This document shows, one piece after another, positions 1-64,000 of a stretch of DNA of 64,000 nucleotides. Each line of letters opens with the position of its first letter. Position 1 is the stretch's first letter. Position numbers and translations under genes: made by a program. The notes under the pieces are model-generated. The model was not told where the DNA came from. It ran no database searches and saw only the letters and a program-made list of their open reading frames with translations. The DNA comes from Halobellus sp. LT62 (GTDB lineage Archaea; Halobacteriota; Halobacteria; Halobacteriales; Haloferacaceae), in assembly GCF_037031285.1 (NCBI RefSeq), contig NZ_JAYEZO010000001.1, positions 1,240,001 through 1,304,000 of the forward strand. Direction: 5' to 3'.

Positions 1-70
1 GGTTGAGGTGGTTCTCCTCAACCCACTCGGCTTGGTCGTCGCGGATGGAGATGTTCTTGCGCGTTGCCAC
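1..70 (-). CDS. Ribbon-helix-helix (CopG/RHH-like) protein, N-terminus only
   Basis: Only the first 23 codons lie in the window; the rest runs off the left edge. A GTG start at 70 gives a product beginning MATRKNISIRDDQAEWVEEN, which resembles the basic beta-strand plus first helix of short haloarchaeal RHH DNA-binding/antitoxin-like proteins. The bases at 1-23 form a perfect 8-bp inverted repeat (GGTTGAGG / CCTCAACC, 7-nt loop) inside the coding sequence. The partner gene and the C-terminus cannot be seen, so the function is an inference from the N-terminus alone. Confidence 0.5.
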   Translation of the reverse strand, partial: MATRKNISIRDDQAEWVEENHLN

Positions 71-273
71 ACCACATAATACACAAACTACACAACTAAG
101 AGTTGCGATTGCGTGGGCCTGTGGGCCGAGCGACGAACGTGTTTGCTACTCGTGCAGCGCTGTACCCTTCCTACTCGCTCCCTCCGGTCGCTCGTTGAGG
201 AAGGGGCCTTAGCGCCTCAATTTAGGTAAATCACTGCCACCCGTTCACTGAAAGGAAATTACAACAGAGTGTT

Positions 274-1056
274 TCAGTTACCGTTGTGGATCGTCCTGAG
301 TCGCTCTCCGATTGTTGCGTCGATGGAGTTGAGGTCACCACCAACACGGAGGATCTGATATCCTCTCCGTTCTGCCTCCGCTATCGATTTTGTGTCGTTC
401 CTGATTCCACCCAACGGGACATCGGCAGCAATACACGCGTCTTCAATGGCCTTAATCTGGTTGTTTACTTCGGGATGGTCCTTCTCTGACGGATGGTTCA
501 TTTGCACCGAAAGGTCCGACGGGCCAATGAAGACGAATCCCAGCTTGGGGACGTCAAGGATTGCTTCGAGATCGTCGATAGCGGTCGTCTTCTCGATCAT
601 CACACCGAGACAGACTTCCTGGTCCTCGGTTTGGATGTAGTTTTCAGCTGTCCCCCAACTACTGGACCGACCGCTTGCTTTCCCACGTTCTCCAGGTTGA
701 CTGCCGTAGATAAATCGCGTTGCTTCGACTGCTTCGCGGACTTCGTCTGCAGAATCCACACGTGGGATGAGCAGATTCCGCACGCCCGCATCCAAGACCT
801 TCCTGATAAGCGATGGATCCCCGTTCGGGATCCGAACGAACAGTTCCGTTCCCCCGACTTCAGCGGCGCGGGTGAGGTCTTCGAACACCCGACTGTCCCA
901 CGGACTGGGTCCCATATGTTCGAAGTCAAGCCAGACGAAATCGACACCCAACTCACCGAAGACCTCGATGACAGTCGGTGAGAACGTCGACGCGCGTGCT
1001 CCATAAACGGTACCACCGTCTTCGATCTTTCGACGAAGGCTGTTGCTCTGATCCAT
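274..1056 (-). CDS. HpcH/HpaI aldolase family protein (class II, 2-oxo-3-deoxy-acid aldolase type)
   Basis: A 260-aa TIM-barrel aldolase of the HpcH/HpaI family, which cleaves 4-hydroxy-2-oxo acids to pyruvate and an aldehyde using a divalent metal. Family catalytic positions are visible: His in WLDFEH near residue 47, Arg in LFVRIPNGDP, the metal ligand Glu in VMIEK, and Asp in IGPSDLS. Length matches the usual 250-270 aa. The ATG at 1056 gives the full barrel. The substrate cannot be told; its relatives act in homoprotocatechuate and sugar-acid catabolism. The gene is visibly less GC-rich than the genes from 4.8 kb onward and sits beside a VOC protein on the same strand. Confidence 0.85.
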   Translation of the reverse strand: MDQSNSLRRKIEDGGTVYGARASTFSPTVIEVFGELGVDFVWLDFEHMGPSPWDSRVFEDLTRAAEVGGTELFVRIPNGDPSLIRKVLDAGVRNLLIPRVDSADEVREAVEATRFIYGSQPGERGKASGRSSSWGTAENYIQTEDQEVCLGVMIEKTTAIDDLEAILDVPKLGFVFIGPSDLSVQMNHPSEKDHPEVNNQIKAIEDACIAADVPLGGIRNDTKSIAEAERRGYQILRVGGDLNSIDATIGERLRTIHNGN

Positions 1057-1143
1057 TCGCAGGTCGACGTCGTTACGCGTTTGTAGTAACTATTTCGGAA
1101 GGTCAGCAAAAACGGAGGTATGGCGTGATACCAGCTATGCAGA

Positions 1144-1509
1144 TTAGTCGTCGTCCGAAACGACTTGGAACCGATTCCCGTCTGGGTCTCTGAAGTTCGT
1201 GATCGTACGACCTGTCTTGTCGACGTCGTACGGCCCCACGATCGAGTCGATATCCGCTTCTTCTAACTGCTCAGAGACCTGTTCGATGTCATCGACTGCG
1301 AAGGCGATGTGATTGATTCCCGGTGTTTCTTCGCCGGAGACCGTATGGATCTCGAAGAGTGGGCCGTCTCCATTAGCAGGGACGTATTCGTAGGATTCTC
1401 CGTGGTGTTCGGTTTGCCGATGCTGCTCGTATCCGAGTTTTTCAAAGAATTCCGCCATCTCTGAAGCATCGCTTACTTCTATCTCAATGTGGTCGATTTC
1501 ACTAATCAC
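1144..1509 (-). CDS. VOC superfamily (glyoxalase/dioxygenase fold) protein
   Basis: A 121-aa single-module vicinal-oxygen-chelate protein with two beta-alpha-beta-beta-beta repeats. Metal-ligand positions of the glyoxalase type are recognisable: His in IDHIEIEV, Glu in LFEIHTV, and His in INHIAFAVDD. The last position, usually Glu, appears as Gln in NRFQVV. The start is GTG at 1509, because an AT-rich TATA-like element (ATATTTAAATAT, about 1531-1543) lies at the leaderless spacing. It lies 88 nt upstream of the HpcH/HpaI aldolase on the same strand and the two may be co-transcribed. The substrate is unknown; lactoylglutathione lyase-like, methylmalonyl-CoA epimerase-like or a ring-cleavage role are all possible. 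Confidence 0.8.
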   Translation of the reverse strand: MISEIDHIEIEVSDASEMAEFFEKLGYEQHRQTEHHGESYEYVPANGDGPLFEIHTVSGEETPGINHIAFAVDDIEQVSEQLEEADIDSIVGPYDVDKTGRTITNFRDPDGNRFQVVSDDD

Positions 1510-1563
1510 AGTGTTGTGTGCTGGGTACAGATATTTAAATATTTTTATTAAGTGGTCGGGTGA

Positions 1564-1737
1564 TGTCCAGATTTTGTCAGCGATCTATGCTGGGGCAGTA
1601 AGACTTCGGTCGACATTTTCCCGAAAGTTGGTCGGGGCGTATTAGATCATCAAATAAACGTCGGACTCACTGAAGCAGACCTGAATGGAGCTTTACGAAT
1701 TTACGATGAAGATGGTCGAGAGTTCGATATCATCTGA
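1564..1737 (+). pseudogene. Probable C-terminal remnant of an unidentified gene
   Basis: An open frame of 57 codons runs from just after a TGA at 1561-1563 to a TGA at 1735-1737 and contains no ATG. Its translation looks protein-like in the haloarchaeal style, ending NGALRIYDEDGREFDII, rather than like random sequence. I do not recognise the family. The most likely reading is the decayed 3' end of a gene whose front part has been deleted. It lies between the VOC gene promoter and the SMC-like gene in the less GC-rich left flank. It could also be chance. Confidence 0.3.
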
Positions 1738-1796
1738 CCGGGTGACGAGGAACTAGTCAGTCACTGCTATCAAATACGTAGCGATCGGACGAGGGA

Positions 1797-3737
1797 TCAG
1801 ATCGAGGTAACGCGTGCGAAGTTGTCGTCGAGTGCCTGCGCGTCTTCGGGCAGCAGTGCCACGACGAGGAAATCCGCGTAATCGGCGAAGTACTCGACGA
1901 GTCTGGCGATCCGGTCGGAGTCGATCGCTTCCAGCGAGTCCAACAACATAAACGGTACCGTCTCGTGGAGATCGTGGACGAGATAGCCCGCTAGCGCGAA
2001 AATCAGTCCCGTGACCTCGCGTTCGCTTTCCGAAAGGTGGTCGATCGTGTCCTCGTAGGCCGCCCCGTTTTCCGTCGTCCGCACGATGTGCAACTCGAAA
2101 CGCGTCTGTCCCCCGCTCGTTCCCTCGATCCGCTCGATCCAGATCCGCTCGATGTTCTCATAGCCCAGCAGCTCCAGAATCGACTCCATGTGCTCGTTGA
2201 ACGAGTCGACGGCTTCCGCCTCGATCTGGTCGATCTTCGTCCGCTGGTCGGTGAGTTCCTCAACCAGTTCCGCGCGCTTCTCGCGGAGGTCTTCGGCGCG
2301 TTCGACGTCGTCTTCGATCTCCTCGATCTCCTCGGTGACCTCGTCGAGGTCCGACTCGAGGCTGTCGATCTCGAACTCCAGTTGGTTCGCCTCCTTGTGC
2401 AGCGAGAGGATCTCGTCGAAGTCCGCCGATTCGAGGTTTTCGACCTCTGATTCGAGCGATTCGACGTCTTCGGTCAGTGACTCGCGATTCGCTTTCAGCG
2501 CGTCGATCTGCTCGTCGCGTCGGTCGAGTTCCGCGTCGATGTCGTCGAGTTTCTCCTCGATGTTGCTGCGCTGGCGCTGTTTCTTTGTCGCCTCCTGTTG
2601 TTCCTGTTTCTTCTCCTCGAGCGTGCTCTTGACCTCGTTGAGCTCCTCGACTTTCTCCGTGCGGATCGATTTCAACCGCTCGATGGTGGATTCGATCTGC
2701 TCGCGCTCGACTGAGGAGCCGCAGGTCCAACAGACCACGGTCTCGTCGTCCGAGTCGACGAGTTGATCGGTGACAGAGCCACCACCGCTTTCGGCGGCCG
2801 CGCCGCCGTCTTCGAGGAGCTCGTAGTCCTCGGCTTCGAGGCGCTCTTCGTTGTACTGGATGAGGCTCCGGAGCTCGTTGATCTCGGTGTTCAGGTCCTG
2901 TCGCTCGCCGCGGAGACGCTCAATTTCGGAATCGAGATCGCGATGATCGCCCATCGGCGTCTCGGGCAGCTCGTCGAGGTCGGCTTCGAGTTCGTTCTGC
3001 TCGCGCTTGAGCGAGGAGATGCTCTCCTCTTGGCGCTCGATCTTTCGGCGGATGGATTCGAGCTCCGAACGGGTCTCGCGCAGCTCTTGGAGCTTGTCTT
3101 CGAGTTCCGCCTGCTCTTGACGGCCCTCCTCGACGTCGCGGCTGCTGTCGTCGATATCTTCTTCGAGCTCGGCGAGTTCCTCGCGCTTGTCTTCGATCTT
3201 CTCGCGGAGTTGCGTCCGGCGCTGTTCGAGCTCGGGAAGCTCTCGCTTCTTCGATTCGATGCGCGCGAGGGTGTCGTTGATGTCGCCTTTTTCCTCTTCG
3301 AGGCGGCTGATCTCCGAGCGGATGGCGTCGACGTCGACGGGGCGCATAATGACGTCGCGGAGCTGTTCGCCGCGGGCGGCGGCCTGTCTGGCGTCGTTAG
3401 TCTCTAAGAGGAACGCGAACAGATCCGCGACCTCGGGGTCGTCGAGGTAGGCGTCGCCCTCGAAGCTGACGCCGTCGCCCGCGCGGGTGAGCGTTCGCTC
3501 GTAGGTCGTGCCGTCGAGCGTGAGTTCGACTCGACCCTCGTCGGCGTCGCCTTTCAGCGAGACGCGCTGGCTGCCCATCGCGCCCATAATCGAGCGAAGG
3601 AACGAGGTACGATTGGTCGCGTTCTTGCCCGTGAGGACGGTTACGCCGGGCGGAATGTCTACCTCGGTGCTATCGATACCGCCGATGTTCTCGACAGAGA
3701 AATGAGCGGAGTCAGTCAGTTGTTCGGAAGTCGCCAT
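1797..3737 (-). CDS. Archaea-specific SMC-related protein (Sph/Rad50-like coiled-coil ATPase)
   Basis: A 646-aa protein with an N-terminal ATPase lobe, a long acidic coiled coil (about residues 140-530) interrupted by a CxxC (C336, C339) that may act like a zinc hook, and a C-terminal lobe with LSESEREVTGL (signature-like) and MLLDSLEAID (Walker B-like). This is the SMC/Rad50 plan found in haloarchaeal Sph-type proteins. The P-loop is unusual: residues 37-45 read GKNATNRTS, so the canonical GK is replaced by N-R. I recall this as common in the haloarchaeal family, so it may be ancestral rather than damage. The ATG at 3737 is supported by a TATA box (TATATA, 3761-3766) at leaderless spacing. 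A role in chromosome or cell-shape maintenance is inferred from relatives. Confidence 0.85.
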   Translation of the reverse strand: MATSEQLTDSAHFSVENIGGIDSTEVDIPPGVTVLTGKNATNRTSFLRSIMGAMGSQRVSLKGDADEGRVELTLDGTTYERTLTRAGDGVSFEGDAYLDDPEVADLFAFLLETNDARQAAARGEQLRDVIMRPVDVDAIRSEISRLEEEKGDINDTLARIESKKRELPELEQRRTQLREKIEDKREELAELEEDIDDSSRDVEEGRQEQAELEDKLQELRETRSELESIRRKIERQEESISSLKREQNELEADLDELPETPMGDHRDLDSEIERLRGERQDLNTEINELRSLIQYNEERLEAEDYELLEDGGAAAESGGGSVTDQLVDSDDETVVCWTCGSSVEREQIESTIERLKSIRTEKVEELNEVKSTLEEKKQEQQEATKKQRQRSNIEEKLDDIDAELDRRDEQIDALKANRESLTEDVESLESEVENLESADFDEILSLHKEANQLEFEIDSLESDLDEVTEEIEEIEDDVERAEDLREKRAELVEELTDQRTKIDQIEAEAVDSFNEHMESILELLGYENIERIWIERIEGTSGGQTRFELHIVRTTENGAAYEDTIDHLSESEREVTGLIFALAGYLVHDLHETVPFMLLDSLEAIDSDRIARLVEYFADYADFLVVALLPEDAQALDDNFARVTSI

Positions 3738-3759
3738 ACTTCGTTGTATCCGTGCTTGC

Positions 3760-3768
3760 GTATATATG
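3760..3768 (-). promoter_or_regulatory. TATA box of the SMC-like gene
   Basis: GTATATATG lies 24-31 nt upstream of the ATG at 3737. This is the haloarchaeal leaderless arrangement and supports that start. Confidence 0.6.
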
Positions 3769-4783
3769 CTTTGTGTACCCTACTCGGTTTCGAGTTAACA
3801 CGCGTCGACAGATCGATCCGTCCGAAATCGCCGTACGGTCCATTGACGCTGAGTTCGTCCGTCGCGTCAAATCGGTTTTTCGTACGACAACTCGACACAG
3901 TGACAACTCACGCGGGGGCTCTTACTCTACTCCTTCCGCTGTGAACCCTCGATTATCACGTGGTTCCCTCCAAATTCGGCCACATATATATACGTATACT
4001 TACTATTCGTGTACTGGTGGTCTCGCTCGTATCACGGCGCGATCGCTACCGGCCAGCGACCGAAGTGTGACAGCGTCCGCAACTGATCGATCTCCCGAAT
4101 ATACGACCGCGTGCGGTCGAGTGAGTGAGAGGGATTCTCGTACCGGTCTATCGGTTCTCGCCGTACCGTCCGGCGAGAATTCGGTGCGGACGACGATAGC
4201 CCCGCTGAAGACGTGCAAACGCTACTCTCTCGTCGCCATTGAATCAACGACGCGGATCGAGAGCATCGTCTGCCGCCGTATCTGACGTGTCATAACAGTC
4301 GTACCTTCGTTACGCGGCAGTGAACCGGGTAGTTCGAACGATCGAAACCAGCGAGCGATACGGCGCGCACACTGCGAGGAATTGTCCGCTATTCTGAGAC
4401 TGCGGTTGGTGGTCGAGTTTCGGAGATACTGAAACGATCTCGAACGACTCTTCGAGTTATCCGGATACATTTGGTTCGGTAGCGACTCCCAGTCGGACGC
4501 ATTCGGTGTATAACCGATCTATTCTTGACGATTGGTCTCGAGGACTGCTCTCGTGTTACCGGTCTCGTTCCGGCGTTTCGAGCGCACCACCTCTGTTATC
4601 CACTCAGACTCCTGCGGTGGTGAACGATTGATGACCCGACGGTCGGACGGTTCTCGACGCTGTTCTCGACCGTGGTACGTAGTCCGGAGATGCGCTCGCT
4701 CTCGCCTCTCGCTCGTGGTACTTGCTCCTCAATCCATCCCCTCAGAATGCAACCGTATCCGTTCGAAATAACCGCAGTATTTA
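3769..4783. other. 1 kb gene-free stretch with AT-rich TATA-like clusters
   Basis: No open frame here has a convincing protein composition; all are short and rich in Ser/Arg/Thr, as expected of out-of-frame haloarchaeal DNA. An alternating AT tract (ATATATATACGTATACTTACTATT, about 3984-4007) resembles a strong promoter but has no gene at the expected distance. The stretch separates two divergently transcribed genes, the SMC-like gene and an IclR regulator. It could hold regulatory DNA, an RNA gene I cannot recognise, or decayed coding sequence. Confidence 0.5.
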
Positions 4784-4813
4784 CGTTGGTTCGATTACAC
4801 CCTCTACGTAGCT

Positions 4814-5575
4814 ATGACCGAAACCACGCCGCCGCTGAAAACGATACAGCGGGCGTTCGAGATAATGGACGTGCTCAAAGAGCAGAAGGAAGTGGGCGTT
4901 GCAGACCTCGCTCGACAGCTCGACGTACCGAAGAGTACGGTACACGATTACCTCCGGACGCTGCGGACGATGGGCTACGTGATCAACGAGGACGGGACCT
5001 ACCGACTGGGGTTTCAGCTGTTAGAGCTCGGTGGACAGGTCAAATACCGAAATCGGCTGTTCCACGTCGCGAAACCCGAGCTCGAACGGTTGGTGGAGAA
5101 CACCGGTGAACTCGTCAGCGTCAACGTCGAAGAACGGGGCCAATTCGTCATCCTGCACACGGAGTTCGGATCCGACTCGCTCCGGCTGGGGATCTACCCG
5201 GGGCTCAAGACGCCGATCCACACGCACGCCGGCGGGAAGGTGATACTCGCGTTCCTCGACGAGGAGCGTATCGAGTCGATCATCGACCAGCACGGCCTCA
5301 CCGCCCGAACGGAACAGACGATCACCGACCGCGAGGCGCTCGACGCCGAGCTCGCAGCGATCCGAGAGGAGGGGTACGGAATCGACCGCAACGAGCAGGT
5401 CGTCGGGATGGGTACCGTCGCCGCGCCGGTTCGAATCGGTGAGGAGGTGCTCGGTTCGATCGGCGTCGTCTGTCCGTCCGATCGACTGCGCGATGAGGGG
5501 TACAGACAGGAACTCGCCGACGAGGTTCAGAAGTCGGCGAACATCATCTCGGTCAACTACCAGTACGCGCCGTAG
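4814..5575 (+). CDS. IclR family transcriptional regulator
   Basis: A 253-aa IclR protein with an N-terminal winged helix-turn-helix (residues about 8-60, VADLARQLDVPKSTVHDYL) and a C-terminal IclR effector-binding domain (about 75-250, with the family THAGGKVILAFL segment). IclR proteins bind small carboxylic or aromatic acids and control catabolic operons. The ATG at 4814 has a TATA-like TATTTA at 4784-4789. It lies directly upstream of, and on the same strand as, an acyl-CoA synthetase and an ABC solute-binding protein, which are its most likely targets (inference). A second IclR gene lies at 24629. Confidence 0.93.
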   Translation: MTETTPPLKTIQRAFEIMDVLKEQKEVGVADLARQLDVPKSTVHDYLRTLRTMGYVINEDGTYRLGFQLLELGGQVKYRNRLFHVAKPELERLVENTGELVSVNVEERGQFVILHTEFGSDSLRLGIYPGLKTPIHTHAGGKVILAFLDEERIESIIDQHGLTARTEQTITDREALDAELAAIREEGYGIDRNEQVVGMGTVAAPVRIGEEVLGSIGVVCPSDRLRDEGYRQELADEVQKSANIISVNYQYAP

Positions 5576-5667
5576 CGGGACCGTAGGGATCTGCGCCCTC
5601 ATCGGCCGTCGACGACGCCGTCATCGAGGCTGTATTTTTAATATCGATCGTTATGAACGGACTGACG

Positions 5668-7365
5668 ATGAATCCACCCGCAGAATTGGAGAAATACTAT
5701 TTCCACCAGCAGGGGTTCGAGACGCTCGAAGAGATCAACGAGTGGTTCTCTTGGGAGGTACCGGAACGCTTCAACATCGCCGAATACACGTGCGAACGCT
5801 GGGCCGAGGAGGATCCCGACCGGATCGCACTGTCGCTCGATCGACTCGACGGCGAGCGCTCGGAGTACACCTACGGGGAACTGGACCGGATGGCAAACCG
5901 GTTCGCGGCGTACCTCTCCGACACGGGAGTCGACGCGGGCGACCACGTCGCGATCAACGGGACGCAGTGCGTCGAGTCGCTCGTCGGACACCTCGCCGCG
6001 TTCAAGATCGGTGCGATTTCGGTCCCGCTCACGGTCCTTCTGGGTTCGGACGGGCTCAGGTATCGGCTCCGCGACTGCGGCGCGTCCGTATTTCTCGCAG
6101 ACGAGGCCGCCATCGACGCGCTCCGATCGGTCCGCGACGACGTCGAGTCGCTGGAGCTGATCGTCACCTACGACGACTTCGATGAGGGAGACGAGATCAA
6201 CTTCCACGATGCGATCGAGGGAACCTCCGCGTCCTTCGAGCCGCATCCCACGGCCGCCGACGACGAGGCGTTCATCATCTACACGAGCGGGACGACAGGG
6301 AAGCCCAAAGGCGTCGTCCACGCGCACCAGCATCTCCTCGGGGAGTTGCCTCAGTTTCTCAGCCTCCAGTGTCACCGGACCGACGAGGACCAAGTGGTCC
6401 GGACGGTCGCGGAGTGGTCGTGGATTATGTCGCTGCCGGGGATGGTCCTCCCGGCGATGTTCTACGGGATTCCCGTGGTCGGCTACGCCGGACGGGAGTT
6501 CGACCCCGAGCGCGAGTTCGAGTTGATCGATCACTACGGGGTGACGCAGCTGAATCTCCCGCCGACGGCCGTCCGGATGATGATGCAGATCGACGAGCCC
6601 GCAGAGAAGTACGATCTCACCAGCCTCCAGTCGCTGACGACCGGCGGAGAGGCGGCCGACGAGAGCATCATCGAGTGGGTGACAGACACGTTCGAGAACG
6701 CCGCGTTCTTGGAGGGCTACGGGACCTCGGAGGTCGGCGGCCTCATCTGCGACGACCCGGCCGTCGGATTGGAGCACCGACTCGGGTACTTCGGCGTCCC
6801 CTCGGCGGGCCACGAGGTCGCGATTTTCGATCCCGACACGGGCGAACGAATCGAAGAGCCGCACGAGGTCGGCGAACTCGCCGTCCGCTACGGCGACGAC
6901 CCGGTGCTCTTTCTGCGCTATCACGAACTGCCGGAGAAGACCGCAGCCACGATCGAAGACGGCTGGCTCCTGTCGGACGACCTCGTTTCGATGAACGAGG
7001 AGGGGTACATCCGGTTTCACTCCCGCTCGGACGACATCATCATCAGTTCGGGGTACCGGATCGCGCCGAGGGAGATCGAGGAGGCGCTGCTGACGCACCC
7101 GGCGGTCCAACACGTGGGCGTCATCGGCGTGCCGCACGAGACTAGAGGCGAGATTCCGAAGGCGTTCGTCGTTCTCGCCGCCGGTCACGATGCCGACGAG
7201 CGGCTGAAAGAGGACCTCCAATCGCACGTCAAAGAGCGGCTCGCGAAGTACGAGTACCCCCGCGAGGTCGAGTTCACCGACGAGATCCCGACGACGACGA
7301 CGGGGAAAGTGCGTCGACAGTCGCTCCGCTCCCGCGAGGGTCTCGACGACGCCCAGCTCGGCTAA
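5668..7365 (+). CDS. AMP-forming acyl-CoA synthetase (medium-chain/aryl type)
   Basis: An adenylate-forming CoA ligase of about 565 aa that activates a carboxylic acid via an acyl-AMP. Visible motifs are the P-loop IIYTSGTTGKPKG, YGTSEVGG (A5), the hinge region DDIIISSGYRIAPREIEE (A8) and the C-terminal TTTGKVRRQ, whose Lys is catalytic. The start at 5668 is preferred to an in-frame ATG at 5653 because the TATA-like TTTTTAATAT (5635-5644) lies about 27 nt before it. It sits between the IclR gene and the ABC solute-binding protein, suggesting activation of the imported acid. The exact substrate (short/medium fatty acid or aromatic acid) cannot be read from the sequence. Confidence 0.9.
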   Translation: MNPPAELEKYYFHQQGFETLEEINEWFSWEVPERFNIAEYTCERWAEEDPDRIALSLDRLDGERSEYTYGELDRMANRFAAYLSDTGVDAGDHVAINGTQCVESLVGHLAAFKIGAISVPLTVLLGSDGLRYRLRDCGASVFLADEAAIDALRSVRDDVESLELIVTYDDFDEGDEINFHDAIEGTSASFEPHPTAADDEAFIIYTSGTTGKPKGVVHAHQHLLGELPQFLSLQCHRTDEDQVVRTVAEWSWIMSLPGMVLPAMFYGIPVVGYAGREFDPEREFELIDHYGVTQLNLPPTAVRMMMQIDEPAEKYDLTSLQSLTTGGEAADESIIEWVTDTFENAAFLEGYGTSEVGGLICDDPAVGLEHRLGYFGVPSAGHEVAIFDPDTGERIEEPHEVGELAVRYGDDPVLFLRYHELPEKTAATIEDGWLLSDDLVSMNEEGYIRFHSRSDDIIISSGYRIAPREIEEALLTHPAVQHVGVIGVPHETRGEIPKAFVVLAAGHDADERLKEDLQSHVKERLAKYEYPREVEFTDEIPTTTTGKVRRQSLRSREGLDDAQLG

Positions 7366-7513
7366 GGTACCCTCGAACGGTCCGATACGGCGTCGACCCG
7401 CTTTCGAACGCTCCGTGCTGTTCGAGTATCGACGAGCGTCTCCGGTTGTTCGAACCCACCAGTCAGCTCATTTAGTAGAAAGCTATTTATGCTGACGATT
7501 ATTTCTGCAGAGT

Positions 7514-8833
7514 ATGCCATCTGGTAACACCAGTGAGCGGAGTGTGACCGACAGGCGGAATTTCATCAAACTGACGGGAGCGACGGTCGTTGCCGGGTCG
7601 GTCGCCGGGTGTATGAACGGCGGGAACGGCGGCGACGGCGGCGGCGACAACGGTGGGGACGGCAGCGGTGACGGCGGTGGAGACAGCGGCGGTGCAACCG
7701 CCGGAGACAGTGGTGGCGACGAAGACATCGTCATCGGCGGGTTGCAGCCCTACACGGGCCCGTACGCGCAAACGACCCAGCAGTTCGTCGACGGGCTCAA
7801 CTTCCGGCTCGACGAGATCAACGCCAACGGCGGCGTGCTCGACCGACAGCTCTCGTTCGTCGATCGCGACACCCAACTCGATCCCGCGGAGGCGACGAGC
7901 ATCGCGACCGAACTCATCGAAGCGGAGAACGCGGCCGTGCTGACCGGCGCGATTTCGAGCGACATCGGGCTCACCGTCGCGCCGATCGCCGAGGATAATC
8001 AGGTTCCGCACATCCCGCAGTTCGTCGGGAGCTCCGAGTTCCTGTCCCGAGACTCGCGCTACAACTTCCGGATGGGGCTCGCCCCGGCCCCGACGAACGC
8101 CCGTGCAGTGAGCCAGTTCATCGAGAGCGAGGGGCTCCAGAACGTCGGTGCCATCATCGCCGACTACTCGTACGGTCGGGCGTGGGAGCAGAGCATCGAG
8201 GCGATCTTCCCCGACGACATCAACGTCCACATGGAGGTCGCCCCGTTCGGCGAAGACTCCTTCACGACGTATCTCCGGGCGATGCCCGAGGACCTCGATC
8301 TGCTCATCACCGCCAGCCACCCGCCGGGCGTGTTCACGATCTACAACCAACTCCAAGGGCTCGACGGCGTCGACCCCGATTACGTCATCGGGCGCAGCGA
8401 CGCGAAGCTGTCGGCGAACGCGCTCGGTGACTCCGTCACGCAGGGCTTCGTCGCGCAGACCCAGCCCGATCCGTTCTCCGACCAGTACGCCGAGATCGGA
8501 CAGCGGTTCTACGACGAGACCGGCGAGTGGTTCGGCGTGCTGAACGCCGTCGGGTACGTCGTCGGCGACCTCATCAGCGCGGCGATCGAGGACGCCGGCG
8601 AAGCGAACCCGGTCGCCATCGCCGACTCGATCCGGAACATCGAACTCGACACGCTGTTCGCCTCGCCGATACAGTACACCGAGTGGGGCGAATTGGAGAA
8701 CCTCGTCCAACTTATGGTCGGCTTCGAGTCGGGGACGCCGGAGTACTACCCCGACGGCAGCGTCAATCTGACCGAGGAGTTCCGCTCGGAGCCGCTCCCG
8801 GCGTACGATCCGTCGAGCGACCTGCTCTCGTAA
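7514..8833 (+). CDS. LIV/HAAT-type ABC transporter solute-binding lipoprotein (system 1)
   Basis: A 439-aa extracytoplasmic binding protein. The N-terminus carries a Tat signal (R14-R15, RRNFIKLTG) followed by a lipobox ending at C33 (SVAGC). A Gly/Asp linker of about 30 residues and a periplasmic-binding-protein type 1 fold (LivK/amide-binding family) follow. It captures the substrate outside the cell for the permeases at 10509-12394. Family members bind branched-chain amino acids, amides, urea or aromatic and other carboxylates; the neighbouring acyl-CoA synthetase favours a carboxylate (inference). ATG 7514 has a TATA-like CTATTTATG at 7483-7491. Confidence 0.93.
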   Translation: MPSGNTSERSVTDRRNFIKLTGATVVAGSVAGCMNGGNGGDGGGDNGGDGSGDGGGDSGGATAGDSGGDEDIVIGGLQPYTGPYAQTTQQFVDGLNFRLDEINANGGVLDRQLSFVDRDTQLDPAEATSIATELIEAENAAVLTGAISSDIGLTVAPIAEDNQVPHIPQFVGSSEFLSRDSRYNFRMGLAPAPTNARAVSQFIESEGLQNVGAIIADYSYGRAWEQSIEAIFPDDINVHMEVAPFGEDSFTTYLRAMPEDLDLLITASHPPGVFTIYNQLQGLDGVDPDYVIGRSDAKLSANALGDSVTQGFVAQTQPDPFSDQYAEIGQRFYDETGEWFGVLNAVGYVVGDLISAAIEDAGEANPVAIADSIRNIELDTLFASPIQYTEWGELENLVQLMVGFESGTPEYYPDGSVNLTEEFRSEPLPAYDPSSDLLS

Positions 8834-8987
8834 GGGACGCTTCGTACGGAATCGTTCCTCGGACGAAATCAACTGCCGCCTCGTACTGAACTCCCGCCTC
8901 GTCCAGAATCGAACCCGGTTCGTACGGGATCACCGCCCGCCCGGCATCGAAGATCGTTCTGTTCAGAATCGAAAAAACGAATCGCGA

Positions 8988-9692
8988 CTACCCGCGTAGG
9001 TACCCTTCCGTGATCGCGTCGCTTTCGAGCAACTCCTCGCCGGTACCTTCCATCTCGATGCGGCCGTTCTCCAACAGGTAGCCGCGATCGGCGAGCGTGA
9101 GCGCCTTGTCGACGTGCTGTTCGACCAGCACGACCGTCACGTCGTCGGAGATCTCCTCGATGGTTCGAAACACCTGTGCCGCCAGTTGCGGCGCGAGCGC
9201 GTTCGAGGGCTCATCGAGTGCTAAGACCTCCGGCTCGGCCATCAGCCCGCGACCGATCGCGAGCATCTGCTGCTCGCCGCCACTGAGCGTCGATGCCTTC
9301 TTGTCGCGTCGGTCTTCGAGCACGGGAAACATCTCGAACACGTCGTCGCGATTGCGCTCGAAGGTGTCGCGCTTCGTGTACGATCCCATCCGGAGATTCG
9401 CTTCGACGGTGAGATCGCCGAAGAGGTTGCGTTCCTCGGAGACGTGGACGAATCCGCGCTCGACGATGTCGCTCGCGGGGACTTTCGTGACGTCCGCGCC
9501 GAGAACTTCGACGCGGCCCTCCGTCGGCGTGAGGATGCCCGAGAGCGTCTTCAGAAGCGTCGTCTTGCCGGCACCGTTCGGGCCGACGATGGTGACGACC
9601 GAGTCGTCTGCTCGAACCTCCAGGGAGACGTCCCACAGCACCTGCAAGTCGCCGTAGTGCACGTCCAGCCCGTCGACGTCGATCAGGGTCAC
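8988..9692 (-). CDS. livF: ABC transporter ATP-binding protein, LivF type (system 1)
   Basis: A 234-aa ATPase with Walker [10 protein letters not shown], signature LSGGEQQ and Walker B VLALDEPSNAL. Length and sequence match LivF, one of the two cytoplasmic ATPases of branched-chain-type uptake systems. The GTG start at 9692 overlaps the stop of the LivG gene (GTGA), so the two ATPases are translationally coupled. The pair is transcribed away from the permease genes although they must work together. Confidence 0.93.
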   Translation of the reverse strand: MTLIDVDGLDVHYGDLQVLWDVSLEVRADDSVVTIVGPNGAGKTTLLKTLSGILTPTEGRVEVLGADVTKVPASDIVERGFVHVSEERNLFGDLTVEANLRMGSYTKRDTFERNRDDVFEMFPVLEDRRDKKASTLSGGEQQMLAIGRGLMAEPEVLALDEPSNALAPQLAAQVFRTIEEISDDVTVVLVEQHVDKALTLADRGYLLENGRIEMEGTGEELLESDAITEGYLRG

Positions 9693-10414
9693 GATTCGAC
9701 CTCCCCGAGGTACGCCTGCATAACCTGTTCGTCGGATTTGATCTCCTCGGGCGTTCCGTCCGCGATCTTCTCGCCTTGGTTGAGGACAATGATTCGGTCG
9801 GTGACGCTCATAATCGCCTCCATGATGTGTTCGATCCAGAACACCGACACGCCGCGCTCGTCGCGTGCGCGTTCGAGTGTACCCGTGATTCCGTCGATCT
9901 CGGCGGGAGTCAGCCCCGCGCCGATCTCGTCGACGAGGATGAGCTCGGGATCGGCCGCGAGCGCCTTCGCGAGCTCGAGCTGTTTTCGATCGGCGATCGT
10001 CAGCCCGCCGGCCTCCTCGTTTCGTCTGTCGTCGAGACCGACGAACGCGAGCGCCTCTCGGGCTCGGTCGGCCGCTCGATCCTTCGATACCGATTCGTCG
10101 TTGCCGAAGATTGCACCGATCATCGCGTTGTCGAGGACGGTCGACTCGTTGAACGTCCGAACTGCCTGAAACGTTCGCGCAATGCCGAGTTGGGCGACCT
10201 CGTTGGGCGTCTTGCCGACCAACTCGGTTCCGTCGAACGTGATCGAACCGGTGTTCGGCGGGTGAACCCCGGTGATCGTGTTGAACAGGGTCGTCTTGCC
10301 GGCCCCGTTCGGTCCGATCAGTCCCACGATCTCCTCGTCGTCGATAGCGAAGTCGACGTCGTCGACAGCGACCAGACCGCCGAACTTCTTCGTGACGTTG
10401 GTGGCGGTTAACAC
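9689..10414 (-). CDS. livG: ABC transporter ATP-binding protein, LivG type (system 1)
   Basis: A 241-aa ATPase with Walker [10 protein letters not shown] near residue 35, a LivG-style divergent signature ([15 protein letters not shown]) and Walker [12 protein letters not shown]. It partners LivF just downstream. It starts with GTG at 10414; on its strand a TTTATG element (10440-10445) sits about 28 nt upstream. The gene is divergent from the LivH permease, and both promoters share a 95-bp gap. Confidence 0.93.
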
Positions 10415-10437
10415 GATCCGAGGTTGTTGACGATTCT

Positions 10438-10484
10438 ACATAAACAATTCGGTGCCGAGAGACGAACTATCCACAATATTTATG
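10438..10484. promoter_or_regulatory. Divergent promoter pair between LivG and LivH (system 1)
   Basis: Two TATA-like elements point in opposite directions: TTTATG on the minus strand (10440-10445, for the GTG at 10414) and AATATTTATG on the plus strand (10475-10484, for the ATG at 10509). Each is about 27 nt from its start codon. The 30 bp between them is a natural place for a shared regulator site. Confidence 0.6.
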
Positions 10485-10508
10485 AATACCCTCAAACGAT
10501 GCAGGAGT

Positions 10509-11378
10509 ATGTTAGCACAGGGGTTAGAACTGCTTATCGATGGCCTCGCGAGGGGCGTGATTCTCTCCCTGTTCGGGCTCGGAATCACGCTGGTTTTCGG
10601 GTTGGGTGAAATTCTCAACCTGCTTCTCGGGGTCTTCGCTGTTATCTCCGTAATCGCGTGTTCGATGCTACTGGGGACGCTTCCCGGACTGGCGCTCGCC
10701 GGGTTGGTCGCCGTGGCGTTGGTCGCCGTGGCGTTGGTCGCGCTCCTCGCGTTGGTGTTAGACCGAACCGTCATTTCGCTGGTGTACAGAGAGGAGGGAG
10801 AAGACCGAATCCTCCTCGGGATCTTCGTCACGCTCGGACTGTCGCTGCTCTTCGAGGGACTGCTCTTCATCTACTACCCGGGGAGCGTCTTCCTCGATGT
10901 CGGCGTCCCGTCGATCACCGTCGCTGGCGCGAGCCTCACCGGATCCTCGATCGCGGTGATCGCGGCCGCGGCGGTGCTGTTCGGGCTCATTTATTACTTC
11001 TTCAACCACACGTATCTCGGGATCGGAACGCGGACCGTGATCCAAGACGAGACCGGCGCGATGCTTTGTGGGATTCCCCCTCGCCGGGTACAGGCGATCG
11101 TGTTCGTACTGAGTGCCGCTATCGCGGGCGTCGCCGGCGTGTTCTACGCGCTCGAAGCGGAGGTCACCCCGGCGAGCTCGTTCTCGCTGACGTCGTTCGC
11201 GATTATGGTGTCGATCGTCGGCGGCGTCGATAGCATCTCGGGGACTGTGGCGGCCGGAATCGTCCTCGGCATCATCATGACCGTCGCCGGGGCGCTGTTC
11301 GGATCGTACCTGTCCACCGTCACGCTGTTCGCCGCGGCGATCGCCGTGCTGGTTTACAAACCGGAGCAGATATCATGA
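10509..11378 (+). CDS. livH: ABC transporter permease, LivH type (system 1)
   Basis: A 289-aa multi-spanning membrane protein of the LivH family, with about eight hydrophobic segments and the conserved cytoplasmic coupling loop (DETGAMLCGIPPRRVQ) before TM segments near residue 200. In-frame ATGs at 10452 and 10482 are rejected: the one at 10482 lies inside the TATA element, and the one at 10509 has leaderless spacing. The product forms the transmembrane channel with LivM, whose ATG overlaps this stop (ATGA). Confidence 0.92.
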   Translation: MLAQGLELLIDGLARGVILSLFGLGITLVFGLGEILNLLLGVFAVISVIACSMLLGTLPGLALAGLVAVALVAVALVALLALVLDRTVISLVYREEGEDRILLGIFVTLGLSLLFEGLLFIYYPGSVFLDVGVPSITVAGASLTGSSIAVIAAAAVLFGLIYYFFNHTYLGIGTRTVIQDETGAMLCGIPPRRVQAIVFVLSAAIAGVAGVFYALEAEVTPASSFSLTSFAIMVSIVGGVDSISGTVAAGIVLGIIMTVAGALFGSYLSTVTLFAAAIAVLVYKPEQIS

Positions 11379-12394
11379 ACGCCAACAACACCCTCTCGTC
11401 GATTCGCGGACAACTCCCGATCATCGCGGTGTTCGCCGCGCTGGTACTGGTACCGCCGCTGTTCTTCGATCCCTCAACCACGTACCTCTCGCGGCGGTTC
11501 ATCACCGTGATGATCTTCGCCATCTTCGCGATGGCGCTCAACATCATCTTCGGCGAGACCGACCAGCTGATCCTCTTTATGGGCGGTATCGCCGCGGTCG
11601 GGACGTACACGACCGTCCTGACGGCGGAGTACTTCGCCGTGTCGCCGTGGCTCACGCTCTTCGTGGGGGCGTTCGTCGCCGGCGTCTTCGGTGGTCTCGT
11701 CTGTTATGTGGCCGCCCGCCGGCAGTTCACCGTCATCGTCCTCGCGATCGTGACGTTCGCGTTCCAGATGATCATTATGGAGGTGATCGTCGGCCTCCGG
11801 GACATCACCGGCGGCACCACGGGGATTCCGTTCCGCGACCTCGAACTCCCCGCCGTCGAGAGTCTGACCGGCTTGGGGCCGTTCGCGGTCCAGTTTTACG
11901 TCCTCGTCGGCGTCTTCGCCGTCGTGTTCGCCCTTTACACGTGGCTGACCAACTCGAAGTACGGACTGGCGTTCGCCGCGATCAGACAGGACGAGTTCGC
12001 CGCTCGCGCGACGGGAATCGACGTCATCAGGCTGAAGGTGTTCGCGGGGTTCATCAGCACGTTCATCATCGGCTTCGTCGGTCCTTTCTACGCGCAGACG
12101 ACGGGAATCGTGATTCCCGGGCTGTTCAGCTTCAACGGAGTCGACGTCCTCGTGTTGATCATCCTCGTCCTCGGCGGCCTCCGCTCGCGGTTGGGGCCGC
12201 TCGTCGGCGCGGCGATCGTCATCTACCTCGACAACCTGCTCTCGCAGTTCGGTCAGTGGCGGACGGTCGCGTTCGGCCTGCTGCTCACGGTGCTTTTCAT
12301 CTACTTCCAAGACGGGATTTTACCGATGGCGAAGTCGCTGTACGAGGAACGAGGCCTCCGCGATCGACTCACCGGGCTCCGAAGCGGCGAGTGA
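11375..12394 (+). CDS. livM: ABC transporter permease, LivM type (system 1)
   Basis: A 339-aa polytopic membrane protein with the LivM signature loop (AIRQDEFAARATGIDVIRLK) and about nine to ten hydrophobic helices. It overlaps LivH by 4 nt and completes system 1 (binding protein 7514, ATPases 8988 and 9689, permeases 10509 and 11375). The substrate is not readable from the permease. Confidence 0.92.
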   Translation: MNANNTLSSIRGQLPIIAVFAALVLVPPLFFDPSTTYLSRRFITVMIFAIFAMALNIIFGETDQLILFMGGIAAVGTYTTVLTAEYFAVSPWLTLFVGAFVAGVFGGLVCYVAARRQFTVIVLAIVTFAFQMIIMEVIVGLRDITGGTTGIPFRDLELPAVESLTGLGPFAVQFYVLVGVFAVVFALYTWLTNSKYGLAFAAIRQDEFAARATGIDVIRLKVFAGFISTFIIGFVGPFYAQTTGIVIPGLFSFNGVDVLVLIILVLGGLRSRLGPLVGAAIVIYLDNLLSQFGQWRTVAFGLLLTVLFIYFQDGILPMAKSLYEERGLRDRLTGLRSGE

Positions 12395-12619
12395 CGCGGC
12401 GGCCGTTTCGGACTGTCGATCCGTTCGTGATCCGGTGGCTGACCCATTCGCGGTCAATCGGCCGACTCGCTCGCAGTCCGTCGGTCAATCCGCTCGGAAT
12501 CCGGCGGTTGATCCATTCGCAGTCCGTCGATCGAACGCCTATCCGACGAAGCGTTACGAACGCGTGGGTGTTGATATCACACCGGTACTTTCAATAGCCG
12601 CGATTCGAACCTTTATACG
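12395..12619. repeat. Intergenic stretch with a degenerate 27-bp direct repeat
   Basis: A segment starting GATCCGGTGGCTGACCCATT (about 12430) recurs in altered form about 68 bp later as AATCCGGCGGTTGATCCATT. Related GTCAATC/GATC-rich words fill the space between. No gene is seen. It may be leftover duplicated sequence after the LivM gene. Confidence 0.35.
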
Positions 12620-14566
12620 ATGACTGCTGATATCGATAGCGTCGCGGTTCTCGGAGCCGGCAGTATGGGCCACGGCATCGCGGAAGTGGCCGCTATCGCC
12701 GGCTACGACGTCGTGATGCGAGACATCGAGGAAGACCTCGTCGAGAACGGGTACGACCAGATCGAGTGGAGTCTCGGAAAGCTCGCCGAGAAAGGACAAA
12801 TCGACGAGAACCCCGACGACGTCTTGGCCCGAGTCTCGACGACAGTCGACCTCGCAGAGGCCGTTTCGGACGTCGATATCGTGATCGAGGCCGCCCCCGA
12901 GAATCTCGATCTGAAGCGCGACATCTTCGCCGAGGTCGACGCGGCGTCGGGAGACGAGACGATTATGGCGACGAACACCTCGAGTCTCCGCGTGGGCGAC
13001 ATCGCCGAGGCGACCGACCAACCCGAGTACGTCTGTGGAATGCACTTTTTCAATCCGCCGGTCAAGATGGACCTCGTCGAGGTTGCCTCCGGCGAGCGGA
13101 CCAGAGACGACGTCGTCGACGCCGCCGTCGAGTTCGTCGAATCGATGGACAAGACGCCGATCCGCGTGCGAAAGGATGTCCCGCAGTTCGTCGTCAACAA
13201 CGTCCTGACGCCGCTGATGGGCGAGGCGGGCTTCATGCTCGACGAGGGCGACGTCACGATTCAGGACGTCGACGCCGCGATGGTGTTCCAGCGCGGCTAC
13301 CCGATGGGACCGTTCGAGCTCAACGACTTCGGCGGGCTCGACATCTTCACTCACTCCCGAGATCAGTGGGACCTGCCCGTTCCCGAGTCGATCCGCTCGC
13401 GGGTCGAAGCGGAGCACCTCGGTCGCAAGACTGGAACGGGCTTTTACGACTACGAGGACGGCGAGGGCGTCGACTACGAGCCGACTGACGGCGAGGGAAT
13501 CGACACGCTGCGCATCGAGGCGCGGATGATCAACGAGGCCGCGAAACTGATCGGCGGCGACATGGCCGATCCCGAGGACATCGACATCGGAATGCGACTC
13601 GGCGGCGGCCTTCCCGAGGGAACGTGCCGGACCGGGGACAAACTCGGCCTCGACAACGTCCTCGAAAAGCTGCGTGACCTCCACGAGCGAACGGGCGCGG
13701 AGCGTTACGAACCCGCCGAGTACCTCGTCGAACTGGTCGAAGCGGGCCACACCGGCGAGAAGGCTGGCCGCGGATTCTACGACTACACCGACGGCGGCCC
13801 GTACCACTACATCAGCCACGACCTGAGCGACGACGGCGTCCTCACCGTTCTCTTCGACCGCGAGGAGCGGCTCAACGCCTTCTCGACGGATATGTTCAAC
13901 GAGGTCAAGCGCGTGCTCGACACCGTCGACAACGAGGAGGTCGCCTGCGTCGTCTTCGAGGGTGCGGGCGACCGCGCCTTCTCGGCCGGCGCGGACATCA
14001 CCGGCTTCACCACCGCGGAAGCGACCGACCTCGCGAAGGTCGACGAGACCGTCCAGACGATCTACGAGTACCCGAGACCGACCATCGCCAAGATCGACGG
14101 TTTCTGTCTGGGCGCGGGACTCGAAATTACCCTCGCCTGTGACCTCCGCTACGCAACCGAGGGCTCGAGGCTCGGCAGCCCCGAGATCGACCTCGGGCTG
14201 ATCCCCGGCGGCGGCGGCACCCAGCGGCTCGTCCGTCTCGTCGGCGAGCCGCGGACCAAGGAGATGGTCTACCGCGGAATGCAGCTCTCCGCAGAACAGG
14301 CCGAAGACTGGGGCATCCTCAATCGCGCGGTCGACGACGACGAGTTCGAAGACCTGATCGACGACGTGACGAGCGACCTCGCGAACGGGCCGCAGACGGC
14401 ACTCGAAGTCGCGAAGCAGGTCATCCAGCAGGGGCAGAACGCCAGCCTCGATACCGGGCTGACCCTGGAGAGTCAGGGCTTCGGACTGCTCGCGACGACC
14501 GACGATATGCTCGAAGGCGTCGCGGCGTTCAACCAGGATCGAGAAGCCGACTTCGGAGGCGAGTGA
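12620..14566 (+). CDS. 3-hydroxyacyl-CoA dehydrogenase / enoyl-CoA hydratase fusion
   Basis: A 648-aa bifunctional beta-oxidation enzyme. Residues 1-390 form the NAD-dependent L-3-hydroxyacyl-CoA dehydrogenase (GAGSMGHGIAEVA near residue 13, NTSSLRVGDIA, HFFNPPVKMDLVEV). Residues about 400-648 form the enoyl-CoA hydratase/crotonase domain, with oxyanion-hole segments and two acid residues in GLEITLACD and SPEIDLGLIPGGGG. The HAD-then-ECH order is opposite to bacterial FadB and matches the archaeal bifunctional crotonyl-CoA hydratase/3-hydroxybutyryl-CoA dehydrogenase type. It catalyses hydration of 2-enoyl-CoA and oxidation to 3-oxoacyl-CoA. A thiolase follows after 1 nt. Confidence 0.94.
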   Translation: MTADIDSVAVLGAGSMGHGIAEVAAIAGYDVVMRDIEEDLVENGYDQIEWSLGKLAEKGQIDENPDDVLARVSTTVDLAEAVSDVDIVIEAAPENLDLKRDIFAEVDAASGDETIMATNTSSLRVGDIAEATDQPEYVCGMHFFNPPVKMDLVEVASGERTRDDVVDAAVEFVESMDKTPIRVRKDVPQFVVNNVLTPLMGEAGFMLDEGDVTIQDVDAAMVFQRGYPMGPFELNDFGGLDIFTHSRDQWDLPVPESIRSRVEAEHLGRKTGTGFYDYEDGEGVDYEPTDGEGIDTLRIEARMINEAAKLIGGDMADPEDIDIGMRLGGGLPEGTCRTGDKLGLDNVLEKLRDLHERTGAERYEPAEYLVELVEAGHTGEKAGRGFYDYTDGGPYHYISHDLSDDGVLTVLFDREERLNAFSTDMFNEVKRVLDTVDNEEVACVVFEGAGDRAFSAGADITGFTTAEATDLAKVDETVQTIYEYPRPTIAKIDGFCLGAGLEITLACDLRYATEGSRLGSPEIDLGLIPGGGGTQRLVRLVGEPRTKEMVYRGMQLSAEQAEDWGILNRAVDDDEFEDLIDDVTSDLANGPQTALEVAKQVIQQGQNASLDTGLTLESQGFGLLATTDDMLEGVAAFNQDREADFGGE

Positions 14567-14567
14567 G

Positions 14568-15758
14568 ATGACGCGGAACGTCGGCATCGTCGGCGGCGGC
14601 CACACCAAGTGGGGCGTCCGCGAGGCCAGCTACAAGGACCTGATCCAAGAGGCCGGAAAGGCGACGTTCGAGGACGTCTCGGACGTGACTCCCGACGACA
14701 TCGAGGGCCTGTTCGTGGGTTCGGTCCAGCCGGAGCGCTTCGCCTTCCAGACCCACGTCGCGCCGATGGTCGCGGAGCTGCTCGGCATCGACGTCGACAG
14801 TATGATCGCGCGAACCGAACTCGCCTGCGCGAGCGGCCAAGCGGCGCTGCGGTACGCGTGGCTCGCGATCGCCGCGGGGCAGATCGACACCGCGTTGGTG
14901 CTCGGCGTCGAGAAGATGAACCTCCCGCGGGAGTACGCACCCGAGGCGCAGACCAGTATGGCCAACGTGATGGACCGGGAGTTCGACGGCGTCAACGGCT
15001 TCAACGCGCCCCCGTACTTCGCGATGATCGCACAGCGGCATATGCACGAGTACGACACCACTCGCGAGCAGCTCGCGCTCGTGGCCGCGAAGAACAAGAC
15101 CCACGCCGCGAACAACGCGTACGCCCAGTTCCAAAAGGAGGTGTCAGTCGACGACGTCTACGACTCGTTCCCGCTGTCGCCGCCGCTGTGTCTGTACGAC
15201 TGCAGCGGCGTCACCGACGGCGCGGCCGGACTAATCTTGATGAGCGAGGAGAAAGCCAGAGAAATGACCGACGAGGCGGCGTGGATCACCGGCAGCGGCC
15301 AGACCTGCCTCGCAAGCAACTCCATCAACAACCTCCCGTCGATGTCGGCGTGGCCGCAGGCGACGCAGGCGGCCGAGCAGGCCTACGAGCAGGCTGGAAT
15401 CGACGATCCCCTCGAAGAGCTCGACGTCGCGGAGGTCCACGACTGCTTCTCGATCAGCGAGATCGTCGAGTACGAGGACCTCGGCTGGGTGGAGAAAGGG
15501 GAAGGCGGAAAGTTCGTCGAGGACGGCCGCAGCGAACTCGACGGCGACATCGCCGTGAACCCCCGCGGCGGGCTGCTCGGCTGCGGGCACCCGCTGGGAG
15601 CGACCGGCGTCTCTCAAGCGCTGGAGGTGTTCAACCAGTTCCGCGGAACGGTCGAACCCGAGCGGCAGGTGCCGGACCCCGAGACGGGACTAATCCACAA
15701 CCTCAGCGGCAGCGCCTCGGTGCACAGCGTGATGACCCTCGCGCGAGGACGACCATGA
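14568..15758 (+). CDS. SCP2-type thiolase (acetyl-CoA C-acyltransferase)
   Basis: A 396-aa thiolase of the sterol-carrier/SCP-X group common in archaea. The nucleophilic Cys is in TELACASGQAAL (near residue 88). The family HDCFSISE motif is present, and the C-terminal GLLGCGHPLGATG holds the second Cys and the His. It cleaves 3-oxoacyl-CoA with CoA in the last step of beta-oxidation. It starts 1 nt after the HAD-ECH fusion and its stop overlaps (ATGA) the start of a DUF35/OB-fold gene. That pairing in archaea and actinobacteria marks a thiolase/DUF35 complex. In steroid degraders a similar pair is an aldolase (Ltp2/ChsH2), but there the thiolase-like subunit lacks thiolase chemistry, whereas all thiolase residues are present here. 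Confidence 0.92.
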   Translation: MTRNVGIVGGGHTKWGVREASYKDLIQEAGKATFEDVSDVTPDDIEGLFVGSVQPERFAFQTHVAPMVAELLGIDVDSMIARTELACASGQAALRYAWLAIAAGQIDTALVLGVEKMNLPREYAPEAQTSMANVMDREFDGVNGFNAPPYFAMIAQRHMHEYDTTREQLALVAAKNKTHAANNAYAQFQKEVSVDDVYDSFPLSPPLCLYDCSGVTDGAAGLILMSEEKAREMTDEAAWITGSGQTCLASNSINNLPSMSAWPQATQAAEQAYEQAGIDDPLEELDVAEVHDCFSISEIVEYEDLGWVEKGEGGKFVEDGRSELDGDIAVNPRGGLLGCGHPLGATGVSQALEVFNQFRGTVEPERQVPDPETGLIHNLSGSASVHSVMTLARGRP

Positions 15759-16336
15759 ACGGGAACAACGACGAGACACACGAGACAAGCGGAGCAGCCA
15801 GCGAGAGGGCCGCCGGCGTCGACGGCGACGCGAACGACAGCGTCGGCGACGTCGCGACCGACGGCGGGAGCGACAGAGACGTCGTCGAACTGCCCGACCA
15901 GGTCGAACTCCCCCGACTGCTGGACTTCTACGAGCTCCAGACCGAGGAGACAACCCAGATCAGCGAGTTCTACGACAACCTCGCTGACGGGCAGTTGACG
16001 ACGACCCAGTGCACCGAGTGCGACGAACTGCACTTCCCGCCGCGGATCGTCTGTCCGGAGTGCCACAGCGAGGAGCTGGAGTACGTCGACCTGCCGCACG
16101 AGGGCGAGCTGTTCGCCTTTTCGACGGTGCGGGCGGGCGCGCCGATGGGGATGGAAGCGGAGGTACCGTTCGTCCTCGGCATCGTCGACCTCGGCCCCGT
16201 CAAGCTCTCGGCACGCATCGATGACGCGGAGTACGACGACCTCACGATCGGCGATCGCGTCGCGATGAAGGTCGTCGAGATCGACGGGCCGGTGGACCAC
16301 GAGCGGGTTTTTTACCGGTTCGAGCCGCAGGCGTAG
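15755..16336 (+). CDS. DUF35 Zn-ribbon/OB-fold acyl-CoA-binding protein, thiolase partner
   Basis: A 193-aa protein starting at the ATG that overlaps the thiolase stop (15755-15758). Residues 1-45 are a low-complexity acidic/Gly-rich extension. A rubredoxin-like zinc ribbon follows (CTECDELHFPP and CPECHSEELEY, four Cys near residues 87-106), then an OB-fold with GELFAFSTVRAG and VPFVLGIVDL. DUF35 proteins bind and steer CoA or acyl-CoA to their thiolase partner. The reading frame stays open far upstream across the thiolase gene, but that extension is a shadow. The N-terminal extension is longer than usual for the family. Confidence 0.9.
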   Translation: MNGNNDETHETSGAASERAAGVDGDANDSVGDVATDGGSDRDVVELPDQVELPRLLDFYELQTEETTQISEFYDNLADGQLTTTQCTECDELHFPPRIVCPECHSEELEYVDLPHEGELFAFSTVRAGAPMGMEAEVPFVLGIVDLGPVKLSARIDDAEYDDLTIGDRVAMKVVEIDGPVDHERVFYRFEPQA

Positions 16337-16351
16337 ACAACACAACGAGAT

Positions 16352-17977
16352 ATGAAAAACTACGAACTCACGATCACGAAGTTCCTGCAACGGGCAGTGG
16401 ATCTCTTCGATCACAAGGAGATCGTCTCGAAACTGGCAGACGGATCGGTTCACCGCTACACGTACGCCGACGCCTACGCGCGGATCTGCCAGCTCGCACA
16501 CGCGCTCGACGACTACGGGCTCGATCAGGGCGATCGCGTGTCGGTGATGGCGGTCAACCACTACCGCCATTACGAACTGTACTTCGGACCCTCCTGCAGC
16601 GGCCGCAGCATTCACACGACGAACCACCGGCTGCCCGAACACCACCTCACGGAGATCATCAACGAGGCCGAGGACAGGCTGCTCTTCGTCGATCCCGCGT
16701 TCGTCGAGACGGTCGAAGCCGTCGCGGACGACCTCAAAACTGTCGAGCAGTACGTCGTCCTCGACGACGAGGTGCCGGAGACGAGCCTCGACGCGGTCGT
16801 CGATTACGAGTCGTTCATCTCGGGGTACGACACCGAGTACGACTGGCCGGAACTCGACGAGGAGCGCGAGTTCGCGCTGTGTTACACCTCGGGAACGACG
16901 GGCCTGCCGAAGGGCGTGCAGTACCGCCACCGGCGGATGTTCTTACACACGCTCGTTCACGGCCACGCCGACGTGTTCGGCGTCAGCGAGAACGACACCG
17001 TGATGCCGGTGGTGCCGATGTTCCACGTCAACGGGTGGGGATTCCCCTACTCGGGGACGTTCTACGGCTCGAAGCTCGTCTTACCGGGGCAACACACCTC
17101 GCCGCAGGAGGTCGCCGACCTCATCGACGCCGAGGACGTCACCGTCGCCGCGGCGGTCCCGACCGTCTGGATCGATATGGACGGCTACCTCGAATCCGTC
17201 GAGGGCGAGCCGCTCGAAAGTCTCGACCGGGTGCTCACCGGCGGCAGCGCGCCGCCGGCCTCGCTGATGCAGAAGTTCGAGGAGGTGTACGAGGCACCGA
17301 TCTACCAAGGGTACGGGATGACCGAGGCCTCTCCGCATCTGGCGAACACCTTCGAGACGACGGAGATGCGGGGGCTCGACGAGGAGAAGCGCTACGAACT
17401 GAAGCGGAAGGCAGGGATTCCGGCACCCGGCGCGCGGATCCGCCTTCGCGACACCGACGGCGAGGCGGTCCCGCACGACGGCGAGACGCCCGGCGAGATC
17501 CACGCGCGCTCGCCGTGGCTCACCGACGGATACTTCAAGCGTCCCGAGGCCAACGCCGAGTCGTTCACCGACGACGGCTGGTTCAAGACCGGCGACGTCG
17601 CGACCATCGACGAGTTCGGCTACCTCGACATCGTCGACCGCATCGACGACGCGATCAAGAGCGGCGGCGAGTGGATCTCATCGGTCGAACTGGAGAACTC
17701 GATCATCGACGCCGACGGCGTCGTCGAAGCGGCGGTCGTCAGCGTCCCCCACGAGAAGTGGCAGGAGCGTCCCGTCGCGTTCGTTGTTGTCGACGATCCG
17801 AGCGTCGACGAGGACGCACTCCGTGAACACCTCTTGGAGAGGTTCCCGAAATGGTGGCTTCCGGATGTATTCAAATTCGTCGATGAGATTCCGAAGACGA
17901 CGACTCACAAGTTCAACAAGAAGGACCTGAGAGAGCAGTTCATCGACGAATACGGCGAACTTCCGATCGATCAGTAA
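16352..17977 (+). CDS. AMP-forming acyl-CoA synthetase (medium/long-chain type)
   Basis: A 541-aa adenylate-forming ligase with P-loop LCYTSGTTGLPKG, YGMTEASP (A5), DAIKSGGEWISSVELEN (A8) and C-terminal TTTHKFNKKDLRE containing the catalytic Lys. The EWISSVELE segment is typical of the medium/long-chain fatty acyl-CoA synthetase subgroup. It starts 15 nt after the DUF35 stop and so belongs to the beta-oxidation operon 12620-19182, where it would activate the acid that the downstream enzymes degrade. Confidence 0.92.
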   Translation: MKNYELTITKFLQRAVDLFDHKEIVSKLADGSVHRYTYADAYARICQLAHALDDYGLDQGDRVSVMAVNHYRHYELYFGPSCSGRSIHTTNHRLPEHHLTEIINEAEDRLLFVDPAFVETVEAVADDLKTVEQYVVLDDEVPETSLDAVVDYESFISGYDTEYDWPELDEEREFALCYTSGTTGLPKGVQYRHRRMFLHTLVHGHADVFGVSENDTVMPVVPMFHVNGWGFPYSGTFYGSKLVLPGQHTSPQEVADLIDAEDVTVAAAVPTVWIDMDGYLESVEGEPLESLDRVLTGGSAPPASLMQKFEEVYEAPIYQGYGMTEASPHLANTFETTEMRGLDEEKRYELKRKAGIPAPGARIRLRDTDGEAVPHDGETPGEIHARSPWLTDGYFKRPEANAESFTDDGWFKTGDVATIDEFGYLDIVDRIDDAIKSGGEWISSVELENSIIDADGVVEAAVVSVPHEKWQERPVAFVVVDDPSVDEDALREHLLERFPKWWLPDVFKFVDEIPKTTTHKFNKKDLREQFIDEYGELPIDQ

Positions 17978-18030
17978 GGCCGTCTCCGACTGTCAAACGT
18001 CTCTGAAATCGAAATAGATCGAATACACCT

Positions 18031-19182
18031 ATGGAATCAGATATACTCACACCGACTGTCGTCCCCGAGGAGGCGCACGAACTGAAAGACCGCGCTCGGT
18101 CGTTCGCGAACGAACGGATGGCCCCGGTCGCGGGCGAGTACTTCGCGTCAGGCGAGTACCCTGTCGACGTCGTCGAGGCCGCCCACGACGCGGGGCTGGT
18201 GGCTCAGGAGATCGACGCCGAGTACGGCGGTCCGGGTCGTTCGCTCGACGAGATCGTCGCGACGGTTGAGGAGTTCTTCCGCGCGGACGCCGGCCTCGGT
18301 CTCGGAATCGTCAGCCAGAGCTTCGGCACCGAGATCCTCCAAGAGTTCGGCACCGAAACGCAGAAGGAGACGTACCTCTCGGCCGTCGCGAACGGAGAAA
18401 AGCGGACCGGGATGGCCATCTCCGAACCCGACACCGGCAGCGATTTGGCGGGGATGGAGACGGAAGCGCGGCTCGAAGACGGCGAGTGGGTACTCAACGG
18501 CGAGAAATACTGGATCGGCAACGGCGTCTCGGGGGATTACATCACCGTCTACGCCCGCACCGAGGACACCGACGACCGTCACAGCAACCACTCGCTGATT
18601 CTCGTGCCGACTGACGCCCCGGGCTACGAGGCCGAGCCGGTCCCCGAGAAGATGGCCTATCGGGCCTCCGAGCAGGCGCACATCGTCTTCGACGACTGCC
18701 GAGTGCCGGCGGAGAACCTCGTGGGCGAGCGCGGGAACGGATTCAAGATGGTCGCGGAGTTCTTCAATACCGGTCGGGTCCGGGTCGCGGCTCACGGGAT
18801 CGGCCTCGCCGCCGCCGCCATCGAGGAGGCGTGGGAGTTCGTCCACGGGCGCGAGGAGTTCGGCCGGTCGATCGGGGACTTCCAATCCGTCCAACACGAC
18901 CTCGCGGAGATGCGGATGGAGTTCGAGAGCGCTCGCGCGCTGCTGTGGCAGGCGGTCGATCACGTGATGGCGGGTGAGGACGCCGAGCGCTGGGCCGCGA
19001 TGGCGAAGGCCAAGGCGACCGAGGTGGCCGCCGAGTGCGCCGAGACGTCGATGAAACTCCACGGGGGACGAGCGCTACTGGACGGCGAGCGGATCACGCG
19101 CGTCTACCGCGACGTCCGGATGCCGATGACCTACGAGGGCGTCGGTGCGATCCAGCGCGACCTGATCTACCGGAACTTCTGA
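18031..19182 (+). CDS. Acyl-CoA dehydrogenase
   Basis: A 383-aa FAD flavoprotein of the acyl-CoA dehydrogenase family that makes 2-enoyl-CoA from acyl-CoA. Recognised features are the AISEPDTGSDLAGM flavin/substrate segment (near 130), a GRSIGDFQSVQHDLAEM segment, and the C-terminal MTYEGVGAIQRDLI with the catalytic Glu. It lies 53 nt after the synthetase on the same strand and is probably the last gene of the operon. The product feeds the HAD-ECH fusion. Chain specificity (short chain or phenylpropanoyl type) cannot be told. Confidence 0.93.
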   Translation: MESDILTPTVVPEEAHELKDRARSFANERMAPVAGEYFASGEYPVDVVEAAHDAGLVAQEIDAEYGGPGRSLDEIVATVEEFFRADAGLGLGIVSQSFGTEILQEFGTETQKETYLSAVANGEKRTGMAISEPDTGSDLAGMETEARLEDGEWVLNGEKYWIGNGVSGDYITVYARTEDTDDRHSNHSLILVPTDAPGYEAEPVPEKMAYRASEQAHIVFDDCRVPAENLVGERGNGFKMVAEFFNTGRVRVAAHGIGLAAAAIEEAWEFVHGREEFGRSIGDFQSVQHDLAEMRMEFESARALLWQAVDHVMAGEDAERWAAMAKAKATEVAAECAETSMKLHGGRALLDGERITRVYRDVRMPMTYEGVGAIQRDLIYRNF

Positions 19183-19330
19183 GCGGCTGGAGCGGGTCGT
19201 TGCCGTCCTCTGTTGTTCGATCAGTTGTGATCTGAGAGCGTGAATTGGCGAAGTCCGCACGTGTATCGGCGACGATAGCACGTGTCGGCGAAGACGATGA
19301 GAGAAGAACGGCGTCGTCGCGAGGGCGGGT

Positions 19331-20575
19331 TCAGTAGTTGCCCGTCGACGCGATCGGGGGGGACTCGTGCGGTCCGTACGGCGCGTCGTCGAGGTATTCG
19401 CCGGCGGGTTCGAAGTAATCGGCGAGCGAGGCGGCGACCTCCTTGCGGAGGACGGTGACCGGGGTGTCGCCCTGGAGGTAATCGAGCGCCTGTCCGGCGG
19501 CGGAGATGTTGTACTCGGCGGCGCGCTCGCGACGTGCCGCGTACAGTTCAACCTCGTTGCGAGCGACAGCGGGCTGTTCTGCCCGCGCGGCGACCGCGAT
19601 CGCGGAGGCCGCCTCGTCGGCGTCGGCGACGCAGGAGTTCATCCCGCGCGCGCCGAAGGGAGCCAGCAGGTGTGCGGCCTCACCGGCCAAGAGCACGCGG
19701 CGGTGCTCGTCGACGAACGAGTCGGCGATCACCTGCAGGAACTTGTACGTCGAGGTCCACTGGATGTTGTCGACGTACTCCTCGCCCATAATCTCGCGGA
19801 CGAGCTTTCGCATCTCCTCGTCGCTGGAAATCTCTTCGGGGTCGTCGTCACCGAGACATTGGATGTCGAGCCGCCAGCCGCCCGCGAACGGAACGAGCAT
19901 CACGTTGCGGCCGCCCGCGGCGGGGTCGTCGTAGTGGAAGAGGCGCTCGAAGGGGATCGGTTCCTCCTCGATCGTGTTGCCGTCGAGCGTCTCGACGTCG
20001 ACGATGATAAAGGAGTTCTCCGATTGGTCGCCCTCGAACTCCGATCCGATCTCCTTGCGCACCTGCGAGCCGCCGCCGTCCGCACCGATGAGGTACGGCG
20101 TCTCCCACTCCCGTCCGTCGGTCGTCTCGACGTGGACGCCGTCGGGCGTGGACTCGACGGATTCGACGCCCGCGTCCCAGTGGATCTCGACGCCGAGGTC
20201 CTCGAGCGCCTCGTGCATGTACTTCTCGGTGGTGACCTGCGGGAGACTCGAGAAGTGCGGGAACTCGCCGGTCCCGCCGGGGTTGTCGTAGGTGCGCCGG
20301 AACACCGTCTTGCCGCGCCACATCGTGTGGCGGGTCGGCCAGACGAGGCCCTCCTCGATGAGATCCTTGCCGAGTCCGGGGTAGTTTCGTTCGAGCGTCT
20401 TCAGCGTCGAACCGTGGACGTAGATCGCGCGGCTCCCCGCACGGTCGCGGTCCTCGGAGTCGGCTTCGAGGATCGCCGCGGGGATACCGCGTGCGCGGAG
20501 CGCGAGCGCGGCGGTCATCCCGGTCGGTCCGGCACCGGCGATCAGCACGGGTTGATCGATATCAGTCGAACTCAT
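19331..20575 (-). CDS. FAD-dependent aromatic-ring monooxygenase (PHBH/MhpA fold)
   Basis: A 414-aa class A flavoprotein hydroxylase. Its N-terminal Rossmann motif is VLIAGAGPTGMTAALALRARG, the NAD(P)H/FAD DG region reads IGADGGGSQVRKE, and the second FAD motif is LLAGEAAHLLAPFGARGMN. The last is canonical GDAAH..P.G..G.N except that GD is GE, a conservative change in the ribose-binding Asp. Such enzymes hydroxylate hydroxybenzoates, hydroxyphenylpropionates or salicylate-type substrates. In a window with gentisate dioxygenase the likely product is gentisate or its CoA thioester (inference). It stands alone on the minus strand with a 107-aa unknown gene upstream. Confidence 0.88.
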   Translation of the reverse strand: MSSTDIDQPVLIAGAGPTGMTAALALRARGIPAAILEADSEDRDRAGSRAIYVHGSTLKTLERNYPGLGKDLIEEGLVWPTRHTMWRGKTVFRRTYDNPGGTGEFPHFSSLPQVTTEKYMHEALEDLGVEIHWDAGVESVESTPDGVHVETTDGREWETPYLIGADGGGSQVRKEIGSEFEGDQSENSFIIVDVETLDGNTIEEEPIPFERLFHYDDPAAGGRNVMLVPFAGGWRLDIQCLGDDDPEEISSDEEMRKLVREIMGEEYVDNIQWTSTYKFLQVIADSFVDEHRRVLLAGEAAHLLAPFGARGMNSCVADADEAASAIAVAARAEQPAVARNEVELYAARRERAAEYNISAAGQALDYLQGDTPVTVLRKEVAASLADYFEPAGEYLDDAPYGPHESPPIASTGNY

Positions 20576-20727
20576 CGTATCTACCTAGTGGTTACCACAC
20601 GTTCCTGATAATCGTTGTGATTGCACCGACGCGAGAGCCCCACACTCGTCCGTTTACATCGGATACAGCGGAGGCTACACCGTCCCGAAATGCGATCTGC
20701 GTGGCCGCTCGGTCCGACTCCCCGGCG

Positions 20728-21051
20728 TCAGTTCAGTCCGAGTTTTTTACCGACCCAGTGGTCGCGCCCGGCGAAGACGAACTCCTCTTCGTCCCCGAAG
20801 ACGGTGGTTTCTGCGACGAAATCGTCCCACGCGCCACGCGGGATCTTCTCTAGATCGTCCGCAGAGGTCGCCTCGGACGGACTCGCGGCGACCATCTCGT
20901 CGAAGGTGTCGAAGTCAGTGTTCTCCCGCATAAACGTCTCGTCGAAGACTTCCCGGAGCGGGATCTCCTCGTCCTCGCCGACGACGTCTCGTGGGTCCGG
21001 CAGGTCCGCCGCCGCTTCGGCAGCCTCTTCTAGATCTGACTCTTGGGCCAT
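20728..21051 (-). CDS. Conserved-looking 107-aa acidic protein of unknown function
   Basis: I do not recognise a family. The product starts MAQESDLEEAAEAAADLPDP and ends GRDHWVGKKLGLN; it is acidic, has no Cys, no membrane helix and no clear fold motif. The start at 21051 is preferred to the in-frame ATG at 21150 because a TTTATGTAC element (21074-21082) lies at leaderless spacing. It is on the same strand as, and 152 nt upstream of, the ring hydroxylase, so it could be an accessory or a ring-pathway enzyme of new type. That is only positional inference. Confidence 0.65.
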   Translation of the reverse strand: MAQESDLEEAAEAAADLPDPRDVVGEDEEIPLREVFDETFMRENTDFDTFDEMVAASPSEATSADDLEKIPRGAWDDFVAETTVFGDEEEFVFAGRDHWVGKKLGLN

Positions 21052-21204
21052 ATTCCCGGATTCGAATTGCTGTACATAAACCCTTGCGGTACGCGTGTCG
21101 GCGTCATCCACAGCTGAGTTGCGTCTCAGTGGAACATCGTCACTGTCCATCGAGAGACCGTCAACGAACGAAGGGTTTTCTACGGGCCCTCACGTGGCAG
21201 GCGT

Positions 21205-21654
21205 ATGCGATATTTCGAGGACGTCGAGGTCGGATCGACCGCGACGTTCGGCGCGTACGAGGTCACGGCCGAGGAGATCAAGTCGTTCGCCGAACAGTAC
21301 GACCCGCAACCGTTCCACACGGACGAGGACGCCGCGGCCGACTCGATGTTCGGCGGACTGGTCGCCTCGGGGTGGCATACGATGGCGATCTGTATGCGGC
21401 TGACCACCGAACAGCCGGACCCGCTGGCGGCGCTCGCGGGTATCGGTGCCGACAATCTGCGGTGGGTCAAGCCCGTTAGGCCGGGCGATCGGCTGTCGCT
21501 CCGGACGGAGGTGATCGACAAGCGGCCGTCGTCCGGACACGACGACCGCGGATACGTCACCACCCACGTCGAGGCGGTGAATCAGGGCGGCGAGACGGTC
21601 GTGCGCTTCGACGTAATCGCGCTCGTGAAGCGGCGGGCGTTCGATGAGGAGTGA
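21205..21654 (+). CDS. MaoC-like hotdog dehydratase, (R)-specific enoyl-CoA hydratase type
   Basis: A 149-aa single-hotdog MaoC domain. The hydratase motif is visible in FAEQYDPQPFHTDEDAAADSMFGG (catalytic Asp and His) and LVASGWHTMAICMRL. These enzymes add water to trans-2-enoyl-CoA giving the (R)-3-hydroxyacyl-CoA, or dehydrate in the reverse direction. With the MFE2-like SDR at 40829 it could form an (R)-route parallel to the (S)-route of the HAD-ECH fusion. It is divergent from the 107-aa unknown gene. Confidence 0.9.
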   Translation: MRYFEDVEVGSTATFGAYEVTAEEIKSFAEQYDPQPFHTDEDAAADSMFGGLVASGWHTMAICMRLTTEQPDPLAALAGIGADNLRWVKPVRPGDRLSLRTEVIDKRPSSGHDDRGYVTTHVEAVNQGGETVVRFDVIALVKRRAFDEE

Positions 21655-21746
21655 GAACAGGGGCGGACTCGGGGATCTTCTGTCTCAATATCACACGTGA
21701 AAATGGCGGCGGACCAATTATATACCGACACGGTCACACCCGCACA

Positions 21747-23105
21747 ATGGCACAACACCTGTCCGCCCCCGAATCGGCCTCACTCGCCCCGGACCTCCCA
21801 GAGGAGTTGAGCGACACCGAACGGATCCGAGCAGAGCGGGATCACTGGCGACACATGTTCGATCAGCTCGCCGCGGAGTTCCCCGAGCCGGTGATCGTCG
21901 TCGACGACGACGGCCGCCTGACGCACTGGAACGAGGAACAGGCGTCCTTCGTCGGCCTCGACGCCGAGGAGGCGCTCGATCGACCCGCACACGAGGTCAT
22001 CGGGACCGAGGCCGTGACCGAGACCCTCGCGGAGAAAGTCGCACGAACCGGCGAAACGATCCGCGAATCCGACGTCCGAACCATCACCAACACCGACGGG
22101 GAAAAGGGACACGGCAGGGCGATGGGCGTGCCACTCACCGCTCCCGACGGCACGGTCGTCGGCTCTTTCGAGGTGCTGTATCAGGTGACCGATCTCGTCG
22201 AGCAACGTCAGTCGATGGAACACGTCCAGACGCAGGTCCGCGAGGAACTCGAACAAACGGTCGGCGGGCTGGAGCAGGCGTCCTCGCAGGTGACCGAAAA
22301 CGTCGACGTGATCGCCGAGGTCGCCGAACAGGAGGCCGCTCACGTCCGCGAGGTCGACGACGAGATCCAGACGTTCAGCGCGACGACCGAGGAGGTCGCC
22401 GCGAGCGTCGAGACGATCAGCACGCAGAGCTCCGAGACCGCGGAGCTGGCGACCGACTCCGAGGAGTCGACGACGGAGTTGCTAGAGACCGTCGAGGACG
22501 TCTCGCGGGCCAGCGAGCGGATGGCCGCGGACGCGGAGAACCTCGCGGAACGCGTCGAAGAGATCGACGACGTCGTGGCCGTGATCGACGATATCGCTGA
22601 TCAGATCAACATCCTCGCGCTGAACGCGTCGATCGAGGCCGCGAGAGCGGGCGAGGCCGGAGAGGGATTCGCGGTCGTCGCGGACGAAGTCAAGTCGCTC
22701 GCCGCCGAGTCGAAGACTGAGGCCGACCGAATCGAGGGGTTGGTCGAATCGATCGCGACGATCGCGACCGACACCGTCGACGGCGTCGAGCGGACCACAG
22801 ATCGAGTCGAGGAGATCGAAGCGCAGATGGAGACGGTCAACGAGAACCAGCGCGAGATCCAAGCGTCGATCGCCGACGTCTCCGAACAGCTCGAACAGAT
22901 CGCGACCGCGACCGACGAGCAGGCCACGAGCGCCGAGGACATTTCGGCGATGCTCGGCACGACCGTCGAGGGCGTCGAGCAGATCGCGACCGAGGTCGCC
23001 GAACTCGCGGCGGCGAACCAACAGCAGACCGAACAGGTCGCCGAGATCCGCCGGAGCGTCGAGGCGCTCGAACGCAACCTCTCGACGGCGATTCAGACCG
23101 AATAG
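21747..23105 (+). CDS. Soluble PAS-containing methyl-accepting chemotaxis transducer
   Basis: A 452-aa cytoplasmic halobacterial transducer. It has an N-terminal PAS domain (about 30-155, EPVIVVDDDGRLTHWNEEQ), then a long helical signalling domain with the conserved hairpin tip NASIEAARAGEAGEGFAVVA. No transmembrane helix or HAMP domain is seen. It would sense an internal or redox/energy signal and feed CheA/CheW. The in-frame ATG at 21651 is rejected: a TTATATA box (21718-21724) precedes 21747 at leaderless spacing. It sits inside a catabolic cluster, so chemotaxis to the substrate or its effects is plausible. Confidence 0.92.
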   Translation: MAQHLSAPESASLAPDLPEELSDTERIRAERDHWRHMFDQLAAEFPEPVIVVDDDGRLTHWNEEQASFVGLDAEEALDRPAHEVIGTEAVTETLAEKVARTGETIRESDVRTITNTDGEKGHGRAMGVPLTAPDGTVVGSFEVLYQVTDLVEQRQSMEHVQTQVREELEQTVGGLEQASSQVTENVDVIAEVAEQEAAHVREVDDEIQTFSATTEEVAASVETISTQSSETAELATDSEESTTELLETVEDVSRASERMAADAENLAERVEEIDDVVAVIDDIADQINILALNASIEAARAGEAGEGFAVVADEVKSLAAESKTEADRIEGLVESIATIATDTVDGVERTTDRVEEIEAQMETVNENQREIQASIADVSEQLEQIATATDEQATSAEDISAMLGTTVEGVEQIATEVAELAAANQQQTEQVAEIRRSVEALERNLSTAIQTE

Positions 23106-23129
23106 CGTCGGATCGTCGACTTCAGCGCC

Positions 23130-23528
23130 TTATTCGTCGCTACTACCGCAGACGAGCACCGGACGGTGCGTCCCGAGGATCACGTCTTGGGTCACGCTGC
23201 CGAACAGCGCCTTTCCGGCCGGTGAGCGCTTGCGGCCGCCGACACAGATCTGATCAACGTCCAGTTCGTCGGCGTGCTGCAGGATCTCGTCCGACGGTGA
23301 TCCGCTCGCCTCCAAGAGTTCGACCCCGACCCCGGCCGATTCCAGTCGGTCCGAGGCCTCACGAACCGCTTCGACCTGTTGAACCGACGCCCCCTCGGGG
23401 TTATCGACGAACACGTGGAGGATGTACACCTCCGCGTCGCTTGCGCCTTCGACCATCGCTTCGATCGCATTTGTCTGTGCGTGTGACTGCGGAACGTCGT
23501 CGTCCAGTGCGAGCAGTACTCGGACCAT
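23130..23528 (-). CDS. UspA family universal stress protein (single domain)
   Basis: A 132-aa Usp with the beta-strand start MVRVLLALDDD and the ATP-binding-type loop GGRKRSPAGKALFGSVTQDVI. The start at 23528 is chosen because TTATAAGT on its strand (about 23550-23557) is at leaderless spacing; an ATG at 23549 would sit almost on that box. It is convergent with the transducer gene. The specific stress role is unknown. Confidence 0.9.
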   Translation of the reverse strand: MVRVLLALDDDVPQSHAQTNAIEAMVEGASDAEVYILHVFVDNPEGASVQQVEAVREASDRLESAGVGVELLEASGSPSDEILQHADELDVDQICVGGRKRSPAGKALFGSVTQDVILGTHRPVLVCGSSDE

Positions 23529-23819
23529 ACTGGGCCGTCGGGCGGCCATCTACTTATAATTCCGCGCTGATTTCCGCATCAGTACCGTGGTTCCTGTGGG
23601 CCGCCGCAGTAGATGTCTCGTGGAGACAATATTGTTCGATATCGTCGAATATCTGTGCTCGAAGACGGTCGGTCGCATTGTGAGTTGACGCGGGAGTTCT
23701 CTTCGGACAATGTAACCGTTGCCCGGGGGTAACACGACCGCTTCCCCGAGGTAACGCGACCGTCGCCGCGGTTTCGACCATCACCGGATTTATACCTTCA
23801 GGCGCTCCTCTCGGAGTGT

Positions 23820-24332
23820 ATGTTACGCGCGTTCGAGGATGCGGAACCGACGGTCGACGACGACGCGTTCGTCTCGGAGATGGCGTACCTCGTCGGCGAC
23901 GTCGACGTCGACGCCCGAGCGAGCATCTGGCCGTTCACCTGCCTCCGAGGCCACGGAACGGCGGTCGAAGTCGGTCCGGAGACGAACGTCCAAGAGTTCT
24001 CGATGCTGCACGGCGCGAAACTCGGCGAGGCCGTCACCGTCGGGCACGGTGCGGTCGTCGATTACGCCGAAGTCGGTAACCGTTGCCTCGTCGGGATGCA
24101 GAGCGCCGTCCTCAAGGGAGCGACCGTCGAGGACAACTGCATCGTCGCGGCCAACGCGGTCGTTCCGCACGACCAGACGGTTCCCACGGGTCACCTCGCG
24201 TACGGAACGCCCGCCGAGACGCGGCCACTCACCGAATCCCAACTGGATCAGATCGACCGGATCCACGAGACGTACGTCGAACTGGCCGCTCGGTTCCGCG
24301 ATGACGGATTGGATGTTCGGTCTCGCGACTGA
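23820..24332 (+). CDS. Gamma-class carbonic anhydrase-like hexapeptide-repeat protein
   Basis: A 170-aa left-handed beta-helix protein with [LIV]GxxxxV-type hexapeptide repeats, resembling the YrdA/Cam-like family. Two zinc-ligand-like His positions are present (MLHGAKLG and VGHGAVV). The third usual His, in the HG of VxHGC, is replaced (VVDYAEVG), so carbonic anhydrase activity is doubtful. In operons for acyl-CoA metabolism such proteins may bind CoA esters or nucleotides (inference). The ATG at 23820 has TTTATA at 23789-23794. Confidence 0.85.
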   Translation: MLRAFEDAEPTVDDDAFVSEMAYLVGDVDVDARASIWPFTCLRGHGTAVEVGPETNVQEFSMLHGAKLGEAVTVGHGAVVDYAEVGNRCLVGMQSAVLKGATVEDNCIVAANAVVPHDQTVPTGHLAYGTPAETRPLTESQLDQIDRIHETYVELAARFRDDGLDVRSRD

Positions 24333-24628
24333 GTGTGGACTGTGTGTTCGATAATGACGAACGGATAGGAACCGGCGTTCAGCCTGATAGTACCTCTGTG
24401 TACACGACGAACGTGGAAGTCTCCCGTGAGAAGCGGCGGCAAGGAATCCACCGTACGCGAAAATCGGACCGTCTTGGTAACATCCGTACGGTTGTTATGC
24501 ATACCGCGATAATCCCGGTTATTCGATCCTGTCGAACGAATTTTCACCAGTGACGATCGGTGATTCGGGCGTCGCTGTCGACCGCGCACACACGATACTT
24601 ACTTATCCGTCGTCGGACGAGTGCGTGT

Positions 24629-25396
24629 ATGGACGGAGGATCGCACGAGAGTCGAGGGATCAAGTCCGATGAGACGTTATTCGACATCATCGAACACCTT
24701 CGACGCCTCGATGGTGCGGGCGTCACCGAACTCGCCGAGCGACTCGATATCGCCAAGAGCACGGTTCACGGACACCTGACGACCCTCGTCGGTCGCGGGT
24801 TCGTCGTCAAGCGCGGGCGCGAGTACCACTTGGGACTCCGGTTCTTCGAGTACGGCCAGTACGTCCGCGGCCAACTCGACATCTTTCAATCCGGCCTCGC
24901 GGCGGTCGACAGACTCGAACGCGAAACCGGTGAAATGTCGTGGCTCATTACCCATCAGAACGGGAAGGCGATCTACGTGTACGGCCGCGGCGGAAACAAC
25001 GACATCAACGTCAACACGATCCTCGGAACCCGGGATCACATGCACTACAACTCCGGCGGAAAGGCGATTCTCGCACACCTCCCCGATGACGAGGTCGACC
25101 GGATCGTCGATCAGCACGGCCTCCCCTCGCGCACCGAGAACACGATCACCGACCGAAAACGGCTGGACGAGGAACTCAGACAGATCCGCCAGCAGGGCTA
25201 CGCCCTCAATCTCAGCGAGGACTTGGAGGGAATCCAAGCGATCGGCGTTCCGCTCACCGTCGCCGGCGAGATCCAAGGCGCGCTGAGCGTCGCGGGCCCC
25301 GCCCACCGGATGTCCAAAGAGCGCTGCGAGGGAGAGATCCTCGACCACCTGCGGGCGGCGACAGACGAGATCGACCTCACGATCGCGTACCGGTAG
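24629..25396 (+). CDS. IclR family transcriptional regulator (second copy)
   Basis: A 255-aa IclR protein with an N-terminal winged HTH (VTELAERLDIAKSTVHGHL) and a C-terminal effector domain (MHYNSGGKAILAHL, SVAGPAHRMS). The track-style start at 24560 is discarded in favour of ATG 24629, because TACTTATC (about 24599-24606) lies at leaderless spacing. About 296 nt upstream hold no other gene. It is a candidate controller of the gentisate/CoA genes between 26.5 and 43 kb (inference). Confidence 0.92.
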   Translation: MDGGSHESRGIKSDETLFDIIEHLRRLDGAGVTELAERLDIAKSTVHGHLTTLVGRGFVVKRGREYHLGLRFFEYGQYVRGQLDIFQSGLAAVDRLERETGEMSWLITHQNGKAIYVYGRGGNNDINVNTILGTRDHMHYNSGGKAILAHLPDDEVDRIVDQHGLPSRTENTITDRKRLDEELRQIRQQGYALNLSEDLEGIQAIGVPLTVAGEIQGALSVAGPAHRMSKERCEGEILDHLRAATDEIDLTIAYR

Positions 25397-25493
25397 CAGC
25401 GGCGAAGTTCGGCGAAGTCCGGCGAGGTCCGGCGAATCCGTTCTCTCGAAGCTCCAGCGTTCCAGTTCCGTAGAGAGCGAACCGGCGAACCCC

Positions 25494-26390
25494 TCACCCG
25501 AGAGCGACTGCGAACGCTCGTTCGAGAATCGCCCCGCCGGCACAGCCGTCGGTACAGACCGAGACGAAGAGCCCGACGGCGAAGACGTACGTCGACGCCA
25601 TCTGGACCCGTACGGCCCGCTCGCCTTCGAGCCACAGGGTCGCGAACAGGCACGCGAGCGGTGTGGACGCGGCGAGAAACGCGAACGGCCCTCGGACGGG
25701 GAGCGACCCGGAACTCCCGGCGAGGCCGACCGCGGCAGTCGCGAGCGCGGTGAGCAGAAAGACACCGACGGCGGTCAGGTCGGCTCCGCGCGAGCCGAGG
25801 ACGATGGGGACCGTTCGCTTTCCGATCGACGCGTCGAAGGATCGATCGAGACGGTCGATGCCGACTTTGATTCCCGAGAGGAGACAGACGAACAGCGCGG
25901 CGGTGACGGCGACTCCGACGGCGATGCCTCCGGACTGTGCCGCGTAGCCGCCGACGACTGCCGTTCCGATTCCGAGCGGGTAATCCGTCGTTACCGTCAC
26001 AGGATGTCGATCGAGATAAGGCGCGTGCAACAGCGCGAGCGCGAGGAGGAATCCCGTCGAGAGCGCGGCGAGTGCGCCAGCCACCGCCGCGAGAACCCCT
26101 GAGAGAAGCAGCACTGACACCGTCCCGACGCCGATTCCCAACTTCAACGCGCCGACGCCGAGGCGCGGGACTTCCTCGCCGCGAAGGTGGCCGTCGACGT
26201 AGCCGTCGCGAAGGTGCGCAACGAGGAGCGCGAGACCGACGGTCCCGGCGTGGAGAACGGCTATGGACCACTCGAACGCCGTCGGTGAGGCGAGGGCGGA
26301 CCCGTAGGCGGACATCCCGACCGCCGGGAACATAAACGTCGGCCGGACGTACGCGAGCAGGCCCCTGAGACCGCGGCGCACCCGTGTCAT
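25494..26390 (-). CDS. UbiA-superfamily prenyltransferase-like membrane protein
   Basis: A 298-aa polytopic protein with about eight hydrophobic helices. The two Asp-rich motifs of UbiA enzymes appear as LRDGYVDGHLRGEE (normally NDxxDxxxD; the first Asn is Arg here) and IDRLDRSFDASIGKRT. Such enzymes transfer an isoprenoid chain to an aromatic or polar acceptor. It is more divergent than the DGGGP synthase at 58423. The acceptor is unknown; a quinone or lipid is the usual guess. TTTATC on its strand, near 26413-26418, supports the ATG at 26390. Confidence 0.75.
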   Translation of the reverse strand: MTRVRRGLRGLLAYVRPTFMFPAVGMSAYGSALASPTAFEWSIAVLHAGTVGLALLVAHLRDGYVDGHLRGEEVPRLGVGALKLGIGVGTVSVLLLSGVLAAVAGALAALSTGFLLALALLHAPYLDRHPVTVTTDYPLGIGTAVVGGYAAQSGGIAVGVAVTAALFVCLLSGIKVGIDRLDRSFDASIGKRTVPIVLGSRGADLTAVGVFLLTALATAAVGLAGSSGSLPVRGPFAFLAASTPLACLFATLWLEGERAVRVQMASTYVFAVGLFVSVCTDGCAGGAILERAFAVALG

Positions 26391-26512
26391 AGACCACGGT
26401 TCCGTCCCGTCGGTGATAAAGCCGCCGCGTCGGCTTCAGACGCGGTACAGCGGCCGTCACCGATCAAAACAATTAATGCGACAGTTGGCTTGGTGACGCG
26501 TAACACGAGACT

Positions 26513-28060
26513 ATGAAACTTGGTGACGCCCTCGCTCGCACGGTCCGCTGTTATCCCGACAAACTCGCGCTCGTAACCGACGACGGCCGTTCGTTCACGT
26601 ACGACGAACTGGACGAGCGGAGCACCCGCTTGGCGAACGCGCTCACCGATCGGATCGGCTCCGGCCGGTGTGCCGTTCTCACGGTCAACCACGTCTCGGC
26701 GATCGAGTCGATGTGGGCGGGGAACAAGCGCGGACTCGCGACGGTGCAGCTCTCGTATCGGGCTACCGTCGGCGAACTGAAGGAGATGGCCGAGACCGCC
26801 GAGGCCGAGGCGCTCCTCTTCGACGACCACAACGCCGACGACGCGCTCGAACTCCTCGATCGCGGGGCGTTCGACGTCGCGATCCACGCCGGCGACCGCG
26901 ACATCGACCACGACAGCGTCGAGTCCTACGAGGCCGTCCTCGACGCCTCCGAGCCCACCCCCGACGACGCGCATCCGATCGACGACGAGTGTGCGGTCTT
27001 ACACACCAGCGGAACGACGAGCGTTCCCAAGACGGTCAAATTCGATCAGGAACAGCTCTGGTACGGCGCGATCCAGGGAATTATGGAGCACGGTATCGAC
27101 GAGACCGACACCGCGCTGTGCACGTCGCCGTGGTACCATATGGTCACGACCGACGCGTGGCTCTATCCGCACTTCGTCGCGGGCGCGACGGTGGTGTTGC
27201 ACTCGACGTTCGACCCCGAGGAGGCGCTCGAACTCATCGAGGCACACGAGGTGACCGGGCTGCTCGGCGTGCCGACCCAATTGAAGGCGCTCAACGACGT
27301 CCAGCGAGCGAAGGAGACGCCGTACGACACCGAGTCGCTGTCGTACATCCGCACCGGCGGAGCCATCGTCACTGAGAACCTCATCGAGGCGACCCACGAG
27401 TACCTGAGCGAGCACGTCTACAACACCTACGGGATGACCGAGGCGGGCCCCGACCTCACGTTCGCCCACCCGGAGGTCCAAGCGGACCACCCCGGAACGA
27501 TCGGCAAGGAGGCGTTCTCGTGGGAGATCCGCGTCGTCGAGTCGGTTCCCGTCAGCGAACACCCGGATCCGGAAGCGACGGTCGATCCCGGCGAACGCGG
27601 CGAGATCATCGCCCGCGGTCCGGGAATGTCGAACGAGTATATCGACAACGACGAGGCCACCGAGAAGTCCTACTTCGACGGCTGGCTCCGAACCCGCGAC
27701 GTCGCCCGCGTCGACGAGGACGGCTACCTCTACATCGTCGACCGCGTCGACAACATGATCAACAGCGGGGGCGAGAACGTCTATCCGGCCGAGGTCGAGC
27801 GGGTTCTCGGAAACCATCCCGAGGTGGAGGAGGCGTGCGTCTTCGGCCTCGACGACGAGGACTGGGGACAGATCGTCACCGCCGTCGTCGTGACTGAGAG
27901 CGACCTCACGGGGGAGGACCTCGACGAGTACTGCCTCCAACACGACGGCCTCGCGGACTTCAAGCGCCCGCGGAAGTACGCGCTCACTGCCGAAACCCTC
28001 CCGCGCACCGACACCGGAACGATCATCCGCAACGACTTGATCGAGAAGCACTTCTCCTAG
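26513..28060 (+). CDS. AMP-binding (acyl-CoA synthetase family) protein with altered catalytic motifs
   Basis: A 515-aa ANL-superfamily protein. Present are YNTYGMTEAGP (A5), WLRTRDVARVDEDGY and NMINSGGENVYPAEVE (A8). Two key motifs are changed. The P-loop reads LHTSGTTSVPKTV instead of TSGTTGxPKG. The C-terminal A10 motif reads TDTGTIIRNDL, where the catalytic Lys of TGK is Thr. The DNA reads gga acg atc, so it is not a translation slip. Adenylation may be weak or lost; it may act as a thioesterifying half-enzyme or on an unusual acid. It is flanked by a UbiA-like gene and an SLC13-like carrier. Confidence 0.85.
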   Translation: MKLGDALARTVRCYPDKLALVTDDGRSFTYDELDERSTRLANALTDRIGSGRCAVLTVNHVSAIESMWAGNKRGLATVQLSYRATVGELKEMAETAEAEALLFDDHNADDALELLDRGAFDVAIHAGDRDIDHDSVESYEAVLDASEPTPDDAHPIDDECAVLHTSGTTSVPKTVKFDQEQLWYGAIQGIMEHGIDETDTALCTSPWYHMVTTDAWLYPHFVAGATVVLHSTFDPEEALELIEAHEVTGLLGVPTQLKALNDVQRAKETPYDTESLSYIRTGGAIVTENLIEATHEYLSEHVYNTYGMTEAGPDLTFAHPEVQADHPGTIGKEAFSWEIRVVESVPVSEHPDPEATVDPGERGEIIARGPGMSNEYIDNDEATEKSYFDGWLRTRDVARVDEDGYLYIVDRVDNMINSGGENVYPAEVERVLGNHPEVEEACVFGLDDEDWGQIVTAVVVTESDLTGEDLDEYCLQHDGLADFKRPRKYALTAETLPRTDTGTIIRNDLIEKHFS

Positions 28061-28172
28061 GGTCGCCCGCGTCGGAACGGGATTCTTTGACCGCAGAGGC
28101 CCGTCGCCGGATCGGAAGTGCTCGCTGGATCCGAAGCGCTCGTCAGATCAAGGGAAGCGCGCTCTCTCTGGA

Positions 28173-29582
28173 TCAGAAGAACAGCACGAACAGGCCGATC
28201 TGGATCGGGAGCAAGAACACCAACGTCGCGATCGTACAGATCGCGGCCATCCGGCTCAACTCCATCGTGTCGACGACGCCGAGACCGAGCATCGCGACCA
28301 ACACGGCCGATTGGTAGGGGAAGAAGTACGCGTTCAGCGCCACGCTCTCGATCATCGCGACGGGGACCAGCGGGATCCCGGCGCTGTTCGCGAAGGAGAC
28401 GAAGACCGGTGTGATCACGCTCGCAACGGCCATCCCCTCCATCACGAACGCCAAGAGCATCGAGACGACGACGACGAAGAGCAGGACCAAGGGGAGCGAC
28501 GGGTCGCTCGGCAGGTACGAGAGCATCGTCTCGGCGGCGAGATCGGTGAACTCCGTCCGTTGCAGTCCCTCGGCGATGGCGAAGATCGCCCCGAGGAAAA
28601 AGATGATCGAGAAGTCGGTCTCGCCGATGGCGTCGTGATCGATGACGCCGATGCCCGGCGAGAACGACAGTAAGGCGACGACGACCGCACCGAACATCGG
28701 GTGCAGGCCGTGGACGAAGTCGGTCGCCCAGATGGCGACGCCGACGAGCAGAAACAGCAGCATCCGCCGTTCGGTCGGCGACGGCGCGACGGTGGCGACC
28801 CGCTCGGGGGAGTCGATCGCGTCCCGATCACGGGGGCGGTACAGGAGGTACGTGACGGCGACGACGACGGCAACGCGGCCGATCCCCATCACCGGTGCCA
28901 TCCAGACCGTCCACTCCGTCCACGTGATCGCGGGGCCGCCGCTGGACTCGACGAGTCCGGTGACGATGATGTTCGCGAGCGACCCAGTCAGGATGCCCGA
29001 CGCGCCGTAGTAGGTGGCGAAGAGCGGTCCCAGAAAGATCCCGATCTTCGCGCTCCGCTCGGTGAACAGGTCGCCGAGGGACTTGAGAATCGGCGCGAGA
29101 ATGAGCACGCGGACGAGCGAGGAGGGGACCAACACCGCGAGCGCGAAGCTCCCGATCGAGAGGACGACGAGCAGGTAGCGGTAGACGGCGACTGCGTCGG
29201 TGGTGATCCGCTCGGGCATCCGCGAGAGGGCGATCCGCTCGACGAGTTCGGCGAGACCGCTCGCCGTCGCGGCTTCCCCGATCAGGAGGCCGACCACGAC
29301 GAGCCACGTCGCGGGCGATTGAAACCCGGTCAACGCGAGTTCGGTGGAGAAGCCGACACCCATCAGGGCGATCCCGATCAGTGCCGTGAACCACGGCTGT
29401 ACCGGCGAGCCGATCCACATCGCGACGCAGAACAGCGTGATCGCGAGCATCCGGGCGGCGTCCGGATTCAGCGGCGAGAACCGGAGGACAGCGCCCGCAA
29501 CGAGCGCGCCCGCGGGGAGGGCGAGCCAAGACGGGTCCATCGGGAGAACCTCGTTCGCCCGCGTCGGGAATCCATCTGACAT
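28173..29582 (-). CDS. SLC13/DASS-like anion (carboxylate) permease
   Basis: A 469-aa membrane protein with about 11-12 hydrophobic helices, including the arm-like re-entrant segments of the divalent anion:Na+ symporter/ion-transporter superfamily (YYGASGILTGSLANIIV). Relatives carry succinate, citrate, sulfate or arsenite. Here a C4-dicarboxylate or other organic acid is likely, since the gentisate route releases fumarate (inference). The start is placed at 29582; an ATG at 29681 gives a non-homologous polar extension. Confidence 0.8.
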   Translation of the reverse strand: MSDGFPTRANEVLPMDPSWLALPAGALVAGAVLRFSPLNPDAARMLAITLFCVAMWIGSPVQPWFTALIGIALMGVGFSTELALTGFQSPATWLVVVGLLIGEAATASGLAELVERIALSRMPERITTDAVAVYRYLLVVLSIGSFALAVLVPSSLVRVLILAPILKSLGDLFTERSAKIGIFLGPLFATYYGASGILTGSLANIIVTGLVESSGGPAITWTEWTVWMAPVMGIGRVAVVVAVTYLLYRPRDRDAIDSPERVATVAPSPTERRMLLFLLVGVAIWATDFVHGLHPMFGAVVVALLSFSPGIGVIDHDAIGETDFSIIFFLGAIFAIAEGLQRTEFTDLAAETMLSYLPSDPSLPLVLLFVVVVSMLLAFVMEGMAVASVITPVFVSFANSAGIPLVPVAMIESVALNAYFFPYQSAVLVAMLGLGVVDTMELSRMAAICTIATLVFLLPIQIGLFVLFF

Positions 29583-29735
29583 CGTTCGTGTCGCACGTGT
29601 CACCGTGAACCACAATAGGGGTGTCGATGCACCCGCCGTCTTCGGATCGCGAAACTTGAACCCAGTCGAAATCGACGGCAAACGCCGCGGCAGCGACGGG
29701 ACAGTTTAACATCCACGAGGGCGTACGGGAGTCCG

Positions 29736-30374
29736 ATGCCAGACACAGATTTCGCTCTCACCGAGATCGCACCGGACGTCTACGACATCACCGTGAAGAC
29801 CGCGCCAGACGCCCGTTGGCGGGTGTTCTGTTTCGACGGCGAGACGCCGACGCTCGTCGACGCCGGTTTCGAGGACACCGTCGACGTCGTCGCCGACGCG
29901 CTCGCGGAGCTGGAGATCACGCCCGAACGGATCGTCGTCACCCACGGCGACCCCGACCACGTCGCCGGACTCGCCGGGCTCGTCGAGCGGTTCGATCTCG
30001 AAACGTGGGTCCCCGAGGGGGTCGCGGTCGATGTCGACGTGGATCACCGGTTCGGCGACGGCGACCGCGTGGGGCAGTTCACGGCCGTTCACGTTCCCGG
30101 CCACACCGAAGCGCACCACGCGCTCGTCGACGAGTCGGCCGGCATCGCCGTCATCGGCGACGCGCTGTTCGGCTCGGACGCCCGGGGGCTGCCAGCGGGC
30201 TGTTTCGTCCTCCCGACGGCGCACTACTCGGCTGATCTCGACGCGGCCGACAACTCCTTACAGCGGCTCCTCGACTACGAGTTCGAGATCGGCCTCGTCT
30301 ACCACGGGTCCAGCGTGACCGAGGGCGCGAGCGAAAAGATCGCGGCGTTCGTCGACTTCAACGGAAAGCGCTGA
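29736..30374 (+). CDS. Metallo-beta-lactamase-fold hydrolase
   Basis: A 212-aa MBL-fold protein. The metal-binding motif is THGDPDHVAG, an HxDxDH variant of HxHxDH. VPGHTEAHH and IGDALFGSD (third His and bridging Asp) and YHGSSV complete the site. Members hydrolyse thioesters, lactones or nucleic acid bonds; a glyoxalase II-like thioesterase role would fit the CoA context but is not shown. TATA-like TTTAAC lies at 29704-29709. It is convergent with the LivG gene. Confidence 0.88.
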   Translation: MPDTDFALTEIAPDVYDITVKTAPDARWRVFCFDGETPTLVDAGFEDTVDVVADALAELEITPERIVVTHGDPDHVAGLAGLVERFDLETWVPEGVAVDVDVDHRFGDGDRVGQFTAVHVPGHTEAHHALVDESAGIAVIGDALFGSDARGLPAGCFVLPTAHYSADLDAADNSLQRLLDYEFEIGLVYHGSSVTEGASEKIAAFVDFNGKR

Positions 30375-30429
30375 GAGGAAATCCGCACCGAATCGAACGG
30401 CTATACTGCCGGACGTACGTCCGACACTA

Positions 30430-31179
30430 TCAGTTCTCGGCGATCGCGTCCGAGAGGTCCTTGCCCGCGTGTTCACCGAGATACGCCTCGATGACCGTGT
30501 CGTCGTTTTGGATCTCCTCGGGCGTCCCCTCGGCGATTAGCTTCCCGTTGTCGAGCACCATCACGCGCTCTGAGACGCTCATCAGCGCGCGCATCACGTG
30601 GTCGATGAGGAACACCGTCTTGCCCTCGTCGATGATGTCGCCGACGAGGTTGATGATACCCTCCGTCTCCTCGGGGTCGAGGCCGCCGGCGACCTCGTCG
30701 AACAGCACCATCTCGGGATCTGTCGCGAGCACGCGCGCGATCTCGAGGCGTTTGAGCTGTCCGACGCTGAGTTCGCCGGGGTCGGCGTGCATCTGTTCTT
30801 CGAGGCCGACGAACTCGATCATCTCCGCGGCGCGCTCGCGCGGGTCGTCGAACTTGCGGCCGCCGAACGACGCGCCGACGGTCACGTTTTCGAGCAGCGA
30901 GAGGCTGCCGAACGGGCGGACGATCTGGTGGGTCTTCGCCATCCCGCGGTGACAGATCTCGTGTTGGGACTGTCCGGTGATCTCCTCGCCGTCGAAGAAC
31001 ACCTCGCCCTCCGTCGGGGGATGGACGCCGGTGATCGTGCGGAACAGCGTGCTCTTCCCGGCCCCGTTCGGTCCGATGAGTCCGACGGCCTCGCCGCGTT
31101 CGACGGTGAAGGAGACGTCCTCGATGGCGACGACCCCACCGAACTTCTTCGTCAGCCCTCGACCTTCCAGTAACGTCAT
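30430..31179 (-). CDS. livG: ABC transporter ATP-binding protein, LivG type (system 2)
   Basis: A 249-aa LivG ATPase with Walker A GPNGAGKST, signature LSVGQLKRLEIARVL and Walker B VLFDEVAGGL. It is the only LivG for the second uptake system, whose other genes are 35681-39691, so it has been split off by about 4.5 kb holding the CoA ligase/thioesterase/gentisate dioxygenase genes. The start at 31179 is chosen over ATG 31200 because TTTATC (about 31206-31211) lies at leaderless spacing. Confidence 0.92.
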   Translation of the reverse strand: MTLLEGRGLTKKFGGVVAIEDVSFTVERGEAVGLIGPNGAGKSTLFRTITGVHPPTEGEVFFDGEEITGQSQHEICHRGMAKTHQIVRPFGSLSLLENVTVGASFGGRKFDDPRERAAEMIEFVGLEEQMHADPGELSVGQLKRLEIARVLATDPEMVLFDEVAGGLDPEETEGIINLVGDIIDEGKTVFLIDHVMRALMSVSERVMVLDNGKLIAEGTPEEIQNDDTVIEAYLGEHAGKDLSDAIAEN

Positions 31180-31380
31180 TATCGTTCGATATCCAAGCAA
31201 CGATGATAAACTTACGGAATACGCCGACGCGTGGCATTCGAGGCGGCGACGCGTCTCGGCGGTCAGGCCGTGCGACGACGGTGACGCCGCGCTGGATCGT
31301 CGGTCGAGTTGGATCGCTCGTACAGCCAGCCTCGCACGCAGGGGGAAAACGCTTTGAGGACGTTCGGTAAATGTGCGCGT

Positions 31381-32814
31381 GTGACTCTCAGACAGCTATT
31401 CGACCCCTCGGCGATCGCCGTCATCGGCGCGTCGGCGACCGAGGGAAAGATCGGATACGAAGCGATGGCGAACGCCGCGATCTTCGACGGGCCAGTGTAC
31501 CCGGTGAACCCGTCGACGGAGGGCGAACTGTTCGGCGCGGATTTCGTCGCCTCGGTGACCGAGATCGATGACGACGTCGACCTCGCGCTCTGCTGTGTGC
31601 CGGGTCCGGCGATGCCGGATGTCCTCGAAGAGTGCGGCGAGGCGGGGATCGGCGCGGCCGTCATCTACGCCAGCGGATTCGCCGAAGCGGGCGGAAAGGG
31701 CGAAGAGCTTCAGGAGGCGATCGTCGAGATCGCCGAGGAACACGACATCTCGCTGCTCGGCCCGAACACCAGCGGGTTCATGGTTCCCGAGATAAACCTC
31801 CGCTGCTCGTTCGCCAGCGGGGTCGAAGAGGTGCCGGAGGGCAACGTCGCGGTCGTCGCACAGAGCGGCGGCGTCGGACTGGTCTTGGCGTTCCAGTCCC
31901 GACGGCAGGGCCGCGGCGTCTCCGCGCAGGTCGGCTTGGGCAACCGCGCGAACGTCGGGTTCGCCGAGGCGATCGAGTACTTCGACGGCGACGAGCGGAC
32001 GGACGCGATCGTCCTCCACGTCGAGGGGACCGACGACGGGCGACGGATGCTGGAAGCCTGCCGCGAGAGTGACACGCCGGTCGTCGCCTACAAGGTCGGA
32101 CAGTCGGACGTCGGCGACTTCGCGGAGTCGCACACGGGCGCGCTCACGGGCGATCACGAGCTATACACCGCCGGGTTCGCCCAGTACGGCGTTCCCACGG
32201 TCGACGCGACCGACGACCTCCTCGACGCCGCGGCGGCGCTCGGGAACTCCCCGACTCCCGATGGCCCGAACGTCGGCGTCGTCACCGCGCAGGCGGGCCC
32301 CGGCATCATCATCACCGACCGGATCCAGCGTGCGGGGGGTCGACTGCCGGAACTCACCGAGAACACCCAAGAGCGCGTCGACGAGATCCTCCCCGGGATC
32401 ACCTACGCCGACAACCCCGTCGACACCGGCCGACCGATGCCGGAGTTCGGCGAGATCGTCACGGCGGTCGCCGAGGACGAACGCGTCGACATCGTGCTCG
32501 TCTACGAGCTGTTCGAGGCCGCGTTGGGCTTTCCGGTCGACGAACTGGACGGCCTCGCCGAGCGGGTGGACAAGCCGGTCCTGTTCGCGACCGAGGGGAT
32601 CGAGGAGGACCTCGCCGGCCAGCGCGACGCGCTCACGGACGTCGGCGTCCCGGTCTTCGAGACCCCCGAGCGCGCCGCCGACGCCGCGGGGGCGCTCGCC
32701 CGCTACGCGCTTCTCAACGGCGACGAGGCGCTCGCGGACGGCGGTGCGCGCACCGACAGCGGCGCGGCACCACATCGAACGGTCATCGACGAGGAGGTGA
32801 CCGCCGATGAGTGA
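31381..32814 (+). CDS. ADP-forming acyl-CoA synthetase, alpha-type subunit
   Basis: A 477-aa protein of the NDP-forming acyl-CoA synthetase family. It has an N-terminal CoA-binding Rossmann domain (SAIAVIGASATEGKIGY), two succinyl-CoA-synthetase-like domains, and the phosphohistidine loop ESHTGALTG (His251). It interconverts acyl-CoA + ADP + Pi with acid + CoA + ATP together with the beta subunit, whose ATG overlaps by 8 nt. The GTG start at 31381 begins right at the conserved domain; an in-frame TTG at 31309 gives a non-conserved extension. It could activate aromatic or branched acids, or recover ATP from acyl-CoA. Confidence 0.92.
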   Translation: MTLRQLFDPSAIAVIGASATEGKIGYEAMANAAIFDGPVYPVNPSTEGELFGADFVASVTEIDDDVDLALCCVPGPAMPDVLEECGEAGIGAAVIYASGFAEAGGKGEELQEAIVEIAEEHDISLLGPNTSGFMVPEINLRCSFASGVEEVPEGNVAVVAQSGGVGLVLAFQSRRQGRGVSAQVGLGNRANVGFAEAIEYFDGDERTDAIVLHVEGTDDGRRMLEACRESDTPVVAYKVGQSDVGDFAESHTGALTGDHELYTAGFAQYGVPTVDATDDLLDAAAALGNSPTPDGPNVGVVTAQAGPGIIITDRIQRAGGRLPELTENTQERVDEILPGITYADNPVDTGRPMPEFGEIVTAVAEDERVDIVLVYELFEAALGFPVDELDGLAERVDKPVLFATEGIEEDLAGQRDALTDVGVPVFETPERAADAAGALARYALLNGDEALADGGARTDSGAAPHRTVIDEEVTADE

Positions 32815-33514
32815 CGCCGTTCCGGAGCCGATCCAGTCCGCGCGCGCGGACGGCCGAGAGACGCTGACGGAGGCCGAGGGGAAAGCGCTCCTCGCGTCGG
32901 TCGGCATCGACACGCCCTCGTTCGAGGTGTGCGGAGACGTCGACGACGCCGTCGAGGCGGCCGAGCGAATCGGTTACCCCGTCGTCGCGAAGGTGTCGTC
33001 GCCGTCGGTGACGCACAAGAGCGACTGGGCGGGCGGCGTCGGCGTCGCGGTCGGACTCGACTCGGAGGCGGCGGTCCGCGACGCCGCCGCGGCGATCTTC
33101 GAGGCGGCGGGGGAGGAGAACGTCGCGGCCGACGTCCTCGTCGAGGAGGCAATGGACCTCGATCGCGGTACTGAGGTGATCGTCGGCGGGCTCCGCGACC
33201 CGTCGTTCGGTCCCGTCGTCCTCACCGGTCTCGGGGGCGTCTTCACCGAGATTTTCGAGGACACCAGTCATCGGATCGCCCCGGTCGACCGGGCGGAAGC
33301 CCGCGCTGCGATCGAGGGGCTGCAGTCTGTCCCGCTCCTGCAGGGGTATCGCGGCAGCGAGCCGGCTGACGTCGACGCGCTCGCCGACGCCATCGCGGCG
33401 GTCGGTGACCTCGTCGTCGACCACCCGATCGCGGAACTCGACGTCAATCCAGTTCTTGCGACATCCGATGGAGTGATGGCACTCGACGCACTCGTCGTAC
33501 TGGAGGACCGATAA
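32807..33514 (+). CDS. ADP-forming acyl-CoA synthetase, beta subunit (ATP-grasp)
   Basis: A 235-aa ATP-grasp domain subunit. VTHKSDWAGG carries the second conserved phospho-accepting His (His70), and FGPVVLTGLGGVFTEIFED is the ATP-grasp core. It starts inside the alpha gene (8-nt overlap) and its TAA overlaps the ATG of the thioesterase gene, so three products are translationally coupled. Separate alpha and beta genes are seen in some archaea, whereas many haloarchaea have a fused enzyme. Confidence 0.92.
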   Translation: MSDAVPEPIQSARADGRETLTEAEGKALLASVGIDTPSFEVCGDVDDAVEAAERIGYPVVAKVSSPSVTHKSDWAGGVGVAVGLDSEAAVRDAAAAIFEAAGEENVAADVLVEEAMDLDRGTEVIVGGLRDPSFGPVVLTGLGGVFTEIFEDTSHRIAPVDRAEARAAIEGLQSVPLLQGYRGSEPADVDALADAIAAVGDLVVDHPIAELDVNPVLATSDGVMALDALVVLEDR

Positions 33515-33915
33515 TGTTCGAACGCATCTGGACTGTCCGCTTCTCGGACACCGACCCGCACGGCATCGCTCACTACCCGCGTATCGTCGACGCGCTCCAC
33601 GAGACCTCGGATATGTTTATGCAGGAGATCGGCTTCCCGTTCTGGGAGCTCACAAGCGACTACGACTTCGGCTTCCCGCTGGTGGATATGCAGTTCGAGT
33701 TCAAGGCACCGGTGAAAGCCGGCGACGACATTCGAGTCACGCTGACACCCGACCCGAGCACCCGCGCCGTCCGGTTCGAGTACGAGGCGTACAAGGGCGA
33801 CACCCTCGCGTTCTCGGGGTACGAACAGCGCGTCTGTGCGGAGACCGGCGGCGGCGGCGCGGTCGAGATCCCCGACGAGATCCGCGAGAAATTCGTCGAA
33901 TACGCCGAAGAGTAG
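33514..33915 (+). CDS. Hotdog acyl-CoA thioesterase (4-hydroxybenzoyl-CoA thioesterase/YbgC type)
   Basis: A 133-aa single hotdog domain with the family N-terminus VRFSDTDPHGIAHYPRIVDAL, where the second Asp is catalytic in this family. It is coupled to the beta subunit by a TAATG overlap. Having a CoA ligase and a thioesterase in one operon fits a pathway in which an aromatic acid is modified as its CoA thioester and then released, for example as gentisate for the dioxygenase 464 nt downstream (inference). Confidence 0.9.
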   Translation: MFERIWTVRFSDTDPHGIAHYPRIVDALHETSDMFMQEIGFPFWELTSDYDFGFPLVDMQFEFKAPVKAGDDIRVTLTPDPSTRAVRFEYEAYKGDTLAFSGYEQRVCAETGGGGAVEIPDEIREKFVEYAEE

Positions 33916-33983
33916 CTGAGACGGCAGCGTCCTCGTTGTGAGGGGGCGATACGCTTTTAGGAAGTACGCGAGTATTCCGAAAT

Positions 33984-34160
33984 ATGGCGGAGTTCGAGAA
34001 CCCATACGCGACGGAGGATCCGTTCGTCGAGGCGCACTTCGAATGTCTGAATTGCGGCGGAAAGCTCTGGGAGTACGGGATTCAGCGACGGATGGTGTGC
34101 GAGGACTGCCGGTCGCTGTTCAAAACCGAGGAAATCTTCGAGGCGCAGGCCTCCGCGTAA
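33984..34160 (+). CDS. 58-aa zinc-ribbon small protein
   Basis: A short gene of 58 codons plus stop. The product starts MAEFENPYATEDPF and carries two Cys pairs (FECLNCGG and VCEDCRS) 17-18 residues apart, a typical zinc-ribbon spacing, followed by an acidic tail. A TATA-like CTTTTAGG (33953-33960) lies at leaderless spacing before the ATG. Codon composition is like that of the neighbouring genes. It sits between the thioesterase and gentisate dioxygenase genes. Haloarchaea have many such CxxC micro-proteins; its function is unknown, and regulatory or protein-binding roles are guesses. Confidence 0.75.
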   Translation: MAEFENPYATEDPFVEAHFECLNCGGKLWEYGIQRRMVCEDCRSLFKTEEIFEAQASA

Positions 34161-34378
34161 CGGCTTTCGAGAATCGACTGCGAAGAAATCAGCGTCGGCC
34201 GAGAAGCTGATCTGGTATCGAGTCGCCCGGACGGCTGTGAACCGACACACGATCGCCACACGAAACTTGCGACGTCGCAGGAGGAAACCCAAGAGATGGC
34301 GTCTGAGCGGCGCGTGTACCCGATAGCGGAGTGCGCACGTCCAACACACTTATTATCGAGTTTCACAAACTATCGTGT

Positions 34379-35455
34379 ATGGCACAGCAAGAGCCGGAGG
34401 AACTCCTAGAGATGAGTTCCGAGACTCGAAGTATCTTGGAGGAGCACAGCCTCCAGCCGCTCTGGGAAGTCGAAGACGACATGGGCCACGCCCTCGACGA
34501 CCCAGAGGCGGACATCTGGAAGTGGGAAGACGTCAAGGAGGCGATCGACGCGATCGAGCGCGACGTCCCGATCGCCGACCTCCCGCCGGGATTCCAGCGC
34601 CGGGTCGCCGTGCCGATCAACGCCGCGCACGCGATCTCGAACACGATCTACGTCGGGATCCAGACGGTCTCGCCGGGAGAGACAGCGCCGTCGCACCGCC
34701 ACGGGGCGAACGCGCTGCGCTTTACGATCGACGGCCACGAGGATATGAAGACGGTCGTCGCCGGCGAGGAGTTCCCGATGAAGGACAACGACCTAGTCAC
34801 CACCCCGCAGTGGGAGTGGCACGACCACGTCAACGAGAGCGACGAGACCGCCGCGTGGCTCGACGTGCTCGATCTGCCGCTCGTCCTCGACTCGCTGAAC
34901 GCGAAGAACACGTTCGAGTACCACGAACTCGAACGCCAGCCGGTGACGAAGAGCCAAGGCTACTGGGCCTCGCAGTACGGTCGCGGCCGACCGCAGGAAG
35001 AGGTGAAGCAGGACGGCATTCCCGGGCCGTTCGAGGGCATCCGCGACGCGACGCCGCCGTACCGGTTCCAGTGGGAGGAGATGGTCGAGTCGCTCCGCCA
35101 GCGCGCCGACAACGACGATCCCGATCCGAACGACGGTTACAGCCTCTCGTACGTCAACCCCGCCACGGGCAAGCCGCCGCTGTTCCCGACGATGTCGTTC
35201 CGCGCGCAGTTGCTGTTAGAAGAGACCGATCCGCACTTCCACAACGCGACCGAGGTGTACTTCGTCATCGACGGCGAGGGCGCGACGCACGTCGGCGACG
35301 AGGCGCTCGAATGGAGCCAGTGGGACATCTTCGTCGTCCCACCGGACGAGATCCACCACCACGAACCCGACGGCGAGGCGAAGCTCCTCGGGATGACCGA
35401 CCGCCCGGTGTTCGAGGCGTTCAACCTCTACGCCGAGGCCGAACCCTCCTCGTAA
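34379..35455 (+). CDS. gdoA: Gentisate 1,2-dioxygenase (bicupin)
   Basis: A 358-aa bicupin Fe(II) dioxygenase opening the ring of gentisate (2,5-dihydroxybenzoate) to maleylpyruvate. The first cupin carries PGETAPSHRHGANALRF (two His ligands of the family) and the downstream WEWHDHVNESDE and WLDVLDLPLV segments characteristic of gentisate dioxygenases. The second cupin spans about residues 255-345 (EETDPHFHNATEVYFVIDG). Length fits the family. The start at 34379 has TTATTATC (34350-34357) at leaderless spacing. A haloarchaeal gentisate dioxygenase is known from a Haloferax strain degrading aromatic acids. Confidence 0.9.
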   Translation: MAQQEPEELLEMSSETRSILEEHSLQPLWEVEDDMGHALDDPEADIWKWEDVKEAIDAIERDVPIADLPPGFQRRVAVPINAAHAISNTIYVGIQTVSPGETAPSHRHGANALRFTIDGHEDMKTVVAGEEFPMKDNDLVTTPQWEWHDHVNESDETAAWLDVLDLPLVLDSLNAKNTFEYHELERQPVTKSQGYWASQYGRGRPQEEVKQDGIPGPFEGIRDATPPYRFQWEEMVESLRQRADNDDPDPNDGYSLSYVNPATGKPPLFPTMSFRAQLLLEETDPHFHNATEVYFVIDGEGATHVGDEALEWSQWDIFVVPPDEIHHHEPDGEAKLLGMTDRPVFEAFNLYAEAEPSS

Positions 35456-35680
35456 GAATCTCTGGAGGGCCTCGGTTCGACGTTCCGGATGGGGTCACCC
35501 ACTCGTTCTCGATCCGCTTGGGAGACCGGTGGCGGACGGACCCTCACAGGCCGTTATACGACCCTCGTGACCGGCTGAATCTGTCGTCTGCGACGAGGGT
35601 AGAACGTATCGTAAACGCCGATAGACTCTGCGTGGAACCGTATACTTTTTTATTGTATTATCATTATTGTGCCACACGGT

Positions 35681-37015
35681 ATGGCTCGTGATGACACATC
35701 GATTCGACGACGAAGGTATCTAAAGGGTGCCGGAGCGACCGGAACTCTCGCAATCACCGGACTCGCCGGTTGTACGCTCGGCGGGGGCGGCGACGACGGT
35801 GGCGACAGTGGGGGCGACAGTGGGGGCGACAGCGGCGGCGACTCCGACAGCAGCGGGGACAGCGGCGGCGACAGCGGTGGAGACGCGACGCCGCTGACGA
35901 TCGCCGGCACAGTCCCGGATTCGGGATCGTTCTCCTCGCTCGGTGAGGACCTCCGCCGCGGCTACGAACTCGGCGTCGCGAGGATGAACGAGGAACTCGA
36001 CCGCGAGGTTGAGCTCATCCTCCGCGACGACGAGAGCGACGCGCAGACGCTCCGCGAGCAGCTTCAGGCGATCGTGAGCAACAACGACGTCAATATGATC
36101 TGGGGGAGCTTCTCCAGCCTGCTCGTCACCGCCGGGAGCGCCTTCGCGGAGAATCAAGGACTGCCGTTCCTCGGGATCGCCTTCGCGTACGAGGAGCCGC
36201 ACCGGAACGACAACTACGAGTGGACGTTCGCGCCGTTCCCGAAATCGCGTGACGTCGCCCGCTCGACGCTCGGCACGCTCGAACTCATCCCGGAGGAAGA
36301 GCGTCCGACCAACGTCGGGATCTGGGAGCCGAACTCCGGGTGGGGCGCAGAGCAGGCCCAGTACTGGGAGGACGTCCTCGGCGAAGCGGGCTACGATGTC
36401 GTGATGCGCGAGGTCTTCGAGCTCGGCTCCTCGGACTTCTCGACGCTCATCTCGCAGGCCGAAAGCAACGAGGTCGAGGTGCTGCTTTCGAACCCGACGC
36501 CGCCGGGCGGCATCACCGCCGTCAACCAGATGCGCGACAACAACTGGGCCCCGCAGATGCTGAAGTTCGTCCGCGGTGCCGATCCGTCCGCGTGGTGGTC
36601 CGCGCTCGGCGAAGACGGAGCCTACGCGCTGATGTGTCCGGGGTGGGTCCCGGGCCTCACCGGCAACGGCAACGCGGAACTCAGAGAGGCGTTCTTCAAC
36701 GAGTACGACACCGACGCCGAATTTATGCCCGCGAACGTCGGCGGCTCGTACAACCTGACGCAGGTCGCCCAGCAGGCCGTCGAGGCGGCCGGATCCGTCG
36801 ACCCTACGGCCGTTCGCGACGCGCTCCGGAGCGAGGAGTTCGAGACCGTGATCGGCACGTTCAGCTTCGAGGAGAACGGGCTGCCGGCGGAGGGCGAACT
36901 GACCGCACCGACCGGCCAGTGGTGGGAGGGTGCACAGCGACTCGCGTACCCGGACACCGACTCCGAGCAGGCGATCGACTTCCAGTACCCGATCCCACCG
37001 TGGAGCGAGCGATGA
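35681..37015 (+). CDS. LIV/HAAT-type ABC transporter solute-binding lipoprotein (system 2)
   Basis: A 444-aa Tat lipoprotein with Arg9-Arg12 then YLKGAGATG, and a lipobox ending at C31 (GLAGC). A (GGDS)n linker of about 30 residues is followed by a type 1 periplasmic-binding fold. The ATG at 35681 is preferred to the GTG at 35669, because TTTTTTATTG (about 35646-35656) lies at the right distance. It begins the block LivK-LivH-LivM, 35 nt before LivH. It lies just behind gentisate dioxygenase, so an aromatic acid substrate is plausible (inference). Confidence 0.93.
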   Translation: MARDDTSIRRRRYLKGAGATGTLAITGLAGCTLGGGGDDGGDSGGDSGGDSGGDSDSSGDSGGDSGGDATPLTIAGTVPDSGSFSSLGEDLRRGYELGVARMNEELDREVELILRDDESDAQTLREQLQAIVSNNDVNMIWGSFSSLLVTAGSAFAENQGLPFLGIAFAYEEPHRNDNYEWTFAPFPKSRDVARSTLGTLELIPEEERPTNVGIWEPNSGWGAEQAQYWEDVLGEAGYDVVMREVFELGSSDFSTLISQAESNEVEVLLSNPTPPGGITAVNQMRDNNWAPQMLKFVRGADPSAWWSALGEDGAYALMCPGWVPGLTGNGNAELREAFFNEYDTDAEFMPANVGGSYNLTQVAQQAVEAAGSVDPTAVRDALRSEEFETVIGTFSFEENGLPAEGELTAPTGQWWEGAQRLAYPDTDSEQAIDFQYPIPPWSER

Positions 37016-37049
37016 GCAGCCACTCGACTGACGGCCAACACGCCTGAAA

Positions 37050-37931
37050 ATGGTCTTCAGCGATCTCGCCACGCAAACGATCGTGAACGGGCTGTTGCTC
37101 GGGGGCATCTACGCCCTCGCAGCCTTGGGTCTCTCGCTCGTCTTCGGGATTATGGACATCGTGAACCTCGCGCACGGCCATATGCTGATGGTCGGCGCGT
37201 ACATCGCGATCCTCGTCTTCGCGGCCACGGGCATCACGCCGCTCGTGGGGATGGTGCTCGCGATGGCGTTGATGTTCGGACTCGGCGTCCTGCTGCAGAA
37301 GGTGCTCCTGAAGCACGTCGTCGACGAGGGGCTCGAACAGCCGATCATCATCCTGTTCGGCCTCGCGCTGATCCTGCAGAACCTCGGTCGCGTCATCCTC
37401 GGCGGCGACGCCCGAACCGCGGACATCGGTATCCCCGGAAACGGGTTCGACATCGGCATCGCGTTTATGTCGTTCCCTCGGACGGTGACGTTTATCGTGG
37501 CGGTCCTCCTCATCGCCGCGACGTGGGCGTTCCTGCAGTACACGAAGACGGGACAGGCCATCCGCGCGACGGCACAGAACCGCACGGCTGCGAAGCATAT
37601 GGGGATCAACACCGATCAGATCTACGTCATCACGCTCGGAATCGGGACGGCGCTCGCCGGCGCGGCCGGTGCGCTGCTCTCGATGCTGTTCCCCATCGAC
37701 CCGTACGTCGGGTGGTCCTACCTGCTGAAGACGTTCGCCGTGGTCGTTCTCGGCGGCGTCGGCAGCGTGCTCGGGACGCTCGTCGGCGGCCTCGTGCTCG
37801 GGGTCTCCGAGAACCTCGGCGCGCTGTATCTCGGTGGCGGCTATCGCAACGTCGTGAGCCTGCTCATCTTCCTCGCCGTGCTGCTCGTCAAACCCGAGGG
37901 CCTGTTCGGCGGCTCCGGGGGTGGTGAGTAA
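37050..37931 (+). CDS. livH: ABC transporter permease, LivH type (system 2)
   Basis: A 293-aa polytopic LivH permease. It opens with NGLLLGGIYALAALGLSLVFG, followed by NLAHGHMLM, and has the coupling loop RTAAKHMGINTDQIY. It is typical of the family, more so than the system 1 LivH. It overlaps LivM by TAATG. Confidence 0.93.
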   Translation: MVFSDLATQTIVNGLLLGGIYALAALGLSLVFGIMDIVNLAHGHMLMVGAYIAILVFAATGITPLVGMVLAMALMFGLGVLLQKVLLKHVVDEGLEQPIIILFGLALILQNLGRVILGGDARTADIGIPGNGFDIGIAFMSFPRTVTFIVAVLLIAATWAFLQYTKTGQAIRATAQNRTAAKHMGINTDQIYVITLGIGTALAGAAGALLSMLFPIDPYVGWSYLLKTFAVVVLGGVGSVLGTLVGGLVLGVSENLGALYLGGGYRNVVSLLIFLAVLLVKPEGLFGGSGGGE

Positions 37932-38953
37932 TGGCGTTCATCGAGAGGGCTCCCGGCGAGTCGGTCGCGACTGACCGTCGCGTACTCGCAGTCGCGGCGC
38001 TCGCCGTGCTGTGGCTCATCACCGTCCCGTTCACGACGACCGACTCGCTGACGGGGCTCATCCTGACTGGCCTCGTCTTCGTGATGCTCGGCGTTTCGTG
38101 GAACCTGCTCGCCGGCTACGCGGGACAGATCTCGCTGGGACACGCGGCCTTCTTCGGAATGGGCGCGTTCGTCACCGCGTGGCTGACGACCCCGACGGCC
38201 GGCGGCTTCCCGGAGTCGATCCAGTTACCCGTCATCCCCGCGATGCTGATCGGCGCGCTCGCAGCGGCGCTGATCGCGCTCGTCATCGGGCCGATCATCT
38301 TCCGACTGAGCGGACACTACTTCGCCATCGGAACGCTCGCACTCGCCGCCGTGATCGAACTGATTATGCTCGATCGCCGGGATCTGACCGGCGGAGCGAC
38401 CGGCTACTACATCCAAGCGGATCTCTCACTCGGCGAGGTGGTCTCGCACGGCGACGTGATGTTCTACCTGACGCTCATCGCGACGATCGCGACCGTCGTT
38501 ATCACGTATCTCATCGTCCGCGGCCCGACCGGGCTCGGGATGAAGGCAATCCACGACGACGAGGACGCCGCGAGCAGTCTCGGCGTCAACCCGCTGAAGT
38601 ACAAGATGTACGCGTTCGTCGTCTCCTCGTTCTTCGCTGGGCTGGCCGGCGCGCTGTACGGCCACTACACGCTGTACATCAACCCGCAGTCGACGCTCGC
38701 GGTGACGTGGACGATCGACGCACTGGTCGTCGTCATCCTCGGCGGAATGGGGACGTTCTCCGGCCCGATCTTCGGGGCCGGACTGTTCCTGCTGTTGGAC
38801 AACGGCCTCTCGGCCATCGTCAGCGGTTACTCCGAGGCGGTCGAAGGGATCCTCATCATCCTCTTCATTATCTTCCTCCCAACGGGACTCTATGGACTAT
38901 TCAAAGAGTATCTCATCGAGGAAACCGACGGAAGCGACGGCGCTCACGACTGA
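37931..38953 (+). CDS. livM: ABC transporter permease, LivM type (system 2)
   Basis: A 340-aa polytopic LivM permease with the conserved SWNLLAGYAGQISLGHAAFF segment near residue 55 and the coupling loop AIHDDEDAASSLGVNPLKYK. It is translationally coupled to LivH. The LivF ATPase gene is convergent, 33 nt beyond the stop. Confidence 0.93.
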   Translation: MAFIERAPGESVATDRRVLAVAALAVLWLITVPFTTTDSLTGLILTGLVFVMLGVSWNLLAGYAGQISLGHAAFFGMGAFVTAWLTTPTAGGFPESIQLPVIPAMLIGALAAALIALVIGPIIFRLSGHYFAIGTLALAAVIELIMLDRRDLTGGATGYYIQADLSLGEVVSHGDVMFYLTLIATIATVVITYLIVRGPTGLGMKAIHDDEDAASSLGVNPLKYKMYAFVVSSFFAGLAGALYGHYTLYINPQSTLAVTWTIDALVVVILGGMGTFSGPIFGAGLFLLLDNGLSAIVSGYSEAVEGILIILFIIFLPTGLYGLFKEYLIEETDGSDGAHD

Positions 38954-38986
38954 GCGCGCCGCTTTCGAGTTCTTTACGCTACTTCT

Positions 38987-39691
38987 TCACGCGCCGAGAT
39001 ACGATTCTTCGACGCGTTTGTCCTTCGCGAGCTCTTCGGCCGTTCCGGAAAGCTCGATCTCGCCGGTTTTGATGACGTAGCCGCGGTCGGCGACACGGAG
39101 GGCGTTGTAGATGTCCTGTTCGACGAGCAGCACGGTCGTCCCCTCGTCGTTGATCCGCTGGATCGCCTCGAACACGTCGTCGACGAGAACGGGCGCGAGT
39201 CCGAGGCTCGCTTCGTCGAGAAGGAGGAGGTCCGGATCGCTCATCAGCCCGCGACCGATCGCGAGCATCTGCTGTTCGCCGCCCGAGAGCGTCCCCGCCC
39301 GCTGTTTGGATCGCTCTTCGAGCCGCGGGAAGATGTCGTAGACGCGTTGGAGGCGATCTTCCATTCCGCTCCGATCCAGATACGCGCCGAGTTCGAGGTT
39401 CTCTTTGACGGTGCTCTCGGTGAACACCTCTCTTCCCTCCGGAACGTGAGCGACGCCTTTCGCGACGACCTCTTCGTGCGGCAGGTCGCCGATCGACTCG
39501 CCCTTGTATCGGACTTCGCCGTCCATCGGGGTGAGATCCCCGCAGATCGTTTTCAGCGTCGTCGTCTTCCCCGCGCCGTTCGCGCCGAGCAACGCCACTG
39601 TCTCCCCCTCGTCGACGGAGAGGCTCACGTCCCAGAGAACCTGCACGTTGCCGTACGCGACGTCTATCCCATCTACTTCGAGCAGTGACAT
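38987..39691 (-). CDS. livF: ABC transporter ATP-binding protein, LivF type (system 2)
   Basis: A 234-aa LivF ATPase with Walker A GANGAGKTT, signature LSGGEQQ and Walker B LLLLDEASLGLAP. It faces the permease genes tail to tail. With LivG at 30430 it would power system 2. The ATG at 39691 begins the family core directly. Confidence 0.93.
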   Translation of the reverse strand: MSLLEVDGIDVAYGNVQVLWDVSLSVDEGETVALLGANGAGKTTTLKTICGDLTPMDGEVRYKGESIGDLPHEEVVAKGVAHVPEGREVFTESTVKENLELGAYLDRSGMEDRLQRVYDIFPRLEERSKQRAGTLSGGEQQMLAIGRGLMSDPDLLLLDEASLGLAPVLVDDVFEAIQRINDEGTTVLLVEQDIYNALRVADRGYVIKTGEIELSGTAEELAKDKRVEESYLGA

Positions 39692-39857
39692 CGATTACCA
39701 CGTGATTTATCGTGGTCTTTCTTAAGCCTACCTTTCGGCGGCCTCGAAGCGACGACGCGTGGCGCAGTCCGTCACGTAGCGGAGGCATCGACTGTCGAGA
39801 AGAATTGGCATAGAATCTCGAAGTGGCGGTCGAAACCCGTTGAAGCGCCGCTGCGAC

Positions 39858-40736
39858 TTACTCCTGTCCGCCCTTCGTGACGTTGGCGTCGGCGTAGCTG
39901 ACGTCGCGACCGGTGACGTCGACGGTCATCGAGCCGACGTCTTCGATCTCGGCGTCGATCGTGTCGCCGTCGTGGAGTTCGCTCACGCCCTCGGGCGTGC
40001 CCGTCGTGATGACGTCGCCGACCTCCAGCGTCGCGCCCAGCGACGCGTACTGGACGATGTCCGCGCAGGTGTAGACCATATCGCCGGTGTTCTCGTACTG
40101 GCGGCGCTCGCCGTTCAGCTGCAGTTCCATCTGGAGGTCCTGGGGGTCGTCGATCTCGTCGGCGGTGACGACGCACGGGCCGATGACCGTGAACGTGTCG
40201 TAGGATTTCCGGTTGGAGCGGTCTTGATCGCCGCGGAGCGAGATATCGAGCAGGATCGTGTATCCGAAGATGTGGTCCCACGCCTCCTCGGCGGAGACGT
40301 CTTTGGCCTCCTCGCCCATCACGAACGCGAGTTCGACCTCGTGGTCGGTGCGGCGGTCGGTAAAGGGGAGTTCGATCCCGCGGTCGGGGCCGACGACGCT
40401 GGAGGGGGCCTTCAGGAAGTAGCCCTTGTCCTTGATCGAGAACCACTCCTCTGTGGTGATGTCCTTGTCCGCGATGGCCTCCTCGATGTGGTTCTCGTAG
40501 TTCAGCGGCGCGGCGATGACCTTCCCGGGGCGGCCGACGGGCGAGCCGATCTCGACGTCGTCGACGTCGTAGTCCGGCTTCTCGTCCTCGTACTCGGCGG
40601 CGTCGTAATCGCCTTCGATGTACTCGACGAGCGGTTCGTCGCCCTCGAGGCCGAGTCGGTCCGAGAGGTCGATGACGCCGCTGCCGTCCTCTGTGAGCAG
40701 TCCGAGCTGGTTGTCGTCGTAGCGGACGAATCGCAT
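39858..40736 (-). CDS. Fumarylacetoacetate hydrolase family protein (probable fumaryl/maleylpyruvate hydrolase)
   Basis: A 292-aa FAH-fold enzyme. The metal motif is DHEVELAFVMG (ExE), with RSNRKSYDTFTVIGP and TTGTPEGV, as in fumarylpyruvate hydrolases and related C-C hydrolases. It would split the isomerised or unisomerised ring-cleavage product of gentisate into pyruvate and fumarate or malate. The start at 40736 is chosen; TTTTATG on the minus strand (about 40761-40767) is its TATA box, and the in-frame start at 40763 falls inside that box. No maleylpyruvate isomerase gene is seen beside it. Confidence 0.88.
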   Translation of the reverse strand: MRFVRYDDNQLGLLTEDGSGVIDLSDRLGLEGDEPLVEYIEGDYDAAEYEDEKPDYDVDDVEIGSPVGRPGKVIAAPLNYENHIEEAIADKDITTEEWFSIKDKGYFLKAPSSVVGPDRGIELPFTDRRTDHEVELAFVMGEEAKDVSAEEAWDHIFGYTILLDISLRGDQDRSNRKSYDTFTVIGPCVVTADEIDDPQDLQMELQLNGERRQYENTGDMVYTCADIVQYASLGATLEVGDVITTGTPEGVSELHDGDTIDAEIEDVGSMTVDVTGRDVSYADANVTKGGQE

Positions 40737-40828
40737 ACGCGGACCATCGGCGGAATCCCCCATAAAAGATGCCTTTCGGGTCGAGCGGGCGAAACGCGGC
40801 GCGCTTCCCGTGCGACCCGGTCGTCGGC

Positions 40829-41725
40829 CTACAGGTAACTCTCGGTCCGCGACAGGTCGACGTCGCTCGCGACGTCCTCGCGGAAGTGCTTCGAGAGCGA
40901 CTCCAGCGTCCAGCCGTCGGGGTTGACGCCGACCGCGTCCATCGCCGGATCGGAGAAGACGCCGACGCGGTCGCCGCCCGCATAGAGAGTACAGCCGGTG
41001 ACGTCTTCGGCCGCCTCGCTCGCGAGGTAGGCGACGAGCGGGGCGACCCTCTCGGGCGGCATCTCCGCCTCGGTGTACGGTCGATGTTCTTCGGGCACCG
41101 TCTCCGTCATCCGCGTGTAGCCGTTCGGGATCAGAGCGTTGACGCGGACGTTCGAGCGGACCAGTTCGTTCGAGACGGTCCGGACCATCCCGAGGATTCC
41201 GGCCTTCGCGGCCGCGTAGTTCGCCTGTCCGAGACTCCCGCGCGCCGCTCCGGCGCTCACCGCGAGATACGAGCGCTGGCGGTCGAAGCCGTCTTCGCCC
41301 GCGACCTCGCTGGCCTCCCGCCAGTGCTTCGCGGCCGCCCGCAGCGGCGCGAACTGCCCGGTGAGGTTCGTCTCGACGACCTCGCGCCAGTCCTCCTCGC
41401 TCAGCTTGTAGCTGATCCCGTCGCGAAGGATGCCGGCGAAGTTGCAGACGAAGTCGACGCGGCCGTACTCGTCGACGGTGTCCCCGATCAGGGACTCGGC
41501 GTACCCGAAGTCGCTGACGTCGCCGTGGTGGGCGATGGCTTCCCCGCCCGCCTCGCGAATCTCCTCGGCGACGGCTTCGGGAACGGCGGCGTCGCTACCG
41601 GTCCCGTCGACCTCGCAGCCGAGGTCGTTGACGACGACGCGCGCGCCGTTGTCGGCCAGTTCGAGGGCCGCGGCCCGGCCGAGGCCGTTACCCCCGCCCG
41701 CGACGACGCAGACTGCCTCCTCCAC
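40829..41725 (-). CDS. Short-chain dehydrogenase, (3R)-hydroxyacyl-CoA dehydrogenase (MFE2) type
   Basis: A 298-aa SDR with the glycine motif AGGGNGLGRAAALELADNGA, then VVVNDLGCEVDGTGSDA, which resembles the peroxisomal multifunctional enzyme type 2 dehydrogenase domain. NFAG and a Ser...YAAAK active site are present. A C-terminal extension of about 40 residues follows the SDR core (DGWTLESLSKHF). It probably oxidises (3R)-hydroxyacyl-CoA and would pair with the MaoC hydratase at 21205 (inference). GTG start at 41725, 3 nt after the aldehyde dehydrogenase stop. Confidence 0.85.
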   Translation of the reverse strand: MEEAVCVVAGGGNGLGRAAALELADNGARVVVNDLGCEVDGTGSDAAVPEAVAEEIREAGGEAIAHHGDVSDFGYAESLIGDTVDEYGRVDFVCNFAGILRDGISYKLSEEDWREVVETNLTGQFAPLRAAAKHWREASEVAGEDGFDRQRSYLAVSAGAARGSLGQANYAAAKAGILGMVRTVSNELVRSNVRVNALIPNGYTRMTETVPEEHRPYTEAEMPPERVAPLVAYLASEAAEDVTGCTLYAGGDRVGVFSDPAMDAVGVNPDGWTLESLSKHFREDVASDVDLSRTESYL

Positions 41726-41728
41726 GGT

Positions 41729-43228
41729 TCAGAACGGGAACTCCCGCGGTTCGTGCTGCAGTGAGATCCACTTCTTCTCGGTGACTTCGTCGAGGAAGTC
41801 AGTGGAGTTGTAGCCGCCGAGGCCCGAGGCCTTCGTGCCGCTGAACGGAACGTGCGCCTCGTCGTTGATCCCCTGATCGTTGACGTGGATGTTTCCGGAG
41901 TCGATCCGCTTTGCGATCTGGAGTCCGGTTCCGATGTCGCCGGCGTGGACCGAGCCGGTCAGCCCGTACTCGGTGTCGTTCGCCATCTCGATCGCCTCGT
42001 CGACGTCCGAGAAGGGGATCACGGGGGCGATCGGACCGAAGTGCTCGTTGCACGCGGCGGGCATGTCGTTCGACGCGCCCGAAAGCACCGTCGGACGGAC
42101 GACCAGCGAGTCCTCGACGCCGTCGAGTTCGACCGTTTCGCCGCCCGTTTCGAGCGTCGCGCCGTCCTCGATCGAGCGCTCGACGTAGTCGAGCATCTGG
42201 TCGCGCTGGGACTCGTTGATGATGGGTCCGAGGACGACCTCGTCGTGTGCGCTGCCCGCGGGGAGCCCCTCGGCGCGCTCGGTCAGCCGCTCGACGTACT
42301 CGTCGTAGACGGTGTCTTGGACGAGGTGGCGGTTGATCGAGATACAGACCTGCCCTTGGTGGATGAACGAGCCGAACACCGCGGCGTCGATCGCCTGATC
42401 GAGGTCGGCGTCCTCAGTGACGATGTGGGCGTTGTTGCCGCCGAGTTCCATCGCCGGGACCGCGAGGTTCTCCGCGGCGAGACCGGCGACGTGCTGGCCG
42501 ACTTCGGTCGATCCCGTGAAGGCGACGACGTCGCTGTCGGGGTGGCCCGCGAGGTGGTCACCGATCTCCGAGCCCTTCCCGGTGACGACGTTGACGACGC
42601 CGCCGGGGATTCCGGCTTCCTCCGCGAGGCGGGCCCACGCGAGGCCGCCGATGATCGGCGCGTCAGTCGAGGGTTTGAGGACGACCGAGTTACCGGCGGC
42701 GATCGCGGGCGCGAGCGCTCGAGCGGTGAGGTTCAGCGGGAAGTTCCACGGCGAGATTACCGTGACGACGCCCTCGGGTTCGCGGTAGACGATGTTCTCC
42801 TTGCCGGGGATGTTGGAGGCGGCGGTCTCGCCTTTCATTCGCCGGGGGAGCGTCGCGGCCTCGGCGAGGTGGTCCTGCGTGATCTGAATGGAGGTCTCGC
42901 CGACGCCGTGGATGCCGCCGATCTCCGTCGTGATCAGCTCGATGATCGACTCTTGGTTCTCTTCGACGGCCTCAATGAGCCCCTGAACGGCCTGCTCGCG
43001 TCGTGCGGGGGGTGTCTCTCCCCACTCTTTTTGCGCTTCGACGGCCGCCTCGTAGGCCGCATCGACGTCGCCTTCGGTGCCGCGGGGTACCTCCGTGACG
43101 ACCTCGCGAGTGGAGGGATCCTCGACCGGCGTCGACTCGCCGCTCTCGGATTCGACCCACTCGCCGCCGATATAGAGCTTGTTCCAGTCTGCGTCGATGC
43201 TGAATTTGGACTGGCCTTCGAGTGCCAT
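41729..43228 (-). CDS. NAD(P)-dependent aldehyde dehydrogenase
   Basis: A 499-aa ALDH. It shows ISPWNFPLNLTARALAPA (NAD binding), VAFTGSTEVGQHVAG, the general-base Glu in AMELGGNNAHIV, the catalytic Cys in IHQGQVCISINR, and the family CNEHFGPIAPVI segment. It is similar to benzaldehyde/vanillin-type ALDHs, but the substrate is not certain. It is the first gene of a two-gene operon with the SDR. An aromatic aldehyde or an aldehyde from side-chain degradation is a reasonable substrate. Confidence 0.92.
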   Translation of the reverse strand: MALEGQSKFSIDADWNKLYIGGEWVESESGESTPVEDPSTREVVTEVPRGTEGDVDAAYEAAVEAQKEWGETPPARREQAVQGLIEAVEENQESIIELITTEIGGIHGVGETSIQITQDHLAEAATLPRRMKGETAASNIPGKENIVYREPEGVVTVISPWNFPLNLTARALAPAIAAGNSVVLKPSTDAPIIGGLAWARLAEEAGIPGGVVNVVTGKGSEIGDHLAGHPDSDVVAFTGSTEVGQHVAGLAAENLAVPAMELGGNNAHIVTEDADLDQAIDAAVFGSFIHQGQVCISINRHLVQDTVYDEYVERLTERAEGLPAGSAHDEVVLGPIINESQRDQMLDYVERSIEDGATLETGGETVELDGVEDSLVVRPTVLSGASNDMPAACNEHFGPIAPVIPFSDVDEAIEMANDTEYGLTGSVHAGDIGTGLQIAKRIDSGNIHVNDQGINDEAHVPFSGTKASGLGGYNSTDFLDEVTEKKWISLQHEPREFPF

Positions 43229-43448
43229 ACGTCATAGTTAACGTGAATCACTAATGAAAGTTTGGTCAGATCGCCAAATTTTTTGTGCGTAACCGGGTTA
43301 CACCGATGATATCACCCTACAACGGGACGGTTCGATGACTGACCAAGAGAAAGCACTAAACGCCGGTGGAAACACGTTACGGGCGAACTTGCGATCGGAG
43401 ACGATCCGATCGCCCCGAGCGATACCGACGAGACTCTCGCCGTGGCGG

Positions 43449-43515
43449 ACGACCAAGCTATGACAGAATACCCTACGCTATGACGGACGACCCTTCGCTA
43501 TGACAGACGACCAAG
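43449..43515 (+). repeat. Three 20-bp tandem repeats carrying three ATGs before the MFS gene
   Basis: The unit CGCTATGACRGACGACC (20-bp period with spacer) occurs three times, giving ATG at 43460, 43480 and 43500. Because 20 is not a multiple of three, the three ATGs lie in three different frames. Only the third opens the MFS reading frame. Confidence 0.7.
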
Positions 43516-44693
43516 ACGCCGCGCTCGACTCGCGAACCAGTTGGCTCATCTCCGTGCTCGGGTTGGTCCTGCTGACGCTCATCTGGGGGATGATCTTCAC
43601 GTTCACCGTCTACTCCCAAGCCATCGAGACCGCGTTCGGGCTGTCGAGCCTCCGGGTCTCCTCGATCTTCTCGATCACCACGGCGGCGTTTATGATCGCT
43701 GGGGGGTTGATCGGCATTCTCATCGCTCGCGCGCCGCTACGTCCCGTCGTCGCTGTAAGCGGCGTCGCGTTCGCCCTCGCGGTCGGGTTGATGCAGCTTA
43801 CGACCTCCTATCCGTCACTGGTGTTCGCGTTCGGCCTCTTGGGAACCGCCGGTGGAACGGTGTTCGTCATCGTCATCTCGCTGGTCCCACAGTGGTTCGA
43901 CGAGTACGAGGGCCGCGCGATGGGCGTCACGTTCATCGGCAACGGACTCGGTGTGTTGGTCCTGCCGCCCGTGTGGGTCTTTCTGCTCGAACGGATGTCG
44001 ATCTCGGAGGCGCTTCTCGCCGTCGGGTGGACGACCGCCGCGGTGATTCTGCTTTCGAGTACCGTCTACCGCCGCCCGCCGGGTGTCCGCGCGACGGCCG
44101 CGGCGTCTGTTGACGTCGCGTGGATCCGAGATCGGTTGACGGACCGCGCGTTCGTCGTCTCGCTCGCCGGGTTCTCGCTGCTGTGGAGTTGGTACTTCGT
44201 GCTCTCGGTGGACATCGTCGCGATTCTGACCACGGGGGGCATCGACCGTACGGTGGCGGCGACGGCGTTCGGCATCGTGGGGGGGGTCAGCGTGATCACG
44301 CGCATCGCCGGCGGCGCGGTCGCTGACCGGGTCGGCATCCGCGTGACGCTCACGAGCGGTGTCGTGCTTGCAGCGATCGGGATGGGCGGACTGCCACTCG
44401 TCTCGACGCAGCTCTCGATGTACGTCGTCCTCGTCCTCTTCGGCATCGGACTGGGGGTAGTAGCACCGCTGTTCTCCCCGATTCTCCTGAATCGCTTCGG
44501 TGCGGCGAACGCGACAGCGCTAATCGGGATTTTCAACATCAGCGAGGCGGTGACGGCGATTTCCATACCGGTCATCCTCAACGTCCTGACCGACGTCTCC
44601 GGCGGATACACGTTCCCGCTCGTGCTCGTGTTTGTCTTGACGCTCCTCGGCGGCTGGCTGTTCTACCGAGGAACCGCGCCGCAGGCCGACTGA
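43500..44693 (+). CDS. MFS transporter
   Basis: A 397-aa major facilitator with 12 hydrophobic helices. Features include the ARAPLRP cytoplasmic loop 2-3 region, WFDEYEGRAMGVTFIGNGLG in the region typical of oxalate/formate- and monocarboxylate-like carriers, and ADRVGIRVTL in the second half. It is likely a carboxylate carrier or exporter at the end of the catabolic region. The ATG at 43500 lies in a tandem repeat, so the start region may have been duplicated. Confidence 0.88.
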   Translation: MTDDQDAALDSRTSWLISVLGLVLLTLIWGMIFTFTVYSQAIETAFGLSSLRVSSIFSITTAAFMIAGGLIGILIARAPLRPVVAVSGVAFALAVGLMQLTTSYPSLVFAFGLLGTAGGTVFVIVISLVPQWFDEYEGRAMGVTFIGNGLGVLVLPPVWVFLLERMSISEALLAVGWTTAAVILLSSTVYRRPPGVRATAAASVDVAWIRDRLTDRAFVVSLAGFSLLWSWYFVLSVDIVAILTTGGIDRTVAATAFGIVGGVSVITRIAGGAVADRVGIRVTLTSGVVLAAIGMGGLPLVSTQLSMYVVLVLFGIGLGVVAPLFSPILLNRFGAANATALIGIFNISEAVTAISIPVILNVLTDVSGGYTFPLVLVFVLTLLGGWLFYRGTAPQAD

Positions 44694-44854
44694 GAAGTGG
44701 GTTGCTCAGTGTGGGGCTGACAGTCGGCACCGATCGCGCAGCCGACTGAGACGGCGAGCGCGACACGTCTTTGGAGTTCCCACGCCGATGTGCCGAACAC
44801 CCGCGAAGCGACGTGGGATCGCGTTCAGATCACAGGGGCGTTGGCCGCGGCTTC

Positions 44855-44863
44855 ATATATAAA
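44855..44863 (+). promoter_or_regulatory. Orphan TATA-like element
   Basis: ATATATAAA is a strong haloarchaeal TATA match in a 216-bp gap between two convergent genes. No start codon of a credible gene lies 27 nt downstream on the plus strand. It points into the 3' end of the FAD/Fe-S dehydrogenase gene as an antisense promoter, or leftward on the other strand. Confidence 0.4.
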
Positions 44864-44909
44864 CGCTCGCGAGAGGTGGGTGAGAAAAAGCCGGTTGCGG
44901 ATGTCGGTG

Positions 44910-47900
44910 TTACCGGTTCGCCAGTCCCGCCGCGAGCGCCTCGATCGGCGTCGGCGGGCCTTCGCGCTCTACGTCGCGCTCGGGCAACAGCGACTGATCG
45001 ATCGCCGCGCCGAGGTCGTTCAGTTGCGTGCGGCAGGACGCGCCGGGGGCGACGACCGACTCCGCTTCGCTGGCGTCGACTTGCCCCTTGAGCGTGTCGC
45101 CGATGGCCTGACTCATCGCGCGGTGCTCGGCCTCGTAGCCGAAACTGCCGGCCATCCCACAGCACCCCGAGTCGAGCGGGTCGACCGCGTAGCCGGCGCG
45201 GCGGAGCACGCCGACCGCGTGGTGGTCCTTCTTCGTCGCCTTCTGGTGACAGTGGCCGTGGTACGCGAGCGATCGGTCCGGAGCGTCGAAGTCGATCGCC
45301 TCGTCGAGGCGGAACACGTCGAGATACTCGCAGACGCCGTAACTGTTCGCTTGGACGGTCTCGACATCGGGACCCGAGAGGAGGTCGCCGTAATCGGACT
45401 GCAGCATCACCGCATCAGAGGGTTCGGCGACGACGACGTCCCAACCCTGCTCGATCTGGGGTGCGAGCGCCTCGACGGTCTCCGCGGCGCTCTCGCGAGC
45501 GACGTCGAGAAAGCCCTTCGAGAACGCAGGCCGACCGCTGTCGGTCACGTCGGCGACTTCGACGTAGACCCCCGCGGCTTCGAGCACCTCCACGGCCGCC
45601 TTCCCGACGGCGGGGTGGCTGTAGTTGGTGTAGGTGTCGGGCAGCAGGACGGCTTGGCGTTCGGCGTCGGTGGGGGCGACGCGGCACCCACCGCGGGCCT
45701 CGAACCAGTCCTGCAGCGTCTCGCGCTCGAACGTCGGGAGCGTGCGGTCACTCGCGATACCGATCGTCTTTTCGAGCACTGTTCGGGCACCCGGCACCCT
45801 CGCGGCCCAGTTCGAGACGGGCGCGAACGCGCTGCCCATCTTCGCCAGTGTGTCGACGTTCGCGAACAGCTTCGATCGGAGCGAGGAGCCGTGCTCCTCG
45901 TGGTGGGCGTGGGTGACTTCGGCTTTCAGCTTCGCGAGGTCGACCTCGCTTGGACAGTCGTTTGCACAGCCCTTACAGCCGATGCAGAGGTCCATCACCT
46001 CGGTCACGAACGTCTCGTCGGTCGGATCGTCGGGGAGGTCGCCGCTCATCGCCTGCCGGAGCATATTCGCCCGGCCGCGCGTCGCGGTGATCTCCTCGTC
46101 GGCCGCCCGGAACGTCGGGCACATCACGCCGCCCTCGGTCTGTTGGGTGCGACAGCCGCCGCAGCCGTGACAGAGCTCGACCATCCCCTGCATCCCGTTC
46201 TCGTTCTCCCAGTTCAGCGCCGAGTCGAACCCGGCTTCGAACTCGTACTCGGGGTCGAACCGGAGGTTCTCGGTCAGCGCGACGTCGCCGCAGACCTGCC
46301 CCGGGTTCAGGAGCCAGTCGGGGTCGAACGCGGTCTTGAGATCTTGGAACGCGAACCAGAGGTCGTCGCCGTAGAGCTTCCGGTTCCACTGGGTTCGCGC
46401 GCGCCCGTCGCCGTGCTCGCCCGAGACGGATCCGCCGAGTTCGACGACGAGGTCAGTCACGGCGTCGCCGATGGCCTCCATCGCGTCGAGGTCCGTCTGC
46501 GATTTGGTGTTGATGAGCGGGCGGACGTGCAGGACGCCCGGCCCGGCGTGCGCGTAGAACGACGCGAAGGTGTCGTGCTCTTCGAGCACCGACTGGAACT
46601 CCGTGACGAATCTGGGCAGGTGTTCCGGCGGGACCGCACAGTCTTCGAGGAAGCTGATGTGCTTCGCGTCGCTGGTGCGACCGAGCAGGATCGGGAGCCC
46701 CGATTTCCGGAGTTTCCAGAGCTCCTTTCGGTCCGCCTTGTCGTGGGCTTCGAGCGCGTCGAACGCGTAGTGTTCGGTTTCGTCGGCCACGGCGTCCGAA
46801 TCGTCGTCGGTGTCGGCCGCTAGGCCACTGTCACCATCGTCGCCGTTAGCGCGGTCACCGTCTGCGCGGCCGGGCACGCGGTCGGCGAGGAGCTCGCGGA
46901 CCTTCTCGCGGCCGTCCTCGTCGCTCTCGGCGTAAAATTCGACGAGCAACGCGGCCTCGGTCCGCTCCGGAAGCTTCGCGACAACATCTGCGAACTCCGT
47001 CGTGTTGGACGCCAACTCGATCAACACGTCGTCGATGAGTTCGACCGCCGCGGGCTCGTGTTCGAGCACGTGGACGACGTCGCTGACGGTCTCGACGACG
47101 CTGTCGTACGTCAAGAGCGCGACCGACTTCGTCTCCGGGAGCGGTTCCAGCGAGACCGTCGCTTCCGTCACGACCGCCAGCGTTCCCTCGGATCCCGCGA
47201 GCAGTCGCGCGAGGTTGACGACGCCTTCTTCGCCGCGCCGGCCTTCGGCCTCTGCGACGAGGCGATCGAGGTTGTAGCCCGAGACGTTGCGCTTCATTTC
47301 CGGGAAGCGCTCGTGGATCTCCTCTGTGTGCTCGTCGAGGACGGCGACGACGCCCGCCGCGACGCGCTCCTCGGCGTCGCCGTCGGGGTTGGCGCGTTCG
47401 CGGAGTTCCTCGACCGCGACCTCGCCGAACGTCGTGACGGTGCCGTCCGCGAGGACGACCTCGGCCTCCTCGACGTAGTGGTCGGTCTTCTCGTAGACGA
47501 GCGAGTGCGCGCCGGTAGAGTTGTTCCCGATCGCTCCGCCGATGGCGCTCCGGTTTCCCGCCGCGGGATCGGGGCCGAACGTCAGCCCGTGCTCGGCCGC
47601 GCGGTCGTTGAGCGTCGCCAGTACCGTCCCGGCCTGCACGCGCGCCTCGCGGGCGTCGGGGTCGACGTCGCGGACGGCGTCCATATGGCGCGTGAAATCG
47701 AGGACGACGGCCTCGTTGACCGTCTGTCCGGCGAGGCTCGTCCCGCCGCCCCGCGGGAGCACCGGAATCTCCTCGTCGGCGCAGTAGGCGACCACGCTGG
47801 CGACATCATCCGTCGAGGTCGGGAACACCACGCCGATGGGCGTCACCTCGTAGGCGCTCGCGTCGGTGGCGTACATCTGACGCGTGTACGTATCGAATCG

Positions 47901-48053
47901 GACCTCTCCGTCGATCCGAGATTCGAGCGCGCGGACGAGATCCGGCCGCTCGACCGACTCGGAGACGTACTGGTAGTCGGACCGAGCGTCTCTCGCCGGT
48001 GTGGCGCGAGCCACGCCGCCGTCGGGAACGGCATCGCTGTCGCGAGTAGGCAT
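44910..48053 (-). CDS. FAD-linked oxidase / Fe-S D-2-hydroxyacid dehydrogenase fusion (GlcD-GlpC type)
   Basis: A 1047-aa protein. An FAD-binding type 4 (PCMH) domain (about 40-230, PRGGGTSLAGQ and GNNSTGAHSL) is followed by a FAD-oxidase C-terminal domain (about 240-560). Two [4Fe-4S] sites follow (CHGCGGC near 626 with MCP at 645, and CIGCKGCANDCP near 690), and two CCG-type domains include SGCCGMAGSFG near 963. It oxidises a D-2-hydroxy acid such as D-lactate or D-2-hydroxyglutarate and passes electrons to quinone. A low-complexity Asp-rich insertion lies near residue 400. The start at 48053 is supported by TATAAGTG (48077-48084). Confidence 0.92.
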   Translation of the reverse strand: MPTRDSDAVPDGGVARATPARDARSDYQYVSESVERPDLVRALESRIDGEVRFDTYTRQMYATDASAYEVTPIGVVFPTSTDDVASVVAYCADEEIPVLPRGGGTSLAGQTVNEAVVLDFTRHMDAVRDVDPDAREARVQAGTVLATLNDRAAEHGLTFGPDPAAGNRSAIGGAIGNNSTGAHSLVYEKTDHYVEEAEVVLADGTVTTFGEVAVEELRERANPDGDAEERVAAGVVAVLDEHTEEIHERFPEMKRNVSGYNLDRLVAEAEGRRGEEGVVNLARLLAGSEGTLAVVTEATVSLEPLPETKSVALLTYDSVVETVSDVVHVLEHEPAAVELIDDVLIELASNTTEFADVVAKLPERTEAALLVEFYAESDEDGREKVRELLADRVPGRADGDRANGDDGDSGLAADTDDDSDAVADETEHYAFDALEAHDKADRKELWKLRKSGLPILLGRTSDAKHISFLEDCAVPPEHLPRFVTEFQSVLEEHDTFASFYAHAGPGVLHVRPLINTKSQTDLDAMEAIGDAVTDLVVELGGSVSGEHGDGRARTQWNRKLYGDDLWFAFQDLKTAFDPDWLLNPGQVCGDVALTENLRFDPEYEFEAGFDSALNWENENGMQGMVELCHGCGGCRTQQTEGGVMCPTFRAADEEITATRGRANMLRQAMSGDLPDDPTDETFVTEVMDLCIGCKGCANDCPSEVDLAKLKAEVTHAHHEEHGSSLRSKLFANVDTLAKMGSAFAPVSNWAARVPGARTVLEKTIGIASDRTLPTFERETLQDWFEARGGCRVAPTDAERQAVLLPDTYTNYSHPAVGKAAVEVLEAAGVYVEVADVTDSGRPAFSKGFLDVARESAAETVEALAPQIEQGWDVVVAEPSDAVMLQSDYGDLLSGPDVETVQANSYGVCEYLDVFRLDEAIDFDAPDRSLAYHGHCHQKATKKDHHAVGVLRRAGYAVDPLDSGCCGMAGSFGYEAEHRAMSQAIGDTLKGQVDASEAESVVAPGASCRTQLNDLGAAIDQSLLPERDVEREGPPTPIEALAAGLANR

Positions 48054-48214
48054 ATACGTATGACTGTGTGAAACAGGCACTTATACCCGCCGTTGTCGGC
48101 CATCGTACCGGCGTCCCGGCCGTCCTTCGAACGCTCTGACGACGATCGGACAGCCCCGAGACAGCCCGCAGATGAGGAATCGTTTTTACGCTCGCTCGGC
48201 TCAGATACGGTATC

Positions 48215-49801
48215 GTGACACAGACTGAGCAAACGGATACGGAGCGACTTCGGTGGCTGACAGAGCAGTTGCTCGTTCGCGACGTCGACGTCCACGCGAC
48301 GGCGATCGACGCGCTGGCCGAGGAGGGCGACGAACGCGTCGTGCCGCATCTCGTCGAACTGCTGGTGATCGGCAGCATCGCGAACGACTGGGAGCGGTTC
48401 GGCTTCCCCGCGGCGCTTCGGAGCCACGATCCGCCGCGGTATCTCGAACTCCCGGAAGTCCGCTGGCCGGGCGTTCGAGACGCGCTCGCGGCCCTCGCGG
48501 AACCGGACTTCGACTCCGATCACGCGTGGGTCGAGTGGGAGTCGTGGTACTCCCAGCAGGAGATCGAACCGCTCGACGGGTTCGACGAGTGGAAGCTCCG
48601 GCTGTTCCGCTCGTATCTCCCGCCGGTCGGCGGCCTGCTCGACTGCGAGCCGCGCGAGTTCGACCTGCAGGAGATCCGCTGGGGCAACTGCGACCGCTCG
48701 TTCCTCGCGGCGCTGAACGGACCGCGGTTCGTCCCGGGCGAGGCGATCGACGCGAGCGCCGGGTCTGACCAAGCGAGCGATGAGGCGTTCGACAAGAACG
48801 ACGAGACGGAACGTTCAAGCGACGAGGGCGATGCTCCCGAGCGGTACCTCGAAGACGACCACGTCGTCTTCGGATTCGAGATCGAGGGAACCGCCTACGC
48901 CGTTCCGCGCTGGGTGCTGTTCCCGCACGAACTGCTGAACGCCGAACTGCAGGGCGTCCCGGTGAGTTTGACCTACTGCACGCTCTGTAACGCGCCGATC
49001 CTCTACGACCGGCGGCTTCCGACGGTCGGAGACGAGGATGGCGACGACGCCAACGGCAGTGTGGGTGGCGTCGCCGACGGCAGCGCAGACACCGTCGCCG
49101 ACGTCCGAACCTTCGGCAGCACCGGAATGCTCGCCTCGGGCAACAAGGTGATGTACGACGAGGAGACGGAGACGCTGTGGGACCAACACAGCGGCACGCC
49201 GATCGGCGGTCCCGAACTCGAATCCGATCCCGACCTGTTCCTCGATCAGTTCGCGGTCACCCAGACGGAGTGGGGAGAGTGGAAGGCCGAATACCCCGAC
49301 ACGCTCGCGCTGAACGTCGACACCGGCTACGGCTACGACTACTCGTACTACGACGGCAACGTCGACTTCTTCGAGCACTACTGGAACCGCGAGGAGATCG
49401 TCCAACCCGGCGTGCGACGCGCCGAGGATGGGCCGCTCCCCGAGAAGGCGTCGGTCTACGGCGTCGTCGACGACGACCCCGCCGGGGTCTGGGTCGTCTC
49501 GATCGACGACCTCCGCGAGCGCGACGTGCCGCTTCTCGAAGGCGTGGTTGCCGGCCGAAAGGTGGTCGTGACGCTCGATGCGACCGACGATGTCGCCGTC
49601 TACGAGGCCCCGTCGACGACGGTCGAACGAGTCGACGACGAGGACGGGATCGCGCTCGTCGACGCCGACGGCACGCGGTGGACGCTCACCCGGAACGAAC
49701 TCCGCTCCGATGACGGCCGGATCCGTACTCGGATCCCCGGCCGACACGGTCTCTGGTTCGCGTTCCGCACCCACTACGAGACGGCATACGTCATCGAGTG
49801 A
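48215..49801 (+). CDS. DUF3179 domain-containing protein
   Basis: A 528-aa protein. The N-terminal 130 residues are helical and HEAT-like (LLVRDVDVHATAIDALAEEGDE). The C-terminal 300 residues are a DUF3179 domain with VSLTYCTLCNAPILYDR, GNKVMYDEETETLWDQHSG and LALNVDTGYGYDYS. An acidic low-complexity insert lies near residues 185-210. No signal peptide or lipobox is seen. The GTG start at 48215 follows TTTTTACG (48183-48190). DUF3179 has no established function. Confidence 0.9.
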   Translation: MTQTEQTDTERLRWLTEQLLVRDVDVHATAIDALAEEGDERVVPHLVELLVIGSIANDWERFGFPAALRSHDPPRYLELPEVRWPGVRDALAALAEPDFDSDHAWVEWESWYSQQEIEPLDGFDEWKLRLFRSYLPPVGGLLDCEPREFDLQEIRWGNCDRSFLAALNGPRFVPGEAIDASAGSDQASDEAFDKNDETERSSDEGDAPERYLEDDHVVFGFEIEGTAYAVPRWVLFPHELLNAELQGVPVSLTYCTLCNAPILYDRRLPTVGDEDGDDANGSVGGVADGSADTVADVRTFGSTGMLASGNKVMYDEETETLWDQHSGTPIGGPELESDPDLFLDQFAVTQTEWGEWKAEYPDTLALNVDTGYGYDYSYYDGNVDFFEHYWNREEIVQPGVRRAEDGPLPEKASVYGVVDDDPAGVWVVSIDDLRERDVPLLEGVVAGRKVVVTLDATDDVAVYEAPSTTVERVDDEDGIALVDADGTRWTLTRNELRSDDGRIRTRIPGRHGLWFAFRTHYETAYVIE

Positions 49802-49969
49802 CCCGAAATCAAACAGCAATATAGTTTTTGACACAGGTATATAGTTCTAGGAATTGCAACGAGGTTGCTTAAAGAATCTGTCAAACTAGATTCATATTCT
49901 CTTCTGCAATCCGTAAAGAAACTGTTTTGAAGTTGTACTGGTGGTGCAGCCACCGTGTCCTACGCCGAT
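49802..49969. other. AT-rich island between convergent genes
   Basis: The 168 bp between the DUF3179 and fructose-bisphosphatase stops is conspicuously AT-rich (ATATAGTTTTTGACAC, GTATATAGTTC, CTTAAAGAATCTG) against a GC-rich background. No gene, hairpin or complete inverted repeat is evident. It may hold bidirectional termination signals or a leftover of mobile DNA. Confidence 0.5.
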
Positions 49970-50878
49970 TCAGTCGCGGCCGGCGAGCGCAGACTCCAAG
50001 TCGTCGATGAGGCTCTCGTTCCCCACGTAGACCGGAGTTCGGGCGTGGAGATCGTCCTTCTCGACGTCGAGCAGCGACTGTTGGCCGTCCGAGGAGGCAC
50101 CGCCGGCGGTCTCCAAAATGTAGCCGACCGGGTATCCCTCGAACTGGACGCGCAGTTTGCCCTCCGGTGCGTTCGTCAGCGTCGGATACCCGAAGATACC
50201 GCCGTAGGTGAGCACTTGGTTGACGTCGCCGATCATCGCGCCGCCGTAGCGCAGTTTCATCCCCGGATCGGACTCGATCTCCTCGACGTACGCTTTGAAT
50301 TCGTCGACCCAGTAGGGGACGCGGCCGCCGAAGCCGTACACCGACGGGCCGTCGGGGATCGTCATCTCGCCCTGCACGATCTGGTAGTTGCCGTCGGGGT
50401 GGATGACGTACTCGGCGACGGTGTCTTTGTTCTCTAACGCCACGATCATCGTCGTTGTCGCGCCGTAGAGCACGTACGCCGCGGCGACGATATCCCGACC
50501 GGTCGCCGGGAGCGGGGCGTCGTAGATGGCGACGATCGTCCCCATCGCGGCGTTGGGTTCGAGGTTCGAGGAGCCGTCGAGCGGGTCGACGCAGACCGAC
50601 AGTCCGGAGCCGACATCGACGACCGACTCGCGCTCCTCGCTGGCGTACTCGCCGACGTTCGGGATCTCGCCGATCCGCTCGCAGAGCAGCTCGTCGGCGT
50701 AGACGTCGGCCGCCTTCTGCGACTCTCCGGAGGGGTTCGTGCCTTCGATCGCAACACGCCGACCCGGAAGGCCGTTGCGGATGTCGGGCGCAGAGCGCGC
50801 CACAGTGTCGAGAACGGCGTTTACGGTCGTGTTGGTCGGTGCGGGCTCGGTCGGCGAGGAATCTTTGTTCGTGGCCAT
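49970..50878 (-). CDS. fbp: Class I fructose-1,6-bisphosphatase
   Basis: A 302-aa gluconeogenic phosphatase. The metal-binding motif is [48 protein letters not shown] and the C-terminal [16 protein letters not shown] are those of class I FBPases. It dephosphorylates fructose 1,6-bisphosphate, as needed when the cell lives on organic or aromatic acids. The start is placed at the in-frame ATG 50878; ATGs at 50938 and 50977 add residues with no family similarity. Confidence 0.92.
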
Positions 50879-51033
50879 CGGATCAATCGTCCCGCTGCGG
50901 GCGGTGTAGTCGATTGAATATGCGGCGACAGGAGGCATAAAATCTTTGCTACCGCCGGCCGTCGTCGAATCGCACAAAACCCCCGAATTCGGACGCGATA
51001 AACGGTATGCGTAGATTATCTGTATTCAAGGAA

Positions 51034-51052
51034 ATTTACTCTGGAGGTAAAT
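51034..51052. promoter_or_regulatory. Small perfect inverted repeat upstream of fructose-bisphosphatase
   Basis: ATTTAC and GTAAAT flank a 7-nt spacer. It lies in the AT-rich gap between the FBPase start and the helix-hairpin-helix gene end, about 155 bp from the FBPase start. It could be an operator or part of a terminator for the upstream gene. Confidence 0.35.
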
Positions 51053-51129
51053 AATTTATATTCGGTTCGATTCTTGCACGCCGAGTACTCACGTCTCACT
51101 GAACACTCACGTCCTCCTTCCCCGAGCGC

Positions 51130-52098
51130 TCACATCTCGTAGTTCCGCGCGAGTCGACGCCATTCGTCGACGCTGTCGCGGTCGACGTCGAGCGCGTCGG
51201 CGACGCTCTCTGGATCGGCCGTCGCGAGCCGCCGGACCGAGCCGATCCCCGCCCGCCGGAGCGTCCGTGCCGTCTCGGCGTCGATCCCGTCGAGCGCGGT
51301 CACGGGTGTCGGAACGCTCTGCTCGCGCCACGCGGTCTCGGCGTCCATCGACGATTCTCCGGTCGATCCCGCGTCATCGGTTCCTCGATCTCGCCACGCC
51401 GCTTCGGCCGCCGCGGCGTCCCCGGAGCCGTCGGTCTCGGTCGCGGTGTCGTCCGACCACCCCGAGGAGGCGGCGACCCACGCCCGTTCGCCGTCAGCGA
51501 GGCCGCGGACCTGCGCGGATCGGCGATCGAGGTCCGTTCCGCCGCCGTCGAACGACCACGACAGCGAGTGCTCGCGCCTGATCTTCGCCGCGACACCCGG
51601 GTTGACGCCGGCCTCTGTCAGGTCGCGGTACGCGACCCGCTTGTTCGCGAAGTCGGAGAGCGACACCGACGATTCGCGAAGCGCGGCCGCGCTCTTCGGC
51701 CCCACGAACAGGATGTCCTCGAAGGCGTCCGGAATCGGTTTCGAGCCATCCTCTCCGGTCGACCCGCCGTCCGCGTCGGCGGCGCTCGTGTCGGTCGCAT
51801 CGCCACTCGCGTCGGTTGCATCGTTGTTCGCGCCACTTGTATCGCCACTCGCGTCGGTCGCATCGCCGCTCTGACCGGCGGCCTCGCTTTCGTCGTTCTC
51901 ACTTTCGGGATCTGTGGACCGCTCGCTGTCGGAGACGGTGTTCCACGGGAGCGGGATGTCGAGGTCGACGTAGTCGTCGCTCGTGGCTCTCACCGGGCCG
52001 TCGATCTCGCTCGCCGTCCGGTCGCGTTCGTCGGCGTCTGACACGTTCTCGGAATCGCCGTCCTCGCTCACGCTTTCCCCCTTGGCTTGTACCTCCAC
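51130..52098 (-). CDS. Helix-hairpin-helix repeat protein with acidic repeat linker
   Basis: A 322-aa haloarchaeal protein. A Ser/Asp/Glu-rich N-terminal half holds DATDASGDT repeats. An HhH-like module at about 140-185 (FEDILFVGPKSAAALRESSVS) and a second at the C-terminus (LDGIDAETARTLRRAGIGSV) follow. Between them three similar W-containing words recur (ERAWVAA, EAAWRDR, ETAWREQ). HhH modules bind DNA non-specifically or act as scaffolds. GTG 52098 has TATTAC (about 52122-52127) at leaderless spacing. The exact role is unknown. Confidence 0.85.
   Translation of the reverse strand: MEVQAKGESVSEDGDSENVSDADERDRTASEIDGPVRATSDDYVDLDIPLPWNTVSDSERSTDPESENDESEAAGQSGDATDASGDTSGANNDATDASGDATDTSAADADGGSTGEDGSKPIPDAFEDILFVGPKSAAALRESSVSLSDFANKRVAYRDLTEAGVNPGVAAKIRREHSLSWSFDGGGTDLDRRSAQVRGLADGERAWVAASSGWSDDTATETDGSGDAAAAEAAWRDRGTDDAGSTGESSMDAETAWREQSVPTPVTALDGIDAETARTLRRAGIGSVRRLATADPESVADALDVDRDSVDEWRRLARNYEM
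51797..51875. repeat. Tandem repeat coding for the Asp/Ala/Thr/Ser linker
   Basis: Near-identical units of TCGCCACTCGCGTCGGT recur with variants on the plus strand inside the HhH protein gene, giving the DATDASGD peptide repeats. Copy number could vary by slippage. Confidence 0.6.
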
Positions 52099-52235
52099 GG
52101 TGACCGACTTGATACTGTCGCCTGTGTAATATCAGCTATCGAATAGCTCTCGTCGGCTATCGAACGCTACCGTATCAGATTCGATACCCGGCGGTCAGGT
52201 TTTATCCCCGGTCGATTCGTGGCGAACGACAGTAG

Positions 52236-53315
52236 ATGATACGCGTCGAGGGACTCCGAAAGACGTACGGTGACTTCCCCGCGGTCGTCGGTAGCGACTT
52301 CGCCGTCGAGCGCGGCGAGATCTTCGGCATCGTCGGTCCGAACGGCGCGGGCAAGACGACGACGCTCAAGATGCTCGCCGGGCTCGTCGAACCGAGCGCG
52401 GGGGTCGCCGAGGTCGCGGATCGCGACGCCGGTGACCCGGCGATGCGGCGAAACCTCGGCTTCCTGCCGGAGGAGTCGCCGCTGTACGAGGACATGACGC
52501 CGCGGTCGTACTTACGGTTCTTCGCCGACCTGTACGACGTCCCGCGGGCCGACGCGACCGAACGGACGGAGCGGACGCTTGACCGACTCGAGTTAGCGCA
52601 CAGGGAACGACGCCTCGGCGATATGTCGAAGGGGATGAAGCGGAAAGTCGCCATCGCTCGCTCGCTCGTCAACGACCCGGATCTGCTGATCTACGACGAG
52701 CCGGCGTCGGGACTGGATCCGCTCACGACGAACTACGTGCTGGAGTTCACCCGCGAACTGGCCGATCGAGGGAAAACCGTCATTTTCAGCGCGCACAACC
52801 TCTATCACGTCGAGAGTATCTGCGATCGAATCGTGATTATGAACCGCGGCGAGATCATCGCCCGCGGGACCGTCCCCGAGATCCGCGAGGCGCACGGCGA
52901 GACCACCTACCACGTCTTCACGGACGTCGCTGTCGACGGCGCTGAACCGGACGAGCGCGCCCACGGCATCGACGGGGCCGGGCGCGCGCCGGTGGCCGAG
53001 AGTACGTCGATGGCAGAGCGCTACCGGAGCGTCGTGCCGACGATGGACGCCGTCGACGACGTCCGGACGCGCGCTGAGGCGGCCGGCGGCGACGTCGTCG
53101 ACATCCGGACGCGCGAACAGAGCCTCGAAGACATCTTCCTCGATCTCGCCCGCGAGACCCCGCCCGCGGCGGCCCGCGGCGAGGGACGGGAACCGGCGGA
53201 AGGCTCGGACACGATCGACGACGAAGCGGTCGACGACGAAGCGATCGACGACGAAGCGGTCGACGAGGAGCGGGAGACGCCCGAACCGATCGCAGACGGG
53301 AGCGACCGGCAGTGA
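52236..53315 (+). CDS. ABC-type exporter ATP-binding protein (NatA-like)
   Basis: A 359-aa ATPase with Walker [10 protein letters not shown] (near residue 39), signature LGDMSKGMKRKVAIAR and Walker B LLIYDEPASGLDPL, as in ABC-2 (CcmA/NatA) exporters. It has a C-terminal extension ending in an acidic (DDEAVDDEAI) repeat. Its stop overlaps the GTG of the next permease gene. With the two permeases downstream it forms an exporter of unknown cargo; Na+ or drug export is known for NatAB relatives. Confidence 0.93.
   Translation: MIRVEGLRKTYGDFPAVVGSDFAVERGEIFGIVGPNGAGKTTTLKMLAGLVEPSAGVAEVADRDAGDPAMRRNLGFLPEESPLYEDMTPRSYLRFFADLYDVPRADATERTERTLDRLELAHRERRLGDMSKGMKRKVAIARSLVNDPDLLIYDEPASGLDPLTTNYVLEFTRELADRGKTVIFSAHNLYHVESICDRIVIMNRGEIIARGTVPEIREAHGETTYHVFTDVAVDGAEPDERAHGIDGAGRAPVAESTSMAERYRSVVPTMDAVDDVRTRAEAAGGDVVDIRTREQSLEDIFLDLARETPPAAARGEGREPAEGSDTIDDEAVDDEAIDDEAVDEERETPEPIADGSDRQ
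53218..53262 (+). repeat. 15-bp tandem repeat (3 copies) in the ATPase gene
   Basis: GACGACGAAGCGRTC occurs three times in a row and codes for DDEAV/DDEAI repeats in the acidic tail of the exporter ATPase. Confidence 0.75.
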
Positions 53316-55126
53316 AGCGGCCGCTCCGCGAGCACCTGTCGTCGATCCGCCGAATCGCACGCTGGGAGGTGTCGCGCTCGGCGGGCATCGTCGATAGGCG
53401 AACGGCGATCTTAGGTGTGCTCGCGCTCCTCCTCGTCGGAACGGTCATCGGCGGCGGCCTCCTCGCGGGCGGCGTCGCGCTCGACCGCGACATCTACCGC
53501 GTCGGCGTCGCGAGCGACAGTCCGTACTACGAACCGGTCGAACGGAGCGTCGCCCTCGACGCGCGGGAGCCGACGCCCGACGCCATCAGCGACGGCGACG
53601 TGGAGCTATCGATTCGCGACGGCGGCGTTCTCGTCGCGAACTCGCCGAAAGGCGAGGCGGCGCTCTCGGAGTTTCGATCCGCCGTTCGGCGCTACAACTT
53701 CGAGCGGATGCGCGCCGAAGAGAACGGTTCGGCGGCCTTCCCGGTCGTGACCGTACTGCAGTACGTTTCCCGCTCGGAATCGCTTCCGGACGGGGCCCTC
53801 GCCGAAGACGAGGGTGACCAAGACGGCTTCGGCGAGGGAGACGACGGCGACGGGACGGGCGGAGCCGACGACGGGAGTGCATCGGACGGCGACGACGGAT
53901 CCGCCTCGTCGGGATCGAGCGGCGGCGCGCTCGGCGTGCCCGCGCTCTCGGGGATCAACCCGCTGAGCGGCGGGGGATCCGGATCGCCGGCGGACATCCA
54001 GCCGCCGTTCCCCTTCGGGGCGCTCATCCTCGCGTTCGCCTTCCTCGTGCCGATGAATTTCGTCGTGCAGGCGTACGGTAGCACGATGCTCAACGAGCGG
54101 ATCAACCGCCGCGGCGAACTCCTGCTCGTCGCGCCCGTCTCTCCGGGCGACATCGTCGCCGGAAAGACGCTTCCGTACTTCGCGACGATGCTCGGCGTGA
54201 CCGCGCTCGTCGCGCTCGGCGTCGGCGGCAGTCTCATCTCCGTCGCGGCGGTCCTCCCGATCGCGCTGCTCTTTCTCGCGGCGACGTTCGCCGGGGCGAT
54301 GTTCGCGCGCTCGTTCAAGGAACTCACCTTCGTCACCGTCACGGTTTCGGTGTTTCTGACCGCCTACACGTTCGTTCCGGCGATTTTCGCGAACGTGACG
54401 CCGATCGCGCTCATCTCGCCACTGACGCTCGTCGTCCGCGACCTGCAACCGCTGGAGTCGGTCACGCCGGGCGCGTTCGTCTTCGCGACCGCGCCGTTTC
54501 TCCTGTGTTCGGGCGTGTTGTTCCTGCTCGGGGTCGGCATCTACCGCGAGGAGGATCTGTTCACCCAGCGGCCGGTCCCGCTGAAGTTCCTCGACGCGCT
54601 CGACGCCCGCGTGTCGAGACCGCGCGACGTCGCCGTCCTGTCGGGGCTGTCGATTCCGTTCGTGTTCGTCGCAGAGCTGCTCGCGATCGCCGTGCTCTTC
54701 GCGCTCCCGGTCTCACTGACGATCCCGCTCTTGCTCTTCGTCGTCGCGCTCGTCGAGGAGGTCGCGAAGAGCGTTCATATCTACGCCGCCTTCGAGAGCG
54801 GGACGTTCCCGCGGGCTCGACGCGTCGCGCTGACCCTCGGCGCATTCTCGGGGCTCGGGTTCTTCGTCGGCGAGAAGTTCACCGCCGTCGCGCAGGTCGT
54901 CGGCCTGCCCGAGTTGGCGCTGGGACAGGCCGCGCTCGCGCCTTCGGGGATCGGGATCTTCTCCGCCGCGGGTCTGCTGTTCGCGCCGCTCGCCCTCCAC
55001 GTCCTCACAGCGGGGATTACCGCGCTGGGCGCGATGCGCGACCTGCGGTGGTACGGCGCGGCGTTCGTCGTGAGCGTGCTCGTTCACACGGCCTACAACC
55101 TCTCGGTGGTGACGTACCTTGGCTGA
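53312..55126 (+). CDS. ABC-2 exporter permease fused to a PrsW-like intramembrane protease
   Basis: A 604-aa fusion. Residues 1-420 form a NatB/ABC-2 permease: an N-terminal helix, a large extracytoplasmic loop with a Gly/Asp-rich segment, then five helices including NERINRRGELLLVAPVSPGDI. The last 150 residues are a helical domain with the four conserved motif types of PrsW-type metalloprotease-like proteins: E482-E483-x-x-K486, GFFVGEK (near 516-522), H563 in HVLTAG, and H592-x-x-x-N596. The start is GTG at 53312, overlapping the ATPase stop. The protease domain could process the permease or another membrane protein; activity is not shown. Confidence 0.88.
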   Translation: MKRPLREHLSSIRRIARWEVSRSAGIVDRRTAILGVLALLLVGTVIGGGLLAGGVALDRDIYRVGVASDSPYYEPVERSVALDAREPTPDAISDGDVELSIRDGGVLVANSPKGEAALSEFRSAVRRYNFERMRAEENGSAAFPVVTVLQYVSRSESLPDGALAEDEGDQDGFGEGDDGDGTGGADDGSASDGDDGSASSGSSGGALGVPALSGINPLSGGGSGSPADIQPPFPFGALILAFAFLVPMNFVVQAYGSTMLNERINRRGELLLVAPVSPGDIVAGKTLPYFATMLGVTALVALGVGGSLISVAAVLPIALLFLAATFAGAMFARSFKELTFVTVTVSVFLTAYTFVPAIFANVTPIALISPLTLVVRDLQPLESVTPGAFVFATAPFLLCSGVLFLLGVGIYREEDLFTQRPVPLKFLDALDARVSRPRDVAVLSGLSIPFVFVAELLAIAVLFALPVSLTIPLLLFVVALVEEVAKSVHIYAAFESGTFPRARRVALTLGAFSGLGFFVGEKFTAVAQVVGLPELALGQAALAPSGIGIFSAAGLLFAPLALHVLTAGITALGAMRDLRWYGAAFVVSVLVHTAYNLSVVTYLG

Positions 55127-56255
55127 GCGCAGCGGGTCGACAGACAGTTCGGAGCCGCGTGACAAGCCGCCGCGACGACCGCCTCGAAACGGAGGCACCG
55201 ACCCGCGGCTGACGATCGCGCTTCGGGAGTTCAGCAGCCTTCGAACGGAGAAGACGATCCTGCTGGCGCTCGCCCTCCAGCTATTCATCGCCGCCTTCTC
55301 GTCGTTCCTCGTCGTCGGCCTCGTCTCCCTGTACGACCCGGGACAGGTCGACGGCTACGAGGTCGACGTCGCCGTGGCGGGCGACGCCTCCGAGGAACTG
55401 ATCCGCGCCTCGCGGGAGGTCCGCGGCGTCGACGCGCAGTTCTACCGCTCCGAGGAGACGGCGATGCGCGCGTTCCACGAGTACGAGGCGACCGGGATCG
55501 ACGCAGTGGTGGTCGCAGAGACGCGCGACGAGCGGGTGTTCGTCCGGGCGGTCGCGCCCGACTCGAACGTCCAGACGACGATCGTCGTGGTCCAACTGCG
55601 AGACGTGGTGCGCTCTCTCGAACGGCAAGAGCGAGCCGATCGCGCCACATATCTCGACGCACAGCCGCTGGCACTGCCGCCGGAGGCCTCCTCGAGCCCG
55701 TACTTCGGATTCACGTACACGGTGTTGCTCCCGCTGCTGCTCTTCTTACCTGTCTTCATCTCGGGTTCCGTCGCGGTCGATTCGATCTCCGAGGAGATCG
55801 AGCGCGGGACGCTCGAACTGCTCCGCGTCGCGCCGCTCTCGCTGACGGACGTCGTCGACGGGAAGCTCCTGACCGCCGCGGGTCTCGCGCCGATTCAAGC
55901 GGCGCTGTGGATCGGGCTGCTCGAACTCAACGGGACGAGCGTCGCGAACGTCCCGGCGCTGCTCGCGCTGGTCGCCGCGCTCGCCCTCCTGATCTGCGGA
56001 TTGGGCGCGGCGCTGGCGCTTCTCTCTCCCGAACGACGCGCGGCGCAGTTCCTCTATTCGGTCGGGGTGCTGTTGGTCTTCGGGGGGACGGCGCTGCTTC
56101 CGAACGGGCCGATCACCGCCGCCGCCCGGCTGGCGATCGACAGCGCCGGACGCGCCGACTACGCCGCCGTCGTCGCGGTCGTCGTCGGTGCCGTCGTCGT
56201 CTACGGGGTGCTTCGTCGCCTCGTCGACGGGCTCGACGCCGACGAGCTCTCCTAG
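55119..56255 (+). CDS. ABC-2 exporter permease (second subunit)
   Basis: A 378-aa ABC-2 family permease with a polar N-terminal tail, one helix, a long extracytoplasmic domain (about 75-185) and five C-terminal helices with VDSISEEIERGTLELLRVAPLS, the conserved coupling segment. It starts with TTG at 55119 inside the end of the preceding gene (overlap 8 nt) and is the third gene of the exporter operon. The TTG start is inferred because there is no ATG or GTG before the first helix. Confidence 0.88.
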   Translation: MAERSGSTDSSEPRDKPPRRPPRNGGTDPRLTIALREFSSLRTEKTILLALALQLFIAAFSSFLVVGLVSLYDPGQVDGYEVDVAVAGDASEELIRASREVRGVDAQFYRSEETAMRAFHEYEATGIDAVVVAETRDERVFVRAVAPDSNVQTTIVVVQLRDVVRSLERQERADRATYLDAQPLALPPEASSSPYFGFTYTVLLPLLLFLPVFISGSVAVDSISEEIERGTLELLRVAPLSLTDVVDGKLLTAAGLAPIQAALWIGLLELNGTSVANVPALLALVAALALLICGLGAALALLSPERRAAQFLYSVGVLLVFGGTALLPNGPITAAARLAIDSAGRADYAAVVAVVVGAVVVYGVLRRLVDGLDADELS

Positions 56256-56394
56256 CGCTCTATCCTCTTGGCGCACGGCTACGAAGACGAGGCCGATGCG
56301 GGCGAACGCCGACGCGGACGAACGCCGTCGAAGATCGAACACCGCGACGGCCAGATCCGGAACGCACACAAACCCGGGCGTCCGAACGGAAGCT

Positions 56395-56778
56395 ATGGGA
56401 CTCGGAAGCACGGCGAAAAAGCTCCAGAAAGTGACCGATATGGCCGAGGACGTGTACACGCGGCTGAACGATCTCCGCGATCAGGTCGTTCAGATGCGTG
56501 AAACGACCCAAGAGACGAGCGACCGCGTCGAGCGCCTCGAACGCGAGAGCGCCGAGATGCGGGCGGTCCTCGAAGCCCTCGCCGAGCAAGAGGACATCGA
56601 CGTCGAGAGCGTCACGGCCGACGCGCACATCACCGAAGCGGAGTCGGGAGGAGACGAGCAGAACGGACAGAACGACGGGGACCGTTCCTCGGCTGGTGGA
56701 ACCAGCGACGACAGCGGCGGTAGCGGGAACAGCGACGACAGCAACGGCGGCCACAACAGCAACGACGGCTCACAGTAA
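56395..56778 (+). CDS. DUF5798-like small coiled-coil protein
   Basis: A 127-aa protein beginning MGLGSTAKKLQKVTDMAEDV, a sequence I recall from a conserved haloarchaeal family (DUF5798). Residues about 15-70 form a coiled coil (RLNDLRDQVVQMRETT). The tail from 85 is Asp/Asn/Ser/Gly-rich and unstructured. The ATG at 56395 is chosen because upstream codons give a low-complexity extension inside the previous gene. Function is unknown. Confidence 0.8.
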   Translation: MGLGSTAKKLQKVTDMAEDVYTRLNDLRDQVVQMRETTQETSDRVERLERESAEMRAVLEALAEQEDIDVESVTADAHITEAESGGDEQNGQNDGDRSSAGGTSDDSGGSGNSDDSNGGHNSNDGSQ

Positions 56779-56829
56779 TCCGGAACCTGTCGGACCGGGA
56801 GAAGTGACGCGAGAAACCGTCGTCGGAGA

Positions 56830-57258
56830 CTACTCGGCCAGCCGGGCGTGTTCGACTTTCATACACTTGTCTTGGACGAAATCGAGTCCGGCTTCTGCGG
56901 CCCGCTCGCCCGCGTCGTCGTCGGTGATTCCGAGTTGGAGCCACACGGCTCGAACGTCGCCCACTGACTCGTGGCGTTCGATCGCCGCGTCGACGACTCC
57001 TCCGGCTTCCTCGCTCGGACGGAACACGTCGACTATATCGATCTCGACGTCCCCGGGAACGTCGGCCAGCGCGTCGTAGGCGGTCTCCCCGAGGATCTCG
57101 TCGGCGAAGGGGTTCACCGGGACGATTCGATAGCCGTTACGCTGAAGATACGCCGGAATGTCGTGAGCCGCCTTTCCGGGCGTCGTCGAACAGCCGACCA
57201 CGGCCACCGTTTCTGCGTTCAGTACGGATCTGAGTCCGTCGTCGTCAGTGATTGGCAT
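56830..57258 (-). CDS. CoA-binding domain protein (YccU type)
   Basis: A 142-aa Rossmann-fold CoA-binding protein. ETVAVVGCSTTPGKAAHDIPAYL and RIVPVNPFADEILGE lie in the nucleotide-binding half, followed by VDIVDVFRPSEEAGGVV. Relatives bind CoA or nucleotides, but the biological role is not settled. The start at 57258 follows CGTTTTACG (about 57279-57287). A longer in-frame extension to 57420 is rejected for lack of homology-like composition. Confidence 0.9.
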   Translation of the reverse strand: MPITDDDGLRSVLNAETVAVVGCSTTPGKAAHDIPAYLQRNGYRIVPVNPFADEILGETAYDALADVPGDVEIDIVDVFRPSEEAGGVVDAAIERHESVGDVRAVWLQLGITDDDAGERAAEAGLDFVQDKCMKVEHARLAE

Positions 57259-57310
57259 ACGCGAAATGAGGGACGGCGGACGTAAAACGCTGCCGCGGCA
57301 GCGAGGCGGC

Positions 57311-57526
57311 TTACCGGGCGTTGCGACCGAGCAGAACGTACAGGAGGATTCCCAAAATCGGGGCGAAAAAGACGACGAGCGCCCAGAGGAACGCCGGATG
57401 GGAGCTGTTCGTTTTCGCATCGGAGTACGTCCACACGATCATCGCGATCCCGACGAGTAAAAAGAGGATTCCGATCAACACGCCGACCGCACCGACAGCA
57501 CCTTGAAGCAGTACACTGGAGGGCAT
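57311..57526 (-). CDS. Small membrane protein with PLDc_N-type domain
   Basis: A 71-aa protein with two hydrophobic helices (about 9-33 and 46-68) separated by YSDAKTNSSHPAF. This matches the short phospholipase-D-nuclease N-terminal (cardiolipin synthase N-terminal) membrane module. No catalytic part follows. A CTATTTTTC element near 57550-57558 supports the ATG at 57526. The function is probably a membrane anchor or regulator and is not known. Confidence 0.8.
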   Translation of the reverse strand: MPSSVLLQGAVGAVGVLIGILFLLVGIAMIVWTYSDAKTNSSHPAFLWALVVFFAPILGILLYVLLGRNAR

Positions 57527-57605
57527 TATCGAATCGGACGAAACTACACGAAAAATAGTTTCTGGTTCTCGATGTTCGCGGGCCCGCGACGGCGTTTCCG
57601 GACTG

Positions 57606-58217
57606 TCAGTCGTTCGCGAGTCGAACGGTCGGCTCGCCGTCCTCGCTGGTCGTCACGATGCCGTCGAACAGCTGCTTCAGCGTGTTCATCGTCTGGTCGT
57701 CGTGCGCGCTGGCGTCGATCGCGAAGACGCCGAGGCCCTTGACGCTCTGAATCCGGCCGGTGAACACGTGGAGGAATCGGAACACTGTCTGTAGATCGGC
57801 GTACATCAGAAGCGTCGACAGCGAGTGCAACATCACGCGGTTGCGCTCGATGCCTTGGTCTTGGTAGAAGGACTGTAAGATCTCCGAGAGCTTGATCCCG
57901 ATGCCCGTCATGTCGACCGGCGAGGAGGCGTACTTGATCCGCTCGTCGTCGCGGACGTCGCCGACGCCCTGCTGGCGCGTGACGCAGTCGATGACAGCCA
58001 CCGGCCGGTCTTCATAAGAGATGCGCTTCCCGAAGTCGTCAAGCACGCGGTCGGCACCGTCCTTCGTGGTGACGATGATCGCGCCCTCGCCGCTCTCGGT
58101 CCCCGAGGCGAGGACGTCCAGACAGAGCGAGCGCTTTCCCGTCAGGGGCGGGCCGCTAACCAAAATGTTCGTTCCGGGAGGGACCTCTGCGTCGAGGTCC
58201 GGGCCGAGGTCATACAT
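57606..58217 (-). CDS. RecA/Rad55-like (KaiC-family) ATPase
   Basis: A 203-aa RecA-fold ATPase with Walker A GPPLTGKRS (residues about 21-29), a central GIGIKLSEI segment and hydrophobic Walker B-like VMLHSLSTLLMY. It belongs to the RAD55/KaiC-like group common in archaea, where signalling or regulatory roles are suspected. No DNA-repair partner is adjacent. No clear TATA box is seen at -27. Confidence 0.82.
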   Translation of the reverse strand: MYDLGPDLDAEVPPGTNILVSGPPLTGKRSLCLDVLASGTESGEGAIIVTTKDGADRVLDDFGKRISYEDRPVAVIDCVTRQQGVGDVRDDERIKYASSPVDMTGIGIKLSEILQSFYQDQGIERNRVMLHSLSTLLMYADLQTVFRFLHVFTGRIQSVKGLGVFAIDASAHDDQTMNTLKQLFDGIVTTSEDGEPTVRLAND

Positions 58218-58422
58218 CCGGGTTCCTCGGCGTCGAGCCAGCTACGAGAGAGGCGGTGGTTCGATCGATCGACTCGCCGGGAGTCATTAGACGAGTGAAC
58301 CATAACAGGTGCAGATAATATTCTTTTTGATTGCGACGGTGGATTTCGGCTGACGGCCGCAACGCATCTGTGGCCGCGCGGGTTTAAATCGTCTCGACCG
58401 CCCGGAAGTCGCTCCGTCCTCG

Positions 58423-59295
58423 TTATACGACCGCAACGACGTCGACCGCGCGGCCGATGACGAAGGCGGCGGTCGCGAGGAACATCCCTCGCTTCAGCCG
58501 CCGCTGGGCCGTCGACGGGTCCGAAAAGGACCGCCGAACCGCCGACAGCATTAACGCGTCCGCGGGGATCACGATCGCGAGATAGACCACACCGAAGACG
58601 TCCAGTAGATACGGCGCGGCGCTCGCCGCGACGGCGACGGCCATCACCGCCGCGCCGAGTCGCAGGGCGACTCCCTCGCCGGCGACGATCGGGAGCGTCC
58701 TGAGTCCCTCCTCGCGGTCGCCCGCGAGATCCTCGACGTCCTTGACGATCTCGCGTGTCAGCGTCGCCAACGCCGCGAGCGCGAAGAGCACGAGCGCCGC
58801 GGAGTCGGTGAGCTGCCCCACCGATGCGGCCCCGAAGAGGAACGTCGACCCCGTCAGGTACGCGACGACGACGTTGCCGACGCCCGGTAGTCCCTTGAAC
58901 AACTCCGTGTAGGCGACCAGCGCGAGCAGGTTCACCACGGCGATCGCAATCGCGACGGGCGGCAGCGCCAGCGCGGCGACCACCGCGCTGAGGAACAGCG
59001 CGACGCTGAACGCGAGCGCGCCGCGGGCGCTGACGGCTCCGCGGGGGATCGGTCGATCCGGCCGGTTGATCCGGTCGATGTCGCGGTCGAAGTAGTCGTT
59101 GACCGCGTTGCCCGCGGCGGTCGCGAAGACCGTCGCGGCCACGCTGGCGACGACGGCGACGACGCTCGAATCGAGACCCGCGGCGACGAACGCGCCGGTG
59201 AAGGTGAGCACCCCCGCGGCGACGGCGTTGCCGAGGCGCGTGAGATCGAGGAGGCCGCGGAGCGTTTCGGGGGCCGTCGATCCGTCTGATTCCAT
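58423..59295 (-). CDS. ubiA: Digeranylgeranylglyceryl phosphate synthase (UbiA family)
   Basis: A 290-aa membrane prenyltransferase attaching the second geranylgeranyl chain in archaeal ether-lipid synthesis. Asp-rich motifs are canonical: NAVNDYFDRDIDRINRPDRP (residues about 62-81) and DVEDLAGDREEGLRTLP. About nine helices are seen. The start at 59295 has CTTTATTTC (about 59319-59327) on its strand; an upstream in-frame start at 59412 gives a non-conserved extension. It is a housekeeping lipid gene. Confidence 0.9.
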   Translation of the reverse strand: MESDGSTAPETLRGLLDLTRLGNAVAAGVLTFTGAFVAAGLDSSVVAVVASVAATVFATAAGNAVNDYFDRDIDRINRPDRPIPRGAVSARGALAFSVALFLSAVVAALALPPVAIAIAVVNLLALVAYTELFKGLPGVGNVVVAYLTGSTFLFGAASVGQLTDSAALVLFALAALATLTREIVKDVEDLAGDREEGLRTLPIVAGEGVALRLGAAVMAVAVAASAAPYLLDVFGVVYLAIVIPADALMLSAVRRSFSDPSTAQRRLKRGMFLATAAFVIGRAVDVVAVV

Positions 59296-59463
59296 TCGTC
59301 TACCCGTGTCAGCGGCGGCGAAATAAAGGGCGCGGAGTCGACGCGTCGCGACGCGTGTGAGAGCCTCCGCTCGCGCGATCGAACCGCCGCGTGCGACGTG
59401 AGAGAGTTCCAATCCCCCTATGCCGCAGCCTTAACCGCACTCGGCGACAACGAGATCCCAGAG

Positions 59464-59949
59464 ATGAGCGATCCGACCACAACACAGAACGGTTCAGGCG
59501 CGACAGATCGGAGCGAGGGGGTCAACGTATCCGTCGAGCGACACGAGAACTCCCCCAGTATCGCGGTCCGCGCCGCGTACTTCCTCTTGATCGGCTGGTG
59601 GGCGAGCGGGATCTGGCTGAGCGTCGCGTGGTTCCTCGTCGTCACGATCATCGGGATGCCGATCGGGATCAAGATGATCAATCTCGTGCCGAAAATCGTC
59701 TCGCTGAAAGAGCGGCGGATCGAGACGACACTCACCGAGAGCGCGTCCGGTGACGTCACGATCACCGAATCCGGGAGCGAGCAGCACTCGCTCGTCGTCC
59801 GCGCGGTGTACTTCCTCCTCGTCGGCTGGTGGCTCAGCGGCGTCTGGATGTCGCTCGCGTGGGTCGCGAGCGTCACGATCGTCGGCCTGCCGGTCGCCGT
59901 CTGGATGTACGACCGCCTGCCGTACGTCGTCTCCCTGTACAAGTACTGA
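59464..59949 (+). CDS. YccF domain membrane protein
   Basis: A 161-aa protein with two copies of a YccF-like helix-helix unit (AYFLLIGWWASGIWLSVAWF and VYFLLVGWWLSGVWMSLAWV), each followed by a conserved IIGMPIGIKMI/IVGLPVAVWMY segment. The N-terminus of about 35 residues is cytosolic and polar. The ATG at 59464 has a CCTTAACC element near 59431-59438. No function is established for the family. Confidence 0.88.
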   Translation: MSDPTTTQNGSGATDRSEGVNVSVERHENSPSIAVRAAYFLLIGWWASGIWLSVAWFLVVTIIGMPIGIKMINLVPKIVSLKERRIETTLTESASGDVTITESGSEQHSLVVRAVYFLLVGWWLSGVWMSLAWVASVTIVGLPVAVWMYDRLPYVVSLYKY

Positions 59950-60101
59950 CGCTCGTCTGTGGAAGCTCGGCTCTCGGGCGACCCTCACGCGCCTTGTGGT
60001 TTTTTTATCGGATGAACCGATGTACGAATTGAGGGGAACGCCTTCGACGCTGACCGTGTCGGAACAGCGGCGCTGTGTGAGAATTAGTTCTTCCCGCGTA
60101 C

Positions 60102-60180
60102 CGGAAGCCGGTGGAGGGGATTGTGAACCTCACTCGCTCACTGCGTTCGCTCCCTGCTTCAAATCCCTCTACGGCTTCCG
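60102..60180. repeat. Imperfect palindrome built of tRNA-Thr 3'-half-like sequence
   Basis: Left arm 60102-60127 and right arm 60158-60180 are near inverted copies (GGAAGCCGGTGGAGGGG... and ...CCCTCTACGGCTTCC). The left arm holds AGCCGGTGGAGGG, 13 nt identical to the 3' end (acceptor/T-arm) of the tRNA gene 100 bp away. It has the look of tRNA-end debris left by an integrating element, or of a transcription-termination hairpin. Confidence 0.55.
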
Positions 60181-60204
60181 CTGTTCACGTTGTTCACAGC
60201 AGAA

Positions 60205-60277
60205 AGCCGGTGGAGGGATTTGAACCCTCGGCCTATTCCTTACGAAGGAATCGCTCTGCCAGCTGAGCTACACCGGC
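60205..60277 (-). tRNA. tRNA-Thr (anticodon CGT)
   Basis: 73 nt including the discriminator U at 60205. The seven-base acceptor stem GCCGGTG/CACCGGC, D-arm GCTCAGCTGGCAGAGC, anticodon arm ATTCC-TTCGTAA-GGAAT (loop with CGT, reading ACG) and T-arm GAGGG-TTCAAAT-CCCTC are all paired. No intron, and CCA is not encoded. It lies just downstream of the YccF gene and beside a palindrome containing part of its own 3' end. Confidence 0.95.
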
Positions 60278-60328
60278 GCGGTCAGACGCACTCGTCCGTA
60301 CTGCGATGATTAAGAAAAGACTTCCGAA

Positions 60329-61321
60329 TCAGCGTGCGGTCAGACGGACGTCGAGACAGACGTTGTACTCGTGCGGGGCGTACGATCGCACGACGCGCTC
60401 GGTCTCGACGTCGACATCGTAGTCGTCCCCCGCGGCCGCGACGGCCTCGCGGATGGCCCGCTCACCGGGGCCGAACGGGTCGTCCTCGTGCTGGATGTCG
60501 TAGTAGTGAAGCACGCACTCCTCGCTCGCGAGTTCGACCGCCGCGTCGAGGAAGTCGCCGACGCTGTGCGGGAGGTTCATCACCAGCCGGTCCGCCCAGC
60601 CCGCGTACTCCTCCGCGAGGTCGCGGACGTCACCGTGGATCGCGGTCACTCGGTCTCCGACGCCGTTGCGACGCGCGTTCTCCCGGAGGTACTCGACGGC
60701 GACGGGGTTGAGATCGCAGCCGACGACCTCCGCACCCCGGCCGGCCATCGGGACCGCGAACGGCCCGACGCCGGCGAACATATCGATCACCCGCTCGCCG
60801 GCCTCGACCTGCGAGATCACGCGGTGGCGCTCGGTGGCGAGCCGCGGCGAGAAGTACACCGACGCGATGTCGAGCGCGAACTCGTAGCCGTATTCTCGGT
60901 GGACGGTCTCGGTCGACTCGCCGACGAGCACGTCCCACTCGCGGACCCGGAGTTCGCCCTTCACTTTCGACGCGCGGTTGACAACCGTCCGCGCGCGGAG
61001 GTCCGATTCGACGACGGCGTCGGCGATCCGACGCGCCCGTTCGGGGTCGTCCTCGTCGAGGATGACGACGTCGCCGAGGCGCTCGTAGGAGGGCTCGAAA
61101 CCGAGGACTTCGGCCGGCGTCGTCTGCGTGTTCCGGGTCGGGGCGTCGCGTTCGACGACCTCGTACTCCGATTCGACGGCCGTCCGGTCGACGACCGGGA
61201 TGTACAGCGCTCCGGACTCGACCGTGATCTCGTGGGTCTGATCGACGAGGTCGCGCTCGGCCAGCGCCGTGCGGGTCTCCTCCCCCTCGCTGGTCGGCAC
61301 GCGGACGCAGGGAACGCGCAT
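60329..61321 (-). CDS. trm5: tRNA (guanine-37-N1) methyltransferase Trm5
   Basis: A 330-aa class I AdoMet-dependent methyltransferase that makes m1G37 next to the anticodon. Motifs: VIDMFAGVGPFAVPMAG (AdoMet site, near residue 179), CDLNPVAVEYLREN and the catalytic/binding VMNLPHSVGDFLDAA (NLPxxxxxFLD of Trm5). The N-terminal part holds the tRNA-binding region. Length fits archaeal Trm5. The gene is next to tRNA-Thr, on the same strand. Confidence 0.92.
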   Translation of the reverse strand: MRVPCVRVPTSEGEETRTALAERDLVDQTHEITVESGALYIPVVDRTAVESEYEVVERDAPTRNTQTTPAEVLGFEPSYERLGDVVILDEDDPERARRIADAVVESDLRARTVVNRASKVKGELRVREWDVLVGESTETVHREYGYEFALDIASVYFSPRLATERHRVISQVEAGERVIDMFAGVGPFAVPMAGRGAEVVGCDLNPVAVEYLRENARRNGVGDRVTAIHGDVRDLAEEYAGWADRLVMNLPHSVGDFLDAAVELASEECVLHYYDIQHEDDPFGPGERAIREAVAAAGDDYDVDVETERVVRSYAPHEYNVCLDVRLTAR

Positions 61322-61458
61322 ACTCGCCCGTCGAGAGCGACGCGAGTAAGCGTGACGTTTCGGTGTCGAGCGTGAGGTCTCGATTTCGAGCGTGAGGTTT
61401 CGGTGCGGGACGCCGACTGTCTAGACCGGACTCTCCGGGGATGCGACCGGTTCGCCGC

Positions 61459-62313
61459 TCACTCCGACGGCACGACGAGCACCGGCGTCTCCGAGAGGCG
61501 GACGACCTTCTCGGCGACGCTCCCGAGGACGAACCGCTCAACGCCCGTCCGACCGTGGGTCCCGAGCACGACGAGGTCGGCGTCGACCGCCTCGCAGTGA
61601 TCGATGATCGCGCGGTGCGGGACGCCGTGTTCGATCGCCTCGGCGATCTCGACGCCGAACTCCGATCCCCGCGCCGCGACGCGGTCGACCGCCGATTGCG
61701 CGACCTCCTCGTAGGCGGCCCGCGTCTCGCTGGACCGGACGGGCATCTCCGGAACGACCGATAGGGCGTGGACGTCGGCCCCGAACTCCTCGGCGAGATT
61801 GATTCCCCAGCGTTCGGCGGGCACCGCGGCGTCGCTCCCGTCCGTCGGAATGACGAGGTCGCGGTAGGGCCGTTCGCCCGTCGCACCGACTCGTACGGTG
61901 AGCACGGGGATCGGCGAGAGGCGAACGACCTTCTCGGCGACGCTGCCGACGACGTACCGCTGGAGCCCGCTGCGCCCGTGCGTTCCCATCGCGATCAGGT
62001 CGACCGCGTGATCTTCGACCGCGTCGAGGATCTCCTCGTGCGGGAAGCCCGCTTCGACGGCGGTGCTCACGGCGACGCCCGCGTCCTGCACTCGCGCCGC
62101 CGCGTCGGTGACGACCCCTTCGAGTTCCGCTTCGACCTCCTTGCGCTCCGTGACGCTCGACAGTCCGTAGGGATCGACGACCGCCAAGAGCAGGATCTCG
62201 GCGTCGGTGGCCGCCGCGACGCTGATCGCGTGGTCGAGCGCGGCCGACGCGCCGTCGCTCCCGTCGATCGGAACGAGAATGCGTCGGAGTTCGTCTCCGA
62301 TAGAGTGGCTCAT
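61459..62313 (-). CDS. Double-domain UspA universal stress protein
   Basis: A 284-aa protein with two Usp domains in tandem (about 9-145 and 152-284). Each ends in an ATP-binding loop: GTHGRSGLQRYVVGSVAEKVV and GTHGRTGVERFVLGSVAEKVV. The near-identity of these loops suggests an internal gene duplication. ATG 62313 directly begins the first beta strand after a short tail. A stress response role is presumed. Confidence 0.93.
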   Translation of the reverse strand: MSHSIGDELRRILVPIDGSDGASAALDHAISVAAATDAEILLLAVVDPYGLSSVTERKEVEAELEGVVTDAAARVQDAGVAVSTAVEAGFPHEEILDAVEDHAVDLIAMGTHGRSGLQRYVVGSVAEKVVRLSPIPVLTVRVGATGERPYRDLVIPTDGSDAAVPAERWGINLAEEFGADVHALSVVPEMPVRSSETRAAYEEVAQSAVDRVAARGSEFGVEIAEAIEHGVPHRAIIDHCEAVDADLVVLGTHGRTGVERFVLGSVAEKVVRLSETPVLVVPSE

Positions 62314-62408
62314 ATCACCCCCTTCGCGCGGAGATGGAAAAAATCCGCACCCGGATTCGAGCCGCCCTCGAACGTCTCACCCCGCGGCGACATCTCGGTC
62401 GATAATCG

Positions 62409-62612
62409 CTATTCCGATGCGTGACTCGTCTCGTCGCCGACGGATTCGAGCGCGCGGGCGACCGCCAGACACCCCCGACAGCAGTACGAGCCCTCGACGT
62501 CCGCCGCGGTGATGGGCGGCGTCGGCGTCGGCAACCCACAGTGCGTACAGTCGTTGCGTTCCGCTCGACGGGATGAATCGCGGTCGGGTCGTCCGTTGTT
62601 CTCGACGGTCAT
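62409..62612 (-). CDS. 67-aa metal-binding protein with CxxC and CxxC pairs
   Basis: A small protein with the motif DCTHCGLPTPTPPI and YCCRGCLAVAR. The CxxCGLP...CCxGC pattern resembles the N-terminal metal-binding domain found before copper P-type ATPases. It follows the TauE/SafE-type gene by 36 nt on the same strand and is likely co-transcribed. A role in copper/heavy metal handling for cytochrome oxidase assembly is suggested only by such context. Confidence 0.75.
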   Translation of the reverse strand: MTVENNGRPDRDSSRRAERNDCTHCGLPTPTPPITAADVEGSYCCRGCLAVARALESVGDETSHASE

Positions 62613-62648
62613 ATCGGTAGTTGTTAGCTGGAGTCAGTCGGTCGATCG

Positions 62649-63422
62649 CTAGCCGAGCGGTTGGTAGATCGGTACGGTCGGATGGGGGAGGTGGATCCCG
62701 AGGAGCATCAGTCCGTGCGCCAGCGGTAAATATCCCAAGAGCAGGAAGGCGACACCCAAGACCCGATGGACCGTCCGTCGACGCCCTACCGACAGCGACC
62801 CGAGCGCCAACCCGTAGACGAAAAGCGTCGGAATCGTGCCCAGACCGAGAAGCGAGAGCAGCGCCGCCGCCCGGATCGGATCGGCGATCGCGAACGCGTA
62901 CAGGTAGGCCGGGAAGGTGATCGGACAGGGGAGAAACGCGTGTCCGAATCCGAGTCCGACGATCCGGACGTCGCCGACGAGCGCGTCCACGCGGGCCGTG
63001 AGCGCGGTGCTTACCCTCGTGAAGACCACCGAAATTCGGCCCGGCAACCTGATTCTGCCCCCGGTGCCGCGCCACAGGTACGACGCGCCGGACGTGATGA
63101 TCAGCGTGCCGATCAGGATGCCCATCGTTCCTCTGACACCGTTGCCGACGGAGATGACGGTGTCGACCGCGGCGAGCGCGAACGCCCCCACGACGGCGAG
63201 CACGGCCCCGACAATCGCGTAGCCGCCGGCCCGGCCGAGATTGAACAGCGCGTGCTGTCTGAGTTGCCGAAGCGACACCCCTCGGCCGTCCTCAGTCGCT
63301 CTGAGCCTGTCGGCGTAGACGCTCACGAGCGGACCACACATCCCGAGGCAGTGCGCGCCGCCGAGTGCCCCGATGAGGAGAAAGACGCCGATCTCGACGT
63401 TCGAGGGTCCGACTGCGTCCAT
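62649..63422 (-). CDS. TauE/SafE (UreH-like) family membrane protein
   Basis: A 257-aa membrane protein with six to seven hydrophobic helices. It carries a HCLGMCG motif (residues about 24-30) and GFGHAFLPCPITFPAYLY in the second half, the Cys-containing signature pairs of the DsbD/UreH-like sulfite exporter subgroup tied to cytochrome-oxidase copper supply in bacteria. ATG 63422 is preferred; a GTG at 63464 in frame adds 14 residues and cannot be excluded. The substrate is unknown. Confidence 0.82.
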   Translation of the reverse strand: MDAVGPSNVEIGVFLLIGALGGAHCLGMCGPLVSVYADRLRATEDGRGVSLRQLRQHALFNLGRAGGYAIVGAVLAVVGAFALAAVDTVISVGNGVRGTMGILIGTLIITSGASYLWRGTGGRIRLPGRISVVFTRVSTALTARVDALVGDVRIVGLGFGHAFLPCPITFPAYLYAFAIADPIRAAALLSLLGLGTIPTLFVYGLALGSLSVGRRRTVHRVLGVAFLLLGYLPLAHGLMLLGIHLPHPTVPIYQPLG

Positions 63423-63470
63423 CGCCGCGGACAACTCGATCGGGCCGATCCGTGATAGCAACACGGGAGT

Positions 63471-63680
63471 TCAGCGGACTCCGAACGGCGATCGGTCGAG
63501 CGACTGTTCTACGGCCTGCGCCGCAGCAGTCTCGGCACCTCCGAATACGGGGCAGGTCCGGTCTCCATCTCCCCCGCTGATCGCGGACTGTCGGAACCCG
63601 CCCGGACGCGACGCTGCGAACATGCTTTCGTTCCGACGGGGAGCGCAGCACGCACGATCGGGGGGATCTACAATCGCCAT
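63471..63680 (-). CDS. Possible 69-aa small protein
   Basis: An ATG-started frame ending 6 nt before the alternative GTG of the TauE/SafE gene. The product is Ala/Arg/Gly-rich with three Cys (CCAPR, TCPVF) and resembles no family I know. The tight spacing is suggestive, but the composition is close to that of out-of-frame haloarchaeal DNA. Treat as doubtful. Confidence 0.3.
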   Translation of the reverse strand: MAIVDPPDRACCAPRRNESMFAASRPGGFRQSAISGGDGDRTCPVFGGAETAAAQAVEQSLDRSPFGVR

Positions 63681-63978
63681 CGAATGGTGTTTGGTACCAC
63701 GACACGCTACGTAAGACTTGCGCTGAACGTGTCAATTAGCCGGTTACCCCACCGATTTCGACCGCGCTCCCGATCCGTCTCCGGTCCGTTCTCGACCCGT
63801 CTCTGGTTCGCCCCCGACTCGTCTCCGGTTCGCTTCTAATTCATTCCCGGGTCGCTCGTGTCATCGCACCCCGCTCTCGGTCGCGCGGATTCTCGACTGA
63901 TCACCCATCGTAACGAAAGTCCCGGCGAATATTGAACTTATTCCGCCCGTTTTCGCCAACTGGGAACGAGTGAGGTAT
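63681..63978. other. Gene-free right-hand flank
   Basis: No convincing reading frame is visible. The stretch holds a short repetitive run of GTCTCCGGTTCG-like words (63775-63840: CCGTCTCTGGTTCGC, CTCGTCTCCGGTTCGC), probably repetitive noncoding DNA. Confidence 0.4.
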
Positions 63979-63990
63979 CCTTATATCTGG
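63979..63990 (+). promoter_or_regulatory. TATA-like element at the right edge
   Basis: CCTTATATCTGG reads like a leaderless promoter. A gene on the plus strand would be expected to start about 64010, just outside the window. Only the promoter can be seen. Confidence 0.4.
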
Positions 63991-64000
63991 AGGGCCAACG

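Follow-up and report, generated by a model that had tools for sequence, protein, structure and literature searches.

The window investigated in this study, a stretch of 64,000 nucleotides from the haloarchaeon Halobellus sp. LT62, contains three consecutive genes encoding the α- and β-subunits of an ADP-forming acyl-CoA synthetase and a hotdog thioesterase (Table 1). Their identity and the nature of both junctions had been described in an original prediction and are confirmed by open reading frame coordinates, domain matches and the sequence itself, with the genes of α and β overlapping by 8 nucleotides (ATGAGTGA) and the junction between β and the thioesterase reading TAATG. An overlap of α and β is also possible in 36 of 36 pairs measured in other genomes (8 nucleotides in 31), and where the thioesterase directly follows on the 3' side of β (21 cases), 18 would permit an overlap of 1, 4 or 8 nucleotides and three show a gap of a single nucleotide, both counts being biased by a script that picked the in-frame start closest to an 8-nucleotide overlap or, in case of the thioesterase, closest to the stop. 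This measurement left aside four of the 40 places containing α, namely the window itself, G035, G186, where β is found in two out-of-frame pieces, and G187, where α and β reside on separate contigs. Independent annotation also places an 8-nucleotide overlap between α and β in Halorussus vallis, Haloarcula halophila and Haladaptatus salinisoli, where β and the thioesterase are related by a 1-nucleotide gap, a 4-nucleotide overlap and a 2-nucleotide gap, respectively. At 38 of the 40 places β is located within 200 nucleotides of α, and 23 of these 38 contain the thioesterase as well, which at the remaining ones is located elsewhere or was not found.

Table 1. Genes of the putative gentisate cluster, with positions counted from the first nucleotide of the window.
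Feature	Position	Strand	Basis
3-Hydroxyacyl-CoA dehydrogenase/enoyl-CoA hydratase fusion	12620..14566	+	PF02737, PF00725, PF00378
Thiolase-like protein	14568..15758	+	PF22691, PF00108
Second AMP-forming ligase, in beta-oxidation block	16352..17977	+	PF00501
Acyl-CoA dehydrogenase	18031..19182	+	PF00441, PF02770, PF02771
FAD-dependent monooxygenase, putative aryl-CoA hydroxylase	19331..20575	-	PF01494; co-occurrence; tree
IclR-type regulator	24560..25396	+	PF01614, PF09339
AMP-forming acyl/aryl-CoA ligase, putative activating enzyme	26513..28060	+	PF00501, PF13193
ABC ATPase upstream of α	30430..31200	-	Gene order only (Haloarcula halophila)
α-subunit, ADP(NDP)-forming acyl-CoA synthetase, His251, 477 aa	31381..32814	+	GTG start 31381, stop 32812-32814; PF13607, PF13380
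β-subunit, ATP-grasp, His70, 235 aa	32807..33514	+	ATG start; PF13549; 4xyl_B relative
Hotdog thioesterase, putative gentisyl-CoA thioesterase, 133 aa	33514..33915	+	ATG start; PF13279; 5wh9
58-aa protein, CxxC...CxxC, adjoining gentisate dioxygenase	33984..34160	+	
Putative gentisate 1,2-dioxygenase (bicupin)	34379..35455	+	TIGR02272; cupin domains
ABC transporter substrate-binding protein	35669..37015	+	Gene order only: same place in annotated Haloarcula halophila cluster
ABC permease 1	37050..37931	+	Gene order only (Haloarcula halophila)
ABC permease 2	37931..38953	+	PF02653
ABC ATPase	38987..39691	-	Gene order only (Haloarcula halophila)
Fumarylacetoacetate-hydrolase family protein, putative fumarylpyruvate hydrolase	39858..40763	-	PF01557

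The assignment of the synthetase is reflected in Pfam matches above the respective cut-offs to CoA_binding_2 (PF13380, E 1.6e-19) and Succ_CoA_lig (PF13607, E 7.4e-37) in α and to ATP-grasp_5 (PF13549, E 1.2e-65) in β, the domains of an ADP(NDP)-forming acyl-CoA synthetase. The phospho-accepting histidines proposed for both subunits are borne out by alignments, where His251 is invariant in 13 α- and His70 in nine β-sequences. Both residues line up with the HTG and HKS motifs in relatives of known structure, 4xyl_A and 2csu_A (α) and 4xyl_B (β), with 4xyl presumably being the Korarchaeum enzyme. The reaction of the family is reversible and its direction in this synthetase is not fixed by sequence alone. 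Pyrococcus members make acid and ATP from acyl-CoA, as described in an excerpt of PMC3942289. The highest-scoring model for α is the equivalog of the acetate–CoA ligase α-subunit (TIGR02717), with a score of 361 bits, which lies under its cut-off of 567.15. We have set aside a role of the pair as housekeeping acetate enzyme, since a fused synthetase of 700 residues is encoded elsewhere in the same genome.

The description of the third gene as similar to 4-hydroxybenzoyl-CoA thioesterases agrees with the 4HBT_2 domain found in its product (E 3.2e-11). Its top PDB match by sequence is 5wh9 (E 1e-13, 27% identity), whose title refers to the gentisyl-CoA thioesterase BH1999. When compared to this structure, a predicted model (pLDDT 89.6) yields a Z-score of 16.7, which comes tenth, 1.1 short of the top match and level with other hotdog thioesterases, and the fold alone thus does not single out BH1999. 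Asp14 aligns with the matching aspartate of 5wh9 and is equivalent to Asp16, which is named for BH1999 in an excerpt of PMC516016 that also places the BH1999 gene in a gentisate cluster. A second aspartate, Asp31 in BH1999, is replaced by His29, which is why we do not place the protein in the BH1999 subfamily while describing it as presumably working like BH1999.

Together with the thioesterase, an AMP-ligase and a hydroxylase, the window contains a putative gentisate dioxygenase, and hence all four components of a phgABC-type module. The name of the dioxygenase is based on the cluster and on its best NCBIfam model, TIGR02272, which it matches with 201 bits, below the curated cut-off of 442.1. 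At 39 of 41 loci, the dioxygenase has a relative of the adjoining 58-residue protein within 700 nucleotides; in the window, this protein has no Pfam match at E 0.001 and no NCBIfam match at E 1e-8.

The relationship between these genes is illustrated in their distribution across 292 genomes belonging to the same class as the window. Of these genomes, 45 contain the hydroxylase and 44 the dioxygenase, with 43 common to both. Since 43 of the 45 hydroxylase genomes also encode the dioxygenase, 19331 is the likely hydroxylase of this route and would act on an aryl thioester. The split α (at least 59% identity) is present in 39 of the 45 hydroxylase genomes compared to one of the 247 others, and the thioesterase (at least 45% identity) in 38 compared to one. 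Among the 43 genomes with hydroxylase and dioxygenase, 36 encode synthetase and thioesterase together, three the pair without the thioesterase and two the thioesterase without the pair; by the thresholds used, neither is found in G221, which contains a 41% identical thioesterase relative 40 kb away, and G246, which contains an orphan α. An AMP-forming ligase is encoded in all 43, in 36 cases of the 26513 type, which is found in 36 of 46 cluster genomes and none of 34 controls, in five genomes without this type by 16352-type enzymes (64–83% identical), and in two by a third type, which constitutes weak evidence because AMP-binding proteins are frequent (5 to 39 candidates per genome).

This distribution also bears on the proposal that the pair would handle acetyl-CoA or branched-chain acyl-CoA derived from beta-oxidation, with a housekeeping thioesterase and an incidental location, to which we give very little credence. 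It would account for the beta-oxidation block in the window, for similar genes beside the synthetase of Massilia (L010), where no hydroxylase was seen, and for the best model of α despite its score under the cut-off, but conflicts with the near confinement of the split α to hydroxylase genomes, the fused synthetase and the wide occurrence of β relatives (257 of 292 genomes), and with three annotated salicylate-type operons containing the synthetase, which have no beta-oxidation genes among the listed neighbours.

A related synthetase is found at 14 bacterial loci, all of which contain an AMP-ligase and none a detectable thioesterase in the stretches examined. In contrast, a thioesterase is present at nine of 14 Bacillota hydroxylase loci without synthetase, with none at the other five in the stretches examined, some of which are short (Fisher p 0.0006, with the relatedness of loci ignored). 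In a whole-genome search that left out L162 and L180, a synthetase match at E ≤ 1e-40 was absent from 10 of 12 Bacillota genomes with hydroxylase, the other two containing only 36–37% identical stretches. Relatives of 19331 in Brevibacillus panacihumi (50% identical) and Alicyclobacillus lie near a thioesterase, a dioxygenase and an AMP-ligase, and seven of the 14 Bacillota loci with such a relative contain both thioesterase and dioxygenase. Along with the co-occurrence of hydroxylase and dioxygenase in haloarchaea and the match of the thioesterase to BH1999, these loci provide good support, to the extent that gene patterns permit, for the originally predicted modification at the level of the thioester. 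Across lineages, the pair appears either to accompany the thioesterase or to take its place, in an exchange that rests on few events, since most of the haloarchaeal genomes retain both. We had considered that every relative of the hydroxylase might be catabolic, but set this aside: 65 of 80 named loci (among 295 relatives) are actinobacterial without matches to gentisate dioxygenase or thioesterase, several on short contigs, with pabB and several AMP-binding enzymes alongside in the one annotated example, and these 65 were excluded from the exchange counts.

The window's pair is related to the synthetases of bacterial gentisate clusters. In a tree of 38 rows calculated without three distant ones (L185, L186, L188), the 31 synthetases linked to gentisate constitute one side of a branch with support of 100/99. 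The other seven rows include L206–L209, with no hydroxylase, dioxygenase, ligase or thioesterase matches in 13-kb stretches, and L187 and L210, for which the stretches covered 4 kb only. The synthetase accompanies two hydroxylase subfamilies. One is the 19331 type, seen in Kibdelosporangium (L156), and the other, at 12 loci, is the type of salicylyl-CoA 5-hydroxylase, assigned by model match for L007 and L205 and by similarity to L007 for the other ten. The hydroxylases of L007 and L205 match NF006101 (sdgC) first, with scores of 412 and 374 bits that lie under the cut-off of 1078 for a bifunctional protein; the best model for 19331 is NF006002, and the 25 top-scoring of its 62 matches do not include NF006101. 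Provided that these names are correct, the thioester common to both subfamilies would be gentisyl-CoA. In three plasmid operons, the synthetase gene overlaps the hydroxylase gene by 8 nucleotides.

The described patterns weaken the role as ligase initially assigned to the pair. According to this proposal, which we consider rather unlikely, the pair would activate an aromatic acid such as 4-hydroxybenzoate or benzoate, 19331 would hydroxylate the thioester and the thioesterase alone would free gentisate. The overlap of the pair with the thioesterase gene, its reversible reaction and its retention in the five genomes without 26513-type ligase, where it could activate free hydroxybenzoates, are in line with such a role, which is at odds with the AMP-forming ligase found in all 43 genomes, the missing pair in four of them, the lack of close synthetase matches in Bacillota and the absence of a thioesterase at the 14 bacterial synthetase loci.

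We find it quite improbable that the synthetase would instead complete a thioester formation started by an AMP-forming enzyme, by converting aryl-AMP to aryl-CoA. The AMP-enzyme of L007 matches best to 2,3-dihydroxybenzoyl-adenylate synthase (593 bits, below the cut-off of 724), a family whose members do not necessarily employ CoA, and a transfer of this kind was suggested for salicylate degraders in a statement of a review (PMC4600096). However, it would require neither the ATP-grasp half with its histidine, which are kept in the alignments, nor the HKS/HKT motif, which is present in 13 of 14 bacterial gentisate-linked synthetases, L198 being the exception. In Rhizobium (L205), the enzyme adjoining the synthetase scores above the benzoate-CoA ligase family cut-off (522 compared to 375 bits) and the synthetase should thus not be needed for thioester formation, and the ligase of the window matches CoA-ligase models best.

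Our preferred reading, to which we assign a probability of about 50%, is a pathway in which gentisate is released from gentisyl-CoA by two parallel enzymes encoded by coupled genes. We infer that the aromatic acid would enter as CoA thioester, either via ligase 26513 or by beta-oxidation of a phenylpropanoid-type side chain (12620–19182), and that 19331 would hydroxylate the aryl-CoA, most likely turning 4-hydroxybenzoyl-CoA into gentisyl-CoA while the thioester group migrates (NIH shift). The pair would then convert gentisyl-CoA, ADP and Pi to gentisate, CoA and ATP, with one ATP regained, in parallel to an irreversible release of gentisate by the thioesterase, before gentisate would be cleaved by 34379 and the product processed by 39858. 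In favour of this reading are the distribution of the cluster genes, the AMP-forming ligases in all 43 genomes, the match of the thioesterase to BH1999, the exchange between synthetase and thioesterase, the two hydroxylase subfamilies accompanying the synthetase, the branch in the tree, the Rhizobium ligase and the acid-forming Pyrococcus enzymes. Against it speak the reversible reaction, the retention of both enzymes in most haloarchaeal genomes, the two genomes with neither, the five Bacillota loci without thioesterase, the Massilia synthetase with beta-oxidation genes and no hydroxylase seen, the five genomes in which the pair could be the activating enzyme, and the histidine in place of the second aspartate of BH1999. 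The futile cycle expected for a ligase and a thioesterase unless the acyl group is changed does not arise with a synthetase working towards the acid. In that case, the coproduction of a supposed ligase with a hydrolase would be explained and aerobes could hydroxylate at the thioester level without losing the energy of the thioester bond, which would change the energy balance of such pathways. With chances slightly short of even, the pair might represent a dedicated ADP-forming gentisyl-CoA synthetase family, distributed over Halobacteria, Actinomycetota and Pseudomonadota, that would substitute for the thioesterase or act as its backup and recover ATP in aerobic CoA-dependent aromatic degradation, making such pathways cheaper than assumed. 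The cluster also supplies candidate genes for each step of archaeal 4-hydroxybenzoate turnover, for which an intramolecular migration (NIH shift) was reportedly described in 2002, and which in an excerpt of PMC10815724 leads to gentisate in Haloarcula D1; a literature search revealed no paper naming haloarchaeal genes of this route among the matches listed.

When compared to known systems, the pair shares its split subunits, CoA-binding and ATP-grasp folds and both phospho-histidines with archaeal ACD enzymes such as ACS1 and ACS2 of Pyrococcus furiosus and 4xyl, but differs in scoring under the cut-off for the acetate–CoA ligase α-subunit and in its location, next to thioesterase and hydroxylase genes within a gentisate cluster of aerobic metabolism. 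The thioesterase has its best solved relative by sequence in BH1999 of Bacillus halodurans, with which it shares the hotdog fold, the first aspartate and the location in a gentisate cluster, and from which it is distinguished by an identity of 27%, the histidine at the second position and the overlap with a synthetase gene. The phgABC module of Brevibacillus, reportedly described in Mol Microbiol in 2018, is said to convert 4-hydroxybenzoate to gentisate with migration of the carboxyl group. It resembles the window in its AMP-forming ligase, flavin hydroxylase and thioesterase, a set also found in Brevibacillus panacihumi, the genus-mate through which we trace this kinship rather than through the characterised proteins, and the window adds the ADP-forming pair. 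Finally, the sdg module for salicylate of Actinomycetota, which involves a salicylyl-CoA 5-hydroxylase that shares the FAD_binding_3 superfamily with 19331 but belongs to a different subfamily, a fused synthetase and no thioesterase that was found, resembles the window in combining a related synthetase, an AMP-forming enzyme and a gentisate dioxygenase in a single operon.

The genes for alpha and beta encode ADP(NDP)-forming acyl-CoA synthetase domains, the third gene a 4HBT-like hotdog thioesterase, and the arrangement at 31381-33915 conforms to the original prediction in both histidines, the 8-nt overlap and the TAATG junction. His251 is unvaried in an alignment of 13 alphas and matches the HTG motif of solved relatives, and His70, unvaried in 9 betas, matches their HKS motif. 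The alpha/beta overlap is possible in all 36 pairs measured in other genomes and spans 8 nt in 31 of them, both counts coming from a script that favours starts close to such an overlap; independently of it, the 8-nt overlap is found in three annotated clusters. Because the overlap is possible in every measured pair and recurs in these clusters, the junctions are old. The order alpha, beta, thioesterase, small protein, dioxygenase is identical in plasmid-borne clusters from Halorussus, Haloarcula and Haladaptatus. Three further plasmid loci carry the dioxygenase, but the pair, thioesterase and hydroxylase are all missing from their vicinity.

Features of the window, a section of a 3.2-Mb genome that its relatives mark as haloarchaeal, and related genes elsewhere (prefixed coordinates)
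Feature	Position	Length	Remarks
Alpha	31381 (start)	477 aa	GTG start
Beta	to 33514	235 aa	overlap with alpha, ATGAGTGA
Thioesterase	to 33915	133 aa	start overlaps beta stop as TAATG
Small CxxC protein	33984-34160	58 aa	around pair; two CxxC pairs
Gentisate-dioxygenase-like bicupin	34379		around pair
FAA-hydrolase family protein			around pair
AMP-forming ligase	26513		around pair
Genes positioned like those of a branched-chain-type ABC transporter			near pair
UbiA-like membrane protein	25494-26390		adjoins AMP-forming ligase; 30.7 bits, under Pfam cut-off
Flavin monooxygenase (hydroxylase)	19331		11 kb upstream of pair; adjoins beta-oxidation block
Beta-oxidation block	12620-19182		includes own AMP-forming ligase and acyl-CoA dehydrogenase
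Second, more distant AMP-forming ligase copy	G000:C1:1886814-1888331		51%; elsewhere in genome
Second, more distant thioesterase copy	G000:C1:1924315-1924698		39%; about 36 kb from second ligase copy
Orphan alphas (examples, plus others)	L068:16162-17571, L066:8023-9354, L071:16965-18296, L094:4403-5725, L212:7879-9222		no adjoining beta

At 39 of 41 loci the gentisate dioxygenase has a relative of the small CxxC protein, possibly a metal-binding helper or regulator, no more than 700 nt away; a search of the small protein against families gave no match. UbiA-annotated genes occupy the corresponding position in Haloarcula and Haladaptatus clusters, and some genus-mates have comparable extra copies of ligase and thioesterase.

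Among 292 evenly drawn genomes of the class with a completeness of 90% or more, 45 contain the hydroxylase and 44 the dioxygenase (each at E <= 1e-60), 43 of them both, with the hydroxylase alone in two (G081, G183) and the dioxygenase alone in one (G143); in 34 of 41 pairs on one contig, they are less than 20 kb apart. Alpha (at least 59% identity) is found in 40 genomes and the thioesterase (at least 45%) in 39, of which 39 and 38, respectively, belong to the 45 with hydroxylase. Since the genomes are related, Fisher values on this co-occurrence overstate the count of independent events. Within the 43, the pair is missing from G130, G221, G246 and G255, a search for a split beta at E <= 1e-40 finding none in G130, G246 and G255, and the thioesterase from G017, G061, G098, G221 and G246. 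Orphan alphas, 50-58% identical to that of the window, accompany 19 of the 45 hydroxylase genomes and none of the 247 others; five that were aligned keep the histidine, with the loop following it altered.

A ligase of the 26513 type (E <= 1e-110) is present in 36 of 46 cluster genomes compared to 0 of 34 controls; 35 of these 36 genomes have it no more than 15 kb from the dioxygenase. The seven genomes with hydroxylase and dioxygenase that lack it each contain another AMP-forming ligase in the stretches around the cluster, which in five is 64-83% identical to the second ligase of the window (16352) and in two (G152, G190) of a third type (27%). The AMP-forming ligase is the constant part of the cluster and the ADP-forming pair, absent in four of 43, is not. 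The grouping of the 16352-type ligase with beta-oxidation genes suggests that aryl-CoA can also come from phenylpropanoid side chains without fresh ligation, and the block itself suggests that phenylpropanoids or phenylpropionate supply the gentisate route; in our reading of translations, beta-oxidation-type proteins adjoin the hydroxylase in a Brevibacillus locus too.

In the actinomycete Kibdelosporangium, a 19331-type hydroxylase overlaps a fused synthetase followed by an AMP-forming ligase, with a dioxygenase about 6 kb away and no thioesterase found at the locus. Relatives of this synthetase reside in operons with a salicylyl-CoA 5-hydroxylase-type hydroxylase, an AMP-forming enzyme and an FAA hydrolase, on four plasmids (L007, L009, L189, L190) and in 7/7 further matches among 197 genomes of the class to which Kibdelosporangium belongs. 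The first match of the L007 hydroxylase is the salicylyl-CoA 5-hydroxylase model, under the cut-off of that longer, bifunctional protein, and the other salicylate-type hydroxylases are 46-66% identical to it. The synthetase likewise belongs to gentisate-like clusters in Rhizobium (L205) and Massilia (L010), the latter with beta-oxidation genes and no hydroxylase seen. All 14 bacterial synthetase loci contain an AMP-forming ligase and 13 a dioxygenase (none in L202; that of L205 is cut by the edge). Two thioesterase queries (E <= 0.01) scored in none of the 14 and in nine of 14 Bacillota loci, although thioesterases of other families or at distant loci would escape them. In a tree of 38 alphas, the 31 gentisate-linked rows form one side of a branch (support 100/99), the other side comprising only seven rows, some long-branched.

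A hydroxylase scan of named genomes kept 80 of 295 relatives, including the 14 Bacillota loci, where thioesterase and gentisate dioxygenase each occur nine times (both in seven), a clear AMP-forming ligase (E < 1e-50) eight times, all three in six and the synthetase in 0/14. Searched as whole genomes, 10 of 12 Bacillota gave no synthetase match at E <= 1e-40; the remaining two contain synthetase-like stretches of 36-37% identity. Actinobacterial hydroxylase relatives (L008, L104-L126 and similar) are mostly downstream of two AMP-binding proteins, without gentisate genes, one annotated locus containing pabB and an aminotransferase class IV; these enzymes perhaps act on aminobenzoyl thioesters in natural-product synthesis.

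The original prediction had regarded the pair as an activating ligase, with the thioester modified before hydrolysis. We assign about even odds to the pair acting as a release enzyme that would free CoA from gentisyl-CoA with conservation of ATP, with the thioesterase catalyzing the same release irreversibly in parallel; that the route proceeds via gentisyl-CoA is considerably more probable. This reading draws on the sharing of the synthetase by two hydroxylase subfamilies, both FAD_binding_3 proteins with presumably different substrates, whose chemical link would be gentisyl-CoA. It also draws on the observation that synthetase and thioesterase never appear together in the bacterial loci seen, and that in salicylate-type operons CoA release is the step and the synthetase the gene left over, although this exchange rests on few lineages, since 36 of the 43 haloarchaea keep both. 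Haloarchaea activate acetate by an AMP-forming enzyme and form it by an ADP-forming one, which provides a further argument. Another comes from Pyrococcus enzymes of the same family, for which a conversion of acyl-CoA to the acid with ATP is described (PMC3942289). Against the release reading, a review assigns the bacterial synthetase another role, the formation of salicylyl-CoA following a salicylyl-AMP step (PMC4600096). For the release reading speaks the Rhizobium L205 ligase, which exceeds the benzoate-CoA ligase family cut-off and therefore should form the thioester unaided.

According to PMC10815724, strain Sphe3 cured of its L007-bearing plasmid continues to grow on 4-hydroxybenzoate at similar rates, so the operon is dispensable there for this compound, which fits salicylate and lends a 4-hydroxybenzoate substrate no support. 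For 19331, we infer the substrate from work on Brevibacillus and from a 2002 archaeal report. Among the matches listed in the open-licence literature (titles, abstract starts and term counts, with subscription papers mostly outside), neither the haloarchaeal genes of the cluster nor an ADP-forming enzyme for gentisyl-CoA appeared.

The predicted thioesterase model is a plain hotdog (pLDDT 89.6), for which 5wh9 ranks tenth in structure comparison (Z 16.7, 1.1 under the top match); BH1999 therefore does not stand out on structural grounds alone. By sequence, 5wh9, titled BH1999 gentisyl-CoA thioesterase, is the closest solved relative (E 1e-13). In Bacillus halodurans, BH1999 is reported to belong to a gentisate cluster, and its residues Asp16 and Asp31 are named (PMC516016); the window enzyme retains the equivalent of the first as Asp14, whereas the second is replaced by His29.
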